NCBI RefSeq assembly: GCF_014290175.1
Contig: NZ_JACOOR010000004.1
Location: 186,001-250,000, forward strand
Length of the DNA stretch: 64,000 nucleotides
Direction: 5' to 3'
Origin: Anaerosacchariphilus hominis
GTDB taxonomy: Bacteria; Bacillota; Clostridia; Lachnospirales; Lachnospiraceae
This document shows, one piece after another, positions 1 through 64,000 of the stretch; position 1 is the first letter of the stretch; each line of letters opens with the position of its first letter. The position numbers and the translations under genes are program-made. The notes below the pieces were generated by a model. That model was not told the origin of the DNA and made no database searches. It worked only from the letters and a program-made list of their open reading frames with translations.

Positions 1-62
1 TTATGAAACGCAACGGTTGGACCGAGGAAACAGTAAAAAATCATCACGCAAATCTGGAATAG
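1..62 (+). CDS. 3' end of an unidentified gene (truncated by window edge)
   Basis: Frame 3 is open from the window edge to a TAG at 60-62 and would end in a Lys/Asn/Glu-rich tail (…NGWTEETVKNHHANLE). The next start codon, at 80, follows after 17 bases with its ribosome site (aaagga) immediately behind this stop, which is the spacing expected inside an operon. Only about 20 codons are visible, so no family can be named. Confidence 0.4.
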   Translation, partial: MKRNGWTEETVKNHHANLE

Positions 63-79
63 CAAAGGAACGGGATCCT

Positions 80-676
80 ATGAAAAAGATGGCATTGCAT
101 ACGACGCTTCAGCTGTCGATGGAGGAATATATCGATACGATCAGCGGACTGGTAGTAGAATATTACGGGAGAGCAGCAGAGGATAAAAAGCTGATGCAGG
201 AGCTGCACATGTCCCAGGAGGAGCAGAGCCGGTTTACCGTAGAGTACCTGACTGTATTGCTGGTCATCGAGGCGCTGTCCTGGAATGCAAAGCCGAAGCT
301 GACCTCGGAGAAATACCGGACCCAGATTCAGGAGGCGGTAGCCCGGGATGTGTACGGAAAGCTGGTGGGAACGGCAGACGGCACCTCCGTGGAGGAGTGC
401 ATGAAGTTCTATCAGGCCCGTCTGGGTATGTTTGGTCAGATCTGTAAGCAGATCTGGCAGTCCGATCCGGAGGTGCGGCAGAAGGATATCGTGGGCTTTG
501 CCCGGTATCTGCTGTCCCAGGTGTCGGAACGCAGTGAAAAGGAAGGCATCCAGGCCCTGAAGTATCTGGGGATCCAGCTTAGCTCCGCTACGGACAGCTT
601 CTACGCCCTGATCACCAATACGGTGCAGGACAGCTATCTTTTTAACCGGAAACCAAGCTATATCGTACAGAAATAG
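80..676 (+). CDS. hypothetical helical protein, function unknown
   Basis: I do not recognise this 198-residue protein. It has no signal peptide, no membrane segment and no cysteine cluster, and it reads as mostly amphipathic helix (Glu/Lys/Gln-rich, for example around LTVLLVIEALSW near residue 55). The frame stays open upstream to a TTG at 17, but the ATG at 80 has the better ribosome site (aagga, about 10 bases upstream) and does not overlap the preceding gene. It lies between an unidentified gene and a short-chain dehydrogenase and is probably cotranscribed with both. The DNA ends with a small hairpin (tcgcgaaagcga, 684-695) in the spacer to the next gene. Confidence 0.6.
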   Translation: MKKMALHTTLQLSMEEYIDTISGLVVEYYGRAAEDKKLMQELHMSQEEQSRFTVEYLTVLLVIEALSWNAKPKLTSEKYRTQIQEAVARDVYGKLVGTADGTSVEECMKFYQARLGMFGQICKQIWQSDPEVRQKDIVGFARYLLSQVSERSEKEGIQALKYLGIQLSSATDSFYALITNTVQDSYLFNRKPSYIVQK

Positions 677-721
677 AATCAAATCGCGAAAGCGATTCCA
701 CAGGAATAGGAGCGGACGAGA

Positions 722-1498
722 ATGCATACAATAAAAGAGAGAGTATGTGTGGTAACGGGAGCGGCCAAGAGTATCGGCTTCGCAGTGGCGGAGCGGTACT
801 GTAAGGATGGAGCCACAGTCATTCTTCTGGATGTGAATCCGGAAGTGGAGAAGAGCGCGGCCACGCTCTGGGAGCAGGGCTATGACGCCAAGGGATACGT
901 GGTGGACATTACAGACCGAAATGCGGTGAAGGAGACTTTCCGAAAGATTCACGCAGAACACCCCACGGTCTACAGTCTGGTGAATGTGGCCGGTCTGTCC
1001 AGCTAGAATCCCATCGAGGATGTGACTCCGGAAGAGTGGGATAAGATCATGAAGGTCAATGTTTACGGTGCTTTCTACTGTATTCAGGAAGTCATCGGGG
1101 ACATGAAAGAAGCTAAAGAGGGTAAGATCATTAACTTCTCATCCAAGAGCGGAAAGACCGGTTCGGCGCTGATGGTTCCTTACTCTTCAGCCAAGGGCGC
1201 GATCATTGCCATGACCCAGGCCATCGCCTATGAGGTGGCTCCTTTCAATATCAATGTAAACTGTATCTGCCCGGGTATCACCGATCACACGGGCGTATGG
1301 AGCGCGGTAAGCGCAGGCTATATCAAGAATCTTCATATGGAGCGGGATAAAGTCGTAGACAAGTTCACCGCCAAGGTGCCGCTGGGCCGGCTGACCTCCA
1401 TCGAAGATGTGGTAGACTTTGTTGAGTTTTTGACGGTTTCCGGTGACTATTGTACCGGCCAGGCGTTTAATGTGAGCGGTGGCCGGGAGATGCATTGA
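722..1498 (+). pseudogene. short-chain dehydrogenase/reductase interrupted by an in-frame TAG
   Basis: Read through, the frame encodes a complete 258-residue classical SDR: the NAD(P) motif TGAAKSIG near residue 12, the NVAG structural motif near residue 89, an active-site Ser in INFSS, and YSSAK as the YxxxK catalytic pair, ending in the usual FNVSGG region. A single TAG at 1004-1006 (codon 95) interrupts it; both halves are in the same frame and no other lesion is visible. The position follows NVAGLSS, where family members usually carry a polar residue, so a CAG or AAG to TAG change is the simplest explanation. Options are a fresh pseudogene, a strain-level mutation, a sequencing error or suppression. 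The substrate cannot be inferred. The ribosome site (aggag) precedes the ATG at 722. Confidence 0.8.
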
Positions 1499-1528
1499 AA
1501 CCTGTACTATATAATCTGACTCTCCAAA

Positions 1529-1575
1529 AAGACGGGAGATACTTTCCAGGGAAGCAGGAAAGTATCTCCCGTCTT
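1529..1575 (+). terminator. intrinsic terminator after the SDR gene
   Basis: A perfect 19-bp stem (1529-1547 with 1557-1575) with a 9-base loop, followed by a T-rich run. It ends the first operon. Confidence 0.85.
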
Positions 1576-1576
1576 C

Positions 1577-1715
1577 TTTATGGAATAGGAAATTCCGATA
1601 GAATTCCCTATTCCATAAAAGCAAGCAGAGCTTGCAAAGATGCGCACTCGGCGCAGTGGTAGATAGTTGCCAAGGCAACCGCGCCTCGGCGCGACGGAAC
1701 CGGAAGGGCATAGAA
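1577..1715. repeat. cluster of intergenic hairpins
   Basis: Three or four dyads follow one another. A 13-bp perfect inverted repeat (1577-1589 with 1607-1619) is extended inward by aattc/gaatt; then come small hairpins gcaag/cttgc near 1620, gttgcc/ggcaac near 1667 and cgcgcc/ggcgcg near 1680. The gttgccaaggcaac part resembles gtcgctaaggcgac near 48335, with the same stem-loop plan but changed bases. No gene is visible here. Confidence 0.5.
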
Positions 1716-1763
1716 TATCCTCCGTTGGAATAAACTGATAGAAAAGGCCGGGGAGGGACAGGA

Positions 1764-3272
1764 TTGAGATGGGACTTGAAATGGGACAGGGTCCGGAGAG
1801 AAAAACGGAGTCAGGTTCTGGAGAAGACAGCGCTTCTGCTTCTGGGCTGCGTAATTCTCTGTATACAGGTACATGGAAGAGGGAGAGGAAAAGAAGAGGA
1901 ACTTCCGGTATATCAAGAGGAAATAACGAAAGAGACAGATGAGACAGAGAAGATAAACAAGAGAGAAGATTCCTTGGAGGAGGAAGATATGGAGGCAGAA
2001 AATGCAGTTTTGAAAGAAGAACCGATCCGGGTTCTTTTGAAAACGGATGAATTCCGGGATATCCTGCATGAGAATGTGGAGTTGGAAGCGGCAGACGGAG
2101 AAGAACTGTCACTTCTGGGCGGCGAAGAAGGAAAGGTTCTGGAGACAGGAACCATCTTTTTGTTCAGCTGGGAGGACGGTGTGTTATACTTGAACGGGGA
2201 ACCCCTGGCAGACTGGCCGGAGGTGATGACGGTGCAGGCCGGAGAACAGGGAATCCAGGCAGTTTCCCTGAACCGGAACTGCGGCCATCCGGTGTATCCG
2301 GGGCTTCTGGAAATCCGGCCTTCGGAGAAGGGATTTTATCTGATCAACGAGCTGCCGGTGGAGACCTATCTGAAGGGGGTGGTCCCCAGCGAAATGCCCT
2401 CGGGCTATCACAGCGAAGCTCTGAAGGCCCAGGCAGTCTGCGCCCGTACCTATGCTTATAAGGAGCAGAGCGCATACGGCTATCCTTTCTGCGAGGCTCA
2501 TGTGGACGACAGCGTCCATTATCAGGTCTATGGAAATGTGGAACGGACAGAGGCCACAGACCGGGCCGTGGAGGAGACAGAGGGACAGGTACTGGTCTGG
2601 CAGGGAGAGCTGATTACGGCTTATTACTTTTCCACCTCCTGGGGAGCTGTGGGAAACCAGGAGGTCTGGAAGGATGGAGACAGGGAGATGACGCCCTATC
2701 TGACAGTTCATCAGGTAAAGGAGGGCGGGGAGACCGTGGATTTGAGCACGGAAAAGGCCTTTCGGAAGTTTCTGAAAAACCGGGAGGATACCTGGGAAGC
2801 AGAACTGGGGTGGTATCGCTGGGAACTGGAGGAGGATAATGAAAATCTGTCCGTTCATGTGAATCAGGCGGAAGCCATCGGAACGATACAGGGTATCGAC
2901 GTGCTGGAGCGAAATCCGGGCGGCGCGGCAGTACGGCTTCGGATTCGTGGAAAAAAACAAAACCTGGAGATTGCAGGAGAGTATGAGATCCGGGAGCTCC
3001 TTGGCCTGCCGGGTGCAGAGATCCGGAAGCAGGACGGAACGGTATCCCGCTGCGGGAGTCTTCTTCCCAGCGCCTGCTTTCAGATCACGCCGCTGTTTGA
3101 TAAAAAAGGAGAGCTGTCCGGCTGGAAGCTGCAGGGCGGCGGCTATGGCCACGGCGTGGGTATGAGCCAGAACGCGGCCAACGCCATGGGAAAGCAGGGA
3201 AAATCCTTTGAAGAAATTCTGGAGTTCTTTTATGCGGGTGCAGAATTGACGGGAATCGGTGGAATATGGTAA
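1764..3272 (+). CDS. SpoIID/LytB-domain protein (sporulation-type peptidoglycan hydrolase or relative)
   Basis: A 502-residue protein with one N-terminal membrane segment (about residues 22-38), a highly acidic linker (about 43-100) and a SpoIID/LytB domain. The domain is shown by the VVPSEMP segment and the conserved LKAQAVCARTYA helix near 200-230, and by GGGYGHGVGMSQ near 458. In SpoIID the Glu of the PSEMP segment is the catalytic acid of a lytic transglycosylase that thins septal peptidoglycan during engulfment. This copy is longer than B. subtilis SpoIID because of the linker, so it could be SpoIID itself or a LytB-like paralogue. The start is a TTG at 1764 with gggaggga upstream; the nearby ATG at 1769 is out of frame. 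No spoIIQ or spoIIR is next to it. Confidence 0.82.
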   Translation: MRWDLKWDRVRREKRSQVLEKTALLLLGCVILCIQVHGRGRGKEEELPVYQEEITKETDETEKINKREDSLEEEDMEAENAVLKEEPIRVLLKTDEFRDILHENVELEAADGEELSLLGGEEGKVLETGTIFLFSWEDGVLYLNGEPLADWPEVMTVQAGEQGIQAVSLNRNCGHPVYPGLLEIRPSEKGFYLINELPVETYLKGVVPSEMPSGYHSEALKAQAVCARTYAYKEQSAYGYPFCEAHVDDSVHYQVYGNVERTEATDRAVEETEGQVLVWQGELITAYYFSTSWGAVGNQEVWKDGDREMTPYLTVHQVKEGGETVDLSTEKAFRKFLKNREDTWEAELGWYRWELEEDNENLSVHVNQAEAIGTIQGIDVLERNPGGAAVRLRIRGKKQNLEIAGEYEIRELLGLPGAEIRKQDGTVSRCGSLLPSACFQITPLFDKKGELSGWKLQGGGYGHGVGMSQNAANAMGKQGKSFEEILEFFYAGAELTGIGGIW

Positions 3273-3322
3273 GATAATCTGTATGAGATAAGACGGGGAA
3301 CGTCTGAGACAGAGACTGCGCG

Positions 3323-3347
3323 GGATAAAGGATAAAGGATAAAGGAT
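3323..3347 (+). repeat. 7-bp tandem repeat (ggataaa, 3.6 copies)
   Basis: Three full copies and a partial copy of ggataaa lie in the spacer just ahead of the yihY-like start codon at 3360. The ATG is 13 bases after the last unit, so copy-number change would alter the translation-initiation region. Confidence 0.7.
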
Positions 3348-3359
3348 GACGGGGGTACG

Positions 3360-4262
3360 ATGAAGCTTCTGAAAAAATGCGTGAAATTAATCATGGGCTT
3401 TCTGAACGCCATGCAGGAGGACTGCGTGGCGGCGTATGCGGCACAGACCGCGTACTTTATTATGCTGTCCTTTTTCCCTTTTATCATTTTGCTGGTGACC
3501 CTGATCCAGTATACCTCCCTGACTCCCGAGAATATCTACCGGGTGGCCCAGGTGCTTTTTCCGCCCAGCATGGATACCTTTATTCAGGGGCTCATTGATG
3601 AAGTCTACAGCCGGACGGCGGTGACCATTTCCCTGTCCGCGATCATGACCGCCTGGTCCGCAGGCAAGGGCTTCATGGGGCTGATTCAGGGCATGAATAT
3701 GATCTACAATGTGGAGGAGCGCAGAAACTACATCATCCTGCGTCTCCAGTCCGCTCTTTATACGGTGGTGTTTGTGGTGGCCATTATCCTGTCCCTGGTG
3801 GTGCTGGTCTTCGGTAATTCCCTGCACAAGGTGGCGGTGGAATACGCGCCCATTCTCACCTATGTGACGGAGATCATCCTGCGTCTCAAAGGCATAGTGG
3901 CCATCGGAATTCTGGCGGTGCTTTTTATGGTTCTGTACCGGTTTGTGCCGAACCGGAAGGTACGTCTGTTCCGGCAGGCGCCGGGAGCCCTGTTTTCCGC
4001 TGTGTGCTGGTATGTATTTTCCATCGTGTTCTCCCTGTATGTGGAGTATTCACCGGGCCTGATCAATATGTACGGCAGTCTGACCACGATTGTGCTGGTG
4101 ATGCTGTGGCTGTACTTCTGTATGTACATTATTCTCATTGGCGCCGAGATCAATTCCTACTTCGAGGATCAGTTCCGCCGGGTGTCTTATTACAGACGGA
4201 TGTTGAAGGAACAGAAGCGGGAACAGCAGCGGGAACAGCAGAATAAAACAGAAAATACTTGA
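3360..4262 (+). CDS. YihY/BrkB family inner-membrane protein
   Basis: A 300-residue integral membrane protein with about six hydrophobic segments. The family signature is visible in the N-terminal half (AAQTAYFIMLSFFPF near residue 25) and in the helical repeats after it (ITAWSAGKG-like segment near 98, GSLTTIVLVMLWLY near 240). The tail is charged and Gln/Arg-rich (after residue 275). Members were once called RNase BN, but that activity belongs to another protein; a transport or envelope role is likely and not established. The start is the ATG at 3360 with a weak gggggt ribosome site. It follows the SpoIID-like gene by 87 bases. Confidence 0.8.
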   Translation: MKLLKKCVKLIMGFLNAMQEDCVAAYAAQTAYFIMLSFFPFIILLVTLIQYTSLTPENIYRVAQVLFPPSMDTFIQGLIDEVYSRTAVTISLSAIMTAWSAGKGFMGLIQGMNMIYNVEERRNYIILRLQSALYTVVFVVAIILSLVVLVFGNSLHKVAVEYAPILTYVTEIILRLKGIVAIGILAVLFMVLYRFVPNRKVRLFRQAPGALFSAVCWYVFSIVFSLYVEYSPGLINMYGSLTTIVLVMLWLYFCMYIILIGAEINSYFEDQFRRVSYYRRMLKEQKREQQREQQNKTENT

Positions 4263-4301
4263 CAACCGCCGCTGGGCAGGTATAGAATAAATCTCGATAT
4301 A

Positions 4302-4576
4302 ACAAATGCGATGAAGGTGCACAGTAAAGCCTTTTCTTCTTTCAGAGAGAGACCGTCAGCGGCTGTAAGCGGTTTTAAGTTCAGAAAAGCGCCTGAAATT
4401 CACACCGGAGCAGCATTGCTGAAGAGCTTTGGTAGGCAGTGACGTAGCCTGCACGTTACGCAGAAGATGAGAGCCTGTCTGATAAATTCTGATAAATATA
4501 GAAAACAGAGTGACAGGAATCAGGGTGGTACCGCGGAATATATTGTCCGTCCCTACATTTTAGTAGGGACGGATTT
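4302..4576 (+). promoter_or_regulatory. T-box riboswitch, phenylalanine specifier (UUC), upstream of pheS
   Basis: The leader contains the T-box sequence agggtggtaccgcgg (4522-4536) and an overlapping terminator stem (gtccgtccctac 4545-4556 with gtagggacgga 4563-4573, then seven T). Stem I carries the cagagag AG-bulge region (about 4345) and the specifier context gaaaTTCacaccggagc, so the specifier codon is TTC at 4399-4401. Uncharged tRNA-Phe pairing with UUC would stabilise the antiterminator and turn on pheST. The gene downstream is the Phe-tRNA synthetase, which agrees with the codon. Confidence 0.93.
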
Positions 4577-4672
4577 TTTTGCGCGTTTGCATTGAGAAGG
4601 GCAGGCGGCTTTCCGAGACTGCCCTGGAGTACACGTCCCTAAAAAACCAATAATTCAGGAAAGGTGAGAAGA

Positions 4673-5692
4673 ATGAAGGAAAAACTGCAGAAAATCCGGG
4701 AAAATGCCATTGCCCAGATTCGGGAAGCAAAGAATCTGAACACACTGAATGACGCCCGCGTGGCGATTCTCGGTAAAAAAGGTGAACTGACCAGCGTACT
4801 GAAGAGCATGAAGGATGTGGCTCCCGAGGACAGACCGAAGGTGGGCCAGCTGGTGAATGAGACCCGAGAGGAGATTGAAAAGGTCCTGGAAGAGGCCAAG
4901 GCAAAGATGGAGGCTATGGTTCGTGAGGAGAAGCTGAAAGCGGAGGTTATCGATGTAACCCTTCCGGCCAAGAAGAACAACGTAGGCCATCGTCATCCGA
5001 ACACCATCGCTCTGGAAGAGGTGGAGCGTATCTTCATCGGTATGGGCTATGAGGTAGTAGAAGGCCCGGAGATCGAGTATGATCTTTATAATTTTGAAAA
5101 GCTGAACATCCCCGAGGGACATCCGGCCAAGGATGAGCAGGATACCTTCTATATTAATAAGAACATCGTACTGCGTACCCAGACTTCTCCGTGTCAGGCC
5201 CGTGTCATGGAACAGGGCAAGCTGCCCATCCGTATGATTGCGCCGGGACGTGTATTCCGTTCCGATGAGGTGGATGCGACCCATTCTCCGTCCTTCCATC
5301 AGATCGAGGGTCTGGTTGTAGATAAGAATATTACCTTTGCGGATCTGAAGGGTACTCTGGAAGAGTTCGCGAAGGAACTGTTCGGAGCAGAGACAAAGAC
5401 AAAGTTCCGTCCTCATCATTTTCCGTTTACAGAGCCCAGTGCCGAGGTGGACGTGAGCTGCTTCAAGTGCGGCGGAAAGGGCTGCCGTTTCTGCAAGGGC
5501 AGCGGCTGGATCGAGATCCTGGGCTGCGGTATGGTACATCCCCACGTACTGGAGATGTGCGGCATCGATCCCAACGAGTACACCGGCTTTGCCTTTGGTG
5601 TAGGTCTGGAGAGAATTGCGCTCTTGAAATACGAGATTGATGATATGCGTCTGTTGTATGAGAACGATATTCGGTTCCTGAAACAGTTTTGA
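4673..5692 (+). CDS. pheS: phenylalanine-tRNA ligase alpha subunit
   Basis: A 339-residue class II synthetase catalytic subunit that charges tRNA-Phe as an alpha2-beta2 tetramer with PheT. It has the N-terminal coiled-coil tRNA-binding arm (1-85), motif 2 ([19 protein letters not shown] near 190-210) and motif 3 ([14 protein letters not shown] near 303). A CxxC-x4-CxxC cluster lies near 263-275, as in the Bacillus enzyme, and may bind zinc. The ATG at 4673 is preferred over the GTG at 4664 because aggaaagg ends 7 bases before it. Expression is controlled by the T-box in front. pheT follows after a 162-base spacer holding a structured repeat. Confidence 0.97.
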
Positions 5693-5702
5693 TAGCAGTG
5701 AG

Positions 5703-5824
5703 CCGTGCACAGGAAGGCACAGGCATTTGCAGACAGATGTATCTGACTGCGGATGCATGGGACTTGCTGTATGGGGCGATAGCCCCAAGCGAGGGAAAAC
5801 GAAGTTTTCTCGAGCGTAGCACGG
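5703..5824. repeat. structured intergenic element, copy A (between pheS and pheT)
   Basis: A 122-bp element bounded by ccgtgc (5703-5708) and its complement gcacgg (5819-5824). Inside are a cagat/atctg hairpin, ggggcgatagcccc, and cgagggaaaacgaagttttctcg. The last two blocks are nearly the same in copy B (32040-32165), where the outer arms are cagtgc/gcactg: the sequence has changed while the pairing is kept. This points to selection or origin as a folded element. It lies inside the pheST transcript. Confidence 0.7.
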
Positions 5825-5854
5825 GGAACGTTTGGAATAGAGAGGAGAATAAAA

Positions 5855-8275
5855 ATGGATACATCTTTATCATGGATTAAAGCTTATGTGCCCGATCTGG
5901 ATGTGACGGCCCAGGAATATACCGATGCGATGACGCTTTCCGGAACGAAGGTAGAGGGTTTTACCAGGCTGGATGCAGATCTGGAGAATATCATCATCGG
6001 ACAGATTGTGAAGATTGAGCAGCACCCGGATGCGGACAAGCTGGTGATTTGCCAGGTCAATATCGGAGAGGCGGAGCCGATTCAGATCGTGACCGGTGCA
6101 CCCAATGTAAAGGAAGGACAGAAGGTTCCGGTGGTCCTGGACGGCGGCCGTGTGGCTGGCGGACACGACGGTAAGATGACCCCGGGCGGAATTAAGATTA
6201 AGAAAGGTAAGCTTCGCGGCGTAGAGTCCAACGGCATGATGTGCTCCATCGAGGAGCTGGGTCAGACCCGTGAAATGTACCCGGAGGCTCCGGAGTACGG
6301 CATCTACATCTTCCCGGACGACGCAGTGGTAGGCGAGAGCGCCATCCATGCACTGGGACTGGACGATGTGGTATTTGAGTACGAGATTACCTCCAACCGT
6401 GTGGACTGCTACAGCGTCATCGGTATCGCCCGCGAGGCGGCAGCTACCTTCCGTAAGAAGTTCGTACCTCCTGTTGTGACCGTAAAGGGATCCGGCGGAG
6501 ACGTGAATGATTATATTAAAGTAGATGTAAAGGATGCAGATCTCTGCCCCCGTTATTGCGCAAGAGTCGTAAAGAACATCAAGCTGGCTCCATCACCCAA
6601 GTGGATGCAGCGCAGACTGGCTGTCAACGGTATCCGTCCCATTAATAATATTGTTGATATCACCAACTATGTCATGGAAGAGTATGGCCAGCCCATGCAC
6701 GCTTACGACCTGGATACTATCGCCGGTCATCAGATTCTGGTGCGCCGGGCCGAGGAAGACGAGAAGTTCGTTACCCTGGACGGTCAGGAGCGGACCATGG
6801 ATGAAAATGTGCTGATGATCTGCGACGGCGAGAAGGCTGTGGGCATCGCGGGTATCATGGGCGGAGAGAACTCCATGATCACCGATAATGTAAAGACTAT
6901 GCTCTTTGAGGCTGCCTGCTTCGATGGCGTGAACATCCGTCTTTCCGCAAAGCGTATCGGCCTTCGTACGGACGCTTCCGGTAAGTTCGAGAAGGGTCTG
7001 GATCCGAATAACGCGCAGGCGGCTATCGATCGTGCCTGCCAGCTCATCGAGGAGCTGGGCGCTGGTGAAGTAGTAGACGGCATGGTAGATGTATACAACG
7101 GCAAGAGTGAGCCCTCCAGAGTGACGTTTGACGCAGACAGGATCAACGCCCTGCTGGGAACAGATCTGACCAGGAAACAGATGCTGGATTACCTGAAGCT
7201 GGTAGAACTGGATTACGATGAGAAGACAAACGAGATCGTAGCGCCCACCTTCCGTCAGGATATTCACCGCCTGGCAGATGTGGCTGAAGAGGTAGCGCGT
7301 TTCTTTGGATATGATAATATTCCGACCACTCTTCCGAGAGGAGAGGCGACCACCGGCAAGCTTCCGTTCAAGCTTCGTGTGGAGGCTGTGGCAAGAGATA
7401 TCGCGGAGTTCTGCGGATTCTCTCAGGGCATGACCTATTCCTTCGAGAGCCCGAAGGTATTTGACAAGCTGCTTCTGAGTGTCGATGATCCCATGCGCCA
7501 GGCCATTAAGATCTCCAACCCGCTGGGCGAGGACTTCAGCATCATGCGTACCACATCCATGAACGGCATGCTGACCTCACTGGCTACCAACTACAACCGC
7601 AGAAATAAAAATGTACGTCTCTATGAGCTGGGCAATATTTATATCGCAAAAGAACTGCCGCTTAACGAACTTCCGGATGAGCGCATGCAGTTTACATTGG
7701 GTATGTATGGCGACGGCGATTTCTATAACATGAAGGGCGTGGTCGAGGAGTTCTTTGAAAAACTGGGCATGCGCGACCGCGTACACTATGATCCGAAGGC
7801 CGGTAAAAACTATCTGCATCCGGGCCGTCAGGCAAATATCTATTACGATGGCAGGCTGATGGGATATCTGGGTGAGGTTCATCCGGTGGTTGCCGACAAT
7901 TACGGCATCGGCGAGCGCGCTTATGTGGCTGTCCTGGATATGCCGGCAGTGACCGAGGTGGCGACTTTCGATCGCAAGTACGAAGGTATAGCCAAATTCC
8001 CGGCTGTCACACGTGATATTTCCATGGTGATCCCGAAGGATGTGCTGGCAGGCCAGATCGAGGAAGTCATCGAGCAGAAGGGCGGAAGTCATCTGGAGAG
8101 CTTCAAGCTGTTCGATATCTACGAGGGAAGCCAGATTAAGGAAGGCTACAAGTCTGTGGCTTACTCTATCGTATTCCGCGGCAAGGACAAGACCCTTGAG
8201 GAAGGCGACATTTCCGCGGCTATGAAGCGGATTCTGAAGGGGCTGGAGGGCCTGAAGGCGGAGCTTCGCCAGTAA
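5855..8275 (+). CDS. pheT: phenylalanine-tRNA ligase beta subunit
   Basis: An 806-residue partner of PheS with the normal bacterial domain order: an EMAP-type tRNA-binding domain (about 40-150, with HPDADKLVICQVN), B3/B4 editing domain (about 210-385, which hydrolyses Tyr-tRNA-Phe), B5 DNA-binding-like domain (about 400-475), a catalytic-like core and a C-terminal ferredoxin-fold anticodon-binding domain (about 710-805, FPAVTRDISMV). Full length and intact. The ATG at 5855 has agaggag 8 bases upstream. It is cotranscribed with pheS across the repeat element and ended by the terminator at 8302. Confidence 0.97.
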   Translation: MDTSLSWIKAYVPDLDVTAQEYTDAMTLSGTKVEGFTRLDADLENIIIGQIVKIEQHPDADKLVICQVNIGEAEPIQIVTGAPNVKEGQKVPVVLDGGRVAGGHDGKMTPGGIKIKKGKLRGVESNGMMCSIEELGQTREMYPEAPEYGIYIFPDDAVVGESAIHALGLDDVVFEYEITSNRVDCYSVIGIAREAAATFRKKFVPPVVTVKGSGGDVNDYIKVDVKDADLCPRYCARVVKNIKLAPSPKWMQRRLAVNGIRPINNIVDITNYVMEEYGQPMHAYDLDTIAGHQILVRRAEEDEKFVTLDGQERTMDENVLMICDGEKAVGIAGIMGGENSMITDNVKTMLFEAACFDGVNIRLSAKRIGLRTDASGKFEKGLDPNNAQAAIDRACQLIEELGAGEVVDGMVDVYNGKSEPSRVTFDADRINALLGTDLTRKQMLDYLKLVELDYDEKTNEIVAPTFRQDIHRLADVAEEVARFFGYDNIPTTLPRGEATTGKLPFKLRVEAVARDIAEFCGFSQGMTYSFESPKVFDKLLLSVDDPMRQAIKISNPLGEDFSIMRTTSMNGMLTSLATNYNRRNKNVRLYELGNIYIAKELPLNELPDERMQFTLGMYGDGDFYNMKGVVEEFFEKLGMRDRVHYDPKAGKNYLHPGRQANIYYDGRLMGYLGEVHPVVADNYGIGERAYVAVLDMPAVTEVATFDRKYEGIAKFPAVTRDISMVIPKDVLAGQIEEVIEQKGGSHLESFKLFDIYEGSQIKEGYKSVAYSIVFRGKDKTLEEGDISAAMKRILKGLEGLKAELRQ

Positions 8276-8301
8276 ATGAAATCACGTTCCCTAACGGACA
8301 G

Positions 8302-8337
8302 ACAGACCGCCATGCTTTCGGGCAGAAGGCGGTCTGT
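8302..8337 (+). terminator. intrinsic terminator after pheT
   Basis: A 10-bp perfect stem (acagaccgcc 8302-8311 with ggcggtctgt 8328-8337) followed by tttt. Confidence 0.8.
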
Positions 8338-8366
8338 TTTGACATCAAGGAAAAATAAAAAAGCGA

Positions 8367-8395
8367 TTGACAAATTGTATCCTCGGGTATACAAT
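8367..8395 (+). promoter_or_regulatory. sigma-A promoter of the ABC importer, with an overlapping dyad
   Basis: TTGACA (8367-8372), 17 bases, TACAAT (8390-8395). A 7-bp inverted repeat, attgtat (8374-8380) and atacaat (8389-8395), fills the spacer and -10 and may be an operator. A small hairpin (acgcca/tggcgt, 8421-8440) follows in the leader. Confidence 0.85.
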
Positions 8396-8486
8396 AAAAC
8401 AAGTGATGCGGCACTTTAATACGCCAAAGCGCTGTGGCGTCGAAGCGTCAGTGTTGCAAAATGGAGGATATACAGGAGGATTTACT

Positions 8487-9524
8487 ATGAAAAAGTTACT
8501 TGCATTAGCACTGACAGGAGCTATGACCCTGTCCCTGGCAGCATGCGGAGGAAAAGCTGATACTACAACAGCAGCAGATACCGCGGCTGAGACCACAGAA
8601 ACCACCGATACAGCAGACGCGGCTTCCGCAGACGGAGAGACCTACACCGTAGGTATCTGCCAGCTGGTACAGCACGACGCGCTGGACGCAGCCACACAGG
8701 GCTTCAAGGACGCCATCGTAGAAGCGCTTGGTGAAGAGAACGTCACCTTCGAGGAGCAGAACGCTTCTGGAGATTCCGCTACCTGCGCTACCATCATCAA
8801 CCAGCTTGTATCTGACAATGTAGACCTGATTCTTGCAAATGCCACACCGGCTCTGCAGGCAGCAGCACAGGGAACCGATACTATTCCGGTACTGGGAACT
8901 GCGGTAACTGAGTACGGCGTAGCCCTTGACATTGATAACTTTGACGGTCTGGTAGGAACCAACGTATCCGGTACCTCCGACCTGGCTCCGCTTGACCAGC
9001 AGGCAGCCATGCTGAATGAGCTGTTCCCGGAGGCAAAGAACGTGGGACTTCTGTACTGCTCCGCTGAGGCGAACTCTCAGTATCAGGTAGACACTGTACA
9101 GGCAGCTCTGGAGGAGCTGGGCTACACCTGCAAGCAGTACTCTTTCTCTGATTCCAACGACCTTTCTTCTGTGGCAACCACAGCGGCAAGCGAGAGCGAT
9201 GTCATCTATGTACCCACTGACAACGCAGTGGCATCCAATACCGAGATCGTCCGCAACATCTGTGAGCCGGAGAAGGTTCCGGTAATCGCAGGCGAGGAAG
9301 GCATCTGCGCAGGCTGCGGCGTAGCGACTCTTTCTATCAGCTACTATGACCTGGGTGTAGCTACCGGTAAGATGGCAGTGAAGATTCTGACCGGCGAAGC
9401 AAACGTATCCGAGATGCCCATCGAGTACGCACCGGAGTTCACAAAGAAATACAATCCTGAGCTGGCAGAGGCCATGGGCGTAACCATTCCGGATGATTAT
9501 GTGGCAATCGAAGCAGCAGAGTAA
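8487..9524 (+). CDS. ABC transporter substrate-binding lipoprotein (ABC_sub_bind / TrpX-like family)
   Basis: A 345-residue lipoprotein: signal peptide with lipobox LSLAACGG (lipidated Cys about residue 20), a Thr/Ala/Asp-rich linker (24-50), then a periplasmic-binding fold (TYTVGICQLVQHDALDAA..., QLVSDNVDLILANATPA, VIYVPTDNAVASN). The family is the one that pairs with BPD_transp_2 permeases and includes the TrpX-type binding proteins; the substrate here cannot be read from sequence. The upstream frame is open from 8367, but the ATG at 8487 has aggagga 9 bases upstream and begins the signal peptide. It is followed by a terminator and then by permease and ATPase genes. Confidence 0.88.
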   Translation: MKKLLALALTGAMTLSLAACGGKADTTTAADTAAETTETTDTADAASADGETYTVGICQLVQHDALDAATQGFKDAIVEALGEENVTFEEQNASGDSATCATIINQLVSDNVDLILANATPALQAAAQGTDTIPVLGTAVTEYGVALDIDNFDGLVGTNVSGTSDLAPLDQQAAMLNELFPEAKNVGLLYCSAEANSQYQVDTVQAALEELGYTCKQYSFSDSNDLSSVATTAASESDVIYVPTDNAVASNTEIVRNICEPEKVPVIAGEEGICAGCGVATLSISYYDLGVATGKMAVKILTGEANVSEMPIEYAPEFTKKYNPELAEAMGVTIPDDYVAIEAAE

Positions 9525-9556
9525 GCGCTTCTGATAAATAAACCAACGAATTTAAG

Positions 9557-9593
9557 AAAGCGGATAAAAAGGACTTCCCTTTTTATCCGCTTT
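9557..9593 (+). terminator. intrinsic terminator between binding protein and permease
   Basis: A 16-bp perfect stem (9557-9572 with 9578-9593), 5-base loop, and further T residues. It would lower expression of the permease and ATPase relative to the binding protein. Confidence 0.85.
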
Positions 9594-9594
9594 T

Positions 9595-9603
9595 TGCTAT
9601 AAT
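9595..9603 (+). promoter_or_regulatory. extended -10 promoter for permease-ATPase
   Basis: TGCTATAAT, a perfect extended -10, overlaps the tail of the terminator. No good -35 is visible (ttccct at the right distance). Confidence 0.55.
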
Positions 9604-9664
9604 ATTGAAAGCTTTACGCAATTTTGCGTAATTTTGTGCAAGTACAAAGCAGGAGGAAGTAAAA

Positions 9665-10594
9665 GTGGATGTTTTAAAGTTTTTCAATGCCCTGCCGGGC
9701 CCCTGTGCCCAGGGACTGATCTGGGGCATTATGGCAATCGGTGTGTACATCACCTATAAGGTACTGGATCTGGCAGACCTGACCGTGGACGGAACCATGG
9801 CCACCGGCGGCGCGGTCTGCATTATGATGATGCAGAGCGGCCATTCGGTATGGGTTTCTCTGTTTGTAGCATTCCTGGCAGGTATGGCAGCTGGACTGGT
9901 AACCGGACTGTTTCATACAGCCATGGGGATCCCGGCGATTCTGGCAGGTATCCTGACCCAGCTTGGCCTCTACTCCGTGAACCTTCGTATCATGGGTGAG
10001 AAAGCGAACCAGGCACTGGCCTTCGGTAAATACGACCAGATCGTATCCCTTCGCTGGGTAAAGGGGGTTCCCTTCTATCAGAATACGAACTTCGTGGCAG
10101 GTTTGTTTGTATTGGTGATCATCGCCGTTCTGTACTGGTTCTTCGGCACCGAGCTTGGCTGTTCCATTCGTGCCACCGGTAACAACGAGAACATGTCCAG
10201 AGCCCAGGGCATCAATACCAACACCAGCAAAATCATCGGCCTGATGATTTCCAATGGTATTGTGGCACTGTCCAGTGGACTGTATGCCCAGTATAATGGG
10301 TTTGCGGATGTCAACGCAGGCCGCGGCGCCATCGTTATCGGACTGGCAGCCGTTATCATCGGAAACGTTATCTTTGGAAAAATCAGCCGGAACTTCGGCT
10401 TTAAACTCTTTACAGTAGTGCTTGGCGCTATCATTTACTGGATTGTATATCAGCTGGTTATCATGGCAGGTCTGAACGCCAACGACATGAAGCTGATCTC
10501 CGCTCTGGTAGTGGCCGTATTCCTGGCTATCCCGTACCTGAAGGGCAAATATTTTGCAAAACCGGTAAAAAAGGGAGGTGCGGCAAATGCTTAG
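9665..10594 (+). CDS. ABC transporter permease (BPD_transp_2 family)
   Basis: A 309-residue permease with eight to nine hydrophobic segments, related to the branched-chain/sugar permease fold (GIMAIGVYITYKVLDLADLTVDGT near the N-terminus; GFADVNAGRGAIVIGLAAVIIG near 220). It would form the membrane channel for the binding protein at 8487 with the ATPase that overlaps its 3' end. The start is a GTG at 9665 with aggaggaag 6 bases upstream. A single permease gene suggests a homodimer. Confidence 0.88.
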   Translation: MDVLKFFNALPGPCAQGLIWGIMAIGVYITYKVLDLADLTVDGTMATGGAVCIMMMQSGHSVWVSLFVAFLAGMAAGLVTGLFHTAMGIPAILAGILTQLGLYSVNLRIMGEKANQALAFGKYDQIVSLRWVKGVPFYQNTNFVAGLFVLVIIAVLYWFFGTELGCSIRATGNNENMSRAQGINTNTSKIIGLMISNGIVALSSGLYAQYNGFADVNAGRGAIVIGLAAVIIGNVIFGKISRNFGFKLFTVVLGAIIYWIVYQLVIMAGLNANDMKLISALVVAVFLAIPYLKGKYFAKPVKKGGAANA

Positions 10595-11384
10595 AGTAGA
10601 AAATGTATGGAAGACCTTTAACGCAGGCACCGTCAATGAGAAGACCGCTCTGGCAGGCCTGAACCTGCATCTGAACGAGGGCGACTTCGTCACCGTCATC
10701 GGCGGCAACGGAGCAGGAAAGTCCACCATGCTGAACGCAGTGGCAGGCGTATGGCCCGTGGACAAGGGAAAAATCTCCATTGACAGTGTAGATGTGACAA
10801 AGCTGCCGGAGCACAAACGCGCTGCTTATCTGGGACGTGTATTCCAGGATCCCATGACCGGTACCGCGGCAGGCATGCAGATCGAGGAAAATCTGGCCCT
10901 GGCAGCCAGAAGAGGGGCCAAGCGTTTCTTAAAGCCCGGTATCACCCAGAAGGAGCGGGAGTATTATAAAGAGCGCCTGGCAAGTCTGGGCCTGGGTCTC
11001 GAAGATCGTCTGACCAGCAAGGTTGGCCTTCTGTCCGGTGGACAGAGACAGGCTTTAACCCTTTTGATGGCTACGTTAAAAAAACCGCGTCTGCTGCTTC
11101 TGGATGAGCATACAGCAGCCCTGGATCCGAAGACTGCAGCCAAGGTTCTGGACGCCACAGACCGCATTGTCGGAGAGGATAACCTGACCACTTTGATGAT
11201 CACTCACAATATGAAGGACGCTATCGCCCATGGCAACCGTCTGATTATGATGTATGAAGGCCATGTGATCTACGATGTGGCGGGCGAGGAGAAGAAAAAC
11301 CTGAAGGTATCCGACCTGCTGGCCAAATTCGAGGAGGTCAGCGGCGGCGAGTTCGCCAACGACCGGATGATGCTGACCAACTAG
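10587..11384 (+). CDS. ABC transporter ATP-binding protein
   Basis: A 265-residue ABC ATPase: Walker A GGNGAGKST near 39, signature LSGGQRQAL near 152, Walker B LLLLDEHTAAL near 175, and switch His in ITHNM. The ATG at 10587 overlaps the permease stop by 8 bases and uses gggaggtg; a GTG at 10578 is inside that ribosome site and is unlikely. It energises the importer encoded by the two genes before it. Confidence 0.93.
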   Translation: MLRVENVWKTFNAGTVNEKTALAGLNLHLNEGDFVTVIGGNGAGKSTMLNAVAGVWPVDKGKISIDSVDVTKLPEHKRAAYLGRVFQDPMTGTAAGMQIEENLALAARRGAKRFLKPGITQKEREYYKERLASLGLGLEDRLTSKVGLLSGGQRQALTLLMATLKKPRLLLLDEHTAALDPKTAAKVLDATDRIVGEDNLTTLMITHNMKDAIAHGNRLIMMYEGHVIYDVAGEEKKNLKVSDLLAKFEEVSGGEFANDRMMLTN

Positions 11385-11419
11385 GCAAAGCAGAAAACGA
11401 AGATTCCCTGTTGAAGTGG

Positions 11420-11448
11420 TTGACAACGGGTGTCGAACTTGGTAGAAT
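11420..11448 (+). promoter_or_regulatory. sigma-A promoter of ilvN-ilvC
   Basis: TTGACA (11420-11425), 17 bases, TAGAAT (11443-11448). Confidence 0.85.
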
Positions 11449-11464
11449 CAAGAGAAAGATTTGA

Positions 11465-11493
11465 CTGCGCGGACAGCACAACTGTCCGCGCAG
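11465..11493 (+). promoter_or_regulatory. GC-rich leader hairpin before ilvN
   Basis: A perfect 12-bp stem (ctgcgcggacag 11465-11476 with ctgtccgcgcag 11482-11493), loop cacaa, lies about 15 bases after the expected transcription start. It has no T tract, so it is more likely an mRNA stabiliser or protein target than a terminator. No T-box or leader peptide is seen. Confidence 0.6.
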
Positions 11494-11520
11494 CGAACAC
11501 TTAAAAGGGAAGGGAAAGCT

Positions 11521-13183
<1,663 letters not shown>

Positions 13184-13190
13184 TTAGAAT

Positions 13191-14867
13191 ATGAAGGAAT
13201 GGAGCAGAAAAGTATATTTAGAGTTGCCCCGTCCCTGTGAGGAGGACCACAGATCCATGCAGAAGAGGCTTTTGGCTGCTCTGCGGGACTGTGGTTCTTT
13301 TTGCGCGGGCAATGAGCCAAAGTCCGAACTTGTTCGGGATGAGACAGATATCCGGATTCGCCCGGAGGTATTGAATAGCTGTCTGGAGGTCTGCGAGCAG
13401 GCAGATTGGCAGGTAACGGCTTCTCTTGGCTTCGACGGACGCATCTGGGAAATGCTGGATTTGGAGCCGGGCGACACCACAGCACAGCATTATGGCCTCT
13501 GCGCGGATCTGGGCAGCACAACGATTGTAATGGAGTTAATTAACCTGAACACGGGAGAGACGCTGGCATCGGAGAGCGTATTCAATCCGCAGATCGCCTA
13601 CGGGGACGATATCCTGACCCGGATCTTTTATACCAAGGATCACCCGGAGCGGCGGCGGGAGCTTCAGGAGGCCACGGCGAAGGGCTTCCGAAAGCTTATG
13701 GAGCGGCTTTCGGAGAAAACGGGCGTGGATACCGGGAAGTGCAATATCCTGACCGTGGCGGGCAATACGACTATGATACATTTCCTGCTGGGTCTGGACG
13801 CCTTTGGAGTCTTTCAGTCGCCCTACGCAGTGCAGACCCTGGAGCCGGAGGTGTGCCGGGGCGCGGAGCTTGGAATCCCGATACAGGGCTTTGTATATAT
13901 CTGCCCGGCCATGGAAAATTATCTGGGAGGCGATATCATCAGTGGCATGCTGGCCACCGGGCTTCCCGACCGGGAGGAGATCAGCGTCTTTCTGGACGTG
14001 GGAACCAACGGCGAGCTGGTGGTGGGCAACCGGGAATTCCTACTGGCAGGCGCAGGGGCGGCAGGCCCGGCCCTGGAGGGCGGCTCAGTCCGCACCGGCA
14101 TGCGGGCAGAGAACGGTGCGGTGGACCGCGTAACCACAGAACATGGACAGCTGAAGGCACATGTGATTGGCGGGACGGAGGCGAAGGGTATCTGTGGATC
14201 CGGTATCGTGGATCTGCTGGCGGAGCTTTATCTGAACGGCTGGATCGACCTGCGGGGCAGATTTCAGGTGACGGAAACAGAGATAGAAGAGAGCGCAGGC
14301 GGCGGGGAAAAAGGACAGTCCCGGATTCCGGGGCTGACAAAGCAGCTTCTACGGGACGCGGCTTCTGAGAAAGACACCGAGTACGCCATCGAATACGCGC
14401 CGGGGCTTTATTTTTATCAGAGCGATATCGACGAATTTATCCGTACCAAGGCCGCTGCCATGACTATGGTGGAATATATGATGAATCTCATCGGTCTCAC
14501 TATGGAGGATGTGGGCTGCTTCTACGTGGCCGGGGCTTTCGGCACCCACATCGACAAGGAGTCTGCGGTTACCATCGGCATGTACCCGGATATGGACCGG
14601 GACAAAATCATTTCCCCGGGAAATACATCCCTTAAGGGAGCAAAAAAGCTGCTGCTGGATCGAAGCCTGAAGGAGAAAGCAGAGACGATCATCGAGCGTA
14701 TGCAGTATGTCCAGTTCGGCGCAGTGGAGGAATTTATTGAGCTCATGCGGGCGGCCCAGGCCATTCCCCACACGGATCTGCAACGGTTCCCATCCGTTTC
14801 GGCCCGTCTGGAGCAGAGACGAAAAAGCGATCCGAAAACAGATCCGAAAACAGATCCGAAAACATGA
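13191..14867 (+). CDS. RACo-like ASKHA-domain protein (DUF4445 type) without a ferredoxin domain
   Basis: A 558-residue protein with the C-terminal ASKHA ATPase fold of corrinoid-activating proteins: phosphate-1 motif LCADLGSTTIVMELI near 103, SVFLDVGTNGELVVGN near 264, ICGSGIVDLLAEL near 333, and AGAFGTHID near 448. Family members that reactivate Co(II) corrinoids carry an N-terminal [2Fe-2S] domain; here the protein begins directly with the linker (KVYLELPRPCEEDHRSM) and has no such Cys motif. The start ATG is 7 bases behind ilvC with a weak ribosome site, so translation may be coupled. No corrinoid protein or methyltransferase is nearby, and the substrate is unknown. The tail ends in three SDPKT-like repeats. 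Confidence 0.75.
   Translation: MKEWSRKVYLELPRPCEEDHRSMQKRLLAALRDCGSFCAGNEPKSELVRDETDIRIRPEVLNSCLEVCEQADWQVTASLGFDGRIWEMLDLEPGDTTAQHYGLCADLGSTTIVMELINLNTGETLASESVFNPQIAYGDDILTRIFYTKDHPERRRELQEATAKGFRKLMERLSEKTGVDTGKCNILTVAGNTTMIHFLLGLDAFGVFQSPYAVQTLEPEVCRGAELGIPIQGFVYICPAMENYLGGDIISGMLATGLPDREEISVFLDVGTNGELVVGNREFLLAGAGAAGPALEGGSVRTGMRAENGAVDRVTTEHGQLKAHVIGGTEAKGICGSGIVDLLAELYLNGWIDLRGRFQVTETEIEESAGGGEKGQSRIPGLTKQLLRDAASEKDTEYAIEYAPGLYFYQSDIDEFIRTKAAAMTMVEYMMNLIGLTMEDVGCFYVAGAFGTHIDKESAVTIGMYPDMDRDKIISPGNTSLKGAKKLLLDRSLKEKAETIIERMQYVQFGAVEEFIELMRAAQAIPHTDLQRFPSVSARLEQRRKSDPKTDPKTDPKT
14829..14864 (+). repeat. 12-bp tandem repeat, three copies, in the 3' end of the ASKHA gene
   Basis: gatccgaaaaca is repeated three times without change and encodes a DPKT repeat just before the stop. 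Being a multiple of three, copy-number change would only lengthen the tail. Confidence 0.9.
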
Positions 14868-14876
14868 AAAAAAGTG

Positions 14877-14905
14877 TTGACAGGAATGGTTCAAACCACT
14901 ATAAT
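14877..14905 (+). promoter_or_regulatory. consensus sigma-A promoter of rpsU
   Basis: TTGACA (14877-14882), 17 bases, TATAAT (14900-14905): a full consensus promoter, fitting a ribosomal protein gene. Confidence 0.92.
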
Positions 14906-15005
14906 CTTATGTGTGCAAGGATACCTTTGCTGTAAGGAAAGGTAAAATACCCAGACAGTTGTCTAATGCACAATACGCAACTGGAGGGAGGTTAGGTGTG
15001 ATACT

Positions 15006-15182
15006 ATGTCGAATGTAATCGTAAAAGAGAACGAGACTTTAGATAGCGCTCTGCGTCGTTTTAAGAGAAACTGTGCTAAGGCAGGCATTCAGCAGGAGAT
15101 TCGTAAGAGAGAGCATTACGAGAAGCCCAGCGTAAGACGCAAGAAGAAATCTGAAGCAGCTAGAAAGCGTAAATACAATTAA
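15006..15182 (+). CDS. rpsU: small ribosomal subunit protein bS21
   Basis: A 58-residue, strongly basic protein of the usual S21 length, with the conserved [20 protein letters not shown] start and an Arg/Lys-rich end ([14 protein letters not shown]). It sits near the mRNA exit/anti-SD region of the 30S subunit and is needed for initiation. The ATG at 15006 is preceded by ttaggtg; a stronger ggagggagg lies further upstream. It is transcribed alone, between a consensus promoter and a terminator. Confidence 0.96.
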
Positions 15183-15190
15183 TTGTGCAT

Positions 15191-15220
15191 AAAATTCCTC
15201 GACGTTTGTCGGGGAATTTT
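15191..15220 (+). terminator. intrinsic terminator after rpsU
   Basis: A 13-bp stem with one G-T pair (15191-15203 with 15208-15220), loop gttt, then a T run. Confidence 0.85.
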
Positions 15221-15393
15221 TTCTCTAATGAGGGAAATTACACAAAAGTGCAGGAATTGTAAAATTACTACACATTTGTAGAAAAAAATCACAGGAAAAT
15301 ATACATTTTGGTCAAAATTACTATGGATTTTTTGCGAAAAAGAGTATAGTATAGTTTCGATTCAAAGACTATGACCAGACAGGAGGGATTTGC

Positions 15394-15714
15394 ATGGAGC
15401 AGATGGAAACTGTGCTAAGCAGGCTTTCTGAGATCGAGGGCGCGGCAGTGGCCCTGGAAGAGAAGGCGGCGGAGCAGAAGAAGCAGATCGCGGCTGAATA
15501 CGAGGCAAAGACACAGGCCTTTGATAAGGAGATTGACGCGCAGACAGCAGAGAAGCTGAAAGCTCTGAACGAGAAGCTCAGACTTTCCGCGGAAAACGAG
15601 CTTTTGAAAATGAAGCAGGACACAGAGCGGGAGCTGGCAGCTATGGATGCGGAGTACAGCCAGAACCATGAGAAGCTGGCAGCTGCGATTTTTAATAAGA
15701 TGATAGGAGAATAG
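15394..15714 (+). CDS. ntpF: V/A-type ATPase peripheral-stalk coiled-coil subunit (G/H type)
   Basis: A 106-residue protein that is almost wholly coiled coil (Ala/Glu/Lys/Gln heptads from residue 5 to 95). First-gene position in a V/A-ATPase operon and this composition identify the small peripheral-stalk subunit that pairs with subunit E. The name follows the Enterococcus hirae scheme and is by position and type rather than by a specific motif. The ATG at 15394 has aggaggga upstream. An AT-rich promoter region (tatagt near 15345-15355) precedes it, and the next gene starts 2 bases after its stop. Confidence 0.8.
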   Translation: MEQMETVLSRLSEIEGAAVALEEKAAEQKKQIAAEYEAKTQAFDKEIDAQTAEKLKALNEKLRLSAENELLKMKQDTERELAAMDAEYSQNHEKLAAAIFNKMIGE

Positions 15715-15716
15715 GC

Positions 15717-16775
15717 ATGGGCGAACTGATGAAATACAGTGCCGTTGCCACAAAGATACGGGCCATGGAGAGTCGGCTTCTGGACGATGAAGATTTCGCG
15801 AAGCTGGCTGCCATGGAGAATATTCCGCAGGCGGTGGCCTATTTGAAAAAGATTCCGGCCTATGGAGCCCTGTTTCGGGGATACGATGAGATGGAGCTTC
15901 ACCGGGGGCAGATTGAAAAGCTGCTGGTGGGTACGCTGTATTATGATTTCTCCAAGATCTACCGCTTCTGTGACAAGGACCAGAAGAAGGTCCTGAAGTT
16001 GTACTTCAGCAAGTTTGATATCGCGATTATCAAGCGTGCCTTCCGAAGAGTTTTTAACCACGGTGACCGTACCGCGGAAGAGAAGGAACTGCGGAGCATG
16101 GTACAGCGTTATACGGATGTGCCCCTGGAGCGGCTGGCCGAGGCCGGAACTGTGGCGGAGATCCTGGAGGCGCTGAAGGATACCCAGTATTATAAGGTGC
16201 TGCAGAAGCTGGATCATGCGGAGAGCGCAAGTCTCTTTGATTATGAAATGACACTGGATCTGTTTTATTTCTCCATGATATGGAAGCAGAACAGCAAGCT
16301 GACCAAGGGCACGGCCAGAAATCTTCTGACCAGAAGCCTGGGAAGCCAGATTGATCTGCTGAACATGATGTGGATCTACCGGGCGAAGAAGTACTATGAG
16401 ATGCCGGAGGCATCTACTTACGCCCTGCTGATTCCGGTGACATATAAGCTTCATGACGACGATATCCGTGCCATGGTAGCAGCGGCAGACGAGAGAGCTC
16501 TGGAGGAAGCCATCCAGAAGACGTATTACGGCAGAAGGTTTCTAAAGCTGGACAGCCAGGAGCTGGAGACGGTGTACGACAGATTTCTGCGTAAGATTTA
16601 CACCGAGGAGAAACGGCAGAACCCGTATTCTCTGGCGGTGATTACCGGTTACCTGTATGAAAAGGAACAGGAGCTGGATAAATTGACCACGGTTCTGGAG
16701 GGCGTCCGTTATGGACTGCCGGCCAGTGAGACGCTGAAATATGTGGAGCGGTCGAAAGACGGAAGCAACCAGTAG
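15717..16775 (+). CDS. ntpC: V/A-type ATPase subunit C (d, AC39)
   Basis: A 352-residue subunit of the vATP-synt_AC39 family, the funnel that connects the central stalk to the membrane K ring. It has the usual repeated helical pattern (KIRAMESRLLDDEDFAKL near 12; ARNLLTRSLGSQIDLLNMMWIYRAKKYY near 200) and ends with the conserved YLYEKEQELDKLTTVLEGVRYGL segment. It is two bases from the upstream stop, so translation is probably coupled. Confidence 0.92.
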   Translation: MGELMKYSAVATKIRAMESRLLDDEDFAKLAAMENIPQAVAYLKKIPAYGALFRGYDEMELHRGQIEKLLVGTLYYDFSKIYRFCDKDQKKVLKLYFSKFDIAIIKRAFRRVFNHGDRTAEEKELRSMVQRYTDVPLERLAEAGTVAEILEALKDTQYYKVLQKLDHAESASLFDYEMTLDLFYFSMIWKQNSKLTKGTARNLLTRSLGSQIDLLNMMWIYRAKKYYEMPEASTYALLIPVTYKLHDDDIRAMVAAADERALEEAIQKTYYGRRFLKLDSQELETVYDRFLRKIYTEEKRQNPYSLAVITGYLYEKEQELDKLTTVLEGVRYGLPASETLKYVERSKDGSNQ

Positions 16776-16790
16776 AGGAGGTAGTAGCAA

Positions 16791-18719
16791 GTGATTGTAA
16801 AGATGAAGTTCTTAAGCATCACTGGGCCGAAGAACGATATTGAGCGCATGGCCGGTCAGTATCTTTCCAAGTATGAGATTCAGTTGGAACACGCCCTGAC
16901 AGAGCTTAAGACCGTACAGAATCTGAGGGCCTACACGGATAAGAATCCTTATGAAGAGATTCTCCGTCAGGCATCAGAGTATCTCCCCGCTGATCTGCAT
17001 ACAGATCGAGAATTTCCCGACATGACAGTAGAAAAAGCGGAGCAGATTTTAAGGGAGGCGGAAAAGAACCTGACAGATCTGAAGGATCAGAAGGCGGAGC
17101 TTGCCGCAAAACGCGAAAAATGTAAGGCTTCCATGGACAGCATCGAGCCCTTCCAGGGTCTGGAGTTTGATGTCCACAGCCTGCTGAATTTTCATTATGA
17201 GAAGTACCGTTTCGGACGGGTTTCCAAAGAATACTTTGACAAGTTCGACCGTTATGTGTACGATACGCTGGACACGATTTTCTATAAGTGCCGCAGCGAC
17301 GAGGAGTATGTATACGGAGTTTATTTTGTTCCGGCTTCCCTGGCTGACAAGGTGGATGCGGTATACGCCTCCATGCACTTTGAACATATCTTCATTCCCG
17401 ATGAGTATGAAGGAACCGCCACCCAGGCCTACGGAGAACTGAAAAAGCAGCTGGCAGCCCTGGATGAGGCGATGGTAGAGCTGGATAAGAAGATTTCCGC
17501 TGTGGTAGCAGATCGCCTGGACGAGCTGGCTGCGGCAGCCGCTTATCTGAAAAAGCGTTCTGCCAGCTTCGATATCCGGAAGTACGCGGCGCTGACCCGG
17601 GAAAAGGACAACGTATTCTACATTCTCTGTGGCTGGATGCCGGAAGACCAGGCGAATGCCTTTCAGAAAGAGATCGAGAATGACGAGCAGACCTTCGTGG
17701 TGGTGGAAGATGACCATGACAATATCTTCAGTACGCCGCCTACAAAGCTGCATAACTTCAAGCTGTTCCGTCCCTTTGAGATGTATGTAAAGATGTACGG
17801 ACTTCCGGCCTATAATGAAATGGATCCCACCATGTTCGTGGCCATCACCTACGCCTTTATCTTCGGCGCCATGTTCGGTGATGTGGGACAGGGCCTGGTA
17901 CTGTTGCTGGGCGGCCTCTTCCTGTATAAGAAGAAGGGCATGGATCTGGCGGCCATCATAGGCAGCGCCGGTATCTTCTCCACGTTCTTCGGCTTCATGT
18001 ACGGCAGCTTCTTCGGTTTCGAGGATGTGCTGAAGGCCAGATGGCTGAAGCCCAAGGAGGCCATGATGACCCTTCCGGTGGTAGGACAGATGAACACCGT
18101 ATTCGTGGTAGCCATCGTATTCGGTATGTTCCTGATTCTGACCGCGATGATTCTTCATATTATCGTGGCAGTCCGGAACCACGATGTCGAGGGGGCCTGG
18201 TTTGATACCAACGGTGTGGCAGGCTTCATTTTCTACGGCTTCATTGTAGCGAGCCTGATTCTCTTCATGAGCGGACATGCTCTTCCGGCTACGATTATTA
18301 TGGTGCTGGTGCTTGGACTGCCTTTACTGGCTATGGCCTTCAAGGAGCCCTTAAGTGCCTGGATGGAGAAGAAAAAAGCCGACCTGGACGGCGGCGTGGG
18401 GATGTACCTGGTGCAGACCTTCTTCGAGATGTTTGAGGTGCTCTTAAGCTTCTTCTCAAACACACTGTCCTTTGTCCGTATCGGAGCTTTCGCAGTCAGC
18501 CATGCGGCCATGATGGAGGTCGTGCTGATGCTGGCAGGCTTTGAGAACGGCGCCACCGGAAACTGGCTGGTCATCGTACTGGGCAATGCTTTCGTCTGTG
18601 CGATGGAGGGTCTGATTGTAGGTATTCAGGTACTTCGTCTGGAGTACTACGAGCTGTTCAGCCGTTTCTACAAAGGAACGGGACATGCGTTCAAACCTTA
18701 TAAGATGAAGGAAAAATAA
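16791..18719 (+). CDS. ntpI: V/A-type ATPase subunit I (a)
   Basis: A 642-residue membrane subunit: a cytoplasmic N-terminal stalk-binding half (1-330, coiled coil near 85-105 and 220-245) and a C-terminal half with seven to eight membrane helices from about 345. The essential Arg that faces the ring carboxylate is in SNTLSFVRIGAFAVSHAA near 560. It forms the ion half-channels. The start is a GTG at 16791 behind gaggaggtag. Confidence 0.95.
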   Translation: MIVKMKFLSITGPKNDIERMAGQYLSKYEIQLEHALTELKTVQNLRAYTDKNPYEEILRQASEYLPADLHTDREFPDMTVEKAEQILREAEKNLTDLKDQKAELAAKREKCKASMDSIEPFQGLEFDVHSLLNFHYEKYRFGRVSKEYFDKFDRYVYDTLDTIFYKCRSDEEYVYGVYFVPASLADKVDAVYASMHFEHIFIPDEYEGTATQAYGELKKQLAALDEAMVELDKKISAVVADRLDELAAAAAYLKKRSASFDIRKYAALTREKDNVFYILCGWMPEDQANAFQKEIENDEQTFVVVEDDHDNIFSTPPTKLHNFKLFRPFEMYVKMYGLPAYNEMDPTMFVAITYAFIFGAMFGDVGQGLVLLLGGLFLYKKKGMDLAAIIGSAGIFSTFFGFMYGSFFGFEDVLKARWLKPKEAMMTLPVVGQMNTVFVVAIVFGMFLILTAMILHIIVAVRNHDVEGAWFDTNGVAGFIFYGFIVASLILFMSGHALPATIIMVLVLGLPLLAMAFKEPLSAWMEKKKADLDGGVGMYLVQTFFEMFEVLLSFFSNTLSFVRIGAFAVSHAAMMEVVLMLAGFENGATGNWLVIVLGNAFVCAMEGLIVGIQVLRLEYYELFSRFYKGTGHAFKPYKMKEK

Positions 18720-18736
18720 AATAAAGATACAAAAGC

Positions 18737-18764
18737 AATAATTTAATTTATTTATATAATTATT
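18737..18764 (+). promoter_or_regulatory. A/T-rich spacer with weak dyad ahead of ntpK
   Basis: The 74-base gap between ntpI and ntpK is almost pure A/T, with an aataatt/aattatt dyad (18737-18743, 18758-18764), and ends in aaaggagg. It contrasts sharply with the GC-rich neighbours. An unstructured A/U-rich initiation region would favour heavy translation of the ring subunit. Confidence 0.55.
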
Positions 18765-18793
18765 ACAAAAGGTATTTAAAGGAGGAAATTCAA

Positions 18794-19228
18794 ATGTCTA
18801 TGTTAGTGAAAGTATTACTGGTTGCAGCTCTTGTATTAAGCATTATGGTTCCGTTCGGAGCATATTTCCTGGGACAGCCTTCCCGCAGTCGTTATAAGAG
18901 AAGCCTTGGATGCAACTGCTTCTTCTTCTTTGGTACACTGGCTCTGGCAGCTGTTCTGGCTTACAGCGGAGACGTACAGGCGGCAGAGACCACGGCAGAG
19001 ACTGCAGCAGGCATGTCCACAGGTCTCGGATATATCGCAGCAGCACTGGCTACCAGCCTTTCCGGTATCGGTTCCGGTATTGCAGTAGCATCTTCCGCAA
19101 GCGCGGCACTGGGCGCTATCAGCGAGGATCAGAGTATCTTTGGTAAGTCCATGATTTTCGTAGCTATGGCCGAAGGTATCGCTCTGTACGGTCTGATCAT
19201 CTCCTTCATGATTCTTGGTAAGCTGTAA
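18794..19228 (+). CDS. ntpK: V/A-type ATPase proteolipid subunit K (c ring)
   Basis: A 144-residue hydrophobic protein. The C-terminal hairpin is a normal c-type hairpin: GYIAAALATSLSGIGSGIAVA then GKSMIFVAMAEGIALYGLIISF, with the ion-binding Glu in MAEG near residue 127. The N-terminal part does not look like a second c hairpin: after one helix it has GQPSRSRYKRSLGCNCFFFF and carries no membrane carboxylate. The Gln that helps bind Na+ in Enterococcus NtpK (GIAQGK) is Ser/Gly here. So the ring may carry one carboxylate per subunit and the ion is uncertain. A very strong ribosome site (aaaggagg) fits high expression. Confidence 0.9.
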   Translation: MSMLVKVLLVAALVLSIMVPFGAYFLGQPSRSRYKRSLGCNCFFFFGTLALAAVLAYSGDVQAAETTAETAAGMSTGLGYIAAALATSLSGIGSGIAVASSASAALGAISEDQSIFGKSMIFVAMAEGIALYGLIISFMILGKL

Positions 19229-19255
19229 ATCTCTGACCCGAAAGGCGGAATCGAT

Positions 19256-19564
19256 ATGAAGATGTATTTGATAAGCGACAATATCGATACCTGTACAGGC
19301 ATGCGCCTGGCGGGTATCGAAGGCGCCGTCGTTCATGAAAAAGAGGAGCTGAAGGCGGAACTGAATCGCGTACTGGCAGACAAGGAAGTCGCTGTCATCA
19401 TTCTCACAGAGAAGTTTGGCCGCGAATTCCCGGATGTCATTAACGAGGTGCGCCTGGGCCGCAGTCTGCCGCTTCTCATTGAAATTCCGGACCGCCATGG
19501 CACTACAAGAGGAGAGAACTTCATTACCTCCTATGTGAACGAAGCCATCGGAGTCAAGCTTTAG
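19256..19564 (+). CDS. ntpG: V/A-type ATPase subunit F
   Basis: A 102-residue central-stalk subunit of the ATP-synt_F family, with the expected alternating Rossmann-like pattern (MKMYLISDNIDTCTGMRLAG at the start, VAVIILTEKFG near 46, LPLLIEIPDRHG near 71). It sits with subunit D in the rotor. The symbol follows the E. hirae scheme, in which NtpG is subunit F. The ATG at 19256 follows gaaaggcgg. Confidence 0.92.
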   Translation: MKMYLISDNIDTCTGMRLAGIEGAVVHEKEELKAELNRVLADKEVAVIILTEKFGREFPDVINEVRLGRSLPLLIEIPDRHGTTRGENFITSYVNEAIGVKL

Positions 19565-19586
19565 AGTGAAAAGGAAGGTGAGCGCA

Positions 19587-20174
19587 ATGACGACAGAAGA
19601 AAAACTGCAGCATTTTACGACTTACGCCATGGAAGAGGCGAGACATAAAAGCGACGTCATGATCCGCGAATATACCGATGCGATGCAGAAGATTTTTGAG
19701 GAGCATCAGGAGAAAAAGCGTCGTCAGGAGGAGCTTGAGATCAAGACAGAAACGGATCGTCTGATCCGCGAGAATAACAAGCAGTTCTCCGAAGAACAGA
19801 TAGAGATTAAGAGAACCTTAAGCAAAAAGCAGGATGAACTGAAAGAAAAGCTTTTTGTGGAAGTAAAGGATCTGCTGGCCCGTTTTGCGGAGACCAGGGA
19901 GTATCATCAGATGCTGGTGAACCAGCTCCGTGAGGCCAGAGAATTTGCGGGTGGAGATGAGGTCATCCTGTACATTGACCCATCTGACGCCCAGAAGAAG
20001 TTCAGCATTGAGACAGAAGTAGGAGCACCGGTGACGGTCAGCGAATACTCCTTCCTGGGCGGAACACGCGCCGTATTGCCGGGCAGAAATATTCTCATCG
20101 ACAATTCCTTTGAGAGTAAGCTGGCAGAGGCAAAGGAGAGCTTCCAGTTAAAAGGAGGAGCAAACCATGAGTAA
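19587..20174 (+). CDS. ntpE: V/A-type ATPase subunit E
   Basis: A 195-residue peripheral-stalk subunit: a long charged N-terminal helix (about 10-110, KKRRQEELEIKTETDRLIRE...) and a globular C-terminal domain (about 115-195, VILYIDPSDAQKKF..., LGGTRAVLPGRNILIDNSFE). The ATG at 19587 is chosen because ggaaggtgag precedes it; the frame is open from a GTG at 19566, one base after the ntpG stop. It overlaps ntpA by 8 bases. Confidence 0.93.
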   Translation: MTTEEKLQHFTTYAMEEARHKSDVMIREYTDAMQKIFEEHQEKKRRQEELEIKTETDRLIRENNKQFSEEQIEIKRTLSKKQDELKEKLFVEVKDLLARFAETREYHQMLVNQLREAREFAGGDEVILYIDPSDAQKKFSIETEVGAPVTVSEYSFLGGTRAVLPGRNILIDNSFESKLAEAKESFQLKGGANHE

Positions 20175-21936
20175 TAGAACAGGTGTGATTTATGGAATCA
20201 ACGGACCTGTCGTATACATCAAAGGTAACACAGGCTTTAAGATGGCCGAGATGGTCTATGTGGGCAAGGAAAAGCTGGTAGGAGAGGTCATCGGTCTGGA
20301 TAAAGACAGAACTACCATTCAGGTATTCGAGGAGACCACCGGAATCAAGCCGGGCGAGATCGTAGAAGCTACCGGCGACGCGATTTCCGTATATCTGGCT
20401 CCCGGAATCCTGCACAATATTTTCGACGGTATCGAGCGTCCCTTAAGCGAGATTGCGAAGATCGGCGGCGCATATATCAGCCGTGGTACTGTTGTAGATT
20501 CCCTGAACAAAGAGAAGCTCTGGGACGCACATATGATTGTAAAGGAGGGCGACCGTGTCAGCGGAGGCTCCATCATCTGTGAAGTACCGGAGACAAAGGC
20601 TATCACCCATAAGGTTATGGTTCCGCCGAATCTGTCCGGCGTACTGACCAAGGTTATGCCGGACGGCCAGTACACCATCTGCGATACCATTGCGGTCCTG
20701 CAACTGGATGACGGTACCGAAAAAGAACTGACTATGATGCAGAAATGGCCCATCCGTGTGCCGAGACCGACCACCAAGCGTTATCCGGCATCCAAGCCGC
20801 TGATTACCGGACAGCGTATTCTGGATACATTGTTCCCCATCGCTAAGGGCGGTACCGCAGCTATCCCGGGCGGATTCGGAACCGGTAAGACTATGACCCA
20901 GCATCAGATCGCGAAATGGTCCGACGCGGATATCATCATTTACATCGGCTGCGGCGAGCGCGGAAATGAGATGACTCAGGTACTGGAGGATTTCAGTAAG
21001 CTGGTTGACCCGAAGACAGGCAATCCCCTGATGGAGCGTACCACCCTGATTGCAAATACCTCAAACATGCCTGTGGCAGCCCGTGAGGCAAGTATTTACA
21101 CAGGTGTTACTCTGGCAGAGTACTATAGAGATATGGGCTATGACGTAGCCATCATGGCAGACTCCACCTCCCGTTGGGCCGAGGCGCTCCGTGAGCTGTC
21201 CGGACGTCTGGAGGAGATGCCCGCCGAGGAAGGATTCCCGGCATATCTGGCGTCCCGTCTGTCCGCGTTCTATGAGCGTGCCGGCATGATGCAGAACTTA
21301 AACGGAACAGAAGGAAGCGTATCCATCATCGGAGCCGTATCTCCCCAGGGAGGCGACTTCTCCGAGCCGGTTACCCAGAATACCAAGCGTTTCGTCCGCT
21401 GCTTCTGGGGACTGGATAAGTCCCTGGCTTACGCCCGCCATTTCCCGGCTATTCACTGGCTTAGCAGCTACAGTGAGTATGTGTCCGATCTGGCACCCTG
21501 GTACAAGGATCATGTGGCAAAGGACTTCATGGACTGCAGAAACCGTCTGATGGTCATCCTGAACCAGGAGAGCAGCCTGATGGAGATCGTAAAGCTGATC
21601 GGTAGCGACGTGCTTCCGGACGACCAGAAGCTGGTTCTGGAGATTTCCCGAGTGGTTCGTCTGGGCTTCCTGCAGCAGAACGCCTTCCATCCGGACGACA
21701 CTTGCGTACCCATGGAAAAGCAGATGAAGATGATGGAGACGATTCTCTATCTGTATGACAAATCCAAGGCGCTGATCACACAGGGCATGCCCATGTCCGT
21801 GTTGAAGCGTGAGAATATCTTCGAGAAGGTTATCGCTATCAAGTATGATGTGCCCAACGACCACCTGGAGATGTTTGATGATTATAAGAAAGCGATCGAT
21901 GAGTTCTACGATCGTGTACTGGAAAAGAACGCGTAA
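20167..21936 (+). CDS. ntpA: V/A-type ATPase catalytic subunit A
   Basis: A 589-residue catalytic subunit with the V-type non-homologous insert (about 115-195), P-loop GGFGTGKT near 235, the GERGNEM segment near 262 and the [11 protein letters not shown] catalytic region near 330. It hydrolyses or makes ATP at the A/B interface. Full length. The ATG overlaps the ntpE stop and is preceded by aaaggaggag. Confidence 0.97.
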
Positions 21937-21951
21937 GGGGAGGAAGAGAAA

Positions 21952-23331
21952 ATGTCAATTGAATATTTAGGCTTAAGTGAAATCAACGGCCCTCTGATTG
22001 CCCTGGAAGGCGTACAGAACGCGTCCTACGAGGAGATCGTAGAGATTACGGTGGACGGCAATAAAAAAGAGCTGGGCCGTATCATCGAGTGCTATAAGGA
22101 TAAGGCGGTTATCCAGGTATTCGGCGGAACCGACAATATGTCCCTTCGCAATACTCACACCAAGCTGACAGGCCATCCCATGGAGATTGCCCTTTCCCCG
22201 GAGATTCTGGGCCGTACCTTTAACGGTATCGGACAGCCCATTGATGGTCTGGGAGAGATTGTCTCCGATATTCACCGGAACGTCAACGGACAGCCGCTGA
22301 ATCCGGTAACCCGTGAGTATCCGCGTAACTACATCCGTACCGGATTCTCCGCCATTGATGGCCTGACCACTCTGATTCGTGGACAGAAGCTGCCGATTTT
22401 CTCCGGAAACGGTCTGCCCCATGATCAGCTGGCAGCACAGCTGGTAAAGCAGGCTTCCCTGGGCGATGATTCCGATGAACAGTTCGGTATCGTATTCGCA
22501 GCCATGGGCGTGAAGCATGATGTGGCGGATTTCTTCCGACGGGCCTTCGATGAAAGCGGAGCTTCCGAACACGTTACTATGTTTATGAACCTGGCAAATG
22601 ACCCGGTGGTAGAGCGTCTGATCACACCCCGTGTGGCTCTGACCGCTGCTGAGTACCTGGCCTTTGAGTGCAACATGCATATCCTGGTCATCCTGACGGA
22701 TATGACTTCCTTTGCGGAGGCCATGCGTGAGGTATCTTCCTCCAAGGGAGAGATTCCTTCCAGAAAGGGTTACCCGGGCTACTTATACAGTGAGCTGGCT
22801 ACCATCTATGAACGGGCCGGCATCGTAGAAGGCGTCAATGGTTCTGTGACACAGATTCCGATTCTGACCATGCCCAACGATGATATTACCCATCCGATTC
22901 CGGATTTGACCGGTTACATCACCGAGGGTCAGATCGTACTGGATCGTGAGCTTCACGGTCAGGCGGTTTATCCGCCCATCAGCGTGCTGCCGTCCCTGTC
23001 CCGACTGATGAAGGATGGTATCGGTGCCGGTTATACCCGTGAGGATCATCAGGATCTGGCGAACCAGCTGTTCTCCTCCTATGCGAAGGTGGGAGACGCG
23101 AGAGCCCTGGCATCCGTTATCGGTGAGGATGAGCTGTCACCCATCGATAAGAAGTATCTGCAGTTTGGTAAGGCTTTCGAGGCCCGTTTTGTAGGCCAGG
23201 GTCCGGAGGAGAACCGTACCATCGAGGAGACCCTGAATATCGGCTGGGAGCTTCTCGGCATGCTGCCGAGAGAGGAACTGGACCGTGTGGATACCAAGAT
23301 TCTTGATAAATATTATAAGCCGGCAGAATAA
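21952..23331 (+). CDS. ntpB: V/A-type ATPase subunit B
   Basis: A 459-residue non-catalytic nucleotide-binding subunit. The P-loop position is the normal degenerate form [11 protein letters not shown] near 150; the arginine-finger region ([20 protein letters not shown] near 268) and the C-terminal helical domain are present. It starts 15 bases behind ntpA with ggggaggaag upstream. Confidence 0.97.
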
Positions 23332-23365
23332 TGTAAACCGAGTTTTTTAAGAAGGAGGAAGCTGT

Positions 23366-23980
23366 ATGGATAACAATGCAGTTCCTACAAAAGGCAACCT
23401 CATACGCGCGAAGAACTCCCTGAAGCTGGCAAAGCAGGGCTATGAGCTGATGGACAAGAAGCGGAATATTCTGATCCGGGAACTGATGGGTCTGGTGGAT
23501 CAGGCCAAGGATATCCAGGCCGAGATCCGCACCACTTTCACCACCGCCTATGCGGCCCTTCAGAAGGCCAACATGGAGCTGGGCATCAATGCCGTGGCCG
23601 ACGTGGCCCGGAATGTGCCCATCGAGGACAGTGTGGAAGTGAAGACCCGAAGCATCATGGGCACGGAGATTCCTCTGGTCCGCTATGACGCGGCCACCCG
23701 CGCTCCGGCCTACGCCTTTTACAGTACCAAGGAGTCTCTGGATATCGCCCGGGTTTCCTTCGAGAGGGTAAAGGATCTGACCATCAAGCTGTCCGCAGTG
23801 GAGAACTCCGCTTACCAGCTGGCGGCCAATATCAAAAAGGCCCAGAAACGCGCCAATGCACTGAAGAACATCACGATCCCCCGCTACGAGGCGCTGACCA
23901 AGGACATTTCCAACGCCCTGGAGGAGAAGGAACGTGAGGAGTTCACGAGACTGAAGGTTATTAAGAGGATGCATTCATAA
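23366..23980 (+). CDS. ntpD: V/A-type ATPase subunit D
   Basis: A 204-residue central rotor shaft made of two long helices (about 5-75 and 125-195), with the conserved TKGNLIRAKNSLKLAKQGYELMDKKR start. It completes the nine-gene order F-C-I-K-G-E-A-B-D. A terminator follows directly. Confidence 0.96.
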   Translation: MDNNAVPTKGNLIRAKNSLKLAKQGYELMDKKRNILIRELMGLVDQAKDIQAEIRTTFTTAYAALQKANMELGINAVADVARNVPIEDSVEVKTRSIMGTEIPLVRYDAATRAPAYAFYSTKESLDIARVSFERVKDLTIKLSAVENSAYQLAANIKKAQKRANALKNITIPRYEALTKDISNALEEKEREEFTRLKVIKRMHS

Positions 23981-23995
23981 GATATTATGGATAAG

Positions 23996-24039
23996 AAAAG
24001 ACCGGCAGGCCGCAGAACATGCGGCTGTGCCGGTCTTTT
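23996..24039 (+). terminator. intrinsic terminator of the V/A-ATPase operon
   Basis: A 12-bp stem (aaaagaccggca with tgccggtctttt) capped by an inner ggccgc/gcggct hairpin, followed by T residues. Confidence 0.88.
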
Positions 24040-24117
24040 TATCCCATTAGTTGTTAAGAATTTGTTTAACCTCGATAAAAATTGTATAAAAAGGGGTACA
24101 AAAATTACATTTTCCTA

Positions 24118-24146
24118 TTGCCAGCACCGATTGTACGTGTTATAAT
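24118..24146 (+). promoter_or_regulatory. promoter of the malate dehydrogenase gene
   Basis: TTGCCA (24118-24123), 17 bases, TATAAT (24141-24146) with a TGn extension (tgt before TATAAT). A lone Rex-type half site (ttgttaa, 24051-24057) lies upstream. Confidence 0.88.
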
Positions 24147-24154
24147 GCAATAAG

Positions 24155-24192
24155 TTGATAAAAAAATATCAATATTGTGAAAAATATCACGT
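24155..24192 (+). promoter_or_regulatory. two tandem Rex-like dyads just downstream of the mdh promoter
   Basis: ttgata-N6-tatcaa (24155-24172) is followed, exactly 20 bp on, by ttgtga-N6-tcacgt (24175-24192). The second differs from the TTGTGA-N6-TCACAA form of Rex operators at two outer bases. Both lie where a bound repressor would block transcription. Rex binding is inferred; no rex gene is in the window. Confidence 0.55.
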
Positions 24193-24224
24193 TGGGATGA
24201 GACGAGAAAGAGTGAGGTAGCAGT

Positions 24225-25184
24225 ATGGCGAACGAAACATCAAACAAGATCGTAGTAATTGGAGCTGGAAATGTAGGAGAGACAATCTGCTATACCCTGA
24301 TGCTGCGGGCACAGGTAGGAGAGATTGTTCTGGTAGACTTAAACGAGGATCGTGCGAAGGGAGCCGCTCTGGATATCTCACACGGAACCGCATATTACAG
24401 CCAGGTGCGTGTGCGCCAGGGTGGTTATGAAGAGTGTGCGGACGCAAAAATCATTATCGTGACCGCAGGCGTTCCGAGAAAGCCCGGCCAGACCCGTCTG
24501 GAGCTTGCAAAGGTAAATACCGGTGTGGCGAGAAGCATTGCGAAAAATATCATGAAATACGCAAAGAATCCGCTGATTATCGTAGTATCCAATCCGGTAG
24601 ATGTGAATACCTATCTGATCCAGAAAGAGACAGGTCTTCCCAAGGAAAGAGTCATCGGAACCGGTACATCCCTTGATACCGCCCGTTTCCGTTATCTGCT
24701 GGGCGAGCGCGTAAAGGTAGATATCCGCGACATCCAGGGTTACATCCTGGGCGAGCACGGGGACACCCAGGTACCCATCTGGAGCAGCGTCAATGTGGCA
24801 GGTGAGACCATCGACCACTTCCTGCCCGCTGATGAGAAGGAAAAAGAGCAAGTGAAGGAGCAGATCGCCATGAAGGCAAAGACCGGCGGCGCAGACGTTA
24901 TCTCCCTGAAGGGAGCTACCTTCGACGGTATCGCCATGTCCACCTTCCGCATCGTAGAGTCTATTCTGAAGAACCAGAATACTGTACTTCCGGTGGCGCA
25001 CGTTCTGGGTCAGGAATATGGCGAGAGCCTGGAAGGCTCCTGCATCAGTATCCCCTGCGTAGTCAACGAAGAGGGTATCGCGAAGACCATCAAGATCACC
25101 ATGACCGACGAAGAGAGACAGCAGGTAGAGCATTCTGCGGAAGTCCTGAAAGCTTTCATCGGCGATGTTATGAAGGAAGACTAA
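24225..25184 (+). CDS. mdh: malate dehydrogenase of the LDH-like clade (could be L-lactate dehydrogenase)
   Basis: A 319-residue NAD-dependent 2-hydroxyacid dehydrogenase: Rossmann motif GAGNVGE near 12, catalytic GEHGDTQVPIWS near 180. The substrate-specificity loop reads AGVPRKPGQTRLEL; the residue that is Gln in lactate dehydrogenases (AGANQKPGETR) is Arg, as in malate dehydrogenases and as in the LDH-like malate dehydrogenase of Clostridium thermocellum, which it resembles elsewhere (YLIQKETGLP, DTARFRYLL). The KGAT segment that LDHs also have is retained. I favour oxaloacetate to malate, which fits the fumarase and fumarate reductase genes that follow. It is monocistronic, with tandem Rex-like sites at the promoter and a terminator behind. 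An automatic annotation would probably say ldh. Confidence 0.75.
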   Translation: MANETSNKIVVIGAGNVGETICYTLMLRAQVGEIVLVDLNEDRAKGAALDISHGTAYYSQVRVRQGGYEECADAKIIIVTAGVPRKPGQTRLELAKVNTGVARSIAKNIMKYAKNPLIIVVSNPVDVNTYLIQKETGLPKERVIGTGTSLDTARFRYLLGERVKVDIRDIQGYILGEHGDTQVPIWSSVNVAGETIDHFLPADEKEKEQVKEQIAMKAKTGGADVISLKGATFDGIAMSTFRIVESILKNQNTVLPVAHVLGQEYGESLEGSCISIPCVVNEEGIAKTIKITMTDEERQQVEHSAEVLKAFIGDVMKED

Positions 25185-25204
25185 GAAAATTGCAGCAATA
25201 ACCA

Positions 25205-25238
25205 GCCGGGGAGCGCGGAAAGGAAGGCGCTCCCCGGC
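25205..25238 (+). terminator. intrinsic terminator after mdh
   Basis: A 12-bp perfect GC-rich stem (gccggggagcgc 25205-25216 with gcgctccccggc 25227-25238), then gtttgtttt. Confidence 0.9.
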
Positions 25239-25265
25239 GTTTGTTTTATCCCCATTTCACTCTAA

Positions 25266-25283
25266 ATGTTAAATTCTTAACAC
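25266..25283 (+). promoter_or_regulatory. Rex-type operator, distal site
   Basis: atgttaa-attc-ttaacac: all inner positions of the clostridial Rex consensus TTGTTAA-N4-TTAACAA match and only the two outermost bases differ. It lies about 140 bp upstream of the promoter-proximal site, in AT-rich DNA. Confidence 0.6.
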
Positions 25284-25407
25284 CTAACATCTGGAAATAA
25301 AAAAATCCCATTAAAACAGTCGGAATTAACAAAAAAACGATCAATAAAAAGGAAAATATAATCCCTGAAAAAATCGCAAATAGTAACAAAATATTATCAT
25401 TTAGGGG

Positions 25408-25436
25408 TTGTTAATGCTTTAACGATATGGTACAAT
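25408..25436 (+). promoter_or_regulatory. promoter of the hdr-flox-frd operon with embedded Rex operator
   Basis: TTGTTA (25408-25413) as -35, 17 bases, TACAAT (25431-25436) as -10. The 18-bp sequence TTGTTAATGCTTTAACGA (25408-25425) matches the Rex consensus TTGTTAA-N4-TTAACAA at all but one fixed position, and it covers the -35 and half of the spacer. Bound Rex would exclude RNA polymerase; high NADH/NAD+ would release it. Confidence 0.75.
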
Positions 25437-25514
25437 GTTAAAGATTGATAGAAAAATGTCAAAAAAAGACAACAAAACCTGCAACCACAAAAAAGAACAA
25501 AAGGAGGTAGTCAA

Positions 25515-26339
25515 ATGGTGTACAGCTATTATCCGGGCTGCACGTTAAAGAACAAAGCCCAGGACCTGGATCGATACGCCAGAATGTCCGCGGAAGCTCT
25601 CGGCTTCACCCTTCAGGAAATCGAAGAGTGGCAGTGCTGCGGAGCCGTCTATCCGCTGGCATCCGATGAGATCGCCACAAAGCTGTCCGCAGTCCGCGCC
25701 CTGAACGACGCGAAAGAAAAGGGACAGGATCTGGTGACCCTCTGCTCCGCCTGTCATCACGTCATCAAGCGTGTAAACGACGACATGCAGAATGTGGAGG
25801 ATATCCGCACCAGAGCCAACAATTATCTGAAGCTTGAGGAACCCTACGAGGGAGAGACTAAGGTTCTTCATTATCTGGAAGTTCTTCGCGATCGCGTAGG
25901 ATTTGACACCATCAAAGAAAAAGTAACCCATCCCCTGACCGGACGGAAGATCGGCGCGTACTATGGCTGTATGCTCCTTCGGCCCAGCTCCATCATGGCC
26001 TTTGACGAGCCGGAGAATCCTACTATTATGGAGGATTTTATCCGTGCCCTGGGCGCGGAGCCGGTGGTATATCCTTACCGGAACGAGTGCTGCGGCGGCT
26101 ATGTATCCTTAAAGGACAAGCCCCTGGCCGGCACCATGGTAGACCGTGTCATGGAATCTGCTGTCTGTCATGGCGCGGAAGAGTTGATTACTGCCTGTCC
26201 TCTGTGTCTCTATAACCTGAGAAACAGCGGAAGCGCAAAGAAGGTTCCGGTCACTTATCTGACAGAGATTCTGGCGGAGGCACTGGGATTACTTCCAGAA
26301 AAAGAAGCGGAAGGAGGAGCAGAGCATGCAGAAGGTTGA
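25515..26339 (+). CDS. hdrB: heterodisulfide reductase subunit B-like protein
   Basis: A 274-residue protein with two complete CCG (Cx_n-CCG-x_n-CxxC) domains: Cys9, Cys41-Cys42, Cys77, Cys80, and Cys152, Cys192-Cys193, Cys228, Cys231. In HdrB each set binds a noncubane [4Fe-4S] cluster that reduces a disulfide. It heads the operon, with aaaggaggtag before the ATG at 25515, and overlaps hdrC by 14 bases. In methanogens HdrB reduces CoM-S-S-CoB, which this organism should lack; in bacterial Flox-Hdr systems the proposed acceptor is DsrC, and no dsrC is seen here. Its acceptor may therefore be the fumarate reductase subunits encoded at the other end of the operon, or another disulfide. Confidence 0.92.
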   Translation: MVYSYYPGCTLKNKAQDLDRYARMSAEALGFTLQEIEEWQCCGAVYPLASDEIATKLSAVRALNDAKEKGQDLVTLCSACHHVIKRVNDDMQNVEDIRTRANNYLKLEEPYEGETKVLHYLEVLRDRVGFDTIKEKVTHPLTGRKIGAYYGCMLLRPSSIMAFDEPENPTIMEDFIRALGAEPVVYPYRNECCGGYVSLKDKPLAGTMVDRVMESAVCHGAEELITACPLCLYNLRNSGSAKKVPVTYLTEILAEALGLLPEKEAEGGAEHAEG

Positions 26340-26718
26340 TATGGCAAAGGCCGACAGACTTCGTGAGATGAGCGGCGTCAATACCCGGAAATGTATGAAA
26401 TGCGGAAAATGTTCCGCCTCCTGTCCCGCCTATGAGGAGATGGATATCCGTCCCCATCAGTTCGTTTCTTATGTGGAAAGCGGCGATATTGAGCCTCTTC
26501 TGGAGTCCAAGAGTATCTGGAAATGTCTTTCCTGCTTCGCCTGTGTGGAGCGCTGCCCGAGAGACGTAAAGCCTGCGAAGCTCATCGAGGCGGTACGGCA
26601 GATGGTAGTACGTCAGCGGGGAGGCAATTACTTAAGTCCCAACGAAGTGCCGGAGTTACTGAACGAGGAACTGCCCCAGCAGCTTTTAGCCAGTGCGTTC
26701 CGCAAATACAGCAAATAA
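26326..26718 (+). CDS. hdrC: heterodisulfide reductase subunit C-like ferredoxin
   Basis: A 130-residue protein with two [4Fe-4S] motifs, CMKCGKCSASCP near 23 and CLSCFACVERCP near 67, in the spacing of HdrC. It carries electrons from HdrA to HdrB. It begins within hdrB. RGGNYLSPNEVPELL near 98 is a helical tail. Confidence 0.92.
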   Translation: MQKVDMAKADRLREMSGVNTRKCMKCGKCSASCPAYEEMDIRPHQFVSYVESGDIEPLLESKSIWKCLSCFACVERCPRDVKPAKLIEAVRQMVVRQRGGNYLSPNEVPELLNEELPQQLLASAFRKYSK

Positions 26719-26735
26719 TCAGGAGGTGAAGAAAA

Positions 26736-28721
26736 GTGCAGAGAATAGGAGTATTTGTCTGTCATTGCGGTACGAACATTGCAGCGACGGTAGATGTCAA
26801 GCGCGTGGTGGAAGCGGCGGCGAAGGAGCCGGGCGTTGTTCATGCGGAAGACTACCAGTATATGTGTTCCGAGGCAGGACAGCTGAAAATCCGGGAGGCC
26901 ATTGAGCAGAAGCATCTGACTGGTATTGTTGTCTGTTCCTGTTCCCCCAGAATGCACGAGAATACATTTCGCCAGGCGGCAAAGCGGGCCGGCATCAACC
27001 CCTATATGGTGGAGATTGCCAACATCCGCGAGCATTGCTCCTGGATTCATAAGGATATAGAAGAAGCTACCGAAAAGGCCGTAATTCTGGCAAGAGCAGC
27101 CATCGCGAAGGTGATGCTGAATGCGCCCCTTACCCCGGGTACCAGCCAGGTGGTAAAGCGCGCCCTGGTCATTGGCGGCGGTATTGCAGGTATCCAGACT
27201 GCTCTGGATATCGCGGACGCAGGCTACGAGGTAGACATCGTGGAGAAGACCCCCAGTATCGGAGGACGTATGTCACAGCTTGACAAGACCTTCCCGACCC
27301 TGGACTGCTCCGCCTGCATCCTGACCCCGAAGATGGTGGAGGCTGCGGCCCATGAAAAAATCACCATCTATACCTACAGCGAGGTAGAGAAGGTAAGCGG
27401 CTTTGTGGGAGATTTCCATGTAGATATCCGCAAAAAGGCAAGAAGCGTAGATATGAGCAAGTGTACCGGCTGCGGCGTCTGCCAGGAGAAATGTCCGTCC
27501 AGAAAGACACCCAACGAGTTCAACCGCGGACTGAATACCCGGAGTGCCATCTACACACCCTTTGCACAGGCGATTCCCAACGTTCCTGTCATCGACCGGG
27601 AGCACTGCACCAAGTTCAAGACCGGCAAGTGCGGTGTCTGCGCCAAGGTCTGCCAGGCAGGCGCCATTGATTACGATCAGCAGGATGAAATCATTACCGT
27701 AGATTACGGCGCTATCGTCGTAGCTACCGGTTTTGACACCATCAAGCTGGATAAATATGATGAGTACGCGTACAACCAGAGCCCGGATGTCATCACATCC
27801 CTGGAGCTTGAGCGTATCATGAACGCGGCAGGACCCACCAAAGGTCATCTGGAGCGTATGTCCGATCACAAGCCTCCCAAGTCCATGGTATTCATCCAGT
27901 GCGTGGGCTCCAGATGCGCGGACAAGCGCGGCAAGAGCTACTGCTCCAAGATCTGCTGTATGTACACCGCAAAACACGCCATGCTGATTCGCGATAAATA
28001 TCCCGATGTGGACGTGACCGTTTTCTACATCGATGTGCGTACCCCGGGCAAGAACTTCGACGAGTTCTACCGCCGCGCGGTAGAGGAGTACGGCGTGCAT
28101 TACATCAAAGGCCAGGTGGGCAAGGTAGCGCCCCAGGGCGATAAGCTTCTGGTACAGGCTGCGGATCTTCTGGATAATAAGCAGATCCGGATGGAAACCG
28201 ACATGGTAGTCCTGGCGACCGCCATTGAGCCGAACCCCGACGTAAGAAAGATTGCCACCATGCTGACAGCCAGCATCGATACCAACAACTTCCTGACCGA
28301 GTCCCACGCGAAGCTGCGTCCGGTAGAGTCTCCCACAGCGGGAATCTTCTTATCCGGTGTCTGCCAGGGACCGAAGGATATTCCGGAGACCGTAGCACAG
28401 GCGGGAGCTGCCGCTGTGAAGGTCGTTGGACTCCTGGCCAAGGATCATCTGGTAACGAACCCCTGTACGGCAAAGGCTGACCCCATCTTCTGTAACGGCT
28501 GCTCTACCTGTGAGAAGGTCTGCCCCTACGGAGCGATTTCCTATGAGGACCAGCTGGTGAATGATCACGGTATCCGTGAGACAAGACGTGTTGCAGTAGT
28601 CAACAGCGCCCTTTGTCAGGGCTGCGGAGCCTGCACAGTGGCCTGCCCGTCAGGCGCTATGGACCTGCAGGGCTTCTCAAACAGACAAATTCTTGCGGAG
28701 GTGGATGCAATATGCAGGTAG
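26736..28721 (+). CDS. hdrA: heterodisulfide reductase subunit A-like flavoprotein (bifurcating FAD)
   Basis: A 661-residue full-length HdrA. It has the N-terminal domain (IGVFVCHCGTNI..., CSCSPRMHENTFRQA), a thioredoxin-reductase-like FAD fold (VIGGGIAGIQTA near 145, LDCSACILTPKM near 190), inserted clusters (CTGCGVCQEKCPSRKTP near 244, CGVCAKVCQAGA near 299) and two C-terminal [4Fe-4S] motifs (CNGCSTCEKVCPYGA near 586, CQGCGACTVACPSGA near 627). In characterised complexes its FAD splits electron pairs between ferredoxin and the HdrBC branch. The start is a GTG at 26736 behind aggaggtg. It overlaps the MvhD-like gene by 10 bases, which fits a tight complex. Confidence 0.95.
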   Translation: MQRIGVFVCHCGTNIAATVDVKRVVEAAAKEPGVVHAEDYQYMCSEAGQLKIREAIEQKHLTGIVVCSCSPRMHENTFRQAAKRAGINPYMVEIANIREHCSWIHKDIEEATEKAVILARAAIAKVMLNAPLTPGTSQVVKRALVIGGGIAGIQTALDIADAGYEVDIVEKTPSIGGRMSQLDKTFPTLDCSACILTPKMVEAAAHEKITIYTYSEVEKVSGFVGDFHVDIRKKARSVDMSKCTGCGVCQEKCPSRKTPNEFNRGLNTRSAIYTPFAQAIPNVPVIDREHCTKFKTGKCGVCAKVCQAGAIDYDQQDEIITVDYGAIVVATGFDTIKLDKYDEYAYNQSPDVITSLELERIMNAAGPTKGHLERMSDHKPPKSMVFIQCVGSRCADKRGKSYCSKICCMYTAKHAMLIRDKYPDVDVTVFYIDVRTPGKNFDEFYRRAVEEYGVHYIKGQVGKVAPQGDKLLVQAADLLDNKQIRMETDMVVLATAIEPNPDVRKIATMLTASIDTNNFLTESHAKLRPVESPTAGIFLSGVCQGPKDIPETVAQAGAAAVKVVGLLAKDHLVTNPCTAKADPIFCNGCSTCEKVCPYGAISYEDQLVNDHGIRETRRVAVVNSALCQGCGACTVACPSGAMDLQGFSNRQILAEVDAICR

Positions 28722-29152
28722 AAAATACAGAATTCAGGCCCAAAATCGTAGCGTTCTGCTGCAACTGGTGTTCCTATGCAGGCGCAGACCTGGCGGGAAG
28801 CAGCCGACTTGCTTACCCGGCGGATGTAAAGATTATCCGCGTACCCTGTTCCTGCCGTGTGAATCCGATGTTTATTTTAAGAGCTTTCCAGAGAGGCGCG
28901 GACGGAGTTATCCTCTGCGGCTGCCACCCGGGAGACTGCCATTATACAACCGGTAACTATTACGCAAGAAGACGTATGACCCTGCTCTTCTCCATGCTGG
29001 ATTATCTGGGCGTGGAAAACGGACGTACCAGAGTGGAATGGGTATCCGCGGCTGAGGGCGTAAAGTTCTCAACCACCATGAATGAGTTCGTAGCGAAGAT
29101 TCACGAGCTGGGCGAAAATGTGAGACTGGAGGATCTGCGATGCAAGGGTTAA
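28712..29152 (+). CDS. floxD: MvhD/FloxD-like [2Fe-2S] electron-transfer subunit
   Basis: A 146-residue MvhD-family protein (PKIVAFCCNWCSYAGADLAG near 10-29, IIRVPCSCRVNP near 40, GVILCGCHPGDCHY near 67). MvhD passes electrons from a dehydrogenase module to HdrA. The ATG at 28712 lies inside hdrA; the open frame continues further upstream but only as hdrA overlap. No hydrogenase MvhA or MvhG is present, so the donor here is the NAD(P)H module encoded next, as in Flox-Hdr clusters. Confidence 0.92.
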   Translation: MQVENTEFRPKIVAFCCNWCSYAGADLAGSSRLAYPADVKIIRVPCSCRVNPMFILRAFQRGADGVILCGCHPGDCHYTTGNYYARRRMTLLFSMLDYLGVENGRTRVEWVSAAEGVKFSTTMNEFVAKIHELGENVRLEDLRCKG

Positions 29153-30117
29153 TCGAGAGAGCAAAAGAGCTTCTGGCAGACGGAACCGTAGCGCAGGTTC
29201 TCGGCTGGAGAAAAGGCGATATGGGCTATGACCCGGAGCCGGCTTATTTCAAATCAGAAGAAGAATTAAAAGATTTTGTATATGACGCTTTCTGCGGCGC
29301 GAACCTGAGTAAATACATGATTGAGGCCGCAAAGCTGGAGGGAAAGACCCTCGTATTTTTAAAGCCCTGTGATACCTACAGCTTTAACCAGCTGATCAAG
29401 GAGCACAGAGTGGATCGGGACAAGACCTATATCATCGGCGTGGGCTGTCAGGGCACGCTGAAGCCGGAGAAGATCCGGGAAGCAGGCATCAAGGGAATTG
29501 AGACCGTCACCATCGATGGCGATACCCTGAAGTTCGACACCATTTACGGAGCAAAAGAGATGCCCTTCGCGGACGCGCTGCTGGAGCGGTGTAAGGTCTG
29601 TAAGGGAAAGAAGCACATGGTATACGACGAGCTCATCGGCGCAGCCGAGGACGAGGAAGCAGGCCCGGTGGGTAACCGTTTTGAGGAGGTCGAGAAGCTG
29701 GAGGCCATGAGCCCCGAGGAGCGTTTCGCCTTCTGGCAGGAGCAGCTTTCCAAGTGTATCCGCTGCAACGCCTGCCGTAACGTATGTCCGGCCTGCAGCT
29801 GCCGCAAATGTGTATTCGACAGTAATCAGTACGATACCAGCCAGAAGGCCAACGCGGCCACCTTTGAGGAGCAGATGTTCCACATCATCCGTGCTTTCCA
29901 TGTGGCAGGACGCTGTACTGACTGCGGTGAGTGCAGCAGAGTCTGTCCCCAGGGCATTCCGCTTCACCTGCTGAACCGGAAGTTCATCAAGGACATTGAT
30001 AGCTTCTACGGAGAATATCAGGCGGGAGCCGATACGGATTCCCGAGGCCCGCTGACCAACTTCACCTTCGAGGATGTGGAGCCCAGCATTGTACAGACGA
30101 GAGGAGGGGGACATTAA
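29140..30117 (+). CDS. floxC: FloxC-like protein: FrhB/FdhB-type domain plus two [4Fe-4S] clusters
   Basis: A 325-residue protein. The N-terminal half resembles the FrhB/FdhB-type domain (LVFLKPCDTYSFNQLIKEH near 69, YIIGVGCQGTL near 98). The C-terminal half has CIRCNACRNVCPACSCRKC near 207 and CTDCGECSRVCPQGI near 265. Such proteins carry electrons between a pyridine-nucleotide module and HdrA/MvhD. The ATG at 29140 is within the floxD end (13-base overlap). The assignment as FloxC is by domain type and gene order; a formate-dehydrogenase-like beta subunit is the alternative, but no catalytic formate dehydrogenase is present. Confidence 0.78.
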   Translation: MQGLIERAKELLADGTVAQVLGWRKGDMGYDPEPAYFKSEEELKDFVYDAFCGANLSKYMIEAAKLEGKTLVFLKPCDTYSFNQLIKEHRVDRDKTYIIGVGCQGTLKPEKIREAGIKGIETVTIDGDTLKFDTIYGAKEMPFADALLERCKVCKGKKHMVYDELIGAAEDEEAGPVGNRFEEVEKLEAMSPEERFAFWQEQLSKCIRCNACRNVCPACSCRKCVFDSNQYDTSQKANAATFEEQMFHIIRAFHVAGRCTDCGECSRVCPQGIPLHLLNRKFIKDIDSFYGEYQAGADTDSRGPLTNFTFEDVEPSIVQTRGGGH

Positions 30118-30119
30118 GT

Positions 30120-31172
30120 ATGTATCAGATCGCTAAGAATAAGCTGAACGACCTGTATCAGGCCATCAGTGAAAAAGAAGACTTATTTCTCCCGGTAAGC
30201 AAGGGCGGCCAGACCAATTACGGTCTGTGGACCAATGAGGCGGTGGCAGACATCGATACACTGAAGACTGTAAAATCCGGTAAGGACTGCTTCTTTCCTC
30301 AGAGCGAGGTGCTGTACAAAAGCAGACACGAGAACGGAAAAATCAGCATCGACCCCACAGAGCTTCAGAACAAGCCCTTCGTAGTATTCGGCATGCGCGC
30401 CTGCGACGTGCGGGCGGTAAAGGTCCTGGACAATGTGTTTTTAACAGATCCGGTGGACAGCTATTACGCGGCAAGAAGAGAGCATGGAACCATCGTATCC
30501 CTGGCCTGTCACGAGCCGGAGGAGACCTGCTTCTGTAAGAACTTCGACGTGGACGCAGCGGAGCCGGGAGCAGACGTGGAGACCTGGATGGTGGGAGAAA
30601 GCCTTTACTGGAAGGCTCTCACAGAAAAGGGAGAGAGCCTCACAGCCCTTGTGAAAGAAGCCCTGGCAGACTCCTTTGCAGAAGCGGGAGCAGAGGGCGA
30701 GAAAAAGGTAGAAAAGGAGCAGGCTGCAGTGCGCGGTATCATCGAGAAGCTTCCCCTTTCTCATCTTGATCTTTCCCGTTTTAAGCCGGAGAACACCATG
30801 GAGCTTTTTGATTCTCCTGCCTGGGAGGATATGTATAAGCCCTGTCTGGCCTGCGGAACCTGCACCTTTGTGTGTCCCACCTGCCAGTGTTACGACATCC
30901 GTGATTTTGACGGAGGCAAAGCCGGAATCCGGCACTACCGCTGCTGGGACTCCTGCATGTATTCTGATTTCACCATGATGGCCCACGGCAACATGCGTAC
31001 CAGCCAGCTGCAGCGGTTCCGCCAGAGATTCATGCATAAGCTGGTATACTATCCGGCCAACAATGACGGCATGTATTCCTGCGTAGGCTGTGGCCGCTGC
31101 GTCAGCAAGTGCCCGTCATCCTTAAATATTGTAAAAGTTATCAAGAAACTGGGAGGTGAGGGAAATGAGTGA
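30120..31172 (+). CDS. floxB: FloxB-like iron-sulfur subunit (AsrA / sulfhydrogenase beta family)
   Basis: A 350-residue protein of the family of anaerobic sulfite reductase subunit A and sulfhydrogenase HydB. Features are PFVVFGMRACDVRAVKVLDNVF near 88, ETCFCKNFDVDA near 138, and two [4Fe-4S] motifs, CLACGTCTFVCPTCQC near 242 and CVGCGRCVSKCPSSLN near 320. It relays electrons from the FAD/NAD(P)-binding subunit that follows. The ATG is 2 bases after the floxC stop. No sulfite reductase or NiFe hydrogenase subunit is nearby, so the Flox interpretation is preferred. Confidence 0.82.
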   Translation: MYQIAKNKLNDLYQAISEKEDLFLPVSKGGQTNYGLWTNEAVADIDTLKTVKSGKDCFFPQSEVLYKSRHENGKISIDPTELQNKPFVVFGMRACDVRAVKVLDNVFLTDPVDSYYAARREHGTIVSLACHEPEETCFCKNFDVDAAEPGADVETWMVGESLYWKALTEKGESLTALVKEALADSFAEAGAEGEKKVEKEQAAVRGIIEKLPLSHLDLSRFKPENTMELFDSPAWEDMYKPCLACGTCTFVCPTCQCYDIRDFDGGKAGIRHYRCWDSCMYSDFTMMAHGNMRTSQLQRFRQRFMHKLVYYPANNDGMYSCVGCGRCVSKCPSSLNIVKVIKKLGGEGNE

Positions 31173-32028
31173 ATGTACCTGCGGCGGACATGCAAATGAT
31201 ATCAGAGTAGACGCGCTGATTCCTATGATTGGCGTGGTAACGGATATCCGCACGGAAACTCCGGACGTTAAAACCTTCCGGGTAGTGGGAAGAGACGGCA
31301 AGAAGCTCTTTGAGCATATGCCGGGCCAGTGCGCCATGGTATCCGTTCTCGGTGTGGGCGAGGCTATGTTCTCTATTACATCTTCCCCCACCAATAAAGA
31401 ATATCAGGAGTTCAGCATCAAGCGCTGCGGAACCCTGACTGATTATCTGCATGGCATGAATGTGGGAGATGAAATCACCGTGCGCGGACCCTACGGAAAC
31501 GCCTTTCCGGTGGAGACAGCGCTCAAGAAACAGAACCTTCTGTTTATCGCCGGAGGAATCGGCCTTGCGCCCCTTCGTTCCGTCATCAATTATGTACTGG
31601 ATAACCGGGACAATTACGGTACGGTAGACATCCTCTATGGTTCCCGTTCCGCGGACGATCTGGTGCAGCTGAAAGAGATTCAGGAGGTCTGGATGAAGAC
31701 TCCGGGCGTCAATGTATATCTGACCATCGACCGGGAGCAGGAGGGCTGGGACGGCCATGTGGGCTTCGTTCCTTCCTATCTGAAAGAGATCGGCTTTGAC
31801 ACCAACAAGACAGTACTGGTCTGCGGACCGCCCATCATGATCAAGTTCGTACTGGCGGGCCTGATGGAGCTGGGCTTCAATAAGACACAGGTGTACACGA
31901 CCCTGGAGCTTCGTATGAAATGCGGTATCGGCAAATGCGGCCGCTGCAACATCGGATCTAAGTATGTATGCAAGGACGGACCGGTATTCCGCTGCGACGA
32001 GATCGATGAGTTACCCCCGGAATATTGA
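31165..32028 (+). CDS. floxA: FloxA-like FAD/NAD(P)H-binding reductase subunit (AsrB / HydG / PyrK fold)
   Basis: A 287-residue ferredoxin-reductase-type protein: FAD-binding barrel (CAMVSVLGVGEAMFSITSSP near 52-71), NAD(P)-binding domain (FIAGGIGLAPLRS near 127, VLVCGPPIMIKF near 215) and a C-terminal [2Fe-2S] motif (CGIGKCGRCNIGSKYVCKDG near 252). It is the entry point for NAD(P)H electrons. The ATG at 31165 (gggaggtg upstream) is preferred over a GTG at 31156. It overlaps floxB by 8 bases. The gap behind it holds a structured repeat before the fumarate reductase genes. Confidence 0.88.
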   Translation: MSECTCGGHANDIRVDALIPMIGVVTDIRTETPDVKTFRVVGRDGKKLFEHMPGQCAMVSVLGVGEAMFSITSSPTNKEYQEFSIKRCGTLTDYLHGMNVGDEITVRGPYGNAFPVETALKKQNLLFIAGGIGLAPLRSVINYVLDNRDNYGTVDILYGSRSADDLVQLKEIQEVWMKTPGVNVYLTIDREQEGWDGHVGFVPSYLKEIGFDTNKTVLVCGPPIMIKFVLAGLMELGFNKTQVYTTLELRMKCGIGKCGRCNIGSKYVCKDGPVFRCDEIDELPPEY

Positions 32029-32039
32029 TAGACAATGAG

Positions 32040-32165
32040 CAGTGCGCAGACAGGAAGCATCCGGCTGGCGTCGTGCTTGCACGTAAGACAGACGGAGGGT
32101 TCCTGTCTGCATAGGGCGAAGCCCTCAAGCGAGGAAAAGCGAAGCTTTTTCGAGCCTGAGCACTG
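32040..32165. repeat. structured intergenic element, copy B (inside the hdr-flox-frd operon)
   Basis: 126 bp bounded by cagtgc (32040-32045) and gcactg (32160-32165), with a second perfect 11-bp arm pair, gcagacaggaa (32046-32056) and ttcctgtctgc (32100-32110). Its core agggcgaagccctcaagcgagg and the aagcgaagcttttt hairpin match copy A at 5775-5812. More gcagtgcg/gcactgc fragments follow to about 32225. It splits the operon into an Hdr-Flox part and a fumarate reductase part. No terminator T-run and no clear promoter is seen in it. Confidence 0.7.
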
Positions 32166-32265
32166 CGGAGCAACACTCATGCAGTGCGCGTAGATGAAGC
32201 GAAGCGGAATCGAACTTGGCACTGCGGGGAAAAGGCGAAGACTGAATAGAGAAAGGATAAAGAAC

Positions 32266-32940
32266 ATGCAGGAAATGGTAAACGTATATTTCTATGGAAA
32301 AAAGTATTCCGTACCCGCTGAGCTTACCATCATGACGGCTATGGAATACGCAGGCTATAAGCTGGTGCGCGGCTGCGGCTGCCGCCACGGCTTCTGTGGT
32401 GCCTGCGCAACCATTTACAGAATCAAAGGCAATAACGAGCTGAAGACCTGCCTGGCCTGTCAGACACAGGTACAGGATGGCATGTACATCGCGACCCTGC
32501 CCTTCTTCCCGGCAGATAAGCGGAACTACGATATGGACAAAATCAGCGTAAAGCAGCGTGTGATGATGGATCTCTATCCGGAGATCTACAGCTGCATCGG
32601 CTGTAATGCCTGTACCAAGGGCTGTCCCCAGTCCCTGAACGTGATGCAGTACATTGCATACGCACAGAGAGGCGACTTTGAAAAGTGCGCAGAGGAGTCC
32701 TTCGACTGCATCGGTTGCGGTATCTGTACCTCACGCTGCCCGGCAGGTATCTCCCATCCCATGGTAGGCGTGCTGGCCAGAAGACTGACCGGAAAGTACA
32801 TCGCTCCCAAGGCAGAGCATCTGGAGAAGAGAGTAGAAGACATTCACCACGGAGCTTTCGATGATCTGATCGAGCAGATCATGGAAAAGCCCATCGAGGA
32901 AATGAAGGAACTGTACAATAACCGAGAGATTGAGAAATAG
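32266..32940 (+). CDS. frdB: fumarate reductase/thiol:fumarate reductase-like iron-sulfur subunit
   Basis: A 224-residue protein with an N-terminal plant-type [2Fe-2S] domain (VRGCGCRHGFCGAC near 34-47, LKTCLACQ near 62) and two ferredoxin motifs, CIGCNACTKGCP near 110 and CIGCGICTSRCP near 148. This is the cluster plan of SdhB/FrdB, except that both ferredoxin motifs are full four-Cys types. It equals the N-terminal half of methanogen TfrB; the C-terminal CCG domains of TfrB are absent and would be supplied by the separate hdrB. No membrane anchor gene is present. The ATG at 32266 (aaaggataaag upstream) is chosen over the longer frame, which runs through the repeat. Confidence 0.8.
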   Translation: MQEMVNVYFYGKKYSVPAELTIMTAMEYAGYKLVRGCGCRHGFCGACATIYRIKGNNELKTCLACQTQVQDGMYIATLPFFPADKRNYDMDKISVKQRVMMDLYPEIYSCIGCNACTKGCPQSLNVMQYIAYAQRGDFEKCAEESFDCIGCGICTSRCPAGISHPMVGVLARRLTGKYIAPKAEHLEKRVEDIHHGAFDDLIEQIMEKPIEEMKELYNNREIEK

Positions 32941-32954
32941 GAGGGGAGCGGACT

Positions 32955-34559
32955 ATGTATACAGCGGAAATGCTGGAATCTATTAAAAAAGTAGAGGCCA
33001 CAAGAGCACAGCGTATCGGCGTAGAGCCCAGAAGAATGACGGCAGAGGAAAAGGACGCGCTCCTGAAGGAGTTCCATCCGGACTACCGTGAAGACGGTTT
33101 CCAGGAGATCAAGGTGGGACCCAACAAGGGACAGAAGGCTCCCTACGAGCTTGGCACCCTGCTGCATTCCAACAGCCGGATTTTAAATGTACCCATTGAC
33201 TTAAATAAGGTAGATTATGACGTGGACGTGCTGATCATCGGCGGCGGCGGAGCAGGATCTTCCGCAGCTATCGAGGCACATGAGGCAGGCGCCAATGTGA
33301 TGATGGTGACCAAGCTTCGTATCGGCGATGCCAACACCATGATGGCAGAGGGCGGAATCCAGGCAGCGGACAAGGAGAACGACTCTCCCCAGCAGCATTA
33401 TCTGGACGCTTTCGGCGGCGGACATTTTGCAGCCAGACCGGAGCTTCTGCGCCGTCTTGTTATGGAGGCGCCGGACGCCATCCAGTGGCTCAACGACCTG
33501 GGCGTTATGTTCGATAAGGACAAGGACGGACGGATGATTACCACCCACGGCGGCGGAACATCCAGAAAGAGAATGCATGCCTGCAAGGACTACTCCGGAG
33601 CGGAGATTATGAGAGTTCTCCGAGACGAGGTATGGAACCGCCAGATTCCTGTGGTAGATTTTACTGCGGCGGTAGAGCTGATTAAGGATGACAAGGGACA
33701 GGCAGCAGGCGCTGTTCTTCAGAACATGGAGACCGGCGAGTATAAGGTGGCCAGAGCAAAGACTGTTATTATCGCCACCGGCGGAGCGGGAAGACTGCAT
33801 TACCAGCACTTCCCCACATCCAATCATTATGGAGCTACCGCAGACGGACTGGTCATGGGCTATCGCGCAGGAGCACCGCTTCTGTATCAGGATACCATCC
33901 AGTACCACCCCACCGGAGCTGCTTATCCGGCGCAGATTTTCGGAGCCCTGGTAACGGAGAAGGTGCGTTCCGTAGGAGCTATGCTGATCAACGTGGACGG
34001 TGAGGCCTTTATGCACCCCCTGGAGACCAGAGATGTATCCGCGGCGTCCATCATCCGTGAATGTACCGCCAGAGGAAAGGGCGTTCCCACACCCACCGGC
34101 TACGGTATCTGGCTGGATACCCCGATGATCGAGATGATTCACGGCGAGGGAACCATCGAAAAGAGAATTCCGGCTATGCTGCGTATGTTCTTGAATTATG
34201 GTATCGATATGAGAAAGCAGCCGATTCTGATTTACCCAACTCTCCATTACCAGAACGGCGGTCTGGAGATCGGCGGAGAAGGCTTTACCAAGACCATTCC
34301 GAACCTGCTGGTAGCAGGAGAGGCTGTGGGCGGTATCCACGGAAGAAACCGTCTGATGGGCAATTCCCTTCTGGATATCATTGTATTTGGCCGCAACGCA
34401 GGTAAGGCTGCAGCGAGAAAGTGCAAGGAAGTAGAGCTTGGCACCATGAACCTGAATCACCTTCAGGAGTATGCAAAAGAGCTTGAAAAGGCAGATTTGC
34501 ATACGGGACAGGTTTCTCCGATGCTGCTGCCGAATTACACCTTCGGTATGCCGAAATAA
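32955..34559 (+). CDS. frdA: soluble fumarate reductase/succinate dehydrogenase-family flavoprotein
   Basis: A 534-residue flavoprotein with FAD motif IIGGGGAGSSAA near 94. The FrdA catalytic set is complete: His318 (QYHPTG), Glu335, Arg359 (TRDVSA, the proton-donating Arg), His431 (LHYQNGG) and Arg466 (GRNRLMGNSLLD). The His that binds FAD covalently in membrane enzymes (SHT) is Asn127 (ANTMMAEGG), so FAD should be noncovalent, as reported for thiol:fumarate reductase. The ~85-residue N-terminal extension is unusual. L-aspartate oxidase has a similar fold and residues, but the iron-sulfur partner upstream and fumarase downstream favour fumarate reduction. It starts 14 bases behind frdB with aggaggggag. 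Confidence 0.82.
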   Translation: MYTAEMLESIKKVEATRAQRIGVEPRRMTAEEKDALLKEFHPDYREDGFQEIKVGPNKGQKAPYELGTLLHSNSRILNVPIDLNKVDYDVDVLIIGGGGAGSSAAIEAHEAGANVMMVTKLRIGDANTMMAEGGIQAADKENDSPQQHYLDAFGGGHFAARPELLRRLVMEAPDAIQWLNDLGVMFDKDKDGRMITTHGGGTSRKRMHACKDYSGAEIMRVLRDEVWNRQIPVVDFTAAVELIKDDKGQAAGAVLQNMETGEYKVARAKTVIIATGGAGRLHYQHFPTSNHYGATADGLVMGYRAGAPLLYQDTIQYHPTGAAYPAQIFGALVTEKVRSVGAMLINVDGEAFMHPLETRDVSAASIIRECTARGKGVPTPTGYGIWLDTPMIEMIHGEGTIEKRIPAMLRMFLNYGIDMRKQPILIYPTLHYQNGGLEIGGEGFTKTIPNLLVAGEAVGGIHGRNRLMGNSLLDIIVFGRNAGKAAARKCKEVELGTMNLNHLQEYAKELEKADLHTGQVSPMLLPNYTFGMPK

Positions 34560-34600
34560 AGACACCGGGAAGCGACAGATAGTAACGGGGGACATACGTT

Positions 34601-35764
34601 ATGGGGATTATTACATGGTTTCAGGAGATGGTATTATCCAATACGCTGATGATGGTATTTTTGATCGCCGTCATCGGGTATCTGGTAGGTAGTATTAAGA
34701 TTTGTGGTCTGGAACTGGGGACTGCCGGCATTTTGCTGGTAGCCCTGGTATTCGGCCATTTTGGAGTAGAGATTCCCTCCCTGGTCAGGGAACTGGGACT
34801 TATCTGCTTTGTAACTTCTGTGGGATTTATTGCGGGGCCGAAGTTTTTCCGGAATTTTAAAAATAACGCCACGTCCTATATTTTGCTGGGATTAATTGTG
34901 ATCGGCGCGGGAGCGCTGACCTGTGTGGCGATTATTAAAATCTTCGGAATCCCCACAGACATCTCGGTGGGGATGATGACCGGAGCCCTGACCAGTACAC
35001 CGGGATTGGCAGCGGCCCTGGAGGCCACCGGCTCAGACGCGGCTTCGGTGGGCTACGGAATCGCTTATCCCTTTGGTGTGGTGGGCGTGGTACTTTTCGT
35101 GCAGCTGATTCCGAAAATTCTGAAGACAGATATGGCTGCGGAGCGGGCTCAGTTTGAGGCGGCGGCAGGCGTGGATGTGGCAGAGTTCCACAAAACGAAG
35201 AAAGAAGAGTTATTTTATGCGGACAGTATGGGATTTTTCCCCTTTTCGCTGGCCATTGCCATCGGAATTATTCTGGCGAAGATAGAGATTCCCCTTCCGG
35301 GCGGAGCAGTGTTCTCGCTGGGCACTTCCGGTGGACCGCTGATCGCAGGTCTGCTTCTGGGCCATTTCGGCCATTTTGGAAAGCTCAGTGTGCAGGTGGA
35401 GAAGCACGTACTGGAATGCCTCAGGGAGTTTGGCCTGGCACTGTTTCTTCTGGGAGCGGGTTCCCAGGCGGGGGCCGGCTTTGTGGAGATCCTGAAAGAG
35501 CATGGAGCGCTTCTGTTCCTGTATGGAGCGCTGATGACGCTGGTGCCAATGCTGCTGGGCTATATATTCGCGGTGAAGGTATTACATCTTTCCCTCTTCA
35601 ACACTCTGGGTTCCATCTGCGGCGGTATGACCAGTACCCCGGCTCTGGGAACTCTGATTCGAGTGACGGAGACGGACGATGTGGCCAGCGCCTATGCAGC
35701 CACCTATCCCATCGCGCTGGTGGCCATCGTACTGGCCAGCCAGTTTATCAGTATCTTCCTATAA
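34601..35764 (+). CDS. AAE-family (AspT/SucE-type) transporter, probable dicarboxylate exporter
   Basis: A 387-residue protein with ten or so membrane segments built as two related halves; each has the STPG/STPA motif of Asp-Al_Ex domains (GALTSTPGLAAALEA near 128, GGMTSTPALGTLIRV near 345). The central RCK/TrkA_C domains found in AspT and YidE are missing; only a short charged loop (about 168-205) is present. Family members exchange aspartate for alanine or, in Corynebacterium SucE, export succinate. Its place between fumarate reductase and fumarase supports succinate export or dicarboxylate exchange. The start ATG is 41 bases behind frdA with a gggg ribosome site, so it is probably in the same operon. 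Confidence 0.82.
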   Translation: MGIITWFQEMVLSNTLMMVFLIAVIGYLVGSIKICGLELGTAGILLVALVFGHFGVEIPSLVRELGLICFVTSVGFIAGPKFFRNFKNNATSYILLGLIVIGAGALTCVAIIKIFGIPTDISVGMMTGALTSTPGLAAALEATGSDAASVGYGIAYPFGVVGVVLFVQLIPKILKTDMAAERAQFEAAAGVDVAEFHKTKKEELFYADSMGFFPFSLAIAIGIILAKIEIPLPGGAVFSLGTSGGPLIAGLLLGHFGHFGKLSVQVEKHVLECLREFGLALFLLGAGSQAGAGFVEILKEHGALLFLYGALMTLVPMLLGYIFAVKVLHLSLFNTLGSICGGMTSTPALGTLIRVTETDDVASAYAATYPIALVAIVLASQFISIFL

Positions 35765-35787
35765 AAATGTATTTGTGTTATGATTTG

Positions 35788-35816
35788 TGATACAATAAGG
35801 TCACGTACATACGTGA
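35788..35816 (+). promoter_or_regulatory. promoter and 16-bp dyad upstream of the fumarase genes
   Basis: An extended -10 (tgatacaat, 35788-35796) is followed, at the expected start site, by tcacgta-ca-tacgtga (35801-35816), an inverted repeat with perfect 7-bp arms. The -35 is weak. The dyad may be an operator of unknown factor. Confidence 0.6.
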
Positions 35817-35840
35817 AGACAATGTTGGAGGTGACAGACT

Positions 35841-36683
35841 ATGCGTGAAATTAAAGCTTCCGAGATCACAGATGTGGTAGAACGTCTGTGTATCGAGGCC
35901 AATGAGCAGCTTCCGGAGGACATCAAAGGTGCCATCCGCCGCTGCAGAGCGTGTGAAGACTGGGAGACAGCCCAGGGAGTTCTGGACAAGATTATTGAGA
36001 ATTTTGAGATCGCGGGGGAGGAGCATGTACCCATCTGTCAGGACACAGGTATGGCATGCGTGTTCCTGGAGATTGGTCAGGACGTACATATCACGGACGG
36101 CGATCTGAGAGAGGCTGTGGACGAAGGCGTACGCCGAGGTTACGGCAAGGGATATCTCCGGAAGTCTGTAGTGAAGGATCCGGTGCGCCGGGGCAATACC
36201 GGGGACAATACACCGGCCATGCTCTATACAGAGATCGTTCCGGGCGAGCAGATCAAGGTAACAGTAGGACCCAAGGGCTTCGGAAGTGAAAACATGAGCG
36301 CTATCCGGATGTTCAAGCCTTCTGCAGGCATCGAGGGAATCAAGAGCTTTATTCTGGAAACTGTGGAGGCAGCAGGCCCGAACCCCTGTCCGCCCATGGT
36401 AGTAGGCGTAGGTATCGGAGGAACCTTTGACAAGTGTGCCCTGTTGGCAAAGAAGGCCCTCATGCGGAACACCGAGGAGCCTAATCCGGATCCCTATTAC
36501 GCAGATCTGGAAAAAGAAATGCTGGAGAAAATCAACGGGCTGGGTATCGGACCCCAGGGCTTCGGCGGCAAAACCACCGCACTGGCTCTGAATATCGAAA
36601 CCATGCCCACCCATATCGCAGGTATGCCCTGCGCGGTAAATATCAACTGTCATGTGACACGCCATAAGACGGAGGTGATCTAG
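35841..36683 (+). CDS. fumA: class I fumarate hydratase, alpha subunit
   Basis: A 280-residue N-terminal (catalytic [4Fe-4S]) subunit of two-subunit fumarase. Cluster ligands are Cys66 (PICQDTG), Cys183 (NPCPPMVVG) and Cys270 (NINCHVTRH). It interconverts malate and fumarate with the beta subunit that follows. L-tartrate dehydratase has the same architecture, but the neighbouring malate dehydrogenase and fumarate reductase point to fumarase. The ATG at 35841 has ttggaggtgac upstream. It is oxygen-labile by type, fitting a strict anaerobe. Confidence 0.9.
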
Positions 36684-36684
36684 G

Positions 36685-37245
36685 ATGGAAAGACATATTC
36701 AGCTGCCTCTGACCGAGGAGCTTGCCAAGACCCTGCACGCAGGCGACAGCGTGTATCTGACCGGAACCATCTATACATCCAGAGACGCGGGACACAAGCG
36801 CATGTGTGAGGCTCTGGCGAGAGGCGAACAGCTTCCCTTTGATCCCACGGACGCCACCATTTACTATGTGGGTCCCACGCCGGCCAAGCCGGGTCAGGTC
36901 ATCGGAAGCGCCGGACCGACTACCAGCGGACGTATGGACGCTTACGCACCTACCATGATGAGCGTGGGCGCCAGAGGCATGATCGGCAAAGGCGCGAGAT
37001 TACCGGAAGTGGTGGAAGCCATGAAGAAGTATCACGGTGTTTACTTTGGTGCCATCGGAGGAGCAGGGGCTCTTCTGGCGAAATGTATTAAAAAATGTGA
37101 GCTGATCGCATATGAGGATCTGGGCGCGGAAGCGCTTCGGAAGCTCTATGTGGAGGATATGCCTCTCGTAGTTATTATTGACAGCGAGGGAAATAATCTG
37201 TATGATGAGGGAAAAGCTGCTTATCTGGCAAGCAAAAAGAACTAG
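36685..37245 (+). CDS. fumB: class I fumarate hydratase, beta subunit
   Basis: A 186-residue C-terminal-domain subunit (IGSAGPTTSGRMDAYAP near 71, MMSVGARGMIGKG near 91, YFGAIGGAGALLAKC near 118). It completes the active site with the alpha subunit. The start is one base beyond the alpha stop, with a near-perfect ggaggtgat ribosome site. The symbol marks the subunit, not the E. coli isozyme FumB. Confidence 0.9.
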   Translation: MERHIQLPLTEELAKTLHAGDSVYLTGTIYTSRDAGHKRMCEALARGEQLPFDPTDATIYYVGPTPAKPGQVIGSAGPTTSGRMDAYAPTMMSVGARGMIGKGARLPEVVEAMKKYHGVYFGAIGGAGALLAKCIKKCELIAYEDLGAEALRKLYVEDMPLVVIIDSEGNNLYDEGKAAYLASKKN

Positions 37246-37268
37246 ATTACGAAAGGAAGTTTTTTCCC

Positions 37269-37961
37269 ATGTCTTTGATTCATGAAACAGAACAAGAGAA
37301 ACAAATGTCCGAAGCCTTCGTGAACAGCGCCTTTCTGGCGCTGTCCGGAGGCTTTCAGGATGCTTATACCTATTTTACCAGAGAAGAGGTATTTTCCAAT
37401 GCCCAGACCGGTAACGTGGTACTGATGAGCCAGCATTTCATGTGCGGGGAATGGATGGCGGGACTGCGATATCTTTTCCCGATCCTGGCCTTTGCGGTGG
37501 GCGTCTGGGTGGCCGAGCAGATCCAGGGACGGTATCGGTATGCCAGGAAGCTCCACTGGAGGCAGAGTATTCTTCTGATGGAGATCGTAATTTTATTTAT
37601 CGTGGGCTTCATTCCCACCCGGTTCGACATGGCGGCGACTGCGCTGGTATCTTTCTCCTGCGCCATGCAGGTACAGTCCTTCCGGAAGGTCAACGGCTAC
37701 TCCTATGCCAGCACCATGTGCATCGGAAACTTAAGAAGCGGTATCGCGGCCCTGTCCGGTTATGTGCGGGAGCATAAGTCCCAGCAGGCGGAACAGATGC
37801 TTTATTACTTCGGTATCATCTTTCTGTTTGCCCTGGGAGCAGGCATCGGAGGCGTTATGTCCATGAATTCCGGCATCAGTATCCGGGCTATCTGGGTGTC
37901 CTGCGTGCTGCTGCTCATCAGCTTCTGCCTGATGTTTATCGAAAAGCCGAAGACTTCATAA
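37269..37961 (+). CDS. YoaK/DUF1275 family membrane protein
   Basis: A 230-residue protein with about six membrane helices and the family signature FQDAYTYFTREEVFSNAQTG near residues 29-48. The function of the family is not established. It begins 23 bases behind the fumarase beta gene with gaaaggaag upstream and may be the last gene of that transcript. Confidence 0.85.
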   Translation: MSLIHETEQEKQMSEAFVNSAFLALSGGFQDAYTYFTREEVFSNAQTGNVVLMSQHFMCGEWMAGLRYLFPILAFAVGVWVAEQIQGRYRYARKLHWRQSILLMEIVILFIVGFIPTRFDMAATALVSFSCAMQVQSFRKVNGYSYASTMCIGNLRSGIAALSGYVREHKSQQAEQMLYYFGIIFLFALGAGIGGVMSMNSGISIRAIWVSCVLLLISFCLMFIEKPKTS

Positions 37962-37978
37962 CCTTATTTTCAAAGTTT

Positions 37979-37984
37979 TATAAT
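37979..37984 (+). promoter_or_regulatory. possible -10 element of ybaK
   Basis: TATAAT in the 53-base gap before ybaK. The -35 (tcataa at 17 bp) is poor, so the call is tentative. Confidence 0.4.
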
Positions 37985-38014
37985 AGAAAGAATCGAAAGA
38001 AGGAGTGATGGAAT

Positions 38015-38506
38015 ATGGCAAAGCACAGCAAGGAAAAAGAGATAAAAACCAATGCCATGCGTCTTCTGGAGCAGAAGAAGATTCCCTACACGGTACATAC
38101 CTACGATGGAGAGGAGTTCCACGATGGCGTCAGCGTGGCGGATATGCTGGGACAGCCCCATGAGATCGTATACAAGACTCTGGTGACGGTGGCGAAAAGC
38201 AAGGAGCACTATGTTTTTGTGATCCCTATCGAGTCGGAACTGGATCTGAAAAAGGCAGCAAAGGCCGTCCATGAGAAGTCTATTGAGATGCTTCCCTTAA
38301 AGGATCTGACTGAGCTCACCGGTTATGTGCGGGGCGGCTGCACCTGCATCGGCATGAAGAAGCAGTTCCCGGCGGTTCTGGACGAGAGCGCGAAGCAGTT
38401 CCCGAAGATCATGGTTAGCGGCGGCCGCAGAGGATCCCAGATGGAGGTTTCTCCGGAGGATCTCATGCGGGCGGCCAACGGTACATTTGCGGATGTCATC
38501 ATGTAA
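38015..38506 (+). CDS. ybaK: YbaK-family aminoacyl-tRNA deacylase
   Basis: A 163-residue trans-editing protein of the YbaK/EbsC family, which hydrolyses mischarged Cys-tRNA-Pro. Family features include the N-terminal MRLLEQKKIPYTVHTYD, the catalytic-region EIVYKTLVTVAKSKEHYVFVIP and the VRGGCTCIGMKKQFPAVLDESA stretch near 100-125. Normal length. The ATG at 38015 has gaaggagtg upstream. Confidence 0.92.
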   Translation: MAKHSKEKEIKTNAMRLLEQKKIPYTVHTYDGEEFHDGVSVADMLGQPHEIVYKTLVTVAKSKEHYVFVIPIESELDLKKAAKAVHEKSIEMLPLKDLTELTGYVRGGCTCIGMKKQFPAVLDESAKQFPKIMVSGGRRGSQMEVSPEDLMRAANGTFADVIM

Positions 38507-38553
38507 AGATAAAATTGTACGCCTAAAAGTACAAAAAATGATGAAAAAAGTAC

Positions 38554-38582
38554 TTGCATTTTGTCGGATAGTATTATATACT
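38554..38582 (+). promoter_or_regulatory. promoter of tRNA-Glu
   Basis: TTGCAT (38554-38559), 17 bases, TATACT (38577-38582), about 30 bases before the tRNA. Confidence 0.85.
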
Positions 38583-38611
38583 AATCAAGTCGCAAGCGCG
38601 GCAGACAAAAT

Positions 38612-38683
38612 GGTCGATTGGTCAAGCGGTTAAGACGTCGCCCTCTCACGGCGAAAACAGGGGTTCGATTCCCCTATCGACTG
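38612..38683 (+). tRNA. tRNA-Glu (anticodon CTC)
   Basis: A complete 72-base cloverleaf: acceptor ggtcgat/atcgact (first pair G-T), D stem gtc/gac, anticodon stem tcgcc/ggcga with loop ctctcac (anticodon CTC, reading GAG), 4-base variable loop, T stem agggg/cccct with ttcgatt loop, discriminator G. CCA is not encoded and must be added. It is transcribed alone. Confidence 0.95.
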
Positions 38684-38688
38684 CTGGA

Positions 38689-38717
38689 AAACCTCTGAAT
38701 AGTTCGTTCAGAGGTTT
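38689..38717 (+). terminator. intrinsic terminator after tRNA-Glu
   Basis: An 11-bp stem (aaacctctgaa 38689-38699 with ttcagaggttt 38707-38717) and a run of T. Confidence 0.88.
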
Positions 38718-38817
38718 TTTTGCGCCCTTTTCCGGCTCTTTTGGATCAGGATCCGGGAATAAAAAACGGAAAATCAGGGATACTGGGAACAGAAATGGGA
38801 AAGAGGGCGTATCTTGC

Positions 38818-39408
38818 ATGAAAAAGAAAGCGGCAGCGGTTCTGATTCTGGCTCTGACGGCGGCTCTGGCAGCGGGAGGGAGCCTGACAGACACGAATTT
38901 TTCAGTCATCGGGAACCGGGGCAGGGGGCGGCTCCTGTTTCTGGCCTGGGGCGCCCTGGTAGCCGTCTGGGGCTATATCTCCATGGAAGATCTGATGGAG
39001 CAGGGACAGATCCGGGACGGATGGACGGAAGGGTTTCTCCTGCTGGCAGAGCTGTGCTTTCTGTGGGGCCTGGGGCTGCCCTATCGGCCCAGGCTGGTTC
39101 CGGGAATGGCGGGACTGCATGTGGGGCTGTCCCTGACGGGCTGTTTGTTTTTTTTATTCTGTATCATCCGGTTTCTGCATCAGCTGGAACGGAGGTTCGG
39201 AAGGCAGTTTGGCTTGGAAAAGGCGTTACTCTGGTCGGTGCTGCTGATTTCAGCGGCACTGTACCGGGCGGTGGGCATCATTTCCGGCCTGCTGGAGCTC
39301 TTTGTAACCCTGGCGTTTGTGTGGTATCTGAAAAGAATGGAGAAAAAACTTGTAAAAATAAGTTTGGCAAAGGGCGGAGAGTGTGTTATACTGAACAGGT
39401 TGAAATAA
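38818..39408 (+). CDS. small polytopic membrane protein, unknown function
   Basis: I do not recognise this 196-residue protein. It has five or six hydrophobic segments: an N-terminal one that may be a signal anchor (KKKAAAVLILALTAALAAGG), then helices near 36-52, 68-88, 100-120, 137-155 and 155-175, and a Lys-rich C-terminus. The overlapping Gly/Ser/Arg-rich frame at 38814 is rejected because this frame alone has ordinary membrane-protein composition. The gyrB/parE-type promoter lies inside its 3' end. Confidence 0.6.
   Translation: MKKKAAAVLILALTAALAAGGSLTDTNFSVIGNRGRGRLLFLAWGALVAVWGYISMEDLMEQGQIRDGWTEGFLLLAELCFLWGLGLPYRPRLVPGMAGLHVGLSLTGCLFFLFCIIRFLHQLERRFGRQFGLEKALLWSVLLISAALYRAVGIISGLLELFVTLAFVWYLKRMEKKLVKISLAKGGECVILNRLK
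39364..39392 (+). promoter_or_regulatory. promoter of the topoisomerase gene pair
   Basis: TTGGCA (39364-39369), 17 bases, TATACT (39387-39392), inside the 3' end of the preceding membrane-protein gene. Confidence 0.8.
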
Positions 39409-39449
39409 AGAGAACATTTGTTTGATATGTTTGGGAGTGAGGAGAAAGT

Positions 39450-41372
39450 ATGGCAAATAAAACGACGTATGACGCGGGCAGTATTTCGGTACTGGAGGGA
39501 TTGGAAGCAGTACGGAAGCGGCCCGGTATGTATATAGGAAGCGTATCCAGAAAGGGTCTGAATCATCTGATCTATGAGATTGTGGATAATTCCGTGGACG
39601 AGCATCTGGCAGGCTTCTGTTCCCGGATCGAGGTGTTCCTGGAGAAGGACGGATCCTGTACCGTGACGGACAATGGCCGGGGTATCCCGGTGGATATGCA
39701 TGCCAAGGGCGTCTCTGCGGAGCGTCTGGTTTTCACCACCCTGCATGCGGGCGGTAAGTTCGACGATTCCGTCTACAAGACCAGCGGCGGTCTCCACGGC
39801 GTGGGTTCCTCTGTGGTGAACGCCCTGTCTACATATCTGGATATTGAGATCAGCCGGGATGGCTATGTGCATCATGATCACTATGAGCGGGGTATTCCCA
39901 CCATTGAACTGGAGGAGGGGCTGCTGCCGAAGCTTCGCAGGACCCGCCAGACCGGTACGAAGATTAATTTCCTGCCGGATCCGGAGATCTTTGAGAAGAC
40001 CCGGTTTCAGGCGGAGGAAGTCAAAAGCCGTCTTCATGAGACCGCCTATCTGAATCCGGAGCTTACCATTCTCTTTGAGGATCGGAGAGGAGCCGAAGTG
40101 GAGCGTGTGGAGTACCATGAGGAAAATGGTATCATCGGCTTTGTGGAGGATCTGAATAAGAATAAAGAAACGGTCCATGAGGTCGTTTACTTCAAGGGCG
40201 AGTCCGAGGGCATCCTGGTGGAGGGAGCCTTCCAGTATGTGAACGAGTTCCACGAGAATGTGCTGGGCTTCTGCAATAATATCTACAACGCCGAGGGCGG
40301 CACCCATCTGACCGGCTTTAAGACCGTCTTTACCACAGTCATCAATAATTATGCCCGGGAGTTGGGTATCCTGAAGGAAAAGGACGCGAACTTCACCGGA
40401 GCGGATGTGCGGAACGGCATGACCGCCGTGATCTCCATCAAGCACCCCGCACCCCGTTTCGAAGGCCAGACCAAGACCAAGCTGGACAACCAGGATGCCT
40501 CCAAGGCCACGGCCAAAGTGACGGGAGACGAGATCGTCCGGTATTTTGACCGGAATCTGGAGATTCTGAAAAGCGTCATCGGCTGTGCGGAGAAAGCAGC
40601 GAAGATCCGGAAAACCGAGGAGCGGGCCAAGACGAACCTTCTGACCAAACAGAAGTATTCCTTTGATTCCAACGGAAAGCTGGCCAATTGCGAGAGTCGG
40701 GACGCTTCCAAATGCGAGATTTTTATCGTAGAGGGAGATTCCGCAGGCGGCTCCGCCAAGACGGCCCGGAACCGGAACTTCCAGGCCATCCTGCCCATCC
40801 GGGGTAAGATCCTGAACGTGGAGAAGGCCAGCATCGATAAGGTCCTGGCCAATGCGGAGATCAAGACCATGATTAACGCCTTTGGCTGTGGTTTTTCCGA
40901 GGGCTACGGCAATGACTTTGATATCAGTAAGCTCCGCTATGACAAGATCATTATCATGGCCGATGCGGACGTGGATGGAGCCCATATTTCCACCCTGCTT
41001 TTGACCCTGTTTTACCGGTTTATGCCGGAGCTCATCTACGAGGGACATGTGTATATTGCCATGCCGCCCCTGTACAAGGCCATGCCGGCCCGGGGACAGG
41101 AGGAGTACCTTTATGACGACAAGGCGCTGGAGCGCTACCGGAAGACCCATAAGGGCAGCTTTACCCTGCAGCGTTATAAGGGCCTTGGCGAGATGGACGC
41201 GGAGCAGCTGTGGGAGACCACACTGAATCCCGAGACCCGGATTCTGAAGCGGGTGGAGATCGAGGACGCCCGCATGGCTTCCAGTGTAACCGGAATGCTG
41301 ATGGGAACGGAAGTACCGCCCCGACGGGCCTTTATCTATGAGCACGCCCAGGACGCGGAGCTGGATGTATAA
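39450..41372 (+). CDS. type IIA DNA topoisomerase subunit B (ParE/GyrB)
   Basis: A 640-residue ATPase subunit. The GHKL motifs are EIVDNSVDE near 47, DNGRGIP near 74 and GGLHGVGSS near 112; the TOPRIM domain has EGDSAGGSA near 429 and DADVDGAH near 506; the C-terminal RYKGLGEMDAEQLWETT segment is intact. It pairs with the subunit A gene 44 bases downstream. Clostridia usually carry gyrBA near dnaA, so this second-locus pair is probably topoisomerase IV-like, but I cannot decide between gyrase and topoisomerase IV from this window. Confidence 0.92.
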   Translation: MANKTTYDAGSISVLEGLEAVRKRPGMYIGSVSRKGLNHLIYEIVDNSVDEHLAGFCSRIEVFLEKDGSCTVTDNGRGIPVDMHAKGVSAERLVFTTLHAGGKFDDSVYKTSGGLHGVGSSVVNALSTYLDIEISRDGYVHHDHYERGIPTIELEEGLLPKLRRTRQTGTKINFLPDPEIFEKTRFQAEEVKSRLHETAYLNPELTILFEDRRGAEVERVEYHEENGIIGFVEDLNKNKETVHEVVYFKGESEGILVEGAFQYVNEFHENVLGFCNNIYNAEGGTHLTGFKTVFTTVINNYARELGILKEKDANFTGADVRNGMTAVISIKHPAPRFEGQTKTKLDNQDASKATAKVTGDEIVRYFDRNLEILKSVIGCAEKAAKIRKTEERAKTNLLTKQKYSFDSNGKLANCESRDASKCEIFIVEGDSAGGSAKTARNRNFQAILPIRGKILNVEKASIDKVLANAEIKTMINAFGCGFSEGYGNDFDISKLRYDKIIIMADADVDGAHISTLLLTLFYRFMPELIYEGHVYIAMPPLYKAMPARGQEEYLYDDKALERYRKTHKGSFTLQRYKGLGEMDAEQLWETTLNPETRILKRVEIEDARMASSVTGMLMGTEVPPRRAFIYEHAQDAELDV

Positions 41373-41416
41373 GGGACAGATTCAGAAAGAGAGACTGAGA
41401 CAGTCAGGGAGGATTT

Positions 41417-43654
41417 ATGGAAGAACAGATTATTCGCACGGAATATTCCGATGTGATGCAGAAATCATATATCGATTACGCCATGAGTGTGATCATTTCC
41501 CGTGCGCTGCCGGATGTACGGGACGGCCTGAAGCCGGTACAGCGCCGGACACTGTACGATATGTACGAACTGGGGATTCGATATGATCGCCCCTACCGGA
41601 AGTGTGCCCGTATCGTAGGAGATACCATGGGTAAGTACCATCCACACGGGGACAGCTCCATCTATGAGGCGCTGGTGGTCATGTCCCAGGAGTTCAAAAA
41701 GGGTATGCCTCTGGTGGACGGACACGGAAACTTCGGTTCCATCGAGGGAGACGGGGCCGCAGCCATGCGATACACGGAGGCACGGCTTCAGAAGGTGACC
41801 CAGGAGGCCTTCCTGGCGGACCTGGACAAGGACGTGGTGGACTTCGTACCGAACTTTGATGAGAATGAAAAGGAGCCATCCGTGCTTCCGGCCCGGATTC
41901 CGAATCTGCTGGTGAACGGCTCCGATGGTATTGCCGTGGGTATGGCCACCAGCATCCCGCCCCATAATCTGGGCGAGGTCATCGACGCGGCAAAAGCCTA
42001 TCTGAAGAATCCGGATATCACCACGGAGAAGCTCCTGGAGCTGATGCCGGGACCGGACTTCCCCACAGGCGGCATTATCGTCAATAAGGATGAGCTTCCG
42101 GCCATCTATGAGACCGGCACGGGCAAGATCAAGATCCGGGGCCGGGTGCAGGTGGAGAAGCTGAAGGGCGGTAAGGAGCAGCTGGTAATTACCGAGATCC
42201 CCTATCCTATGATCGGAGCCAATATCGCCAAGTTCCTGAACGATATCGCAGCTCTGGTGGAGGCAAAGAAAGCGCCGGAGATTACCGATATCTCCAACCA
42301 GTCCTCCAAGGAGGGCATCCGTATCGTGCTGGAGCTGAAAAAAGGCGCGGACACCGAGAATCTGAAGAATATGCTCTATAAGAAGACCCGTCTGGAGGAT
42401 ACCTTCGGTGTCAACATGTTGGCGGTGGCGGACGGACGGCCCGAGACGTTGAGCCTGAAGCAGATCCTGGAATATTATATCGACTTCCAGTATGAGTTGA
42501 CCACCCGAAAGTACCGGACCCTTCTTTCCAAGGAACAGGAGAAGCGTGAGATCCAGGAAGGACTCATCAAGGCCTGCGATGTGATTGATTTGATTATTGA
42601 GATCCTGCGGGGCAGCCGAAGCATCAAAGAGGCCAAGGCCTGCCTGACAGAAGGAAGCACCGACGGGATTCGTTTTAAGTCAGAGGCTTCTAAGAAGCGG
42701 GCCGCGAAGCTTCGCTTTACGGAGCGTCAGGCCCAGGCCATTCTGGAGATGCGTCTCTATCGTCTCATCGGTCTGGAGATCGAGGCACTGATGGAGGAGA
42801 ACCGGAAGACTCTGAAGAACATCGCCGAGTATGAGGATATCCTGGAGAATCATGCCAGCATGACAAGGGTGATCCTGAAAGATATGGAGGCCATTAAGAA
42901 AACCTACAGCCGGCCTCGGAGAACTGCCGTGGAGAATGCAGAGGCAGCGGTCTATGAGGAGAAGAAGATCGAAGAGATGCCGGTTATGTTTCTGATGGAT
43001 CGGTTCGGCTACGCCAAGACCGTGGATATGAGCGTCTACGACCGGAATAAGGAGGCGGCGGACAGTGAGAACCGCCATATTTTCTCCTGTATGAATACAG
43101 GAAGGATCTGTATCTTCACGGACACCGGAAAGCAGCATACGGTGAAAGTACAGGATCTGCCCTATGGAAAATTCAGGGACAAGGGCGTTCCCATCGACAA
43201 CTTCGGCAACTTCAGCAGCGCCGAGGAGCAGCTGGTGGGTATCGGCAGCATGGAAGAAATCCGGCATCAGAAGCTGTTATTCGGCACCCGTTCCGGAATG
43301 CTGAAGGTTGTGGACGGCAGCGAGTTCGAGACGAAAATGCGGACCATGGCTGCCACGAAGCTGAACGAGGGTGACGAGCTGATTTTTGTGTCGCCAGTGG
43401 ACGGCAGCGAGCAGCTGGTGCTGCAGAGTAAAGAGGGATATTTCCTGCGCTTTGGCGTGGAAGAGATACCGGAGAAGAAAAAGGGTGCGGCAGGCGTCCG
43501 GGGTATGCGGCTGGGAGAAAAGGATCAGCTGGAAGCCATGTACCTGTATCATCCGGGACAGGAGACGGCTGTGGAGTATAAGGAAAAGCAGCTGATTTTG
43601 AATAAGCTGAAGGCCGGAAGCCGGGATACTAGAGGCGTCCGGGTGCGGGGCTAA
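41417..43654 (+). CDS. type IIA DNA topoisomerase subunit A (ParC/GyrA)
   Basis: A 745-residue breakage-reunion subunit: the start MEEQIIRTEYSDVMQKSYIDYAMSVI, the quinolone-determining region HPHGDSSIYEALVVM near 75-90, and the catalytic Tyr in AAAMRYTEARL near 119. The C-terminal pinwheel domain is shorter than in GyrA, and instead of the GyrA box (QRRGGKG type) it has EKKKGAAGVRG near 690. Loss of that box argues against supercoiling by wrapping and for a ParC-like role. Ser and Glu at the usual quinolone-resistance positions look wild type. gggagg precedes the ATG. Confidence 0.9.
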   Translation: MEEQIIRTEYSDVMQKSYIDYAMSVIISRALPDVRDGLKPVQRRTLYDMYELGIRYDRPYRKCARIVGDTMGKYHPHGDSSIYEALVVMSQEFKKGMPLVDGHGNFGSIEGDGAAAMRYTEARLQKVTQEAFLADLDKDVVDFVPNFDENEKEPSVLPARIPNLLVNGSDGIAVGMATSIPPHNLGEVIDAAKAYLKNPDITTEKLLELMPGPDFPTGGIIVNKDELPAIYETGTGKIKIRGRVQVEKLKGGKEQLVITEIPYPMIGANIAKFLNDIAALVEAKKAPEITDISNQSSKEGIRIVLELKKGADTENLKNMLYKKTRLEDTFGVNMLAVADGRPETLSLKQILEYYIDFQYELTTRKYRTLLSKEQEKREIQEGLIKACDVIDLIIEILRGSRSIKEAKACLTEGSTDGIRFKSEASKKRAAKLRFTERQAQAILEMRLYRLIGLEIEALMEENRKTLKNIAEYEDILENHASMTRVILKDMEAIKKTYSRPRRTAVENAEAAVYEEKKIEEMPVMFLMDRFGYAKTVDMSVYDRNKEAADSENRHIFSCMNTGRICIFTDTGKQHTVKVQDLPYGKFRDKGVPIDNFGNFSSAEEQLVGIGSMEEIRHQKLLFGTRSGMLKVVDGSEFETKMRTMAATKLNEGDELIFVSPVDGSEQLVLQSKEGYFLRFGVEEIPEKKKGAAGVRGMRLGEKDQLEAMYLYHPGQETAVEYKEKQLILNKLKAGSRDTRGVRVRG

Positions 43655-43681
43655 AAGGAAGACGAGGAGGAACAGAAGGTT

Positions 43682-44632
43682 ATGAAGATTCTGGTGACGC
43701 TGTCTCTGGATGAGAGACAGAAAAACAGGCTGGAGATGAATTTCAAGCATCAGGAGTTTGTCTACTGCCTGGCAGAGGATGTGACAAAAGAGGTGATCCG
43801 GGACGCGGAGGTGATTCTTGGAAATCTCGATCCGGCGTTTTTACAGTACGCGGAGGAGTTAAAGTGGCTGCAGCTGAATAATGCGGGTACGGAAGGCTTC
43901 TGCGATGGAGCGCTGCCCAAGGGCGTCATGCTGACCAATGCCACCGGTGCCTACGGTCTGGCCATTTCCGAGCATATGATCGGAGTCCTGTTCGAACTTC
44001 AGAAAAAGCTGAATCTCTACGAGAAAAACCAGAGAGAACATCTCTGGAAAAAAGAAGGCCATGTGCAGGTCATTGAGGGAAGCCGTGTGCTGGTGATCGG
44101 CCTGGGTGATATCGGCACAGCCTTTGCCCGGAAGATGAAAGCTCTGGGCTGCCGGACCACCGGTATCAAAAGACGGGAAGGAAGAAAGCCCGAGGGCGTG
44201 GACGATCTCTACACCCTGGAGCGTTTGGACCTGGAGCTTCCCAAAGCCGATATTGTGGCCTTAAGCCTGCCGGGCAATGAGGATACCCGGCATATCCTGA
44301 ATGAAGAGCGGATTGCCCTTCTGAAGAAAAACGCCGTGGTCATCAATGTGGGCCGTGGCATCACCGTGGATACGGAAGCCTTGACGAGAGCCCTTCAGGA
44401 GGGACGAATTGCGGGAGCCTGTCTGGATGTGACGGATCCGGAGCCCCTTCCGCCGGAACATCCCCTGTGGGAGATGGAAAATGTGATTCTGACGCCCCAT
44501 GTGTCCGGCGGCTATTCTCTGCCGGAGACTCTGGAGAGAATTCTCACCATCTGCATCGAGAATCTGGAGTGCTACGTGGTGAAGCGGCCCCTGCGGAATC
44601 TTATTGATTTTCGGACCGGCTACTGTGAGTAG
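43682..44632 (+). CDS. D-2-hydroxyacid dehydrogenase family protein
   Basis: A 316-residue NAD-dependent enzyme: cofactor motif GLGDIGTAFARKM near 140, catalytic Arg in INVGRGITVD near 225, Glu in TDPEPLPPEHPLW near 258 and His in LTPHVSGG near 275. It reduces a 2-keto acid to the D-hydroxy acid or the reverse; the substrate is not evident. The start has gaggaggaac upstream and lies 27 bases behind the topoisomerase A gene, so it may be cotranscribed with it. Confidence 0.87.
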   Translation: MKILVTLSLDERQKNRLEMNFKHQEFVYCLAEDVTKEVIRDAEVILGNLDPAFLQYAEELKWLQLNNAGTEGFCDGALPKGVMLTNATGAYGLAISEHMIGVLFELQKKLNLYEKNQREHLWKKEGHVQVIEGSRVLVIGLGDIGTAFARKMKALGCRTTGIKRREGRKPEGVDDLYTLERLDLELPKADIVALSLPGNEDTRHILNEERIALLKKNAVVINVGRGITVDTEALTRALQEGRIAGACLDVTDPEPLPPEHPLWEMENVILTPHVSGGYSLPETLERILTICIENLECYVVKRPLRNLIDFRTGYCE

Positions 44633-44634
44633 GC

Positions 44635-44663
44635 TTGAATTATCCGAAGAACTATGGTATCAT
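44635..44663 (+). promoter_or_regulatory. promoter of glnS-mocR
   Basis: TTGAAT (44635-44640), 17 bases, TATCAT (44658-44663). Confidence 0.7.
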
Positions 44664-44707
44664 TTTCTACAAAATGGATCTTATACTAATAGAAACGAGG
44701 GAACCTT

Positions 44708-46375
44708 ATGGAGAACGAAGCGACAAGCAAAAATTTTATTGAGCAGGCCATAGAGAAGGATCTGGCAGAGGGCGTCTACGACACTGTACACACCCGGTTT
44801 CCGCCGGAGCCCAACGGATATCTTCATATCGGACATGCCAAGTCCATTCTTCTGAACTACGGACTGGCCCAGAAGTACCACGGAAAGTTTAATATGCGTT
44901 TTGACGATACGAACCCCACCAAGGAGAAGATCGAGTTCGTGGAATCTATTAAGGCGGATATCCAGTGGCTGGGCGCGGACTGGGAGGACAGACTGTTCTT
45001 CGCATCCGACTATTTTGACCAGATGTATGAGGCAGCTGTGAAGCTGATTAAAAAGGGTAAGGCCTATGTCTGCGATCTGAACGCGGAGCAGATCCGGGAG
45101 TATCGCGGTACCCTGACTGAGCCGGGTAAGGAAAGTCCCTATCGGAACCGGAGCGTGGAGGAGAATCTGCAGCTTTTTGAAGAGATGCGGGACGGAAAGT
45201 ACGCGGACGGAGAGAAGGTGCTGCGGGCGAAGATTGATATGGCTTCCCCGAATATCAATATGCGTGACCCGATCATCTACCGTGTGGCCCATATTACCCA
45301 TCACAATACCGGCGACAAGTGGTGCATTTACCCCATGTACGATTTCGCCCATCCCATCGAGGACGCCATCGAGGGTATCACTCATTCCATTTGTACCCTG
45401 GAGTTTGAGGATCACAGACCTCTGTACGACTGGGTGGTAAGAGAGCTGGAGTATCCTCATCCGCCCCGGCAGATCGAGTTTGCTAAGCTGTATCTGACCA
45501 ATGTGGTCACTGGTAAGCGTTACATCAAGAAGCTGGTAGAGGAAGGCATCGTAGACGGCTGGGACGATCCCCGGCTGGTATCCATCGCAGCTCTGCGCCG
45601 TCGTGGCTTCACACCGGAGTCTATCAAGATGTTCGTAGACCTGTGCGGTATCTCCAAGAGCCAGTCTTCTGTGGACTACGCTATGCTGGAATACTGTATC
45701 CGTGAAGATCTGAAGCTGAAGAAGCCCCGTCTCATGGCAGTATTAGATCCCATTAAGCTGGTCATCGACAATTATCCGGAAGGACAGGTGGAGTATCTGG
45801 ACGCAGCCAATAACCTGGAGAACGAGGAACTGGGCAGCCGTAAGATTCCATTCTGCCGCGAGCTTTACATTGAGCGGGATGACTTCATGGAGGAGCCGCC
45901 CAAGAAGTACTTCCGTCTGTTCCCGGGCAACGAGGTGCGTCTGATGCATGCGTACTTTGTAAAATGCGAGAGCTTCGTGAAGGACGAGAACGGAAAGGTC
46001 ATTGAGGTGCACTGCACCTACGATCCGGAAACCAAGGCAGGCAGCGGCTTTACAGGCCGTAAGGTAAAGGGTACCATCCACTGGGTACCGGCATCCTATG
46101 CCATCGAGGCCCAGGTTCGCCTGTATGAGAATATCATTGATGAGGAGAAGGGGGTATACAATGAGGACGGCAGTCTGAATCTGAATCCGAACTCCCTGAC
46201 AGTGGTAGACCATGCTTATCTGGAACCGGCCTTTGAGGGCTCCAAGGCCTATGACAGTTTCCAGTTTGTGAGAAACGGATTCTTCTGCGTGGATGCAAAG
46301 GATTCCACACCGGAGAAGCTGGTATTCAACCGGATCGTGTCCCTGAAGAGCTCCTTTAAGCTTCCGAAGGCATAA
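44708..46375 (+). CDS. glnS: glutamine-tRNA ligase
   Basis: A 555-residue class I synthetase that charges tRNA-Gln directly. The HIGH motif is [16 protein letters not shown] near 31-46; DDTNP near 66 and [18 protein letters not shown] near 283 are conserved GlnRS segments; two C-terminal beta-barrel domains follow. The KMSKS position (VMSKRKL in E. coli) reads VVTGKRYI, a degenerate form. Most Clostridia make Gln-tRNA-Gln by amidation, so a GlnRS gene here probably traces back to ancient transfer seen in several Lachnospiraceae (general knowledge, not shown by this window). mocR starts 2 bases after its stop. Confidence 0.95.
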
Positions 46376-46377
46376 AT

Positions 46378-47808
46378 ATGCGTGAATTGACCATGGAGCT
46401 GCATACAGAGGCGGAGACGCCTCTGTATGAGCAGATTTATGATTATATCAAACAGGAGATTCAGAATGGAAAGATCCTGGCAGGAGAGAAGCTTCCCTCC
46501 AGCCGGGTTCTTTCTGCGTATCTGGAAGTAAGCAGAAGCACAGTAGATCTGGCCTACGGGCAGCTGGTGTCGGAGGGCTATATCGAGGCCATTCCCTGTA
46601 AAGGATACTTTGCCTGCCAGGTGGAGGGTCTGTACAGGCTTCATGCGGAACCTGCTGTCCTCCGAAGGGAAGAAAAACAGCCGGAGAGGGTCTGGCGCTA
46701 TGATTTTACGCCAAACGGCATTGATCTGGACAGTTTTCCCTACAGCGTCTGGCGAAAGGTCACCCGGAATGTACTGCTGGACGACAGGAAAGAATTGTTC
46801 CAGCTGGGCGATCCCAAAGGCGAGTGGGAACTTCGGGAGACCATCTGTACCTATCTTCACCAGGCCCGGGGCGTCAACTGCAGCCCGGAACAGGTGATTT
46901 TGGGAGCCGGGAATGACTATTTGATGATGCTGCTGTCGGCAGTGCTGGGAAAGAGGCGGATTGCCATGGAGAGTCCCACTTACCGTCATGCCTACCGGCT
47001 CTTTGAACAGCTGGGACAGGAGCTGCGTACCGTTCCGGTGGACGCCTCCGGCATGCAGGTGGAGTCCCTGAGACAGTCCGGGGCGGATGTGGCCTACGTG
47101 ATGCCCTCCCATCAGTATCCTCTGGGGATCGTCATGCCCATCAAACGGAGACTGGAGCTTTTAAAATGGGCGGCGGAAGGGGAAGAACGCTATCTGATTG
47201 AGGACGATTACGACAGCGAGTTCCGTTACCGTGGAAAGCCCATTCCGGCCCTTCAGGGAGCGGATCAGAACGACACAGTGATCTATATCGGAACATTCTC
47301 CAAGTCCATTGCCCCGGCCATCCGGATCAGCTATCTGGTGCTGCCGGAACGGCTGCTGCAGCGTCTGGGGGACGTGACGGATCGGTTCTCCTCCACGGTA
47401 TCCAGGATCGATCAGATGATTCTGAACAGTTTTATCAAAGAGGGGCATTATGAGCGTCATTTGAACCGGATGCGGGCCCTCTACGGGCACAAACAGGAGA
47501 TCCTGGTGGGTGAGCTGAAGAAACGGCCGGAGATCTGCACCGTCCGGGGAGAGGATGCGGGAGTCCATCTGCTGGTGGAATTTGAAAATGGAATGACGGA
47601 GGAGGAGGCCATCCGGCGGGCGGAAGAACTGCGGATCCGGATCTATCCTCTTTCCGAATACCGGGCCGGGGAAGCGGAGGAGAAACCGGGGAAGCCCACG
47701 GTGCTTCTGGGCTACGCTACCCTGACGGAGCAAGAACTGGAAAAAGCGGCCGGTGAGCTTCTTAGGGTCTGGGAAACGGACAGCGGGGCGCAGCCGGGAA
47801 GAAGATAA
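46378..47808 (+). CDS. MocR/PdxR-family transcriptional regulator (GntR HTH + aminotransferase fold)
   Basis: A 476-residue fusion: an N-terminal GntR winged helix (about 10-75, LPSSRVLSAYLEVSRSTVDLAYGQLVSEGYI) and a class I aminotransferase-like domain (about 105-470) with the PLP region LIEDDYDSEFRYRG and the Schiff-base Lys in IGTFSKSIAPAIR near 307. Such proteins sense PLP and often control pyridoxine or amino-acid genes. No pdxS/pdxT or other obvious target is adjacent. The ATG at 46378 has a modest gaagg site; 46393 is an alternative start that would still keep the HTH. Confidence 0.92.
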   Translation: MRELTMELHTEAETPLYEQIYDYIKQEIQNGKILAGEKLPSSRVLSAYLEVSRSTVDLAYGQLVSEGYIEAIPCKGYFACQVEGLYRLHAEPAVLRREEKQPERVWRYDFTPNGIDLDSFPYSVWRKVTRNVLLDDRKELFQLGDPKGEWELRETICTYLHQARGVNCSPEQVILGAGNDYLMMLLSAVLGKRRIAMESPTYRHAYRLFEQLGQELRTVPVDASGMQVESLRQSGADVAYVMPSHQYPLGIVMPIKRRLELLKWAAEGEERYLIEDDYDSEFRYRGKPIPALQGADQNDTVIYIGTFSKSIAPAIRISYLVLPERLLQRLGDVTDRFSSTVSRIDQMILNSFIKEGHYERHLNRMRALYGHKQEILVGELKKRPEICTVRGEDAGVHLLVEFENGMTEEEAIRRAEELRIRIYPLSEYRAGEAEEKPGKPTVLLGYATLTEQELEKAAGELLRVWETDSGAQPGRR

Positions 47809-47839
47809 GAAAATACAAGAAAAGATACAGATAGGAAAA

Positions 47840-47870
47840 GCCCCGGATTTCCAACAAAGGAATCCGGGGC
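47840..47870. terminator. terminator between convergent genes
   Basis: A 12-bp GC-rich stem with one bulged base (47840-47852 with 47859-47870), flanked by aaaa on the left and tttcc on the right, so it can serve both the + strand mocR and the - strand gene that ends at 47880. Confidence 0.75.
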
Positions 47871-47879
47871 CTTTCCTGC

Positions 47880-48245
47880 TCACTCAGCGGTCTGTTCTGT
47901 TTCTTCTGTTTTTTCTGCTTCGGATTCAGCTTCCGTTTCAGCAGGATCCTCTTCCGGGGCTGTCTCGGCCTGCGTCTCTGTAGCAGCTTCCGCTTTCTCA
48001 TCTTCCGGCTCAGCAGTTTCTTCTGCTTCGGGAGCATCGTTTAAGTGGTTCAGGGATACATAGCCTCTCTCAGCGGGAGTCTCGCCGGCATCCAGGTCTT
48101 CCTCTTCGAATTCGTCCTCCAGATCTCCGTCCAGATCACTGAAATCATCTTCCGGTGCGAAGAATTTTTTGTAAAGCGCGATACCGCCTGCCACGGCTGC
48201 GCTGAGGGTTGCCAGAGCTCCGACAAATTTCAATGCTTTTTTCAT
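47880..48245 (-). CDS. small membrane-anchored acidic protein, unknown function
   Basis: A 121-residue protein with one N-terminal membrane anchor (MKKALKFVGALATLSAAVAGGIALYKKFF) and a low-complexity tail made mostly of Glu, Ala, Thr and Asp. A strong aaggagg ribosome site lies 10 bases before the ATG (reading the minus strand), which supports a real gene in spite of the low complexity. I know no function; similar anchored acidic proteins are common in this family. It is one of only two minus-strand genes in the window. Confidence 0.75.
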   Translation of the reverse strand: MKKALKFVGALATLSAAVAGGIALYKKFFAPEDDFSDLDGDLEDEFEEEDLDAGETPAERGYVSLNHLNDAPEAEETAEPEDEKAEAATETQAETAPEEDPAETEAESEAEKTEETEQTAE

Positions 48246-48289
48246 GATATGAAGTCCTCCTTTTCGGAATCTGTATAATGTCGCTCAGC

Positions 48290-48385
48290 ATCCGGTGGGC
48301 TGCTGATTTTTATCGCACTGCGGCAGAGTGATTATGTCGCTAAGGCGACTCGTCGCAGGCGGAGAATCCTGGTTCACAGGATTCT
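48290..48385 (+). terminator. intergenic hairpins ending in an intrinsic terminator
   Basis: Small dyads (gtcgctaaggcgac near 48334, matching the plan of one near 1667) are followed by a terminator hairpin, agaatcctg (48363-48371) and caggattct (48377-48385), with a six-T tract. There is no + strand gene directly upstream, so it may insulate the next gene or belong to a short untranslated transcript. Confidence 0.6.
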
Positions 48386-48443
48386 TTTTTGTTATTGTAA
48401 TACGAATTGGCGAAAAAGAAAAGTGAAAAAAATATAAAAATTT

Positions 48444-48463
48444 GGTTGGCAAGCTTGTCAACC
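48444..48463 (+). promoter_or_regulatory. 20-bp near-perfect palindrome in the promoter region of the maf-HAD gene
   Basis: ggttggcaagcttgtcaacc is symmetrical about aagctt with a single mismatch. It contains ttggca, a possible -35, with an atatat-rich -10 about 18 bases on. The 48246-48575 gap holds nothing else I can call beyond this and the hairpins before it. Confidence 0.5.
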
Positions 48464-48575
48464 GGAAAAATATATATTAATCTTATAGGTGCGTGGGGAA
48501 CAGCCCATGCATAAACAGAGTACAAAAGAAATCCGGACTGTGTCCGGAAAAAAGAAAAATACGGAGTGAGAACCG

Positions 48576-49880
48576 ATGAAGCATAAGGAAATAGAAAAGG
48601 AATGGATCCTGGCCTCCGCTTCCCCAAGAAGAAAAGAAATTCTGGAGGAGCTGGGACTTCAGTTTACCGTGTGTCCGGCCCAGGGAGAAGAAAAGATCGA
48701 TACTACGGATCCGGAAAAGACCGTGGCAGCCTTAGCCCTGCAGAAGGCCAGAGAAGTGGCGGAGGGCACAGAGCGTCCGGCGCTGGTGATCGGCTCGGAC
48801 ACGGTGGTGGCCAGCCGTGGAAAGATCCTGGGAAAGCCTCATAGTGAAGAAGAGGCCTTTCAGATGCTGAAAGAGCTTCAGGGCGCGGAGCATATGGTCT
48901 ATACAGGAGCTGCCGTGGTGGACGCGCAGACAGGAGAAGTGATTTTAAACTTTGCCGAAGGAACCCGTGTGTCCCTGTATCCTATGACCGATGAATGGAT
49001 TCGCGGCTATATTGCCACAGGAGAGCCCATGGACAAGGCGGGAGCCTACGCGATTCAGGGTGGCTGCATGCCCTATATCCGGGAGATTCAGGGAGAATAC
49101 ACCACAGTGGTGGGCTTTCCGGCAGCCCGGTTCTGGCAGGAACTTTTAAAGCAGGGCATCGATCCCTTGGAGTTGAAAAGGACAGGAACGGATCAGGCAG
49201 AAGAACTTCCGTTCCGGGCCTGCATTTTCGATCTGGATGGCACACTCTGCGACAGTGTGGAGTCCATTGCCACCAGCGCAAATCAGGCCATGCGGGACTT
49301 TGGTCTCCGGGAGGCTTCGGTGGCAGATTATAAGATCTTTGTGGGAGACGGCGTGGATATGCTGATCCGACGGCTCCTGACCTATGCGGGCGATCCGGAG
49401 GGAACCCATTTTGAAGAGGTGCGGGAGCGATATCTGGAGTACTTTGAGACCGGCTGCCTGTATCATGTGACTGCCTATCCGGGCATTAAGAAGGCATTGA
49501 GCCGGCTGAAGGAGCAGGGCGCTAAACTGGCGGTGCTGTCCAATAAGCCCCATGAAAATACGAAAAATGTGGTGGAGTCCGTCTTTGGCCCGGGTGTCTT
49601 TGACTGGGTACAGGGTCAGTCGGGACGGTTCCCCAGAAAGCCGGACCCGGCGGGAGCCCTGTATATCGCGGAGCAGCTGGGCGTAAAGCCGGAGGATTGT
49701 ATGTATATGGGAGACACGGGAACTGATATGCAGACGGGAAAGGCTGCGGGAATGTATACCACGGGAGTCCTCTGGGGCTTCCGGGAGGAAAAGGAGCTTC
49801 GGGCAAACGGCGCGGACGCCATCGTCAGTCGTGGGGAAGAGCTTCCGGAGATTTACGAGAAAGGGAGAAAAAAGGTATGA
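48576..49880 (+). CDS. Maf-like nucleotide pyrophosphatase fused to a HAD phosphatase
   Basis: A 434-residue two-domain protein. Residues about 8-200 are a Maf domain (ILASASPRRKEILEELGL, VIGSDTVVASRGKILGKP, DKAGAYAIQGG), a house-cleaning pyrophosphatase that removes dTTP/UTP or modified nucleotides. Residues about 212-430 are a phosphoglycolate-phosphatase-like HAD domain (CIFDLDGTLCDS, VLSNKPHENTKN, MGDTGTDMQTGKAAGM). The HAD part could dephosphorylate the nucleoside monophosphate product. The frame is continuous with no internal start of note, so the fusion appears real. It overlaps the next HAD gene by four bases (ATGA). Confidence 0.9.
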   Translation: MKHKEIEKEWILASASPRRKEILEELGLQFTVCPAQGEEKIDTTDPEKTVAALALQKAREVAEGTERPALVIGSDTVVASRGKILGKPHSEEEAFQMLKELQGAEHMVYTGAAVVDAQTGEVILNFAEGTRVSLYPMTDEWIRGYIATGEPMDKAGAYAIQGGCMPYIREIQGEYTTVVGFPAARFWQELLKQGIDPLELKRTGTDQAEELPFRACIFDLDGTLCDSVESIATSANQAMRDFGLREASVADYKIFVGDGVDMLIRRLLTYAGDPEGTHFEEVRERYLEYFETGCLYHVTAYPGIKKALSRLKEQGAKLAVLSNKPHENTKNVVESVFGPGVFDWVQGQSGRFPRKPDPAGALYIAEQLGVKPEDCMYMGDTGTDMQTGKAAGMYTTGVLWGFREEKELRANGADAIVSRGEELPEIYEKGRKKV

Positions 49881-50662
49881 TCAAACTGATAGCCAGTGAT
49901 ATCGACGGAACTTTGCTTCCGGAGGGAACCACACAGATCAATCCGGAGATTTTTGAGGTAATCCGAAAGCTGAAGGAGAAAGATATTCTGTTCGCGGCGG
50001 CCAGTGGACGTCATTATACCAGTATGTCGAAGCTCTTCGAGCCGGTGAAGAACGATATTATCTTTATCACGGAAAACGGTGCCTATGTGTGTTGCAGGGG
50101 CTACGATATGCTGGAGCAGCTTATAGATTGGGAGACCGTCTGCGCCTGGGTTAAAGAGGTGCGTAAGATTCCGGGGGCCAGCTTTACCCTGGATACCAAG
50201 GAGTGTTTCTATACGGAGAGCCAGGATCCGGAGTTCTTTCGTCTGGTGCGGGAGGGCTACCGCAGCGAAATCGTCCAGGTGGAGGACGCTCTGACTGTGG
50301 AGCGACGGGTGAATAAAATGGCTATTTACCGGAAAGAAAATATCAAAGAGGTGGCGGATCTGATGATTCCCCGTTGGAAGGATCGGCTCCACTGCGCGGT
50401 GGCGGGCGACATCTGGGTGGACTTTATGAATAAGGGCGTGAATAAGGGAAAGGCCATCAAAAGCATCCAGGAGACCCTGAAGATTACCCCGGAGGAGACC
50501 ATGGTCTTCGGCGACAATCACAATGATCTGGAGATGATTCAGAGCGCGGTGGAGAGCTATGCAGTGGGCAATGCGGTAGATGCAGTCAAGCAGGCAGCCA
50601 ATCATATCGCGGACACCAATGTGAATGACGGAGTACTGAAGGTCATGAAGACCTTGCTTTAA
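49877..50662 (+). CDS. Cof-type HAD-IIB family phosphatase
   Basis: A 261-residue hydrolase: nucleophile motif ASDIDGTLLPEG near 7, AAASGRH near 40, cap domain in the middle (about 85-190), and GDNHNDLEMIQSA near 214 with the Mg-binding acids. Members dephosphorylate sugar phosphates or flavin/PLP-type compounds; the substrate is not evident. Start overlap with the maf-HAD gene suggests translational coupling. Confidence 0.9.
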   Translation: MIKLIASDIDGTLLPEGTTQINPEIFEVIRKLKEKDILFAAASGRHYTSMSKLFEPVKNDIIFITENGAYVCCRGYDMLEQLIDWETVCAWVKEVRKIPGASFTLDTKECFYTESQDPEFFRLVREGYRSEIVQVEDALTVERRVNKMAIYRKENIKEVADLMIPRWKDRLHCAVAGDIWVDFMNKGVNKGKAIKSIQETLKITPEETMVFGDNHNDLEMIQSAVESYAVGNAVDAVKQAANHIADTNVNDGVLKVMKTLL

Positions 50663-50709
50663 GTTAAAAAGCGGAAAACGGTGATTTTTACGAAGGAGGA
50701 AATATTAGA

Positions 50710-50973
50710 ATGTACGAATATTCTGAGGAGTGCTTAAAAACCTTTCTGAAAAAACAGGACCAGCTCTTTGATGAGTCCGTGGCAGAGAACCTGGAGGAGG
50801 CTGAGAGCTTTCTGGAGGACTGCATGGCGGTGGTCGTGGATACTCTGGAGGAAGTGAAGGACTATCTGGAGGAGAGTGGCATGGATGTGAGCGGCATGTC
50901 GGATGAGGAGATCGAGGACGCGGCAGAAGTGTTCGCGCTGGAGGACGGTAGCTATCTTATCGTAGAGGAATAA
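50710..50973 (+). CDS. small acidic protein, unknown function
   Basis: I do not recognise this 87-residue protein. It is very acidic (about one third Asp/Glu), helical, with no membrane segment; EEVKDYLEESGMDVSGMSDEEIEDAAEVF near 47-75 is the most distinctive stretch. A strong aaggaggaaat site precedes the ATG at 50710, which supports expression. It lies 31 bases before the foldase lipoprotein gene and is probably cotranscribed. Confidence 0.7.
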   Translation: MYEYSEECLKTFLKKQDQLFDESVAENLEEAESFLEDCMAVVVDTLEEVKDYLEESGMDVSGMSDEEIEDAAEVFALEDGSYLIVEE

Positions 50974-51003
50974 GAGGGGCCGGAAAAGAAGCGGAGGAAT
51001 GAA

Positions 51004-52002
51004 ATGAAGAAAACCATCAGACGTGTATTGGCCGGGGTTCTTATGGGGATAGTGCTGGCAGGCGGACTGAGCGGCTGCAGTGGACTGGGAAATACAAGGG
51101 TGGTTCTGACGACAGGGCTGTCCGGCAATCAGCTTTTTAAAATCGGAAAAAGTGTCTGTACCCTGCCGGAAGCCATGATTTATGTGATGGATTATAAACA
51201 GCAGTACGAGAACGCCTACGGCGTGGAAATGTGGGAGCATGATTTCGGTGGCGTGACACTGGAAGAATATGTAAAGGATACCATCGTGTCCCAACTGGCT
51301 TCCGTAAAAGCCGTGACCCTGCTGGCAAAGGAGTATGATGTATCTCTGGACAGCAGCGAGAAGGCCCGGGTGACGGAAGCGGCCGGAAAGTATTACGATG
51401 CCCTTTCCCAGGAACAAATCGACTATATGAATCTGAAACAGTCCGATGTGGAGAGCCTGTACAGCGATCATCTGCTTTCCAAGAAAGTGTATGCGGAGAT
51501 TACCAAGGGAGTCAATACAGAGGTCAGCGATGACGAGGCCCGGATTATGACCCTGCAGCAGATTCATGTGGATACCCTGCAGGAGGCCGAGGATGTGATG
51601 AAGCGTCTGGAGGAGGGTCGGGATTTCGGCGCGGCGGCGTCAGCCTACAGTAAGGACAGCCAGACTACCATTACCCTGGGCAGAGGGGAGAAGGACAGCG
51701 CCTACGAGGAAGCAGCCTTTTCCCTGGAAAATGACCAGGTCAGTGATATCATTGAGACAGAAGACGGATATTATATTTTAAAATGTGCGAATAACTTTGA
51801 TCGGGATGCCACGGAGGCCAATAAGGTCACCATGGTAGAGAAGCGCCGGGACGAGGTATTCACCCAGGCTTATGAAAAGCTTCTGGCGGATACCCCGTCG
51901 GAGTTCAACAGCCATCTCTGGAAGAAGGTTCATTTTTCCGACTGGACAGGAGAGATGCCGGCGAATTTTATGAATATTTACGAAGAATATTTCGGGAACT
52001 GA
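51004..52002 (+). CDS. PrsA-like peptidyl-prolyl isomerase lipoprotein
   Basis: A 332-residue foldase: signal peptide with lipobox LAGGLSGC (lipidated Cys about residue 25), N-terminal SurA-like helices (about 45-165), and a parvulin-type domain (about 175-265: LQQIHVDTLQEAEDVMKRL, GRDFGAAASAYSKD, SDIIETEDGYYILKC). It would help fold exported proteins on the outside of the membrane. The C-terminal part is not a second parvulin domain. aagcggagg precedes the ATG. Confidence 0.87.
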   Translation: MKKTIRRVLAGVLMGIVLAGGLSGCSGLGNTRVVLTTGLSGNQLFKIGKSVCTLPEAMIYVMDYKQQYENAYGVEMWEHDFGGVTLEEYVKDTIVSQLASVKAVTLLAKEYDVSLDSSEKARVTEAAGKYYDALSQEQIDYMNLKQSDVESLYSDHLLSKKVYAEITKGVNTEVSDDEARIMTLQQIHVDTLQEAEDVMKRLEEGRDFGAAASAYSKDSQTTITLGRGEKDSAYEEAAFSLENDQVSDIIETEDGYYILKCANNFDRDATEANKVTMVEKRRDEVFTQAYEKLLADTPSEFNSHLWKKVHFSDWTGEMPANFMNIYEEYFGN

Positions 52003-52028
52003 CGAAGCCGGATCTGGCACATTCTTTT

Positions 52029-53123
52029 TCACAAAAGCTCTTTCAGGCAGGCCAGAAGCTCGGTATTCTTCTCAGGACTCATGAAGCAGAAACGGAAGTA
52101 CGTGTTATCCAGAAATGGAAACGTGGAACAGTTTCGGATCATGAGTCCTTTTTTGATGGCGTGTTCAAACAGATCGTCCGCGGTGACACCGGGCTTTAAG
52201 ATCCGGGCCAGAATAAAATTGGCCGCAGGCTCGTAGACCTTTACACCGTCCCAGGACTGGAGCTCTTTATAAATCCGGGTACGTTCTGTGTCGATGAGGG
52301 AACGGGTCTTTTTGATATAGTCCGTATCCGAAAACATCAGCTCTCCCGCAATGGCGGCCAGGCTGTTGATAGTCCAGGGATTCTTGTGGGTGTTAATATA
52401 TTTCAGCAGATCGGCGTTGCCGGTTACCGCATAGCCAAGACGCAGTCCCGGTGAAGCGAAGAATTTTGAAACACCGCGCAGAACCACCAGATTATTGTAA
52501 AAACGTGTCAGGGGAATCGAATCTACCTCAGCTGCATCCGGCGCAAATTCCACATAGGTTTCATCTACCATTACAAAAATGTCATACCGCTTGCACTCGT
52601 CCAGAATTTTCCGCATGGTGTCCTGGGAAATCGCAGTGGAGGTGGGGTTGTTGGGATTACAGATGACCAGCAGGTCGATACTCTCGTTCAGGCTCTTTTT
52701 GAACTCCTCCACATTCAGCATAAAGCCGTCCTCTTCCCGCAGAGGATAGTACAGGGAAGTACCGCCGCCCAGGGAGATCTCCCGTTCATACTCGGAGTAG
52801 GTGGGGCCCAGAATCAGGGCTTTTTTCGGATGTTCCATCTGGATAAACAGAGAAATAAGCTCTGTGGAGCCATTTCCCACCAGGATGCTCTGGGCCGGTG
52901 CATGGACATAAGCGCCGATCTGAGCGCGAAGGGAAGCGTACTCCCGATCCGGGTAAGAGGTAATGGCGTCAATATGGTCGATCAGGGAGGAACGAAGCTT
53001 GGGAGAGATGCCAAGGGGATTTACGTTAGCGCTGAAGCTGGTGATCTGCTCTTTGGGAATGCCGTAGATCTCCTCGATTTTTTCCAGGTCACTTCCGTGG
53101 AAATGGTCTTTATGCTTTATCAT
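52029..53123 (-). CDS. class I/II PLP-dependent aminotransferase, CobD/HisC-like
   Basis: A 364-residue fold-type I PLP enzyme. The start HGSDLEKIEEIYG and FSANVNPLGISPKLR resemble threonine-phosphate decarboxylase (CobD); CNPNNPTSTAIS near 158, DETYVEF near 195 and the Schiff-base Lys in RGVSKFFASPGLRLGYA near 222 are intact. CobD makes aminopropanol phosphate for cobamides, HisC makes histidinol phosphate; no cobamide or histidine gene is adjacent, so the role stays open. It converges on the foldase gene with a 26-base gap. Its promoter overlaps that of the + strand gene at 53231. Confidence 0.85.
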   Translation of the reverse strand: MIKHKDHFHGSDLEKIEEIYGIPKEQITSFSANVNPLGISPKLRSSLIDHIDAITSYPDREYASLRAQIGAYVHAPAQSILVGNGSTELISLFIQMEHPKKALILGPTYSEYEREISLGGGTSLYYPLREEDGFMLNVEEFKKSLNESIDLLVICNPNNPTSTAISQDTMRKILDECKRYDIFVMVDETYVEFAPDAAEVDSIPLTRFYNNLVVLRGVSKFFASPGLRLGYAVTGNADLLKYINTHKNPWTINSLAAIAGELMFSDTDYIKKTRSLIDTERTRIYKELQSWDGVKVYEPAANFILARILKPGVTADDLFEHAIKKGLMIRNCSTFPFLDNTYFRFCFMSPEKNTELLACLKELL

Positions 53124-53139
53124 GGAAATTCCTCTTTTC

Positions 53140-53197
53140 TTGTACTTTAGTGTAAATAATGCTATACTAATTATAACTGGATATCAGAAAAAAGCAA
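53140..53197. promoter_or_regulatory. overlapping, face-to-face promoters (+ and -)
   Basis: Plus strand: TTGTAC (53140-53145), 17 bases, TATACT (53163-53168) with a TGC extension. Minus strand: TTGCTT (53197-53192), 16 bases, TATAAT (53175-53170). The two -10 elements are one base apart, so polymerases would compete. Confidence 0.7.
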
Positions 53198-53230
53198 CGA
53201 AAAAGTGGAAACAGAAGGAGAACAAAGCGT

Positions 53231-55795
53231 ATGCGTGCAAAGCTGGAGCAGATTGCGGCGGGGAAAATCGAATACAGGAGGCCGTCACTTTCTCTGTCGG
53301 AATCCCTGATTGTGCTGAACTGCAGACCGGGAGAAAAGGCGGAGGGCAGCTTTACCCTTTCCGCGGATGAGACGGTCAAGGGTGTGGTCTATGCCTCGTC
53401 TTTCCGAATGAAAGTGGAGCATCCCAGCTTTCACAGCCGGAGCGCGCGGATCTCATATGTCTTTGACGCAGACGGATTCTGGGGCGGCGAGGAGATCGAG
53501 GGCGAGTTCTGTATCGTATCCGAGGCAGGGGAATATCTGCTGCCCTACCGGGTGCGGATCGAGGAGCATTCGAAGAATGAAGATGACAGCTATGCCTATT
53601 TTATCTCTGCGGATCCCATAGCGCCCCTGCCGGAGGAAAAGGCGAAGGAGCCGGAAGCGCAGGTGCTGGAGATCATTGAGGATCCAAAGGGAAAAGAAAC
53701 GGCGGATCTGACTCCGGCGGAGGCTGAAAAGCTCATCGGACAGATTTTAAGGGGGCGCTATCCGGCAGAGGCCGGATTTGAAAAACTGGAAAAGGCCTAT
53801 CATACCTATGGCGGTCAGGAGATGCTGAGCGGAATCTGTTCGATTCTGATCAAGAACGGGAGAACAGACGCGGAGAGTTTCAACTGGTATCGGAGAGGCG
53901 TCCGGATGGAACTGAAGATCACAAATCTTTTTGAGTATTTCATGATGTCGGTTCCGGAGCAGTATGAGGAACCCTTCCCGAAGAACCTGCTGTTGTATTT
54001 CCGTATGGAGAATACCCTGAATCAGGCTCAGAAGGCCATGTTGTACGCCAATATTATCCGCTATCAGGATGAACATTCCGATGTCTATCAGCTTTACCGG
54101 GAGCAGATCGAGGCCTTTATGCTGGATCAGCTTCTGGAGCGGCGCCAGAGTGAAGACATGGCTGTGATTTACGAGCGGTTTCTGGTGGAACAGCTTCTGA
54201 CCATCGACTTTGCAGAGGCTCTGGCGGATATTATGTTTCTGCGGCGGCTCACCTGCAGGGACCGGCGGATCCGTCAGGTACAGGTGGTCTACGAACAGCT
54301 CCAGAAGAGTTTTACGATTCCTCTGGTTCGGGGACAGGCGCTGATTCCTGTTTACACACCGGGAGCCATGATCCTTTTGGTGGACGAGCAGGGAAGCTGC
54401 TATTCCTCCAGCGTGCCCTATACTCTGACCCGGCTCATGAATGAGAGGCGCTATGTGGAAAAGTGCCGGGAGCTTCTCCGGTATCATCAGGGGCTGTATC
54501 TCTATCTCTGCGACGGTACTTCCCGGAGCCATGTGCTGACCGCCGAGAATGTGGAGAATTATAAGCGGGTTCTGAAGATCGAGGGCTTTACGGCCCATTA
54601 TAAAGAAAATGTACGGCAGGAGATTCTGCAGTTTTATTATGCAAATCACGATCTGGACGAGCTGGATCGGGAATTTTTTGTAACGGAGACCAACTATATG
54701 ACACCGAAGGACAGGGCCCGCTATACGGAGATCCTGATTCTCCGGGGACTCTGTGAGGAAGCCTGGGATATGATTGTCCGCCACGGATATTCCATGGTGC
54801 GAACCACCCTGCTGGTGCGTCTGACTGCCTGGCGGATCCGGGAAATTGAGTATGGCGAGAATGAGTTTCTGCTGAAGCTCTGTCTTTTTATGTTCCGGAA
54901 TCATAAGTACAATGAAGGGATCCTGGAGTATCTGGCGGGTTATTATTATGGTTCTTCGGAGACCATGGAAGCTATCTGGAAGGAAGCTAGAGCCTTTGAA
55001 CTGAATGTATTTGATCTGGAGGAACGGATGCTGGGACAGATGCTCTTTACGGGACAGCTGAGGGAAAGCGCTTCCGCGATCTTCCGGGATTACCGGAGCC
55101 TGGGCGGAGAAGGTATCGTGACAAGGGCCTACTTAACCTGGCTGGCCTGGGACGACTTTGTGCGGGACAATCCAGCGCCGGAGGAGACTTTCACCTACCT
55201 GGAACAGGCCATTGCCTGGGAAGAAAATCTGCCGGAGGTCTGCGGCCTGGCTTATCTGAAAGAACTGGCAGGGCGGCCGGAGTTAAGCGAGCACCAGAAG
55301 GTGCAGGCAGAGCGGATGTTGAAGGAATATATCCAGAAGCGGCTGCGCTTTGGCTTTATGAAGGCTCTGCTGGCGGGACTTGGCCGTTCGGAACTTCTGG
55401 AGGACAAGACCTTTGTGGAGTATCGGGCAGATCCCAGTCACCGGGTATTCATTCATTATGTGATTGAGACGCCCCGGGAGAAGAACTGCAGCTATATGGC
55501 AGAACGGATGTATCCGGTGGAGCCTGGAGTTTTTGTGAAGGAGTTTACCCTGTTTTATGGGGAGAGGCTGACCTGGTTTGTGACCGAACAGATGGAGGAC
55601 GGAACGGAGCAGGCCACTCCGGATCGGAGCTTCGTGGAGAAACAGGAAGAGCCTATGTGCACAGGAACCAAGTACGCGGATATTTATGAAATGTCCCGGG
55701 CTGTGGCAGAGCGGGATCAAGAGAAGTTGGAGAAACAGCTGGAAGATTATGGAGAGAAAAAGTTCCTGGTGGAGACCCTGTTTTCCTTAAAATAA
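53231..55795 (+). CDS. large DUF5717-like protein, unknown function
   Basis: An 854-residue protein that I associate with the Lachnospiraceae DUF5717 family. It has an N-terminal beta-rich domain (about 15-115, an immunoglobulin-like pattern with SLSESLIVLNCRPGEKAEGSF), an acidic linker (about 135-165), then a long all-helical repeat-like region (about 165-640) and a C-terminal mixed domain (about 690-830, HRVFIHYVIETP...). No signal peptide or membrane segment. It leads a three-gene unit with an Hsp70/actin-fold protein and a TPR protein, so it is likely the large partner or client adaptor of that ATPase. The ATG at 53231 has gaaggagaac upstream. Confidence 0.75.
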   Translation: MRAKLEQIAAGKIEYRRPSLSLSESLIVLNCRPGEKAEGSFTLSADETVKGVVYASSFRMKVEHPSFHSRSARISYVFDADGFWGGEEIEGEFCIVSEAGEYLLPYRVRIEEHSKNEDDSYAYFISADPIAPLPEEKAKEPEAQVLEIIEDPKGKETADLTPAEAEKLIGQILRGRYPAEAGFEKLEKAYHTYGGQEMLSGICSILIKNGRTDAESFNWYRRGVRMELKITNLFEYFMMSVPEQYEEPFPKNLLLYFRMENTLNQAQKAMLYANIIRYQDEHSDVYQLYREQIEAFMLDQLLERRQSEDMAVIYERFLVEQLLTIDFAEALADIMFLRRLTCRDRRIRQVQVVYEQLQKSFTIPLVRGQALIPVYTPGAMILLVDEQGSCYSSSVPYTLTRLMNERRYVEKCRELLRYHQGLYLYLCDGTSRSHVLTAENVENYKRVLKIEGFTAHYKENVRQEILQFYYANHDLDELDREFFVTETNYMTPKDRARYTEILILRGLCEEAWDMIVRHGYSMVRTTLLVRLTAWRIREIEYGENEFLLKLCLFMFRNHKYNEGILEYLAGYYYGSSETMEAIWKEARAFELNVFDLEERMLGQMLFTGQLRESASAIFRDYRSLGGEGIVTRAYLTWLAWDDFVRDNPAPEETFTYLEQAIAWEENLPEVCGLAYLKELAGRPELSEHQKVQAERMLKEYIQKRLRFGFMKALLAGLGRSELLEDKTFVEYRADPSHRVFIHYVIETPREKNCSYMAERMYPVEPGVFVKEFTLFYGERLTWFVTEQMEDGTEQATPDRSFVEKQEEPMCTGTKYADIYEMSRAVAERDQEKLEKQLEDYGEKKFLVETLFSLK

Positions 55796-55843
55796 CAGGA
55801 AGCTGATATGGAAAAAGACGGAAGAGACAGGAGGAGTAAACGG

Positions 55844-56938
55844 ATGGAATTTGTGGTCGGATTTGATCTGGGAAAGGATGTGTCGCAGATCAGCTGCTGG
55901 AATGAAAAGAGCAGAGAGCCGGTCTCCGTTTCGATCGTTCCCGGAGAGGAAAAGTTCCGGATTCCCACGGAGAATCTGGAACAGTTTATGAAGAAGTCCA
56001 TGCGGCTTTTGAAACCTTATGGAAAGATGCATGAGGCTTCTGCAGTGGTATTCTCGGTGGATGAGGTGGAGGAGAAGCAGACCGGGGAGATCCGGCGGAT
56101 GGCCATGCAGTTTCTGGGGATTCCGGAGAGCCGGATCTTCGTCCAGTCCCGACAGGAGAGTTTCTGCGCCTACGTGGTGAATCAGGCCAGGGAGTTCTGG
56201 CGGCACCAGGCGGTACTCTTTGACTGTGAAGGGGAGCTTCTGCAGGCGTCGGTACTGACTGTGAACAGCCGGACCATCCCGGCCATCGCCCGGGTGGAGC
56301 AGGAGGAGAGCTGGTGCGTTTCCGTATCGGGACTTCAAAAGGAAGAAAAGGACGAACTTTTGCAGCGCCTGGCCCGGGAACTCTTTTCCGAACGGCCGGT
56401 TTCCTCTGTGTATCTGGTGGGCGGGGGCTTCGAGGGGGACTGGTACGAGGAATCCCTGAAGATGCTTTGCGGAGCCGGAAGACGAGTCTTTGCAGGCAAT
56501 AATCTCTTTGCCAAGGGAGCCTGCTACAGCGCCATGCAGGAGACGAAGCCGGTGGAAGAGCGGGGGTATATTTTCCTGGGAAAGGATAAGATTTCCTACA
56601 ATGTGGGTCTGCTGACGCCGGGAGCGGGAAAGAACAGCGTCTTTACCCTGCTGAACGCAGGAACCAGCTGGTATGAGGCCAAGGCCGAGTGCACGGCCCT
56701 TCTGTGTACGGAGCCGGTGGTGGAGTTCCTGCTGAAGCCCCTGCAGGGAAAGGAGATCCTGAAGGAAAGCCTTTTGTTGGAGGGACTGCCGGATCGCCCG
56801 TCCCGGACCAGCAGACTCCGGATCCGGGCGGAGTTTAAGAGCGTGGACCGGCTGCAGGTGACGGTGACGGATCTGGGCTTCGGGGAGCTGTTCCCCTCTT
56901 CAGATTTGAGCTGGTCAGAGGAAGTGCAGCTTTCCTGA
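55844..56938 (+). CDS. Hsp70/actin-fold (ASKHA) protein, DUF5716-like
   Basis: A 364-residue protein. VVGFDLGKDVSQISCW at residues 4-19 is a phosphate-1 loop of the actin/Hsp70 superfamily, VLFDCEGELLQASVLTV near 127 is in the place of phosphate 2, and VYLVGGGFEGDWYEESLKML near 194 is an adenosine-type motif. No DnaK substrate domain is present. I link it to the DUF5716 family from memory. The ATG at 55844 has ggaggag 7 bases upstream and begins the fold; the ATG at 55808 would add 12 charged residues and is less likely. It follows the large gene directly. Confidence 0.72.
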   Translation: MEFVVGFDLGKDVSQISCWNEKSREPVSVSIVPGEEKFRIPTENLEQFMKKSMRLLKPYGKMHEASAVVFSVDEVEEKQTGEIRRMAMQFLGIPESRIFVQSRQESFCAYVVNQAREFWRHQAVLFDCEGELLQASVLTVNSRTIPAIARVEQEESWCVSVSGLQKEEKDELLQRLARELFSERPVSSVYLVGGGFEGDWYEESLKMLCGAGRRVFAGNNLFAKGACYSAMQETKPVEERGYIFLGKDKISYNVGLLTPGAGKNSVFTLLNAGTSWYEAKAECTALLCTEPVVEFLLKPLQGKEILKESLLLEGLPDRPSRTSRLRIRAEFKSVDRLQVTVTDLGFGELFPSSDLSWSEEVQLS

Positions 56939-56996
56939 GAGCGGGCCGGAAGCGGAAAAGAGAGAAAATTATCACGTTAGAAACGGAGCGGGAAAA

Positions 56997-57785
56997 ATGG
57001 GAGCAGTGATCATCTGCCGGCAGGAACCGGCAAAGACACCCTATTACATAGAAAGCATGGGAATCCGCCTGTATTCCATGGAGGAGCTGGCGTATTTCCT
57101 GTATGAAAATGTTTATCTGGCGGACCGGCAGATGCTGGGTCCCCGTCTCTGGGAGTGGATCCGCAGTGAGATCCACAATCCGGAGCTGGCGGATCGGCTG
57201 CAAAAGGGGGCGGAGGCCGGCAGCAGTATCCAGAACATGGTTCTGACGATTCTCCGGAGCGTGGACTATTACAGCCAGGAGGAACTGATGCAGCTGTCCT
57301 CCAAAATGAAGGTGCTGAATACCTACCAGGAGCAGGAACGGCTGAAGCTGCGGGCGGATGAGTATTTTATCAACGGTAACTACCAGGCGGCCATCTATGA
57401 ATATGAAAAGATTCTGGACATCCGCCAGAGCGAGCGGCTGGGCGTGGAGTTCTACGCCCATGTGTGGAACAACCTGGGGGTCTGCTACTGCCGTCTCTTC
57501 CAGTTCGGAAGGGCCGCCCAGGCATTCCGGACCTCCTGGCAGTATGAGCGGGATCCGGGGGTGCTGAAGGAGTATGTCTGCGCCATGCGGATGGGCCTGT
57601 CCGACCGGGACTTTGAGGAGGCCATGGATCTCCAGAACATCCGCGGAGAACAGCTGGCGGAGATCACCGAGGAGTATGAGAAGCTGGAAAAAGAGGCCGG
57701 GAACCATCTGGAACGGCCGAGAAATCCGGAGGAGCGGCTTTATGAGCTGCAACGGGAATATGAAAAAAATACCAGATACGCATAA
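56997..57785 (+). CDS. TPR-containing protein, third gene of the DUF5717/DUF5716 module
   Basis: A 262-residue soluble helical protein. Residues about 115-195 form tetratricopeptide repeats (RADEYFINGNYQAAIYEYEKIL, AHVWNNLGVCYCRLFQFGRAAQAFRTSW). The N-terminal part (ESMGIRLYSMEELAYFLYENVYL) is conserved-looking but unknown to me. A protein-protein adaptor for the two larger products is the simplest idea. The start is an ATG 58 bases behind the ASKHA gene. Confidence 0.75.
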   Translation: MGAVIICRQEPAKTPYYIESMGIRLYSMEELAYFLYENVYLADRQMLGPRLWEWIRSEIHNPELADRLQKGAEAGSSIQNMVLTILRSVDYYSQEELMQLSSKMKVLNTYQEQERLKLRADEYFINGNYQAAIYEYEKILDIRQSERLGVEFYAHVWNNLGVCYCRLFQFGRAAQAFRTSWQYERDPGVLKEYVCAMRMGLSDRDFEEAMDLQNIRGEQLAEITEEYEKLEKEAGNHLERPRNPEERLYELQREYEKNTRYA

Positions 57786-57790
57786 AACAG

Positions 57791-57820
57791 TTGACAGACC
57801 TTTTCTCTCTATGGTAAGAT
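57791..57820 (+). promoter_or_regulatory. promoter of the amino-acid ABC importer
   Basis: TTGACA (57791-57796), 18 bases, TAAGAT (57815-57820), followed by a leader of about 145 bases with no clear riboswitch. Confidence 0.7.
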
Positions 57821-57968
57821 ACAACAAGCAAACGCTTTATTGTTGTACAGTGGCCAATTAGCAGAGAATAAAAGCGGTAATGAGGCAAGAAAATCAAAGG
57901 TGCGGCGCAGAGGTACAAATCAGAAGCGTAAATAAAAGTCGCGACGTGTGCGGCAGCAGGAGGATATT

Positions 57969-58865
57969 ATGAAGAGAAAAGTTTTAAGCGTATTACTTTG
58001 CGGAGTACTGGCGGTGTCCATGCTGGCAGGCTGCGGTTCCAAATCCGGTGATGTGGTGACTAATACAGATACCGAGGACGCTGCGGAGAACGCGGCAGAG
58101 GATGGCTCTTCTGCCACAGATACCGAGACTGCCGCAGACAGCGATATGGCTTACGTGGTAGACAAGGGAACCCTGGTGGTAGGTATCACAGACTTCGAAC
58201 CCATGGATTATAAGGATGAGAACGGCGACTGGGTCGGCTTTGACGCAGATATGGCAAAGGCCTTCGCTGAGAGCCTGGGTGTCGATGTGGAGTTCGTGGA
58301 GATTGACTGGGATAATAAGGTCCTGGAGCTGGACGGCAAGAGCATCGACTGTGTATGGAATGGCATGACCCTGACCGATGAGGTTACAAGCTCCATGGAG
58401 TGTACCGGCGCTTACCTGAACAACGCGCAGGTAGTTGTAGTACCGAAGAATGTGGCAGATAAATATCAGGATACAGACAGCCTGGCAGACTTAAGCTTCG
58501 CCGTAGAGGCAGGCAGTGCCGGAGAGGCAGAGGTCAGCGCCCTGGGCTTGAACTATACACCGGTAAAGGCACAGTCCGACGCCCTGCTTGAGGTGGCAAG
58601 CGGAACCTCCGACGCGGCAGTCATCGACTCCCTGATGGCAGCAGCCATGATCGGTGAGGGAACCAGCTACGCGGATCTGACTTATACCGTAGCCCTGAAC
58701 AGCGAGAAGTACGGCGTAGGCTTCCGTAAGGGTTCTGATCTGGCAGCAGTTCTGGATGAGTTCTTCGTAAACGCCATGGCTGACGGCAGCATGCAGGCAT
58801 GCGCGGAGCAGTACGGCGTACAGGCAGCTCTGGTACAGGAGTAAAATAAAAGCGAAAGCAAAAGA
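57969..58865 (+). CDS. polar amino-acid ABC transporter substrate-binding lipoprotein
   Basis: The coding frame ends at 58844 (291 residues). A signal peptide with lipobox SMLAGCG (lipidated Cys about 20) is followed by an Asp/Ala/Thr-rich linker and an SBP_bac_3 domain (GTLVVGITDFEPMDYKDENGDWVGFDADMAKAFAE near 65-100; IDCVWNGMTLTDE; GFRKGSDLAAVLDEF). The NGM-TLTDE stretch and fold place it with glutamine/cystine/polar amino-acid receptors; the ligand is not certain. The ATG at 57969 behind aggaggat is preferred over the frame opening at 57948. Permease and ATPase follow. Confidence 0.9.
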
Positions 58866-58873
58866 GAAGTAGT

Positions 58874-59560
58874 ATGGAACGAATTATGGCGCAGATGCCG
58901 ATTGTAATCGGAGCACTGAACAGCGGTTTTCTGCAGACACTGAGATTGTTTTTTATCACATTGATAGGAGCGGTGCCGCTGGGACTTCTGATAGCCTTCG
59001 GCTCCATGTCCAAGTTCCGCCCCTTGAGCATGTTATCTAAGTTTATCGTCTGGATCATACGCGGTACGCCGCTTATGATCCAGCTCTTGATTATTTTTTA
59101 TTTTCCGGGTCTGGTTCTGCATAAGCAGATTTGGGGCGGCGGAGAGACAGGCCGTTTTCTGGCGGCTTCCATTTCCTTTATCATCAATTACGCCTGTTAT
59201 TTTTCTGAGATCTACCGGGGCGGCATTCAGAGTGTACCCGTGGGTCAGGAGGAAGCAGGTCTGGTGTTGGGCATGACCAAGACCCAGATCTTTTTTAAAG
59301 TCAAGCTCATGCAGATGATTAAGCGGATCGTACCGCCCATGTCCAACGAGATCATTACCCTGGTGAAGGATACCTCCTTGGCGCGTATCATCGCCCTGCA
59401 GGAGATCATCTGGGCCGGACAGGCCTTCATGAAGGGCTCCCAGGGAATCGCGGGAGAGATCTGGCCGCTGTTCTTTACAGCTGTTTACTATCTGATTTTC
59501 AACGGTGTTCTGACGGTCCTTCTGGAGCGTCTGGAGCGGAAGCTGGATTATTTCAGGTAA
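58874..59560 (+). CDS. amino-acid ABC transporter permease (HisMQ/GlnP type)
   Basis: A 228-residue permease with five membrane segments and the family's helix start FLQTLRLFFITLIGAVPLGLLI, the WIIRGTPLMIQL segment near 58 and the EAA loop GQEEAGLVLGMTKTQIFFKVKLMQMI near 123. One permease gene suggests a homodimer. The ribosome site is weak (gagaag). Confidence 0.92.
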   Translation: MERIMAQMPIVIGALNSGFLQTLRLFFITLIGAVPLGLLIAFGSMSKFRPLSMLSKFIVWIIRGTPLMIQLLIIFYFPGLVLHKQIWGGGETGRFLAASISFIINYACYFSEIYRGGIQSVPVGQEEAGLVLGMTKTQIFFKVKLMQMIKRIVPPMSNEIITLVKDTSLARIIALQEIIWAGQAFMKGSQGIAGEIWPLFFTAVYYLIFNGVLTVLLERLERKLDYFR

Positions 59561-59575
59561 GGAGGGCGGAATAGA

Positions 59576-60361
59576 ATGGCGATTCTGGAAGTAGAGCATG
59601 TAAGTAAGACCTTCGATAAGACGGAGGTATTAAAGGATATCAGCTTCTCCCTGGAGAAGGGGGACGTGGTATCCATCATCGGCTCCTCGGGAAGCGGAAA
59701 AACCACTTTCCTGCGGTGCCTGAATTTTCTGGAGCATCCGGATACGGGTGTGATCCGGGTCAATGGAGAGACTCTGTTTGACGCGGCGGACCCCCAGACC
59801 CGGCAGGAGTCGGAGATTCGGAAAAAACGGCTGCACTTTGGACTGGTCTTTCAGTCCTTTAACCTTTTTCCTCAGTACACAGCCCTGGGCAATGTGATGC
59901 TGGCCAAGGAACTGCTGGCCAAGGAACAGCCGGATTATAAAGCGAGAAAGAAAGAGATCCACGCAGAGATCGAGGAGGAGGCCAAAGGCCTGCTGACCCA
60001 GATGGGGTTGGCGGATCGGATGAACAACTATCCGCACCAGCTATCCGGCGGACAGTGCCAGCGTGTGGCTATTGCCCGGGCCCTGGCTTTGAAGCCTGAT
60101 ATCCTCTGTTTTGACGAGCCCACCTCGGCCCTGGATCCGGAACTGACCGGAGAGGTGCTGAAGGTTATCAAGGAGCTGGCGGATCAGAAGACTACCATGA
60201 TTATCGTGACCCATGAGATGGCATTTGCCCGTGATGTGGCCAGCCAGGTGATTTTCATGGACGACGGCCGGATCTTGGAAAAGGGAACACCGGCAGAAGT
60301 CTTCGAGCACACAAAAGAGGAACGGACCAGGCAGTTCTTGTCCCGGTTTACCCAGGGATAG
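59576..60361 (+). CDS. amino-acid ABC transporter ATP-binding protein (GlnQ type)
   Basis: A 261-residue ATPase: Walker [10 protein letters not shown] near 37, Q-loop [17 protein letters not shown] near 95, signature [15 protein letters not shown] near 156, Walker [15 protein letters not shown] near 176 and switch His in VTHEM near 211. An insertion (about 110-145, [21 protein letters not shown]) sits in the helical domain. aggagggcgg precedes the ATG. It completes the importer. Confidence 0.95.
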
Positions 60362-60393
60362 GATTGCCGGAAAAGAAAGAAAAGGTAAATACA

Positions 60394-60437
60394 AAGAGCC
60401 GACAGCTGTTTCCGAAGGAGGAAAAATGTCGGCTCTT
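60394..60437 (+). terminator. intrinsic terminator of the amino-acid importer operon
   Basis: An 11-bp stem (aagagccgaca 60394-60404 with tgtcggctctt 60427-60437), then attcttt. Confidence 0.75.
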
Positions 60438-60519
60438 ATTCTTTGTTTCTCTTTTATCCTTATAAGAAAACGGTCGAATTATCAATTAGAATAAGTAATA
60501 ATCGGAGCCGGATCCGCTC

Positions 60520-60567
60520 TTGCATTTCAAAAAACCTTGGTTTATACTTCTTTAAGTACTAAAGAAG
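60520..60567 (+). promoter_or_regulatory. promoter of purF with a dyad at the start site
   Basis: TTGCAT (60520-60525), 17 bases, TATACT (60543-60548). A perfect 8-bp inverted repeat, cttcttta (60547-60554) and taaagaag (60560-60567), lies over the expected start. Further on a 6-bp hairpin gacggc/gccgtc (about 60592) and no purine riboswitch core is seen. Confidence 0.7.
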
Positions 60568-60669
60568 ATTCGAAGATCCAAAGTTCCGGACGGCTCATCT
60601 GCCGTCATCCGTACAGAAACGCATCTTTATAAGGACATTTATAAATAAGGCACAGGACGGAGGTATCCC

Positions 60670-62121
60670 ATGAACAACAAATATATCCATGAACAATACG
60701 AAGAGGACGAGAAGCTGAAAGAAGAATGCGGCGTCTTTGGAATCTATGATTTCGACGGCGGCGACGTGGCTTCCACTATTTATTACGGTCTGTTTGCTCT
60801 GCAGCACAGAGGACAGGAGAGCTGCGGTATCGCGGTCAGCGACACCAACGGCCCCAAGGGCAGTGTGAAAAGTCACAAGGGAATGGGCCTGGTCAATGAG
60901 GTCTTTACCCCGGAGTTACTGGAGGGCTTAAAGGGTGATATCGGCGTGGGTCATACCCGGTATTCCACGGCGGGAAGCAGTACCCGGGAGAATGCCCAGC
61001 CTCTGGTTTTGAATTATGTGAAGGGTACGCTGGGCCTGGCTCACAACGGCAATCTGGTGAACGCCCCGGAGCTTCGTCGGGAGCTGGAGTATACAGGAGC
61101 TATCTTTCAGACCACCATCGATTCCGAGGTCATTGCTTACCACATCGCCAGAGAGCGGATCCATACCGCCAGCGTAGAGGAGGCTGTATCCCGTGCCATG
61201 AATAAAATCAAGGGAGCCTATTCCCTGATTGTCATGTCTCCCAGAAAGCTTATCGGGGCCAGAGACCCCTACGGTTTCCGCCCATTGTGTATTGGAAAGC
61301 GCGATAATGCCTACATCCTGGCCAGCGAGACCTGCGCCCTGGATACCATCGGGGCCAGCTTCGTGCGGGATGTGGAGCCCGGCGAGATCGTGACCATTAC
61401 GCCCCAGAAGGGTATCGAGTCCGATAAGAGCCACTGCCTGCCGAAAGGACAGGAGGCAAGGTGTATCTTTGAATATATTTATTTCGCACGCCCGGATACC
61501 CATATCGACGGGGTCAGCGTCTACCAGTCCCGGATTTTGTCAGGAAAGTTTCTGGCCATAGACAGTCCGGTGGAGGCAGACTTGGTAGTGGGTGTACCGG
61601 AATCGGGTAATGCGGCGGCCCTGGGCTATTCCCTGCAGTCCGGAATTCCCTATGGCACTGCCTTTGTGAAGAACGGCTATGTGGGCCGTACCTTCATCAA
61701 ACCCAAGCAGAGCAACCGGGAGTCCAGCGTCCGGGTAAAACTGAACGTGTTAAAGGAAGCAGTGAACGGAAAGCGGGTTATCATGATTGACGACTCCATC
61801 GTACGCGGAACCACCAGCGACCGCATTGTGAGGATGCTTCGGGAGGCCGGGGCCAAAGAGGTACATATGCGGGTCAGCTCGCCGCCCTTCCTGCATCCCT
61901 GCTACTTCGGAACGGATGTGCCGGCGGAGGATCAGCTTATCGCCCATAACCGTACCATCGAGGAGATCCGTCAGGTTATCGGAGCCGATTCCTTGGCTTA
62001 TCTTCGGACCGAGCGTCTGGGCGAGATGATCGGAGGCATGGGACATTGCACCGCCTGTTTTACCGGCGATTATCCCATCGCGCCGCCCACCGAGGATATC
62101 CGCGGCAGCTTTGAAAAGTAG
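60670..62121 (+). CDS. purF: amidophosphoribosyltransferase
   Basis: A 483-residue enzyme for the first step of purine synthesis (PRPP plus glutamine to phosphoribosylamine). A 19-residue propeptide precedes the N-terminal nucleophile Cys (EECGVFGIYDFDG). The glutaminase domain (HRGQESCGI, GHTRYSTAG) is followed by the PRTase domain with VIMIDDSIVRGTTS near 371. Cluster Cys of the [4Fe-4S], oxygen-sensitive type are present (CIFEYIYFARPDT, HPCYFGTD, CTACFTGDYP). The ATG at 60670 has gacggaggt upstream. Complete. Confidence 0.97.
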   Translation: MNNKYIHEQYEEDEKLKEECGVFGIYDFDGGDVASTIYYGLFALQHRGQESCGIAVSDTNGPKGSVKSHKGMGLVNEVFTPELLEGLKGDIGVGHTRYSTAGSSTRENAQPLVLNYVKGTLGLAHNGNLVNAPELRRELEYTGAIFQTTIDSEVIAYHIARERIHTASVEEAVSRAMNKIKGAYSLIVMSPRKLIGARDPYGFRPLCIGKRDNAYILASETCALDTIGASFVRDVEPGEIVTITPQKGIESDKSHCLPKGQEARCIFEYIYFARPDTHIDGVSVYQSRILSGKFLAIDSPVEADLVVGVPESGNAAALGYSLQSGIPYGTAFVKNGYVGRTFIKPKQSNRESSVRVKLNVLKEAVNGKRVIMIDDSIVRGTTSDRIVRMLREAGAKEVHMRVSSPPFLHPCYFGTDVPAEDQLIAHNRTIEEIRQVIGADSLAYLRTERLGEMIGGMGHCTACFTGDYPIAPPTEDIRGSFEK

Positions 62122-62145
62122 CGGGAAGATCCGGATAAAATGGGA

Positions 62146-62174
62146 TTGAGATATTCCGGCGAATATAGTAAGAT
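62146..62174 (+). promoter_or_regulatory. promoter of purB
   Basis: TTGAGA (62146-62151), 17 bases, TAAGAT (62169-62174), 25 bases after the purF stop. Confidence 0.65.
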
Positions 62175-62253
62175 AGAAGAAGCAGTAAGTATTACGGCGG
62201 CATTTATTATAGAAGTAAGGCTGTAATGAAGCCTATAAAGAGGAGAGAAAGCA

Positions 62254-63687
62254 ATGAGTACAGACAGATATGTAAGTCCCTTATCCGAGCGATATGCCAG
62301 CAAAGAGATGCAGTATATCTTTTCTCCGGACAAGAAGTTCCGTACCTGGAGAAAACTGTGGATCGCCCTGGCGGAGACGGAGAAGGAGCTGGGACTGCCC
62401 ATTACCCAGGAGCAGATCGATGAGTTAAAGGCTCATCAGGACGATATCAACTATGACGTGGCAAAAGCGCGGGAAAAGGAAGTGCGTCATGATGTTATGT
62501 CCCATGTATATGCCTACGGATGCCAGTGCCCCAAGGCAAAGGGAATCATCCATCTGGGTGCCACTTCCTGCTATGTGGGGGACAATACCGATGTGATCAT
62601 TATGACCGAAGCTCTGAAACTGGTCAGAAGAAAGCTGGTCAATGTGTTAAATGAGCTGGCAGCCTTTGCGGATAAGTATAAGGATCTGCCGACCCTGGCT
62701 TTCACCCATTTCCAGCCGGCGCAGCCCACCACTGTGGGAAAGCGGGCCACCCTGTGGATGCAGGAGTTTTGTCTGGATCTGGAGGATCTGGAGCATGTGA
62801 TTTCCACCATGAAGCTTTTGGGATCTAAGGGAACCACCGGCACCCAGGCCAGCTTCAAGGAGCTCTTTGAGGGTGATGAGGATAAAATCAATCAGATCGA
62901 TCCCATGATTGCGGAGAAGATGGGCTTTAAAGAGTGCTATCCGGTATCCGGACAGACCTATTCCCGGAAGGTGGATACCAGGGTTCTGAATGTGCTGGCA
63001 GGCATCGCGGCCAGCGCCCATAAAATGTCCAATGACATTCGCCTTCTGCAGCATCTGAAGGAAGTAGAAGAACCCTTTGAAAAGTCACAGATCGGTTCCT
63101 CTGCCATGGCATACAAGCGGAACCCCATGCGTAGCGAGCGGATTGCGTCCCTGTCCCGTTACGTCATCGTGGATGCCCTGAATCCGGCCATTACCAGCGC
63201 TACTCAGTGGTTTGAGCGGACTCTGGATGATTCCGCAAATAAGCGTCTGTCCGTTCCTGAGGGCTTTTTGGCTATCGACGGTATTCTGGATCTGTGCCTG
63301 AACGTGGTGGACGGCCTGGTGGTATATCCGAAGGTTATCCACAAGCATCTGATGGCAGAGCTGCCTTTCATGGCCACCGAGAATATCATGATGGACGCAG
63401 TTAAAGCAGGCGGTGACCGTCAGGAGCTTCATGAACGTATCCGTGAGCTTTCTATGGAAGCGGGACGGAACGTGAAGGTAAACGGCAAGGAGAATAATCT
63501 TCTGGAGCTTATCGCGGAGGATCCGGCATTTGGGCTTTCTCTGGAAGATCTGCAGAAGACAATGGATCCTTCCCGCTATGTGGGACGGGCGCCCGAGCAG
63601 GTGGATATGTTCCTGAGCCGGGTGGTGAACCCGATTCTGGACAAATATCAGGATATGCTGGGTGAAAAAGCGGAAATTAACGTATAA
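62254..63687 (+). CDS. purB: adenylosuccinate lyase
   Basis: A 477-residue member of the fumarase/aspartase superfamily: [13 protein letters not shown] near 103, [14 protein letters not shown] near 153 and the signature [16 protein letters not shown] near 283-298. It releases fumarate in two purine steps (SAICAR to AICAR and adenylosuccinate to AMP), so it also feeds the fumarate pool used by the frd genes of this window. The length is of the eukaryotic/Clostridia-type longer form. gaggagag precedes the ATG. Confidence 0.96.
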
Positions 63688-63694
63688 TTTACCC

Positions 63695-63723
63695 TTGCAT
63701 TTAGGGGAAAAGTGTGTTACATT
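63695..63723 (+). promoter_or_regulatory. promoter of the rimP operon
   Basis: TTGCAT (63695-63700), 17 bases, TACATT (63718-63723), directly behind purB. Confidence 0.8.
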
Positions 63724-63747
63724 GTAATAGATTAATAGCGCGGCCGA

Positions 63748-63779
63748 AAAGAGTGAACGAAAGTTCACTCTTTGTTTTT
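63748..63779 (+). terminator. leader terminator (attenuator) before rimP
   Basis: A perfect 11-bp stem, aaagagtgaac (63748-63758) and gttcactcttt (63763-63773), gaaa loop, then gttttt. It lies about 20 bases downstream of the expected rimP start site, so it can act as an attenuator as well as ending purB transcripts. Confidence 0.8.
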
Positions 63780-63830
63780 GAAAAATAGTTTCGAAAAGCA
63801 GGGATGCCGCCCCGAGGTGAAAGGAAGACT

Positions 63831-64000
63831 ATGACAAAAAGAGAAGAGTATGAACAGAAGACGGAACAGCTTCTTGCGCCGATCATGGAAGCCAACGGAT
63901 TTGAGATGGTGGACGTGGAGTACGTGAAGGAAGCCGGGACCTGGTATCTGCGGGCTTATATTGACAAGCCGGGCGGAATCACTGTGGACGATTGTGAGAT
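63831..64000 (+). CDS. rimP: ribosome maturation factor RimP (5' part, cut by window edge)
   Basis: The first 56 codons are present and open to the window end. LAPIMEANGFEMVDVEYVKEAGTWYLRAYIDKPGGITVDDCE matches the RimP N-terminal domain, which assists 30S maturation. gaaaggaag precedes the ATG at 63831. In most Firmicutes nusA follows, which cannot be checked here. Confidence 0.92.
   Translation, partial: MTKREEYEQKTEQLLAPIMEANGFEMVDVEYVKEAGTWYLRAYIDKPGGITVDDCE

Follow-up and report, generated by a model that had tools for sequence, protein, structure and literature searches.

An electron-bifurcating fumarate reductase was proposed for Pseudoclostridium thermosuccinogenes by Koendjbiharie and van Kranenburg in a 2019 preprint, which is taken here as cited in PMC7282089. 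The "succinate operon" of this species, for which the same mechanism was proposed, groups the genes for Flx-Hdr and fumarate reductase with those for fumarate hydratase and a putative succinate transporter, and is reported to be approximately 4-fold up at low CO2, with significance not reached for every subunit (PMC7282089). The initial annotation of the present locus knew of no characterized enzyme with this exact gene set, and neither such an enzyme nor biochemical proof was found in the literature searched. Neither the hypothesis nor this type of operon is new, the idea having been in print since 2019 (PMC7282089 and the preprint it cites). The FlxABCD-HdrABC NADH dehydrogenase/heterodisulfide reductase of Desulfovibrio vulgaris, for which Ramos et al. 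(2015) is the cited source, has the same seven subunit types. Tubeworm symbionts and Thioflavicoccus have flxABCD-hdrABC genes mixed with tfrAB and korABCD (PMC6315080); Flx-Hdr likewise lies beside fumarate reductase there, and direct electron delivery was suggested. That set differs in its autotrophic rTCA setting, its OGOR genes, and the naming of its fumarate reductase as TfrAB. Quinol:fumarate reductases (FrdABCD, MFR SdhABE) share the FrdA fold and catalytic residues, and MFR also employs an HdrB-like subunit, SdhE. In methanogen TfrAB, FrdA- and FrdB-like parts are joined to an HdrB-like part, and TfrB is a single fused chain using CoM-SH and CoB-SH.

The window analyzed here is a 64,000-nucleotide stretch of the genome of Anaerosacchariphilus hominis (Lachnospiraceae), closely related to Laedolimicola intestinihominis, in which nine + strand genes, hdrBCA-floxDCBA-frdBA, occupy positions 25515–34559; profile scans agreed with these names. 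The initial annotation had located all nine correctly, and had omitted the flanking genes, namely a malate dehydrogenase-like gene upstream and a permease followed by class I fumarase downstream. Neighboring Hdr-Flox genes overlap or are separated by at most 17 nt, and frdB and frdA by at most 14 nt. The sole wide gap is a structured 237-nt spacer between floxA and frdB; this gap has a median of 19 nt across 109 loci, the window locus included, and is 60 nt or less in 86 of them. Fumarase, Flx-Hdr, frd, and transporter are encoded together as in the P. thermosuccinogenes type. By description only, comparing the published operon with the gene content here, the two differ in the place of fumarase, which, judged by locus tags, is next to the Flx-Hdr genes in P. 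thermosuccinogenes and is 3' of frdA and the permease here.

The first seven genes agree with a Flx-Hdr set: hdrA, hdrB, hdrC, and floxA–D are encoded together, and HdrA carries both the FAD domain and the cluster motifs that mark a bifurcating HdrA. HdrB (25515–26339) contains PF02754 twice and two complete CCG (noncubane 4Fe-4S) motifs, of which 10 Cys were kept in 63/63 sequences; it matched the solved HdrB structures 8rvv_B and 5odc_B, and scored 142 bits with TIGR03288 and 139 bits with the MFR SdhE model, each under its own cut-off. HdrC (26326–26718) carries two 4Fe-4S motifs with 8 Cys kept in 59/59 sequences, and matched 9sfi_E and 5odc_C. HdrA (26736–28721, GTG start), with FAD and 4Fe-4S clusters, is the candidate bifurcation site. 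It aligned over its full length with the solved bifurcating-type HdrA 5odc_A (E 8e-204), from which it differs by a five-residue insertion in one cluster motif; the C-terminal ferredoxin-type motifs are retained, and the motif Cys, from which the ligands were assigned, are conserved across 64 sequences. Its score with HdrA2 NF040770 was 791 bits, under the cut-off of 1100. The MvhD/FlpD-like FloxD (28712–29152; PF02662, 182 bits; 5odc_D, E 2e-49) likely starts at ATG 28712, although the listed TTG ORF begins at 28613. FloxC (29140–30117) is a 4Fe-4S protein with a Fer4 dicluster, in which 15 of 16 Cys were present in 70/70 sequences and C52 in 69/70. FloxB (30120–31172; PF17179) is a 4Fe-4S protein like sulfhydrogenase beta/AsrA that gave 170 bits with NF040829, under cut-off, and FloxA (31156–32028, GTG start; PF00175, PF10418) is an FAD/NAD(P)H and 2Fe-2S subunit matching the sulfhydrogenase gamma chain 9nez_C (E 2e-54).

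FrdB (32266–32940; likely start ATG 32266, listed ORF from 32194) has a single 2Fe-2S motif along with two complete 4Fe-4S motifs, and the 2Fe-2S and dicluster Cys were found in 111/111 sequences; motif and profile scans detected neither a 3Fe-4S pattern nor a CCG domain. The flavoprotein FrdA (32955–34559) showed the fumarate reductase fold and an 85-aa N-terminal extension, and nothing in it matched the C-terminal SdhA domain. Alignment to solved SdhA located the residues H318, T334, E335, R338, R359, H431, and R466, which we take to be catalytic or dicarboxylate-binding. All seven occur in 81/81 close sequences, confirming the full active site that had been annotated; in an alignment of 35 sequences extending down to 54% identity, six were invariant (35/35) and T334 was present in at least 90%. 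Asn127 occupies the position of the covalent-FAD His in 81/81 and 35/35 sequences, and the FAD is accordingly expected from the alignment to be non-covalently bound. Assignment as L-aspartate oxidase was rejected (NadB model, 262 bits against a cut-off of 452.75). The best models were TfrA for FrdA and the TfrB N-terminus for FrdB, both under cut-off. The comparison with tfrAB suggested in the initial annotation separated the two systems: FrdA reached 330 bits against the TfrA cut-off of 718, and the TfrB model, which spans FrdB-, HdrC-, and HdrB-like parts in one, matched FrdB over the N-terminus only, the fused HdrB-like CCG domain being missing. Unlike in the methanogen enzyme, HdrB, HdrC, and FrdB are separate here, and NADH is the likely donor.

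The upstream neighbor (24225–25184, +; Pfam Ldh_1_N/C) scored over cut-off in NCBIfam with both LDH (352 bits) and MDH PRK06223 (299 bits). The malate-type Arg at the malate/lactate specificity position was present in 44/44 MDH-type proteins extracted beside hdrB, window included; two different MDH-type proteins occur at this place. The mdh-hdrB interval holds a terminator-like hairpin (25205–25246, +) with a 12-bp perfect stem and T-rich tail; the RNA fold of 25195–25250 gave −30.7 kcal/mol (z −5.1). Downstream on the + strand, an AspT/YidE/YbjL-type permease (34601–35764; PF06826, 263 bits; TIGR01625) is a candidate succinate exporter, and such a gene lies immediately 3' of frdA in 37/73 loci with enough DNA. 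It is followed by the class I fumarase alpha (35841–36683; NF004885, 417 bits) and beta (36685–37245; NF005310, 286 bits) subunits, both + strand and over cut-off, and fumarase was found within 4.5 kb downstream in 50/59 loci. These neighbors are consistent with a fermentative reductive branch.

The initial annotation had proposed a genome search for the gene order. Eighty loci were fetched, 23 were left out for too little upstream DNA, and the nine-gene order was intact in all 57 scored, which is more than chance. The block is complete in Blautia glucerasea (L009), for example. Among 245 class-level genomes, the FrdA and HdrA families were each found in 34, and together in 33 of the 35 having either; in both exceptions (G038 and G077) the contig ends inside the block. 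The two genes share a contig in 30/33 genomes, 4.6–6.2 kb apart. More distant relatives carry frdBA-hdrBCA-floxDCBA (G301, G305, G343, and G255) or hdrCBA-floxDCBA-frdBA (G500), so that three gene orders unite the same nine gene types; the alternative-order loci sit elsewhere in the FrdA tree, where the label needs four changes. A likely aspartase adjoins frdBA-hdrBCA at locus L120, and in G293 the full Hdr-Flox set is separate from the frdBA-hdrCB locus. Hdr genes did not adjoin frdA in 11/20 distant loci, and an HdrA match was not detected in four genomes with FrdA homologues (G316, G319, G537, and G617). Loci from three of these four were read (L118, L119, and L137); all keep frdB and nest within the main Hdr-linked FrdA clade, L137 on a long branch. 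Pyruvate carboxylase is among the neighbors at L118. FrdA homologues lacking adjacent Hdr genes share the active site and N-terminal extension, and since such homologues exist, four of them without detectable HdrA, other electron donors must exist as well.

In the 34 FrdA-carrying relatives of the window's genome, MenA and b558-type SdhC were each over cut-off in 0/34, the anchor search covering the b558 type only, and the gene block contains no membrane anchor gene. These absences, the missing covalent-FAD His, and the two 4Fe-4S motifs of FrdB set the locus apart from quinol:fumarate reductases (FrdABCD/SdhABC), which were rejected as an assignment; the independence from quinone inferred in the initial annotation is apparent here too. 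DsrC was over cut-off in 0/34 (one weak match) and in 0/6 in a smaller scan, and this, along with frdBA as a fixed block member, distinguishes the locus from D. vulgaris FlxABCD-HdrABC. RnfC, the obvious outlet for ferredoxin, was over cut-off in only 17/34, which counts against the strong form of bifurcation. RnfC or an [FeFe]-hydrogenase was matched over cut-off in 34/34, the G020 match being just a fragment, which gives every genome a way to use reduced ferredoxin.

The gene order, the co-occurrence, the three arrangements, the intact cofactor motifs, the pathway neighbors, and the absence of menA, b558 sdhC, and DsrC matches over cut-off give good support for Hdr-Flox as the link between NAD(P)H and fumarate. 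It is probable (about 0.65) that the nine products constitute one cytosolic electron-transfer system splitting NADH electrons between ferredoxin and fumarate. FloxA would accept hydride from NAD(P)H, NADH being the more probable donor, and the iron-sulfur centers of FloxA, FloxB, and FloxC would relay the electrons to FloxD and on to the HdrA FAD. HdrA homology and thermodynamics suggest that the pair is split there, one electron reaching ferredoxin through the C-terminal clusters and the other moving through HdrC and the noncubane clusters of HdrB into FrdB, whose 4Fe-4S and 2Fe-2S clusters would hand it to the FrdA FAD, where fumarate would be reduced. The products may form a single complex. 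The putative net reaction, 2 NADH + fumarate + oxidized ferredoxin → 2 NAD+ + succinate + reduced ferredoxin, has a rough standard energy of about −33 to −53 kJ/mol, estimated from E0' values of −320 mV for NAD, +33 mV for fumarate, and −400 to −500 mV for ferredoxin. Malate dehydrogenase and fumarase would supply the substrate, the permease may export succinate, and Rnf or [FeFe]-hydrogenase would consume the reduced ferredoxin. Of the possible bifurcating NADH:fumarate reductase in the initial annotation, the Hdr-Flox coupling stands on order, co-occurrence, and motifs, while its strong form is weakened by FrdA in HdrA-less genomes and by Rnf at 17/34. The HdrA-less genomes, the 11/20 distant loci, the 237-nt spacer, and the HdrA insertion are points against a bifurcating unit.

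Since sequence cannot reveal bifurcation, Hdr-Flox and FrdAB could also form one soluble NADH:fumarate reductase in which electrons remain unsplit and energy is lost, or bifurcate loosely. Half of the genomes (17/34) have no RnfC over cut-off, and one model in a 2026 study of Blautia luti (PMC12773636) has a simply NADH-dependent fumarate reductase. This is nevertheless unlikely, as HdrA keeps its C-terminal motifs and aligns across the whole solved HdrA, every genome has a ferredoxin outlet, and a nine-subunit relay is costly where a simple flavoprotein would do. It is quite unlikely that the genes are merely co-regulated, with Hdr-Flox bifurcating to an unknown disulfide and FrdAB using ferredoxin, flavodoxin, or another donor. 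The HdrA-less homologues, the separate set in G293, the spacer in the window, and the DsrC-type disulfide proposed elsewhere as a substrate of Hdr-Flox (PMC4215793) fit such an arrangement, whereas DsrC at 0/34, co-occurrence in 33/35, the same nine genes in three orders, and the 19-nt median gap do not.

A thiol link as in methanogen TfrAB, where HdrBC would handle a low-molecular thiol/disulfide and FrdAB would reduce fumarate with the thiol, agrees with the top-scoring (below cut-off) Tfr models and with both CCG motifs of HdrB. The thiol-handling part of TfrB is its CCG domain, for which FrdB gave no match, and a free thiol pair would presumably waste part of the gap needed for bifurcation, making this very improbable. 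Hdr-type bifurcation is reversible in principle, and the system might oxidize succinate with reduced ferredoxin as input (confurcation). In E. coli FrdA, however, the covalent-FAD His required for succinate oxidation is present, and FrdA here lacks it; the neighbors, including the pyruvate carboxylase in L118, also suit a reductive branch, leaving this direction the most improbable of all.

The FrdBA family may tentatively, at slightly under even odds, be viewed as a portable, soluble head for fumarate reduction that has on several occasions been coupled to electron-input modules of different kinds, and that is fixed in gut Lachnospiraceae as an NADH-driven bifurcating form replacing quinone-based fumarate respiration. 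No published precedent for this modular view was found in the literature searched. The head would be marked by the 85-aa N-terminal extension, non-covalent FAD, and FrdB with two 4Fe-4S clusters; the modules joined to it would be full Hdr-Flox in three orders, a Qmo-like long HdrA set, HdrBC alone, and cytochrome or FMN-type modules, with HdrB and its noncubane clusters the most frequent docking partner seen.

Many gut Clostridia produce succinate, and the carriers covered here show no menA over cut-off, so the energy gained from fumarate in such species is at issue. Through this gene block a gut bacterium can probably form succinate from NADH and keep part of the energy in reduced ferredoxin, with no apparent need for quinone. 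If bifurcation holds true, fumarate reduction would be an energy-saving step through ferredoxin, and gut fermentation models would have to be changed in their yields of ATP and hydrogen. The Blautia luti model cited above has a simply NADH-dependent enzyme, while another member of the genus, B. glucerasea, carries the complete block. The conserved nine-gene unit is present in cultivated gut species, where the question is directly testable.

Nine genes, namely hdrB, hdrC, hdrA, floxD, floxC, floxB, floxA, frdB, and frdA, lie on the same strand at 25515–34559 of the window. The names and the place given to hdrBCA-floxDCBA-frdBA in the initial annotation were borne out by Pfam and NCBIfam profile scans and by PDB sequence searches for seven of the nine products (FrdA, HdrA, HdrB, FrdB, HdrC, FloxD, and FloxA). 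FloxA and FloxB (30120–32028) are also similar to sulfhydrogenase gamma and beta subunits, respectively (9nez_C, NF040829). A protein named for Laedolimicola intestinihominis shares 98% identity with FrdA, which points to a near relative of that species, within the Lachnospiraceae, as the source of the window. The homologue search covered the 120 best among 7999 proteins scored, all of them at least 84% identical to FrdA, and VIA-align matches mostly spanned its residues 68–527. An assignment of FrdA as L-aspartate oxidase was rejected, since the NadB model scored below its cut-off and the context is that of succinate fermentation.

The order hdrBCA-flox-frdBA, for which a search in other genomes had been proposed, was found to be kept among close relatives. 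Eighty loci were fetched with FrdA, and the nine-gene order was identical in all 57 that contained at least 7.6 kb of upstream DNA. In 109 loci including the window, the median distance between floxA and frdB was 19 nt, and 86 of the gaps fell within 60 nt, compared with which the 237-nt gap of the window (32029–32265) is unusual. This spacer is structured (fold z of −3.4 for 32029–32150) and gave no match to Rfam. Linkage was further evaluated on 245 genomes sampled from the class to which G003, the source of locus L021, belongs. An FrdA-like match (E < 1e-20) was detected in 128 of them, and the block-type FrdA family, which carries an 85-residue N-terminal extension, in 34 (66–85% identity, reaching residue 1 or 2), where the match of G202 was counted although it is in two pieces. 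The remaining FrdA-like matches, among those listed, showed at most 43% identity and started at residue 57 or later. HdrA was detected at E < 1e-80 in 37 genomes, and 34 had a match with an identity of at least 65%. Both families occurred together in 33 genomes, in 30 of which they were located on the same contig, 4.6–6.2 kb apart by low coordinates with some HdrA matches partial, and in three on different contigs. The exceptions were G038 (HdrA only) and G077 (FrdA only), whose contigs both end inside the block; the missing partner was not found in the rest of either assembly. Fisher's test for the co-occurrence gave 1.4e-38, for which the genomes are non-independent samples.

We estimate a probability of about 0.65 that Hdr-Flox is coupled with FrdBA. 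Electrons would most likely pass from NADH through FloxA, FloxB/C, and FloxD to the FAD of HdrA, from which one branch would lead to ferredoxin and the other through HdrC, HdrB, FrdB, and FrdA to fumarate. The nine products may form a physical complex that is specific for NADH and performs bifurcation. The step from HdrB to FrdB is plausible, as the TfrB model covers FrdB, HdrC, and HdrB in its successive parts, and the window HdrB scored 139 bits against the MFR SdhE model versus 142 bits against its own HdrB model, both below the cut-off. Potentials given in two papers, E0′ of −320 mV for NAD and +33 mV for fumarate (PMC5861303) and −400 to −500 mV for ferredoxin (PMC12773636), lead by arithmetic to a release of approximately 33–53 kJ/mol under standard conditions for 2 NADH + fumarate + ferredoxin.

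Alternatively, Hdr-Flox and FrdBA could be co-regulated and yet work as separate machines, and the relatives in other ARRANGEMENTS, obtained by a phylum-level draw of 398 genomes, bear on both readings. FrdA was detected at E < 1e-100 in 39 of these genomes, 38 of which besides G003 showed 52–66% identity, and HdrA at E < 1e-60 in 35 of the 39; it was not found at this threshold in the FrdA carriers G316, G319, G537, and G617. The expectation that FrdBA is tied to Hdr everywhere was thus contradicted. Among 20 distant loci read from 19 genomes, together with four extensions, Hdr genes adjoined frdBA in nine, and the full set of nine gene types was present in four. L131 has the order hdrCBA-floxDCBA-frdBA, and L120, L126, and L136 (extended in L138–L140) have frdBA-hdrBCA-floxDCBA, an order also observed in G255 (L141, outside the twenty); a likely aspartase lies beyond frdB in L120. 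The three gene orders occupy three places in an FrdA tree of 37 rows, 21 of which have the full set, and this label requires four changes on the tree, possibly a mixture of gains and losses. L118, L119, and L137, from genomes with no HdrA match, are placed inside its main clade. These orders and the loci without Hdr indicate that FrdBA behaves as a module for which there has been more than one way of joining Hdr-Flox and which can also occur in its absence. The occurrence of the full set in another order at L120 and L126 gives better support to coupling and weakens the reading of separate machines, which we regard as improbable.

Other neighbours of frdBA were found in the distant loci. The order fumAB-hdrCB-frdBA was observed in L124 and L125, and a complete hdrCBA-floxDCBA set without frd is located elsewhere in G293, to which L124 belongs (L142:7755–14569), so that both loci may share an HdrBC-type link. 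In L121, hdrCBA, a 1076-residue HdrA/Qmo-like protein by Pfam, and floxD all precede frdBA, and this protein is possibly a further type of donor. It is encoded at 5555–8785 between hdrA and floxD and contains HdrA/Qmo-like repeats, with like matches in L123 and L127. FMN_bind/4Fe-4S proteins are located near frdBA in L122 and L128, together with a NapC-type multihaem cytochrome in L122 (7176–9516), whose neighbours suggest that the same fumarate reductase also exists in a form linked to a cytochrome. Cytochrome b561/4Fe-4S proteins were found in L133 and L134, and a pyruvate carboxylase adjoins frdBA in L118, at which place L119 has an ORF of equal length. G339 has two FrdA copies of the block-type family (L128 and L129), the second of which adjoins an AtuA-family gene and has no frdB match nearby.

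A quinol-linked enzyme was also considered for the 34 class-level FrdA genomes, in none of which MenA (two weak matches below cut-off) or b558-type SdhC (one such match) was found over the cut-off. DsrC was likewise found over the cut-off in none of the 34, with one weak match below it. RnfC, which was expected in every carrier, exceeded the cut-off in 17 of the 34 with partial weaker matches in, for example, G013 and G204; hence evidence for Rnf-driven ion pumping is limited to half of them. An [FeFe]-hydrogenase was detected over the cut-off in 32 of the 34, among which G020 has only a fragment. At least one of RnfC and the hydrogenase was present in all 34, so that a use for reduced ferredoxin is plausible in each.

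An LDH/MDH-family gene is located upstream of hdrB (24225–25184), and downstream of frdA are the genes for an AspT/YidE-type permease and for the two subunits of a class I fumarase. The fumarase lies within 4.5 kb downstream in 50 of 59 loci; in 37 of 73, the gene immediately beside frdA encodes the permease. The region upstream of hdrB yielded an MDH/LDH-family protein in 43 loci, comprising the window type in four (77–84% identity) and another type in 39 (35–40%). All 44 sequences, including that of the window, have Arg at the residue which we take to set malate over lactate. Since NCBIfam calls the window-type protein L-lactate dehydrogenase and yet it has the malate-type Arg, a malate enzyme was possibly placed here twice; the different lineage at the same place in most relatives looks like convergent replacement. 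A terminator-like hairpin between mdh and hdrB in the window implies that mdh is possibly a separate transcript. Immediately upstream of the succinate genes is a V-type ATP synthase cluster (16791–23980; NCBIfam models identify subunits I, A, B, and D), and downstream of the block is a tRNA gene (38612–38683; RF00005, 64.6 bits), the only Rfam match between 18000 and 40000. Direct repeats in the window added no information on the block.

A "succinate operon" of this kind is described for Pseudoclostridium thermosuccinogenes in PMC7282089, and a complex uniting Flx-Hdr with TfrAB and OGOR is put forward for tubeworm symbionts in PMC6315080. In the open-licence literature, "electron-bifurcating fumarate reductase" retrieved no paper, Flx-Hdr with fumarate reductase and succinate retrieved PMC7282089 only, and no biochemical test of such an enzyme was seen. 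The earlier remark that no characterized enzyme with this exact set was known agrees with this search, but the kind itself is not new. The present analysis adds the linkage across genomes, the existence of three gene orders, and the modular relatives, as well as DsrC, menA, and b558 sdhC staying below cut-off and the fact that two MDH lineages have the malate-type Arg. The block of the window is hence a further, well-conserved member of an already proposed kind.
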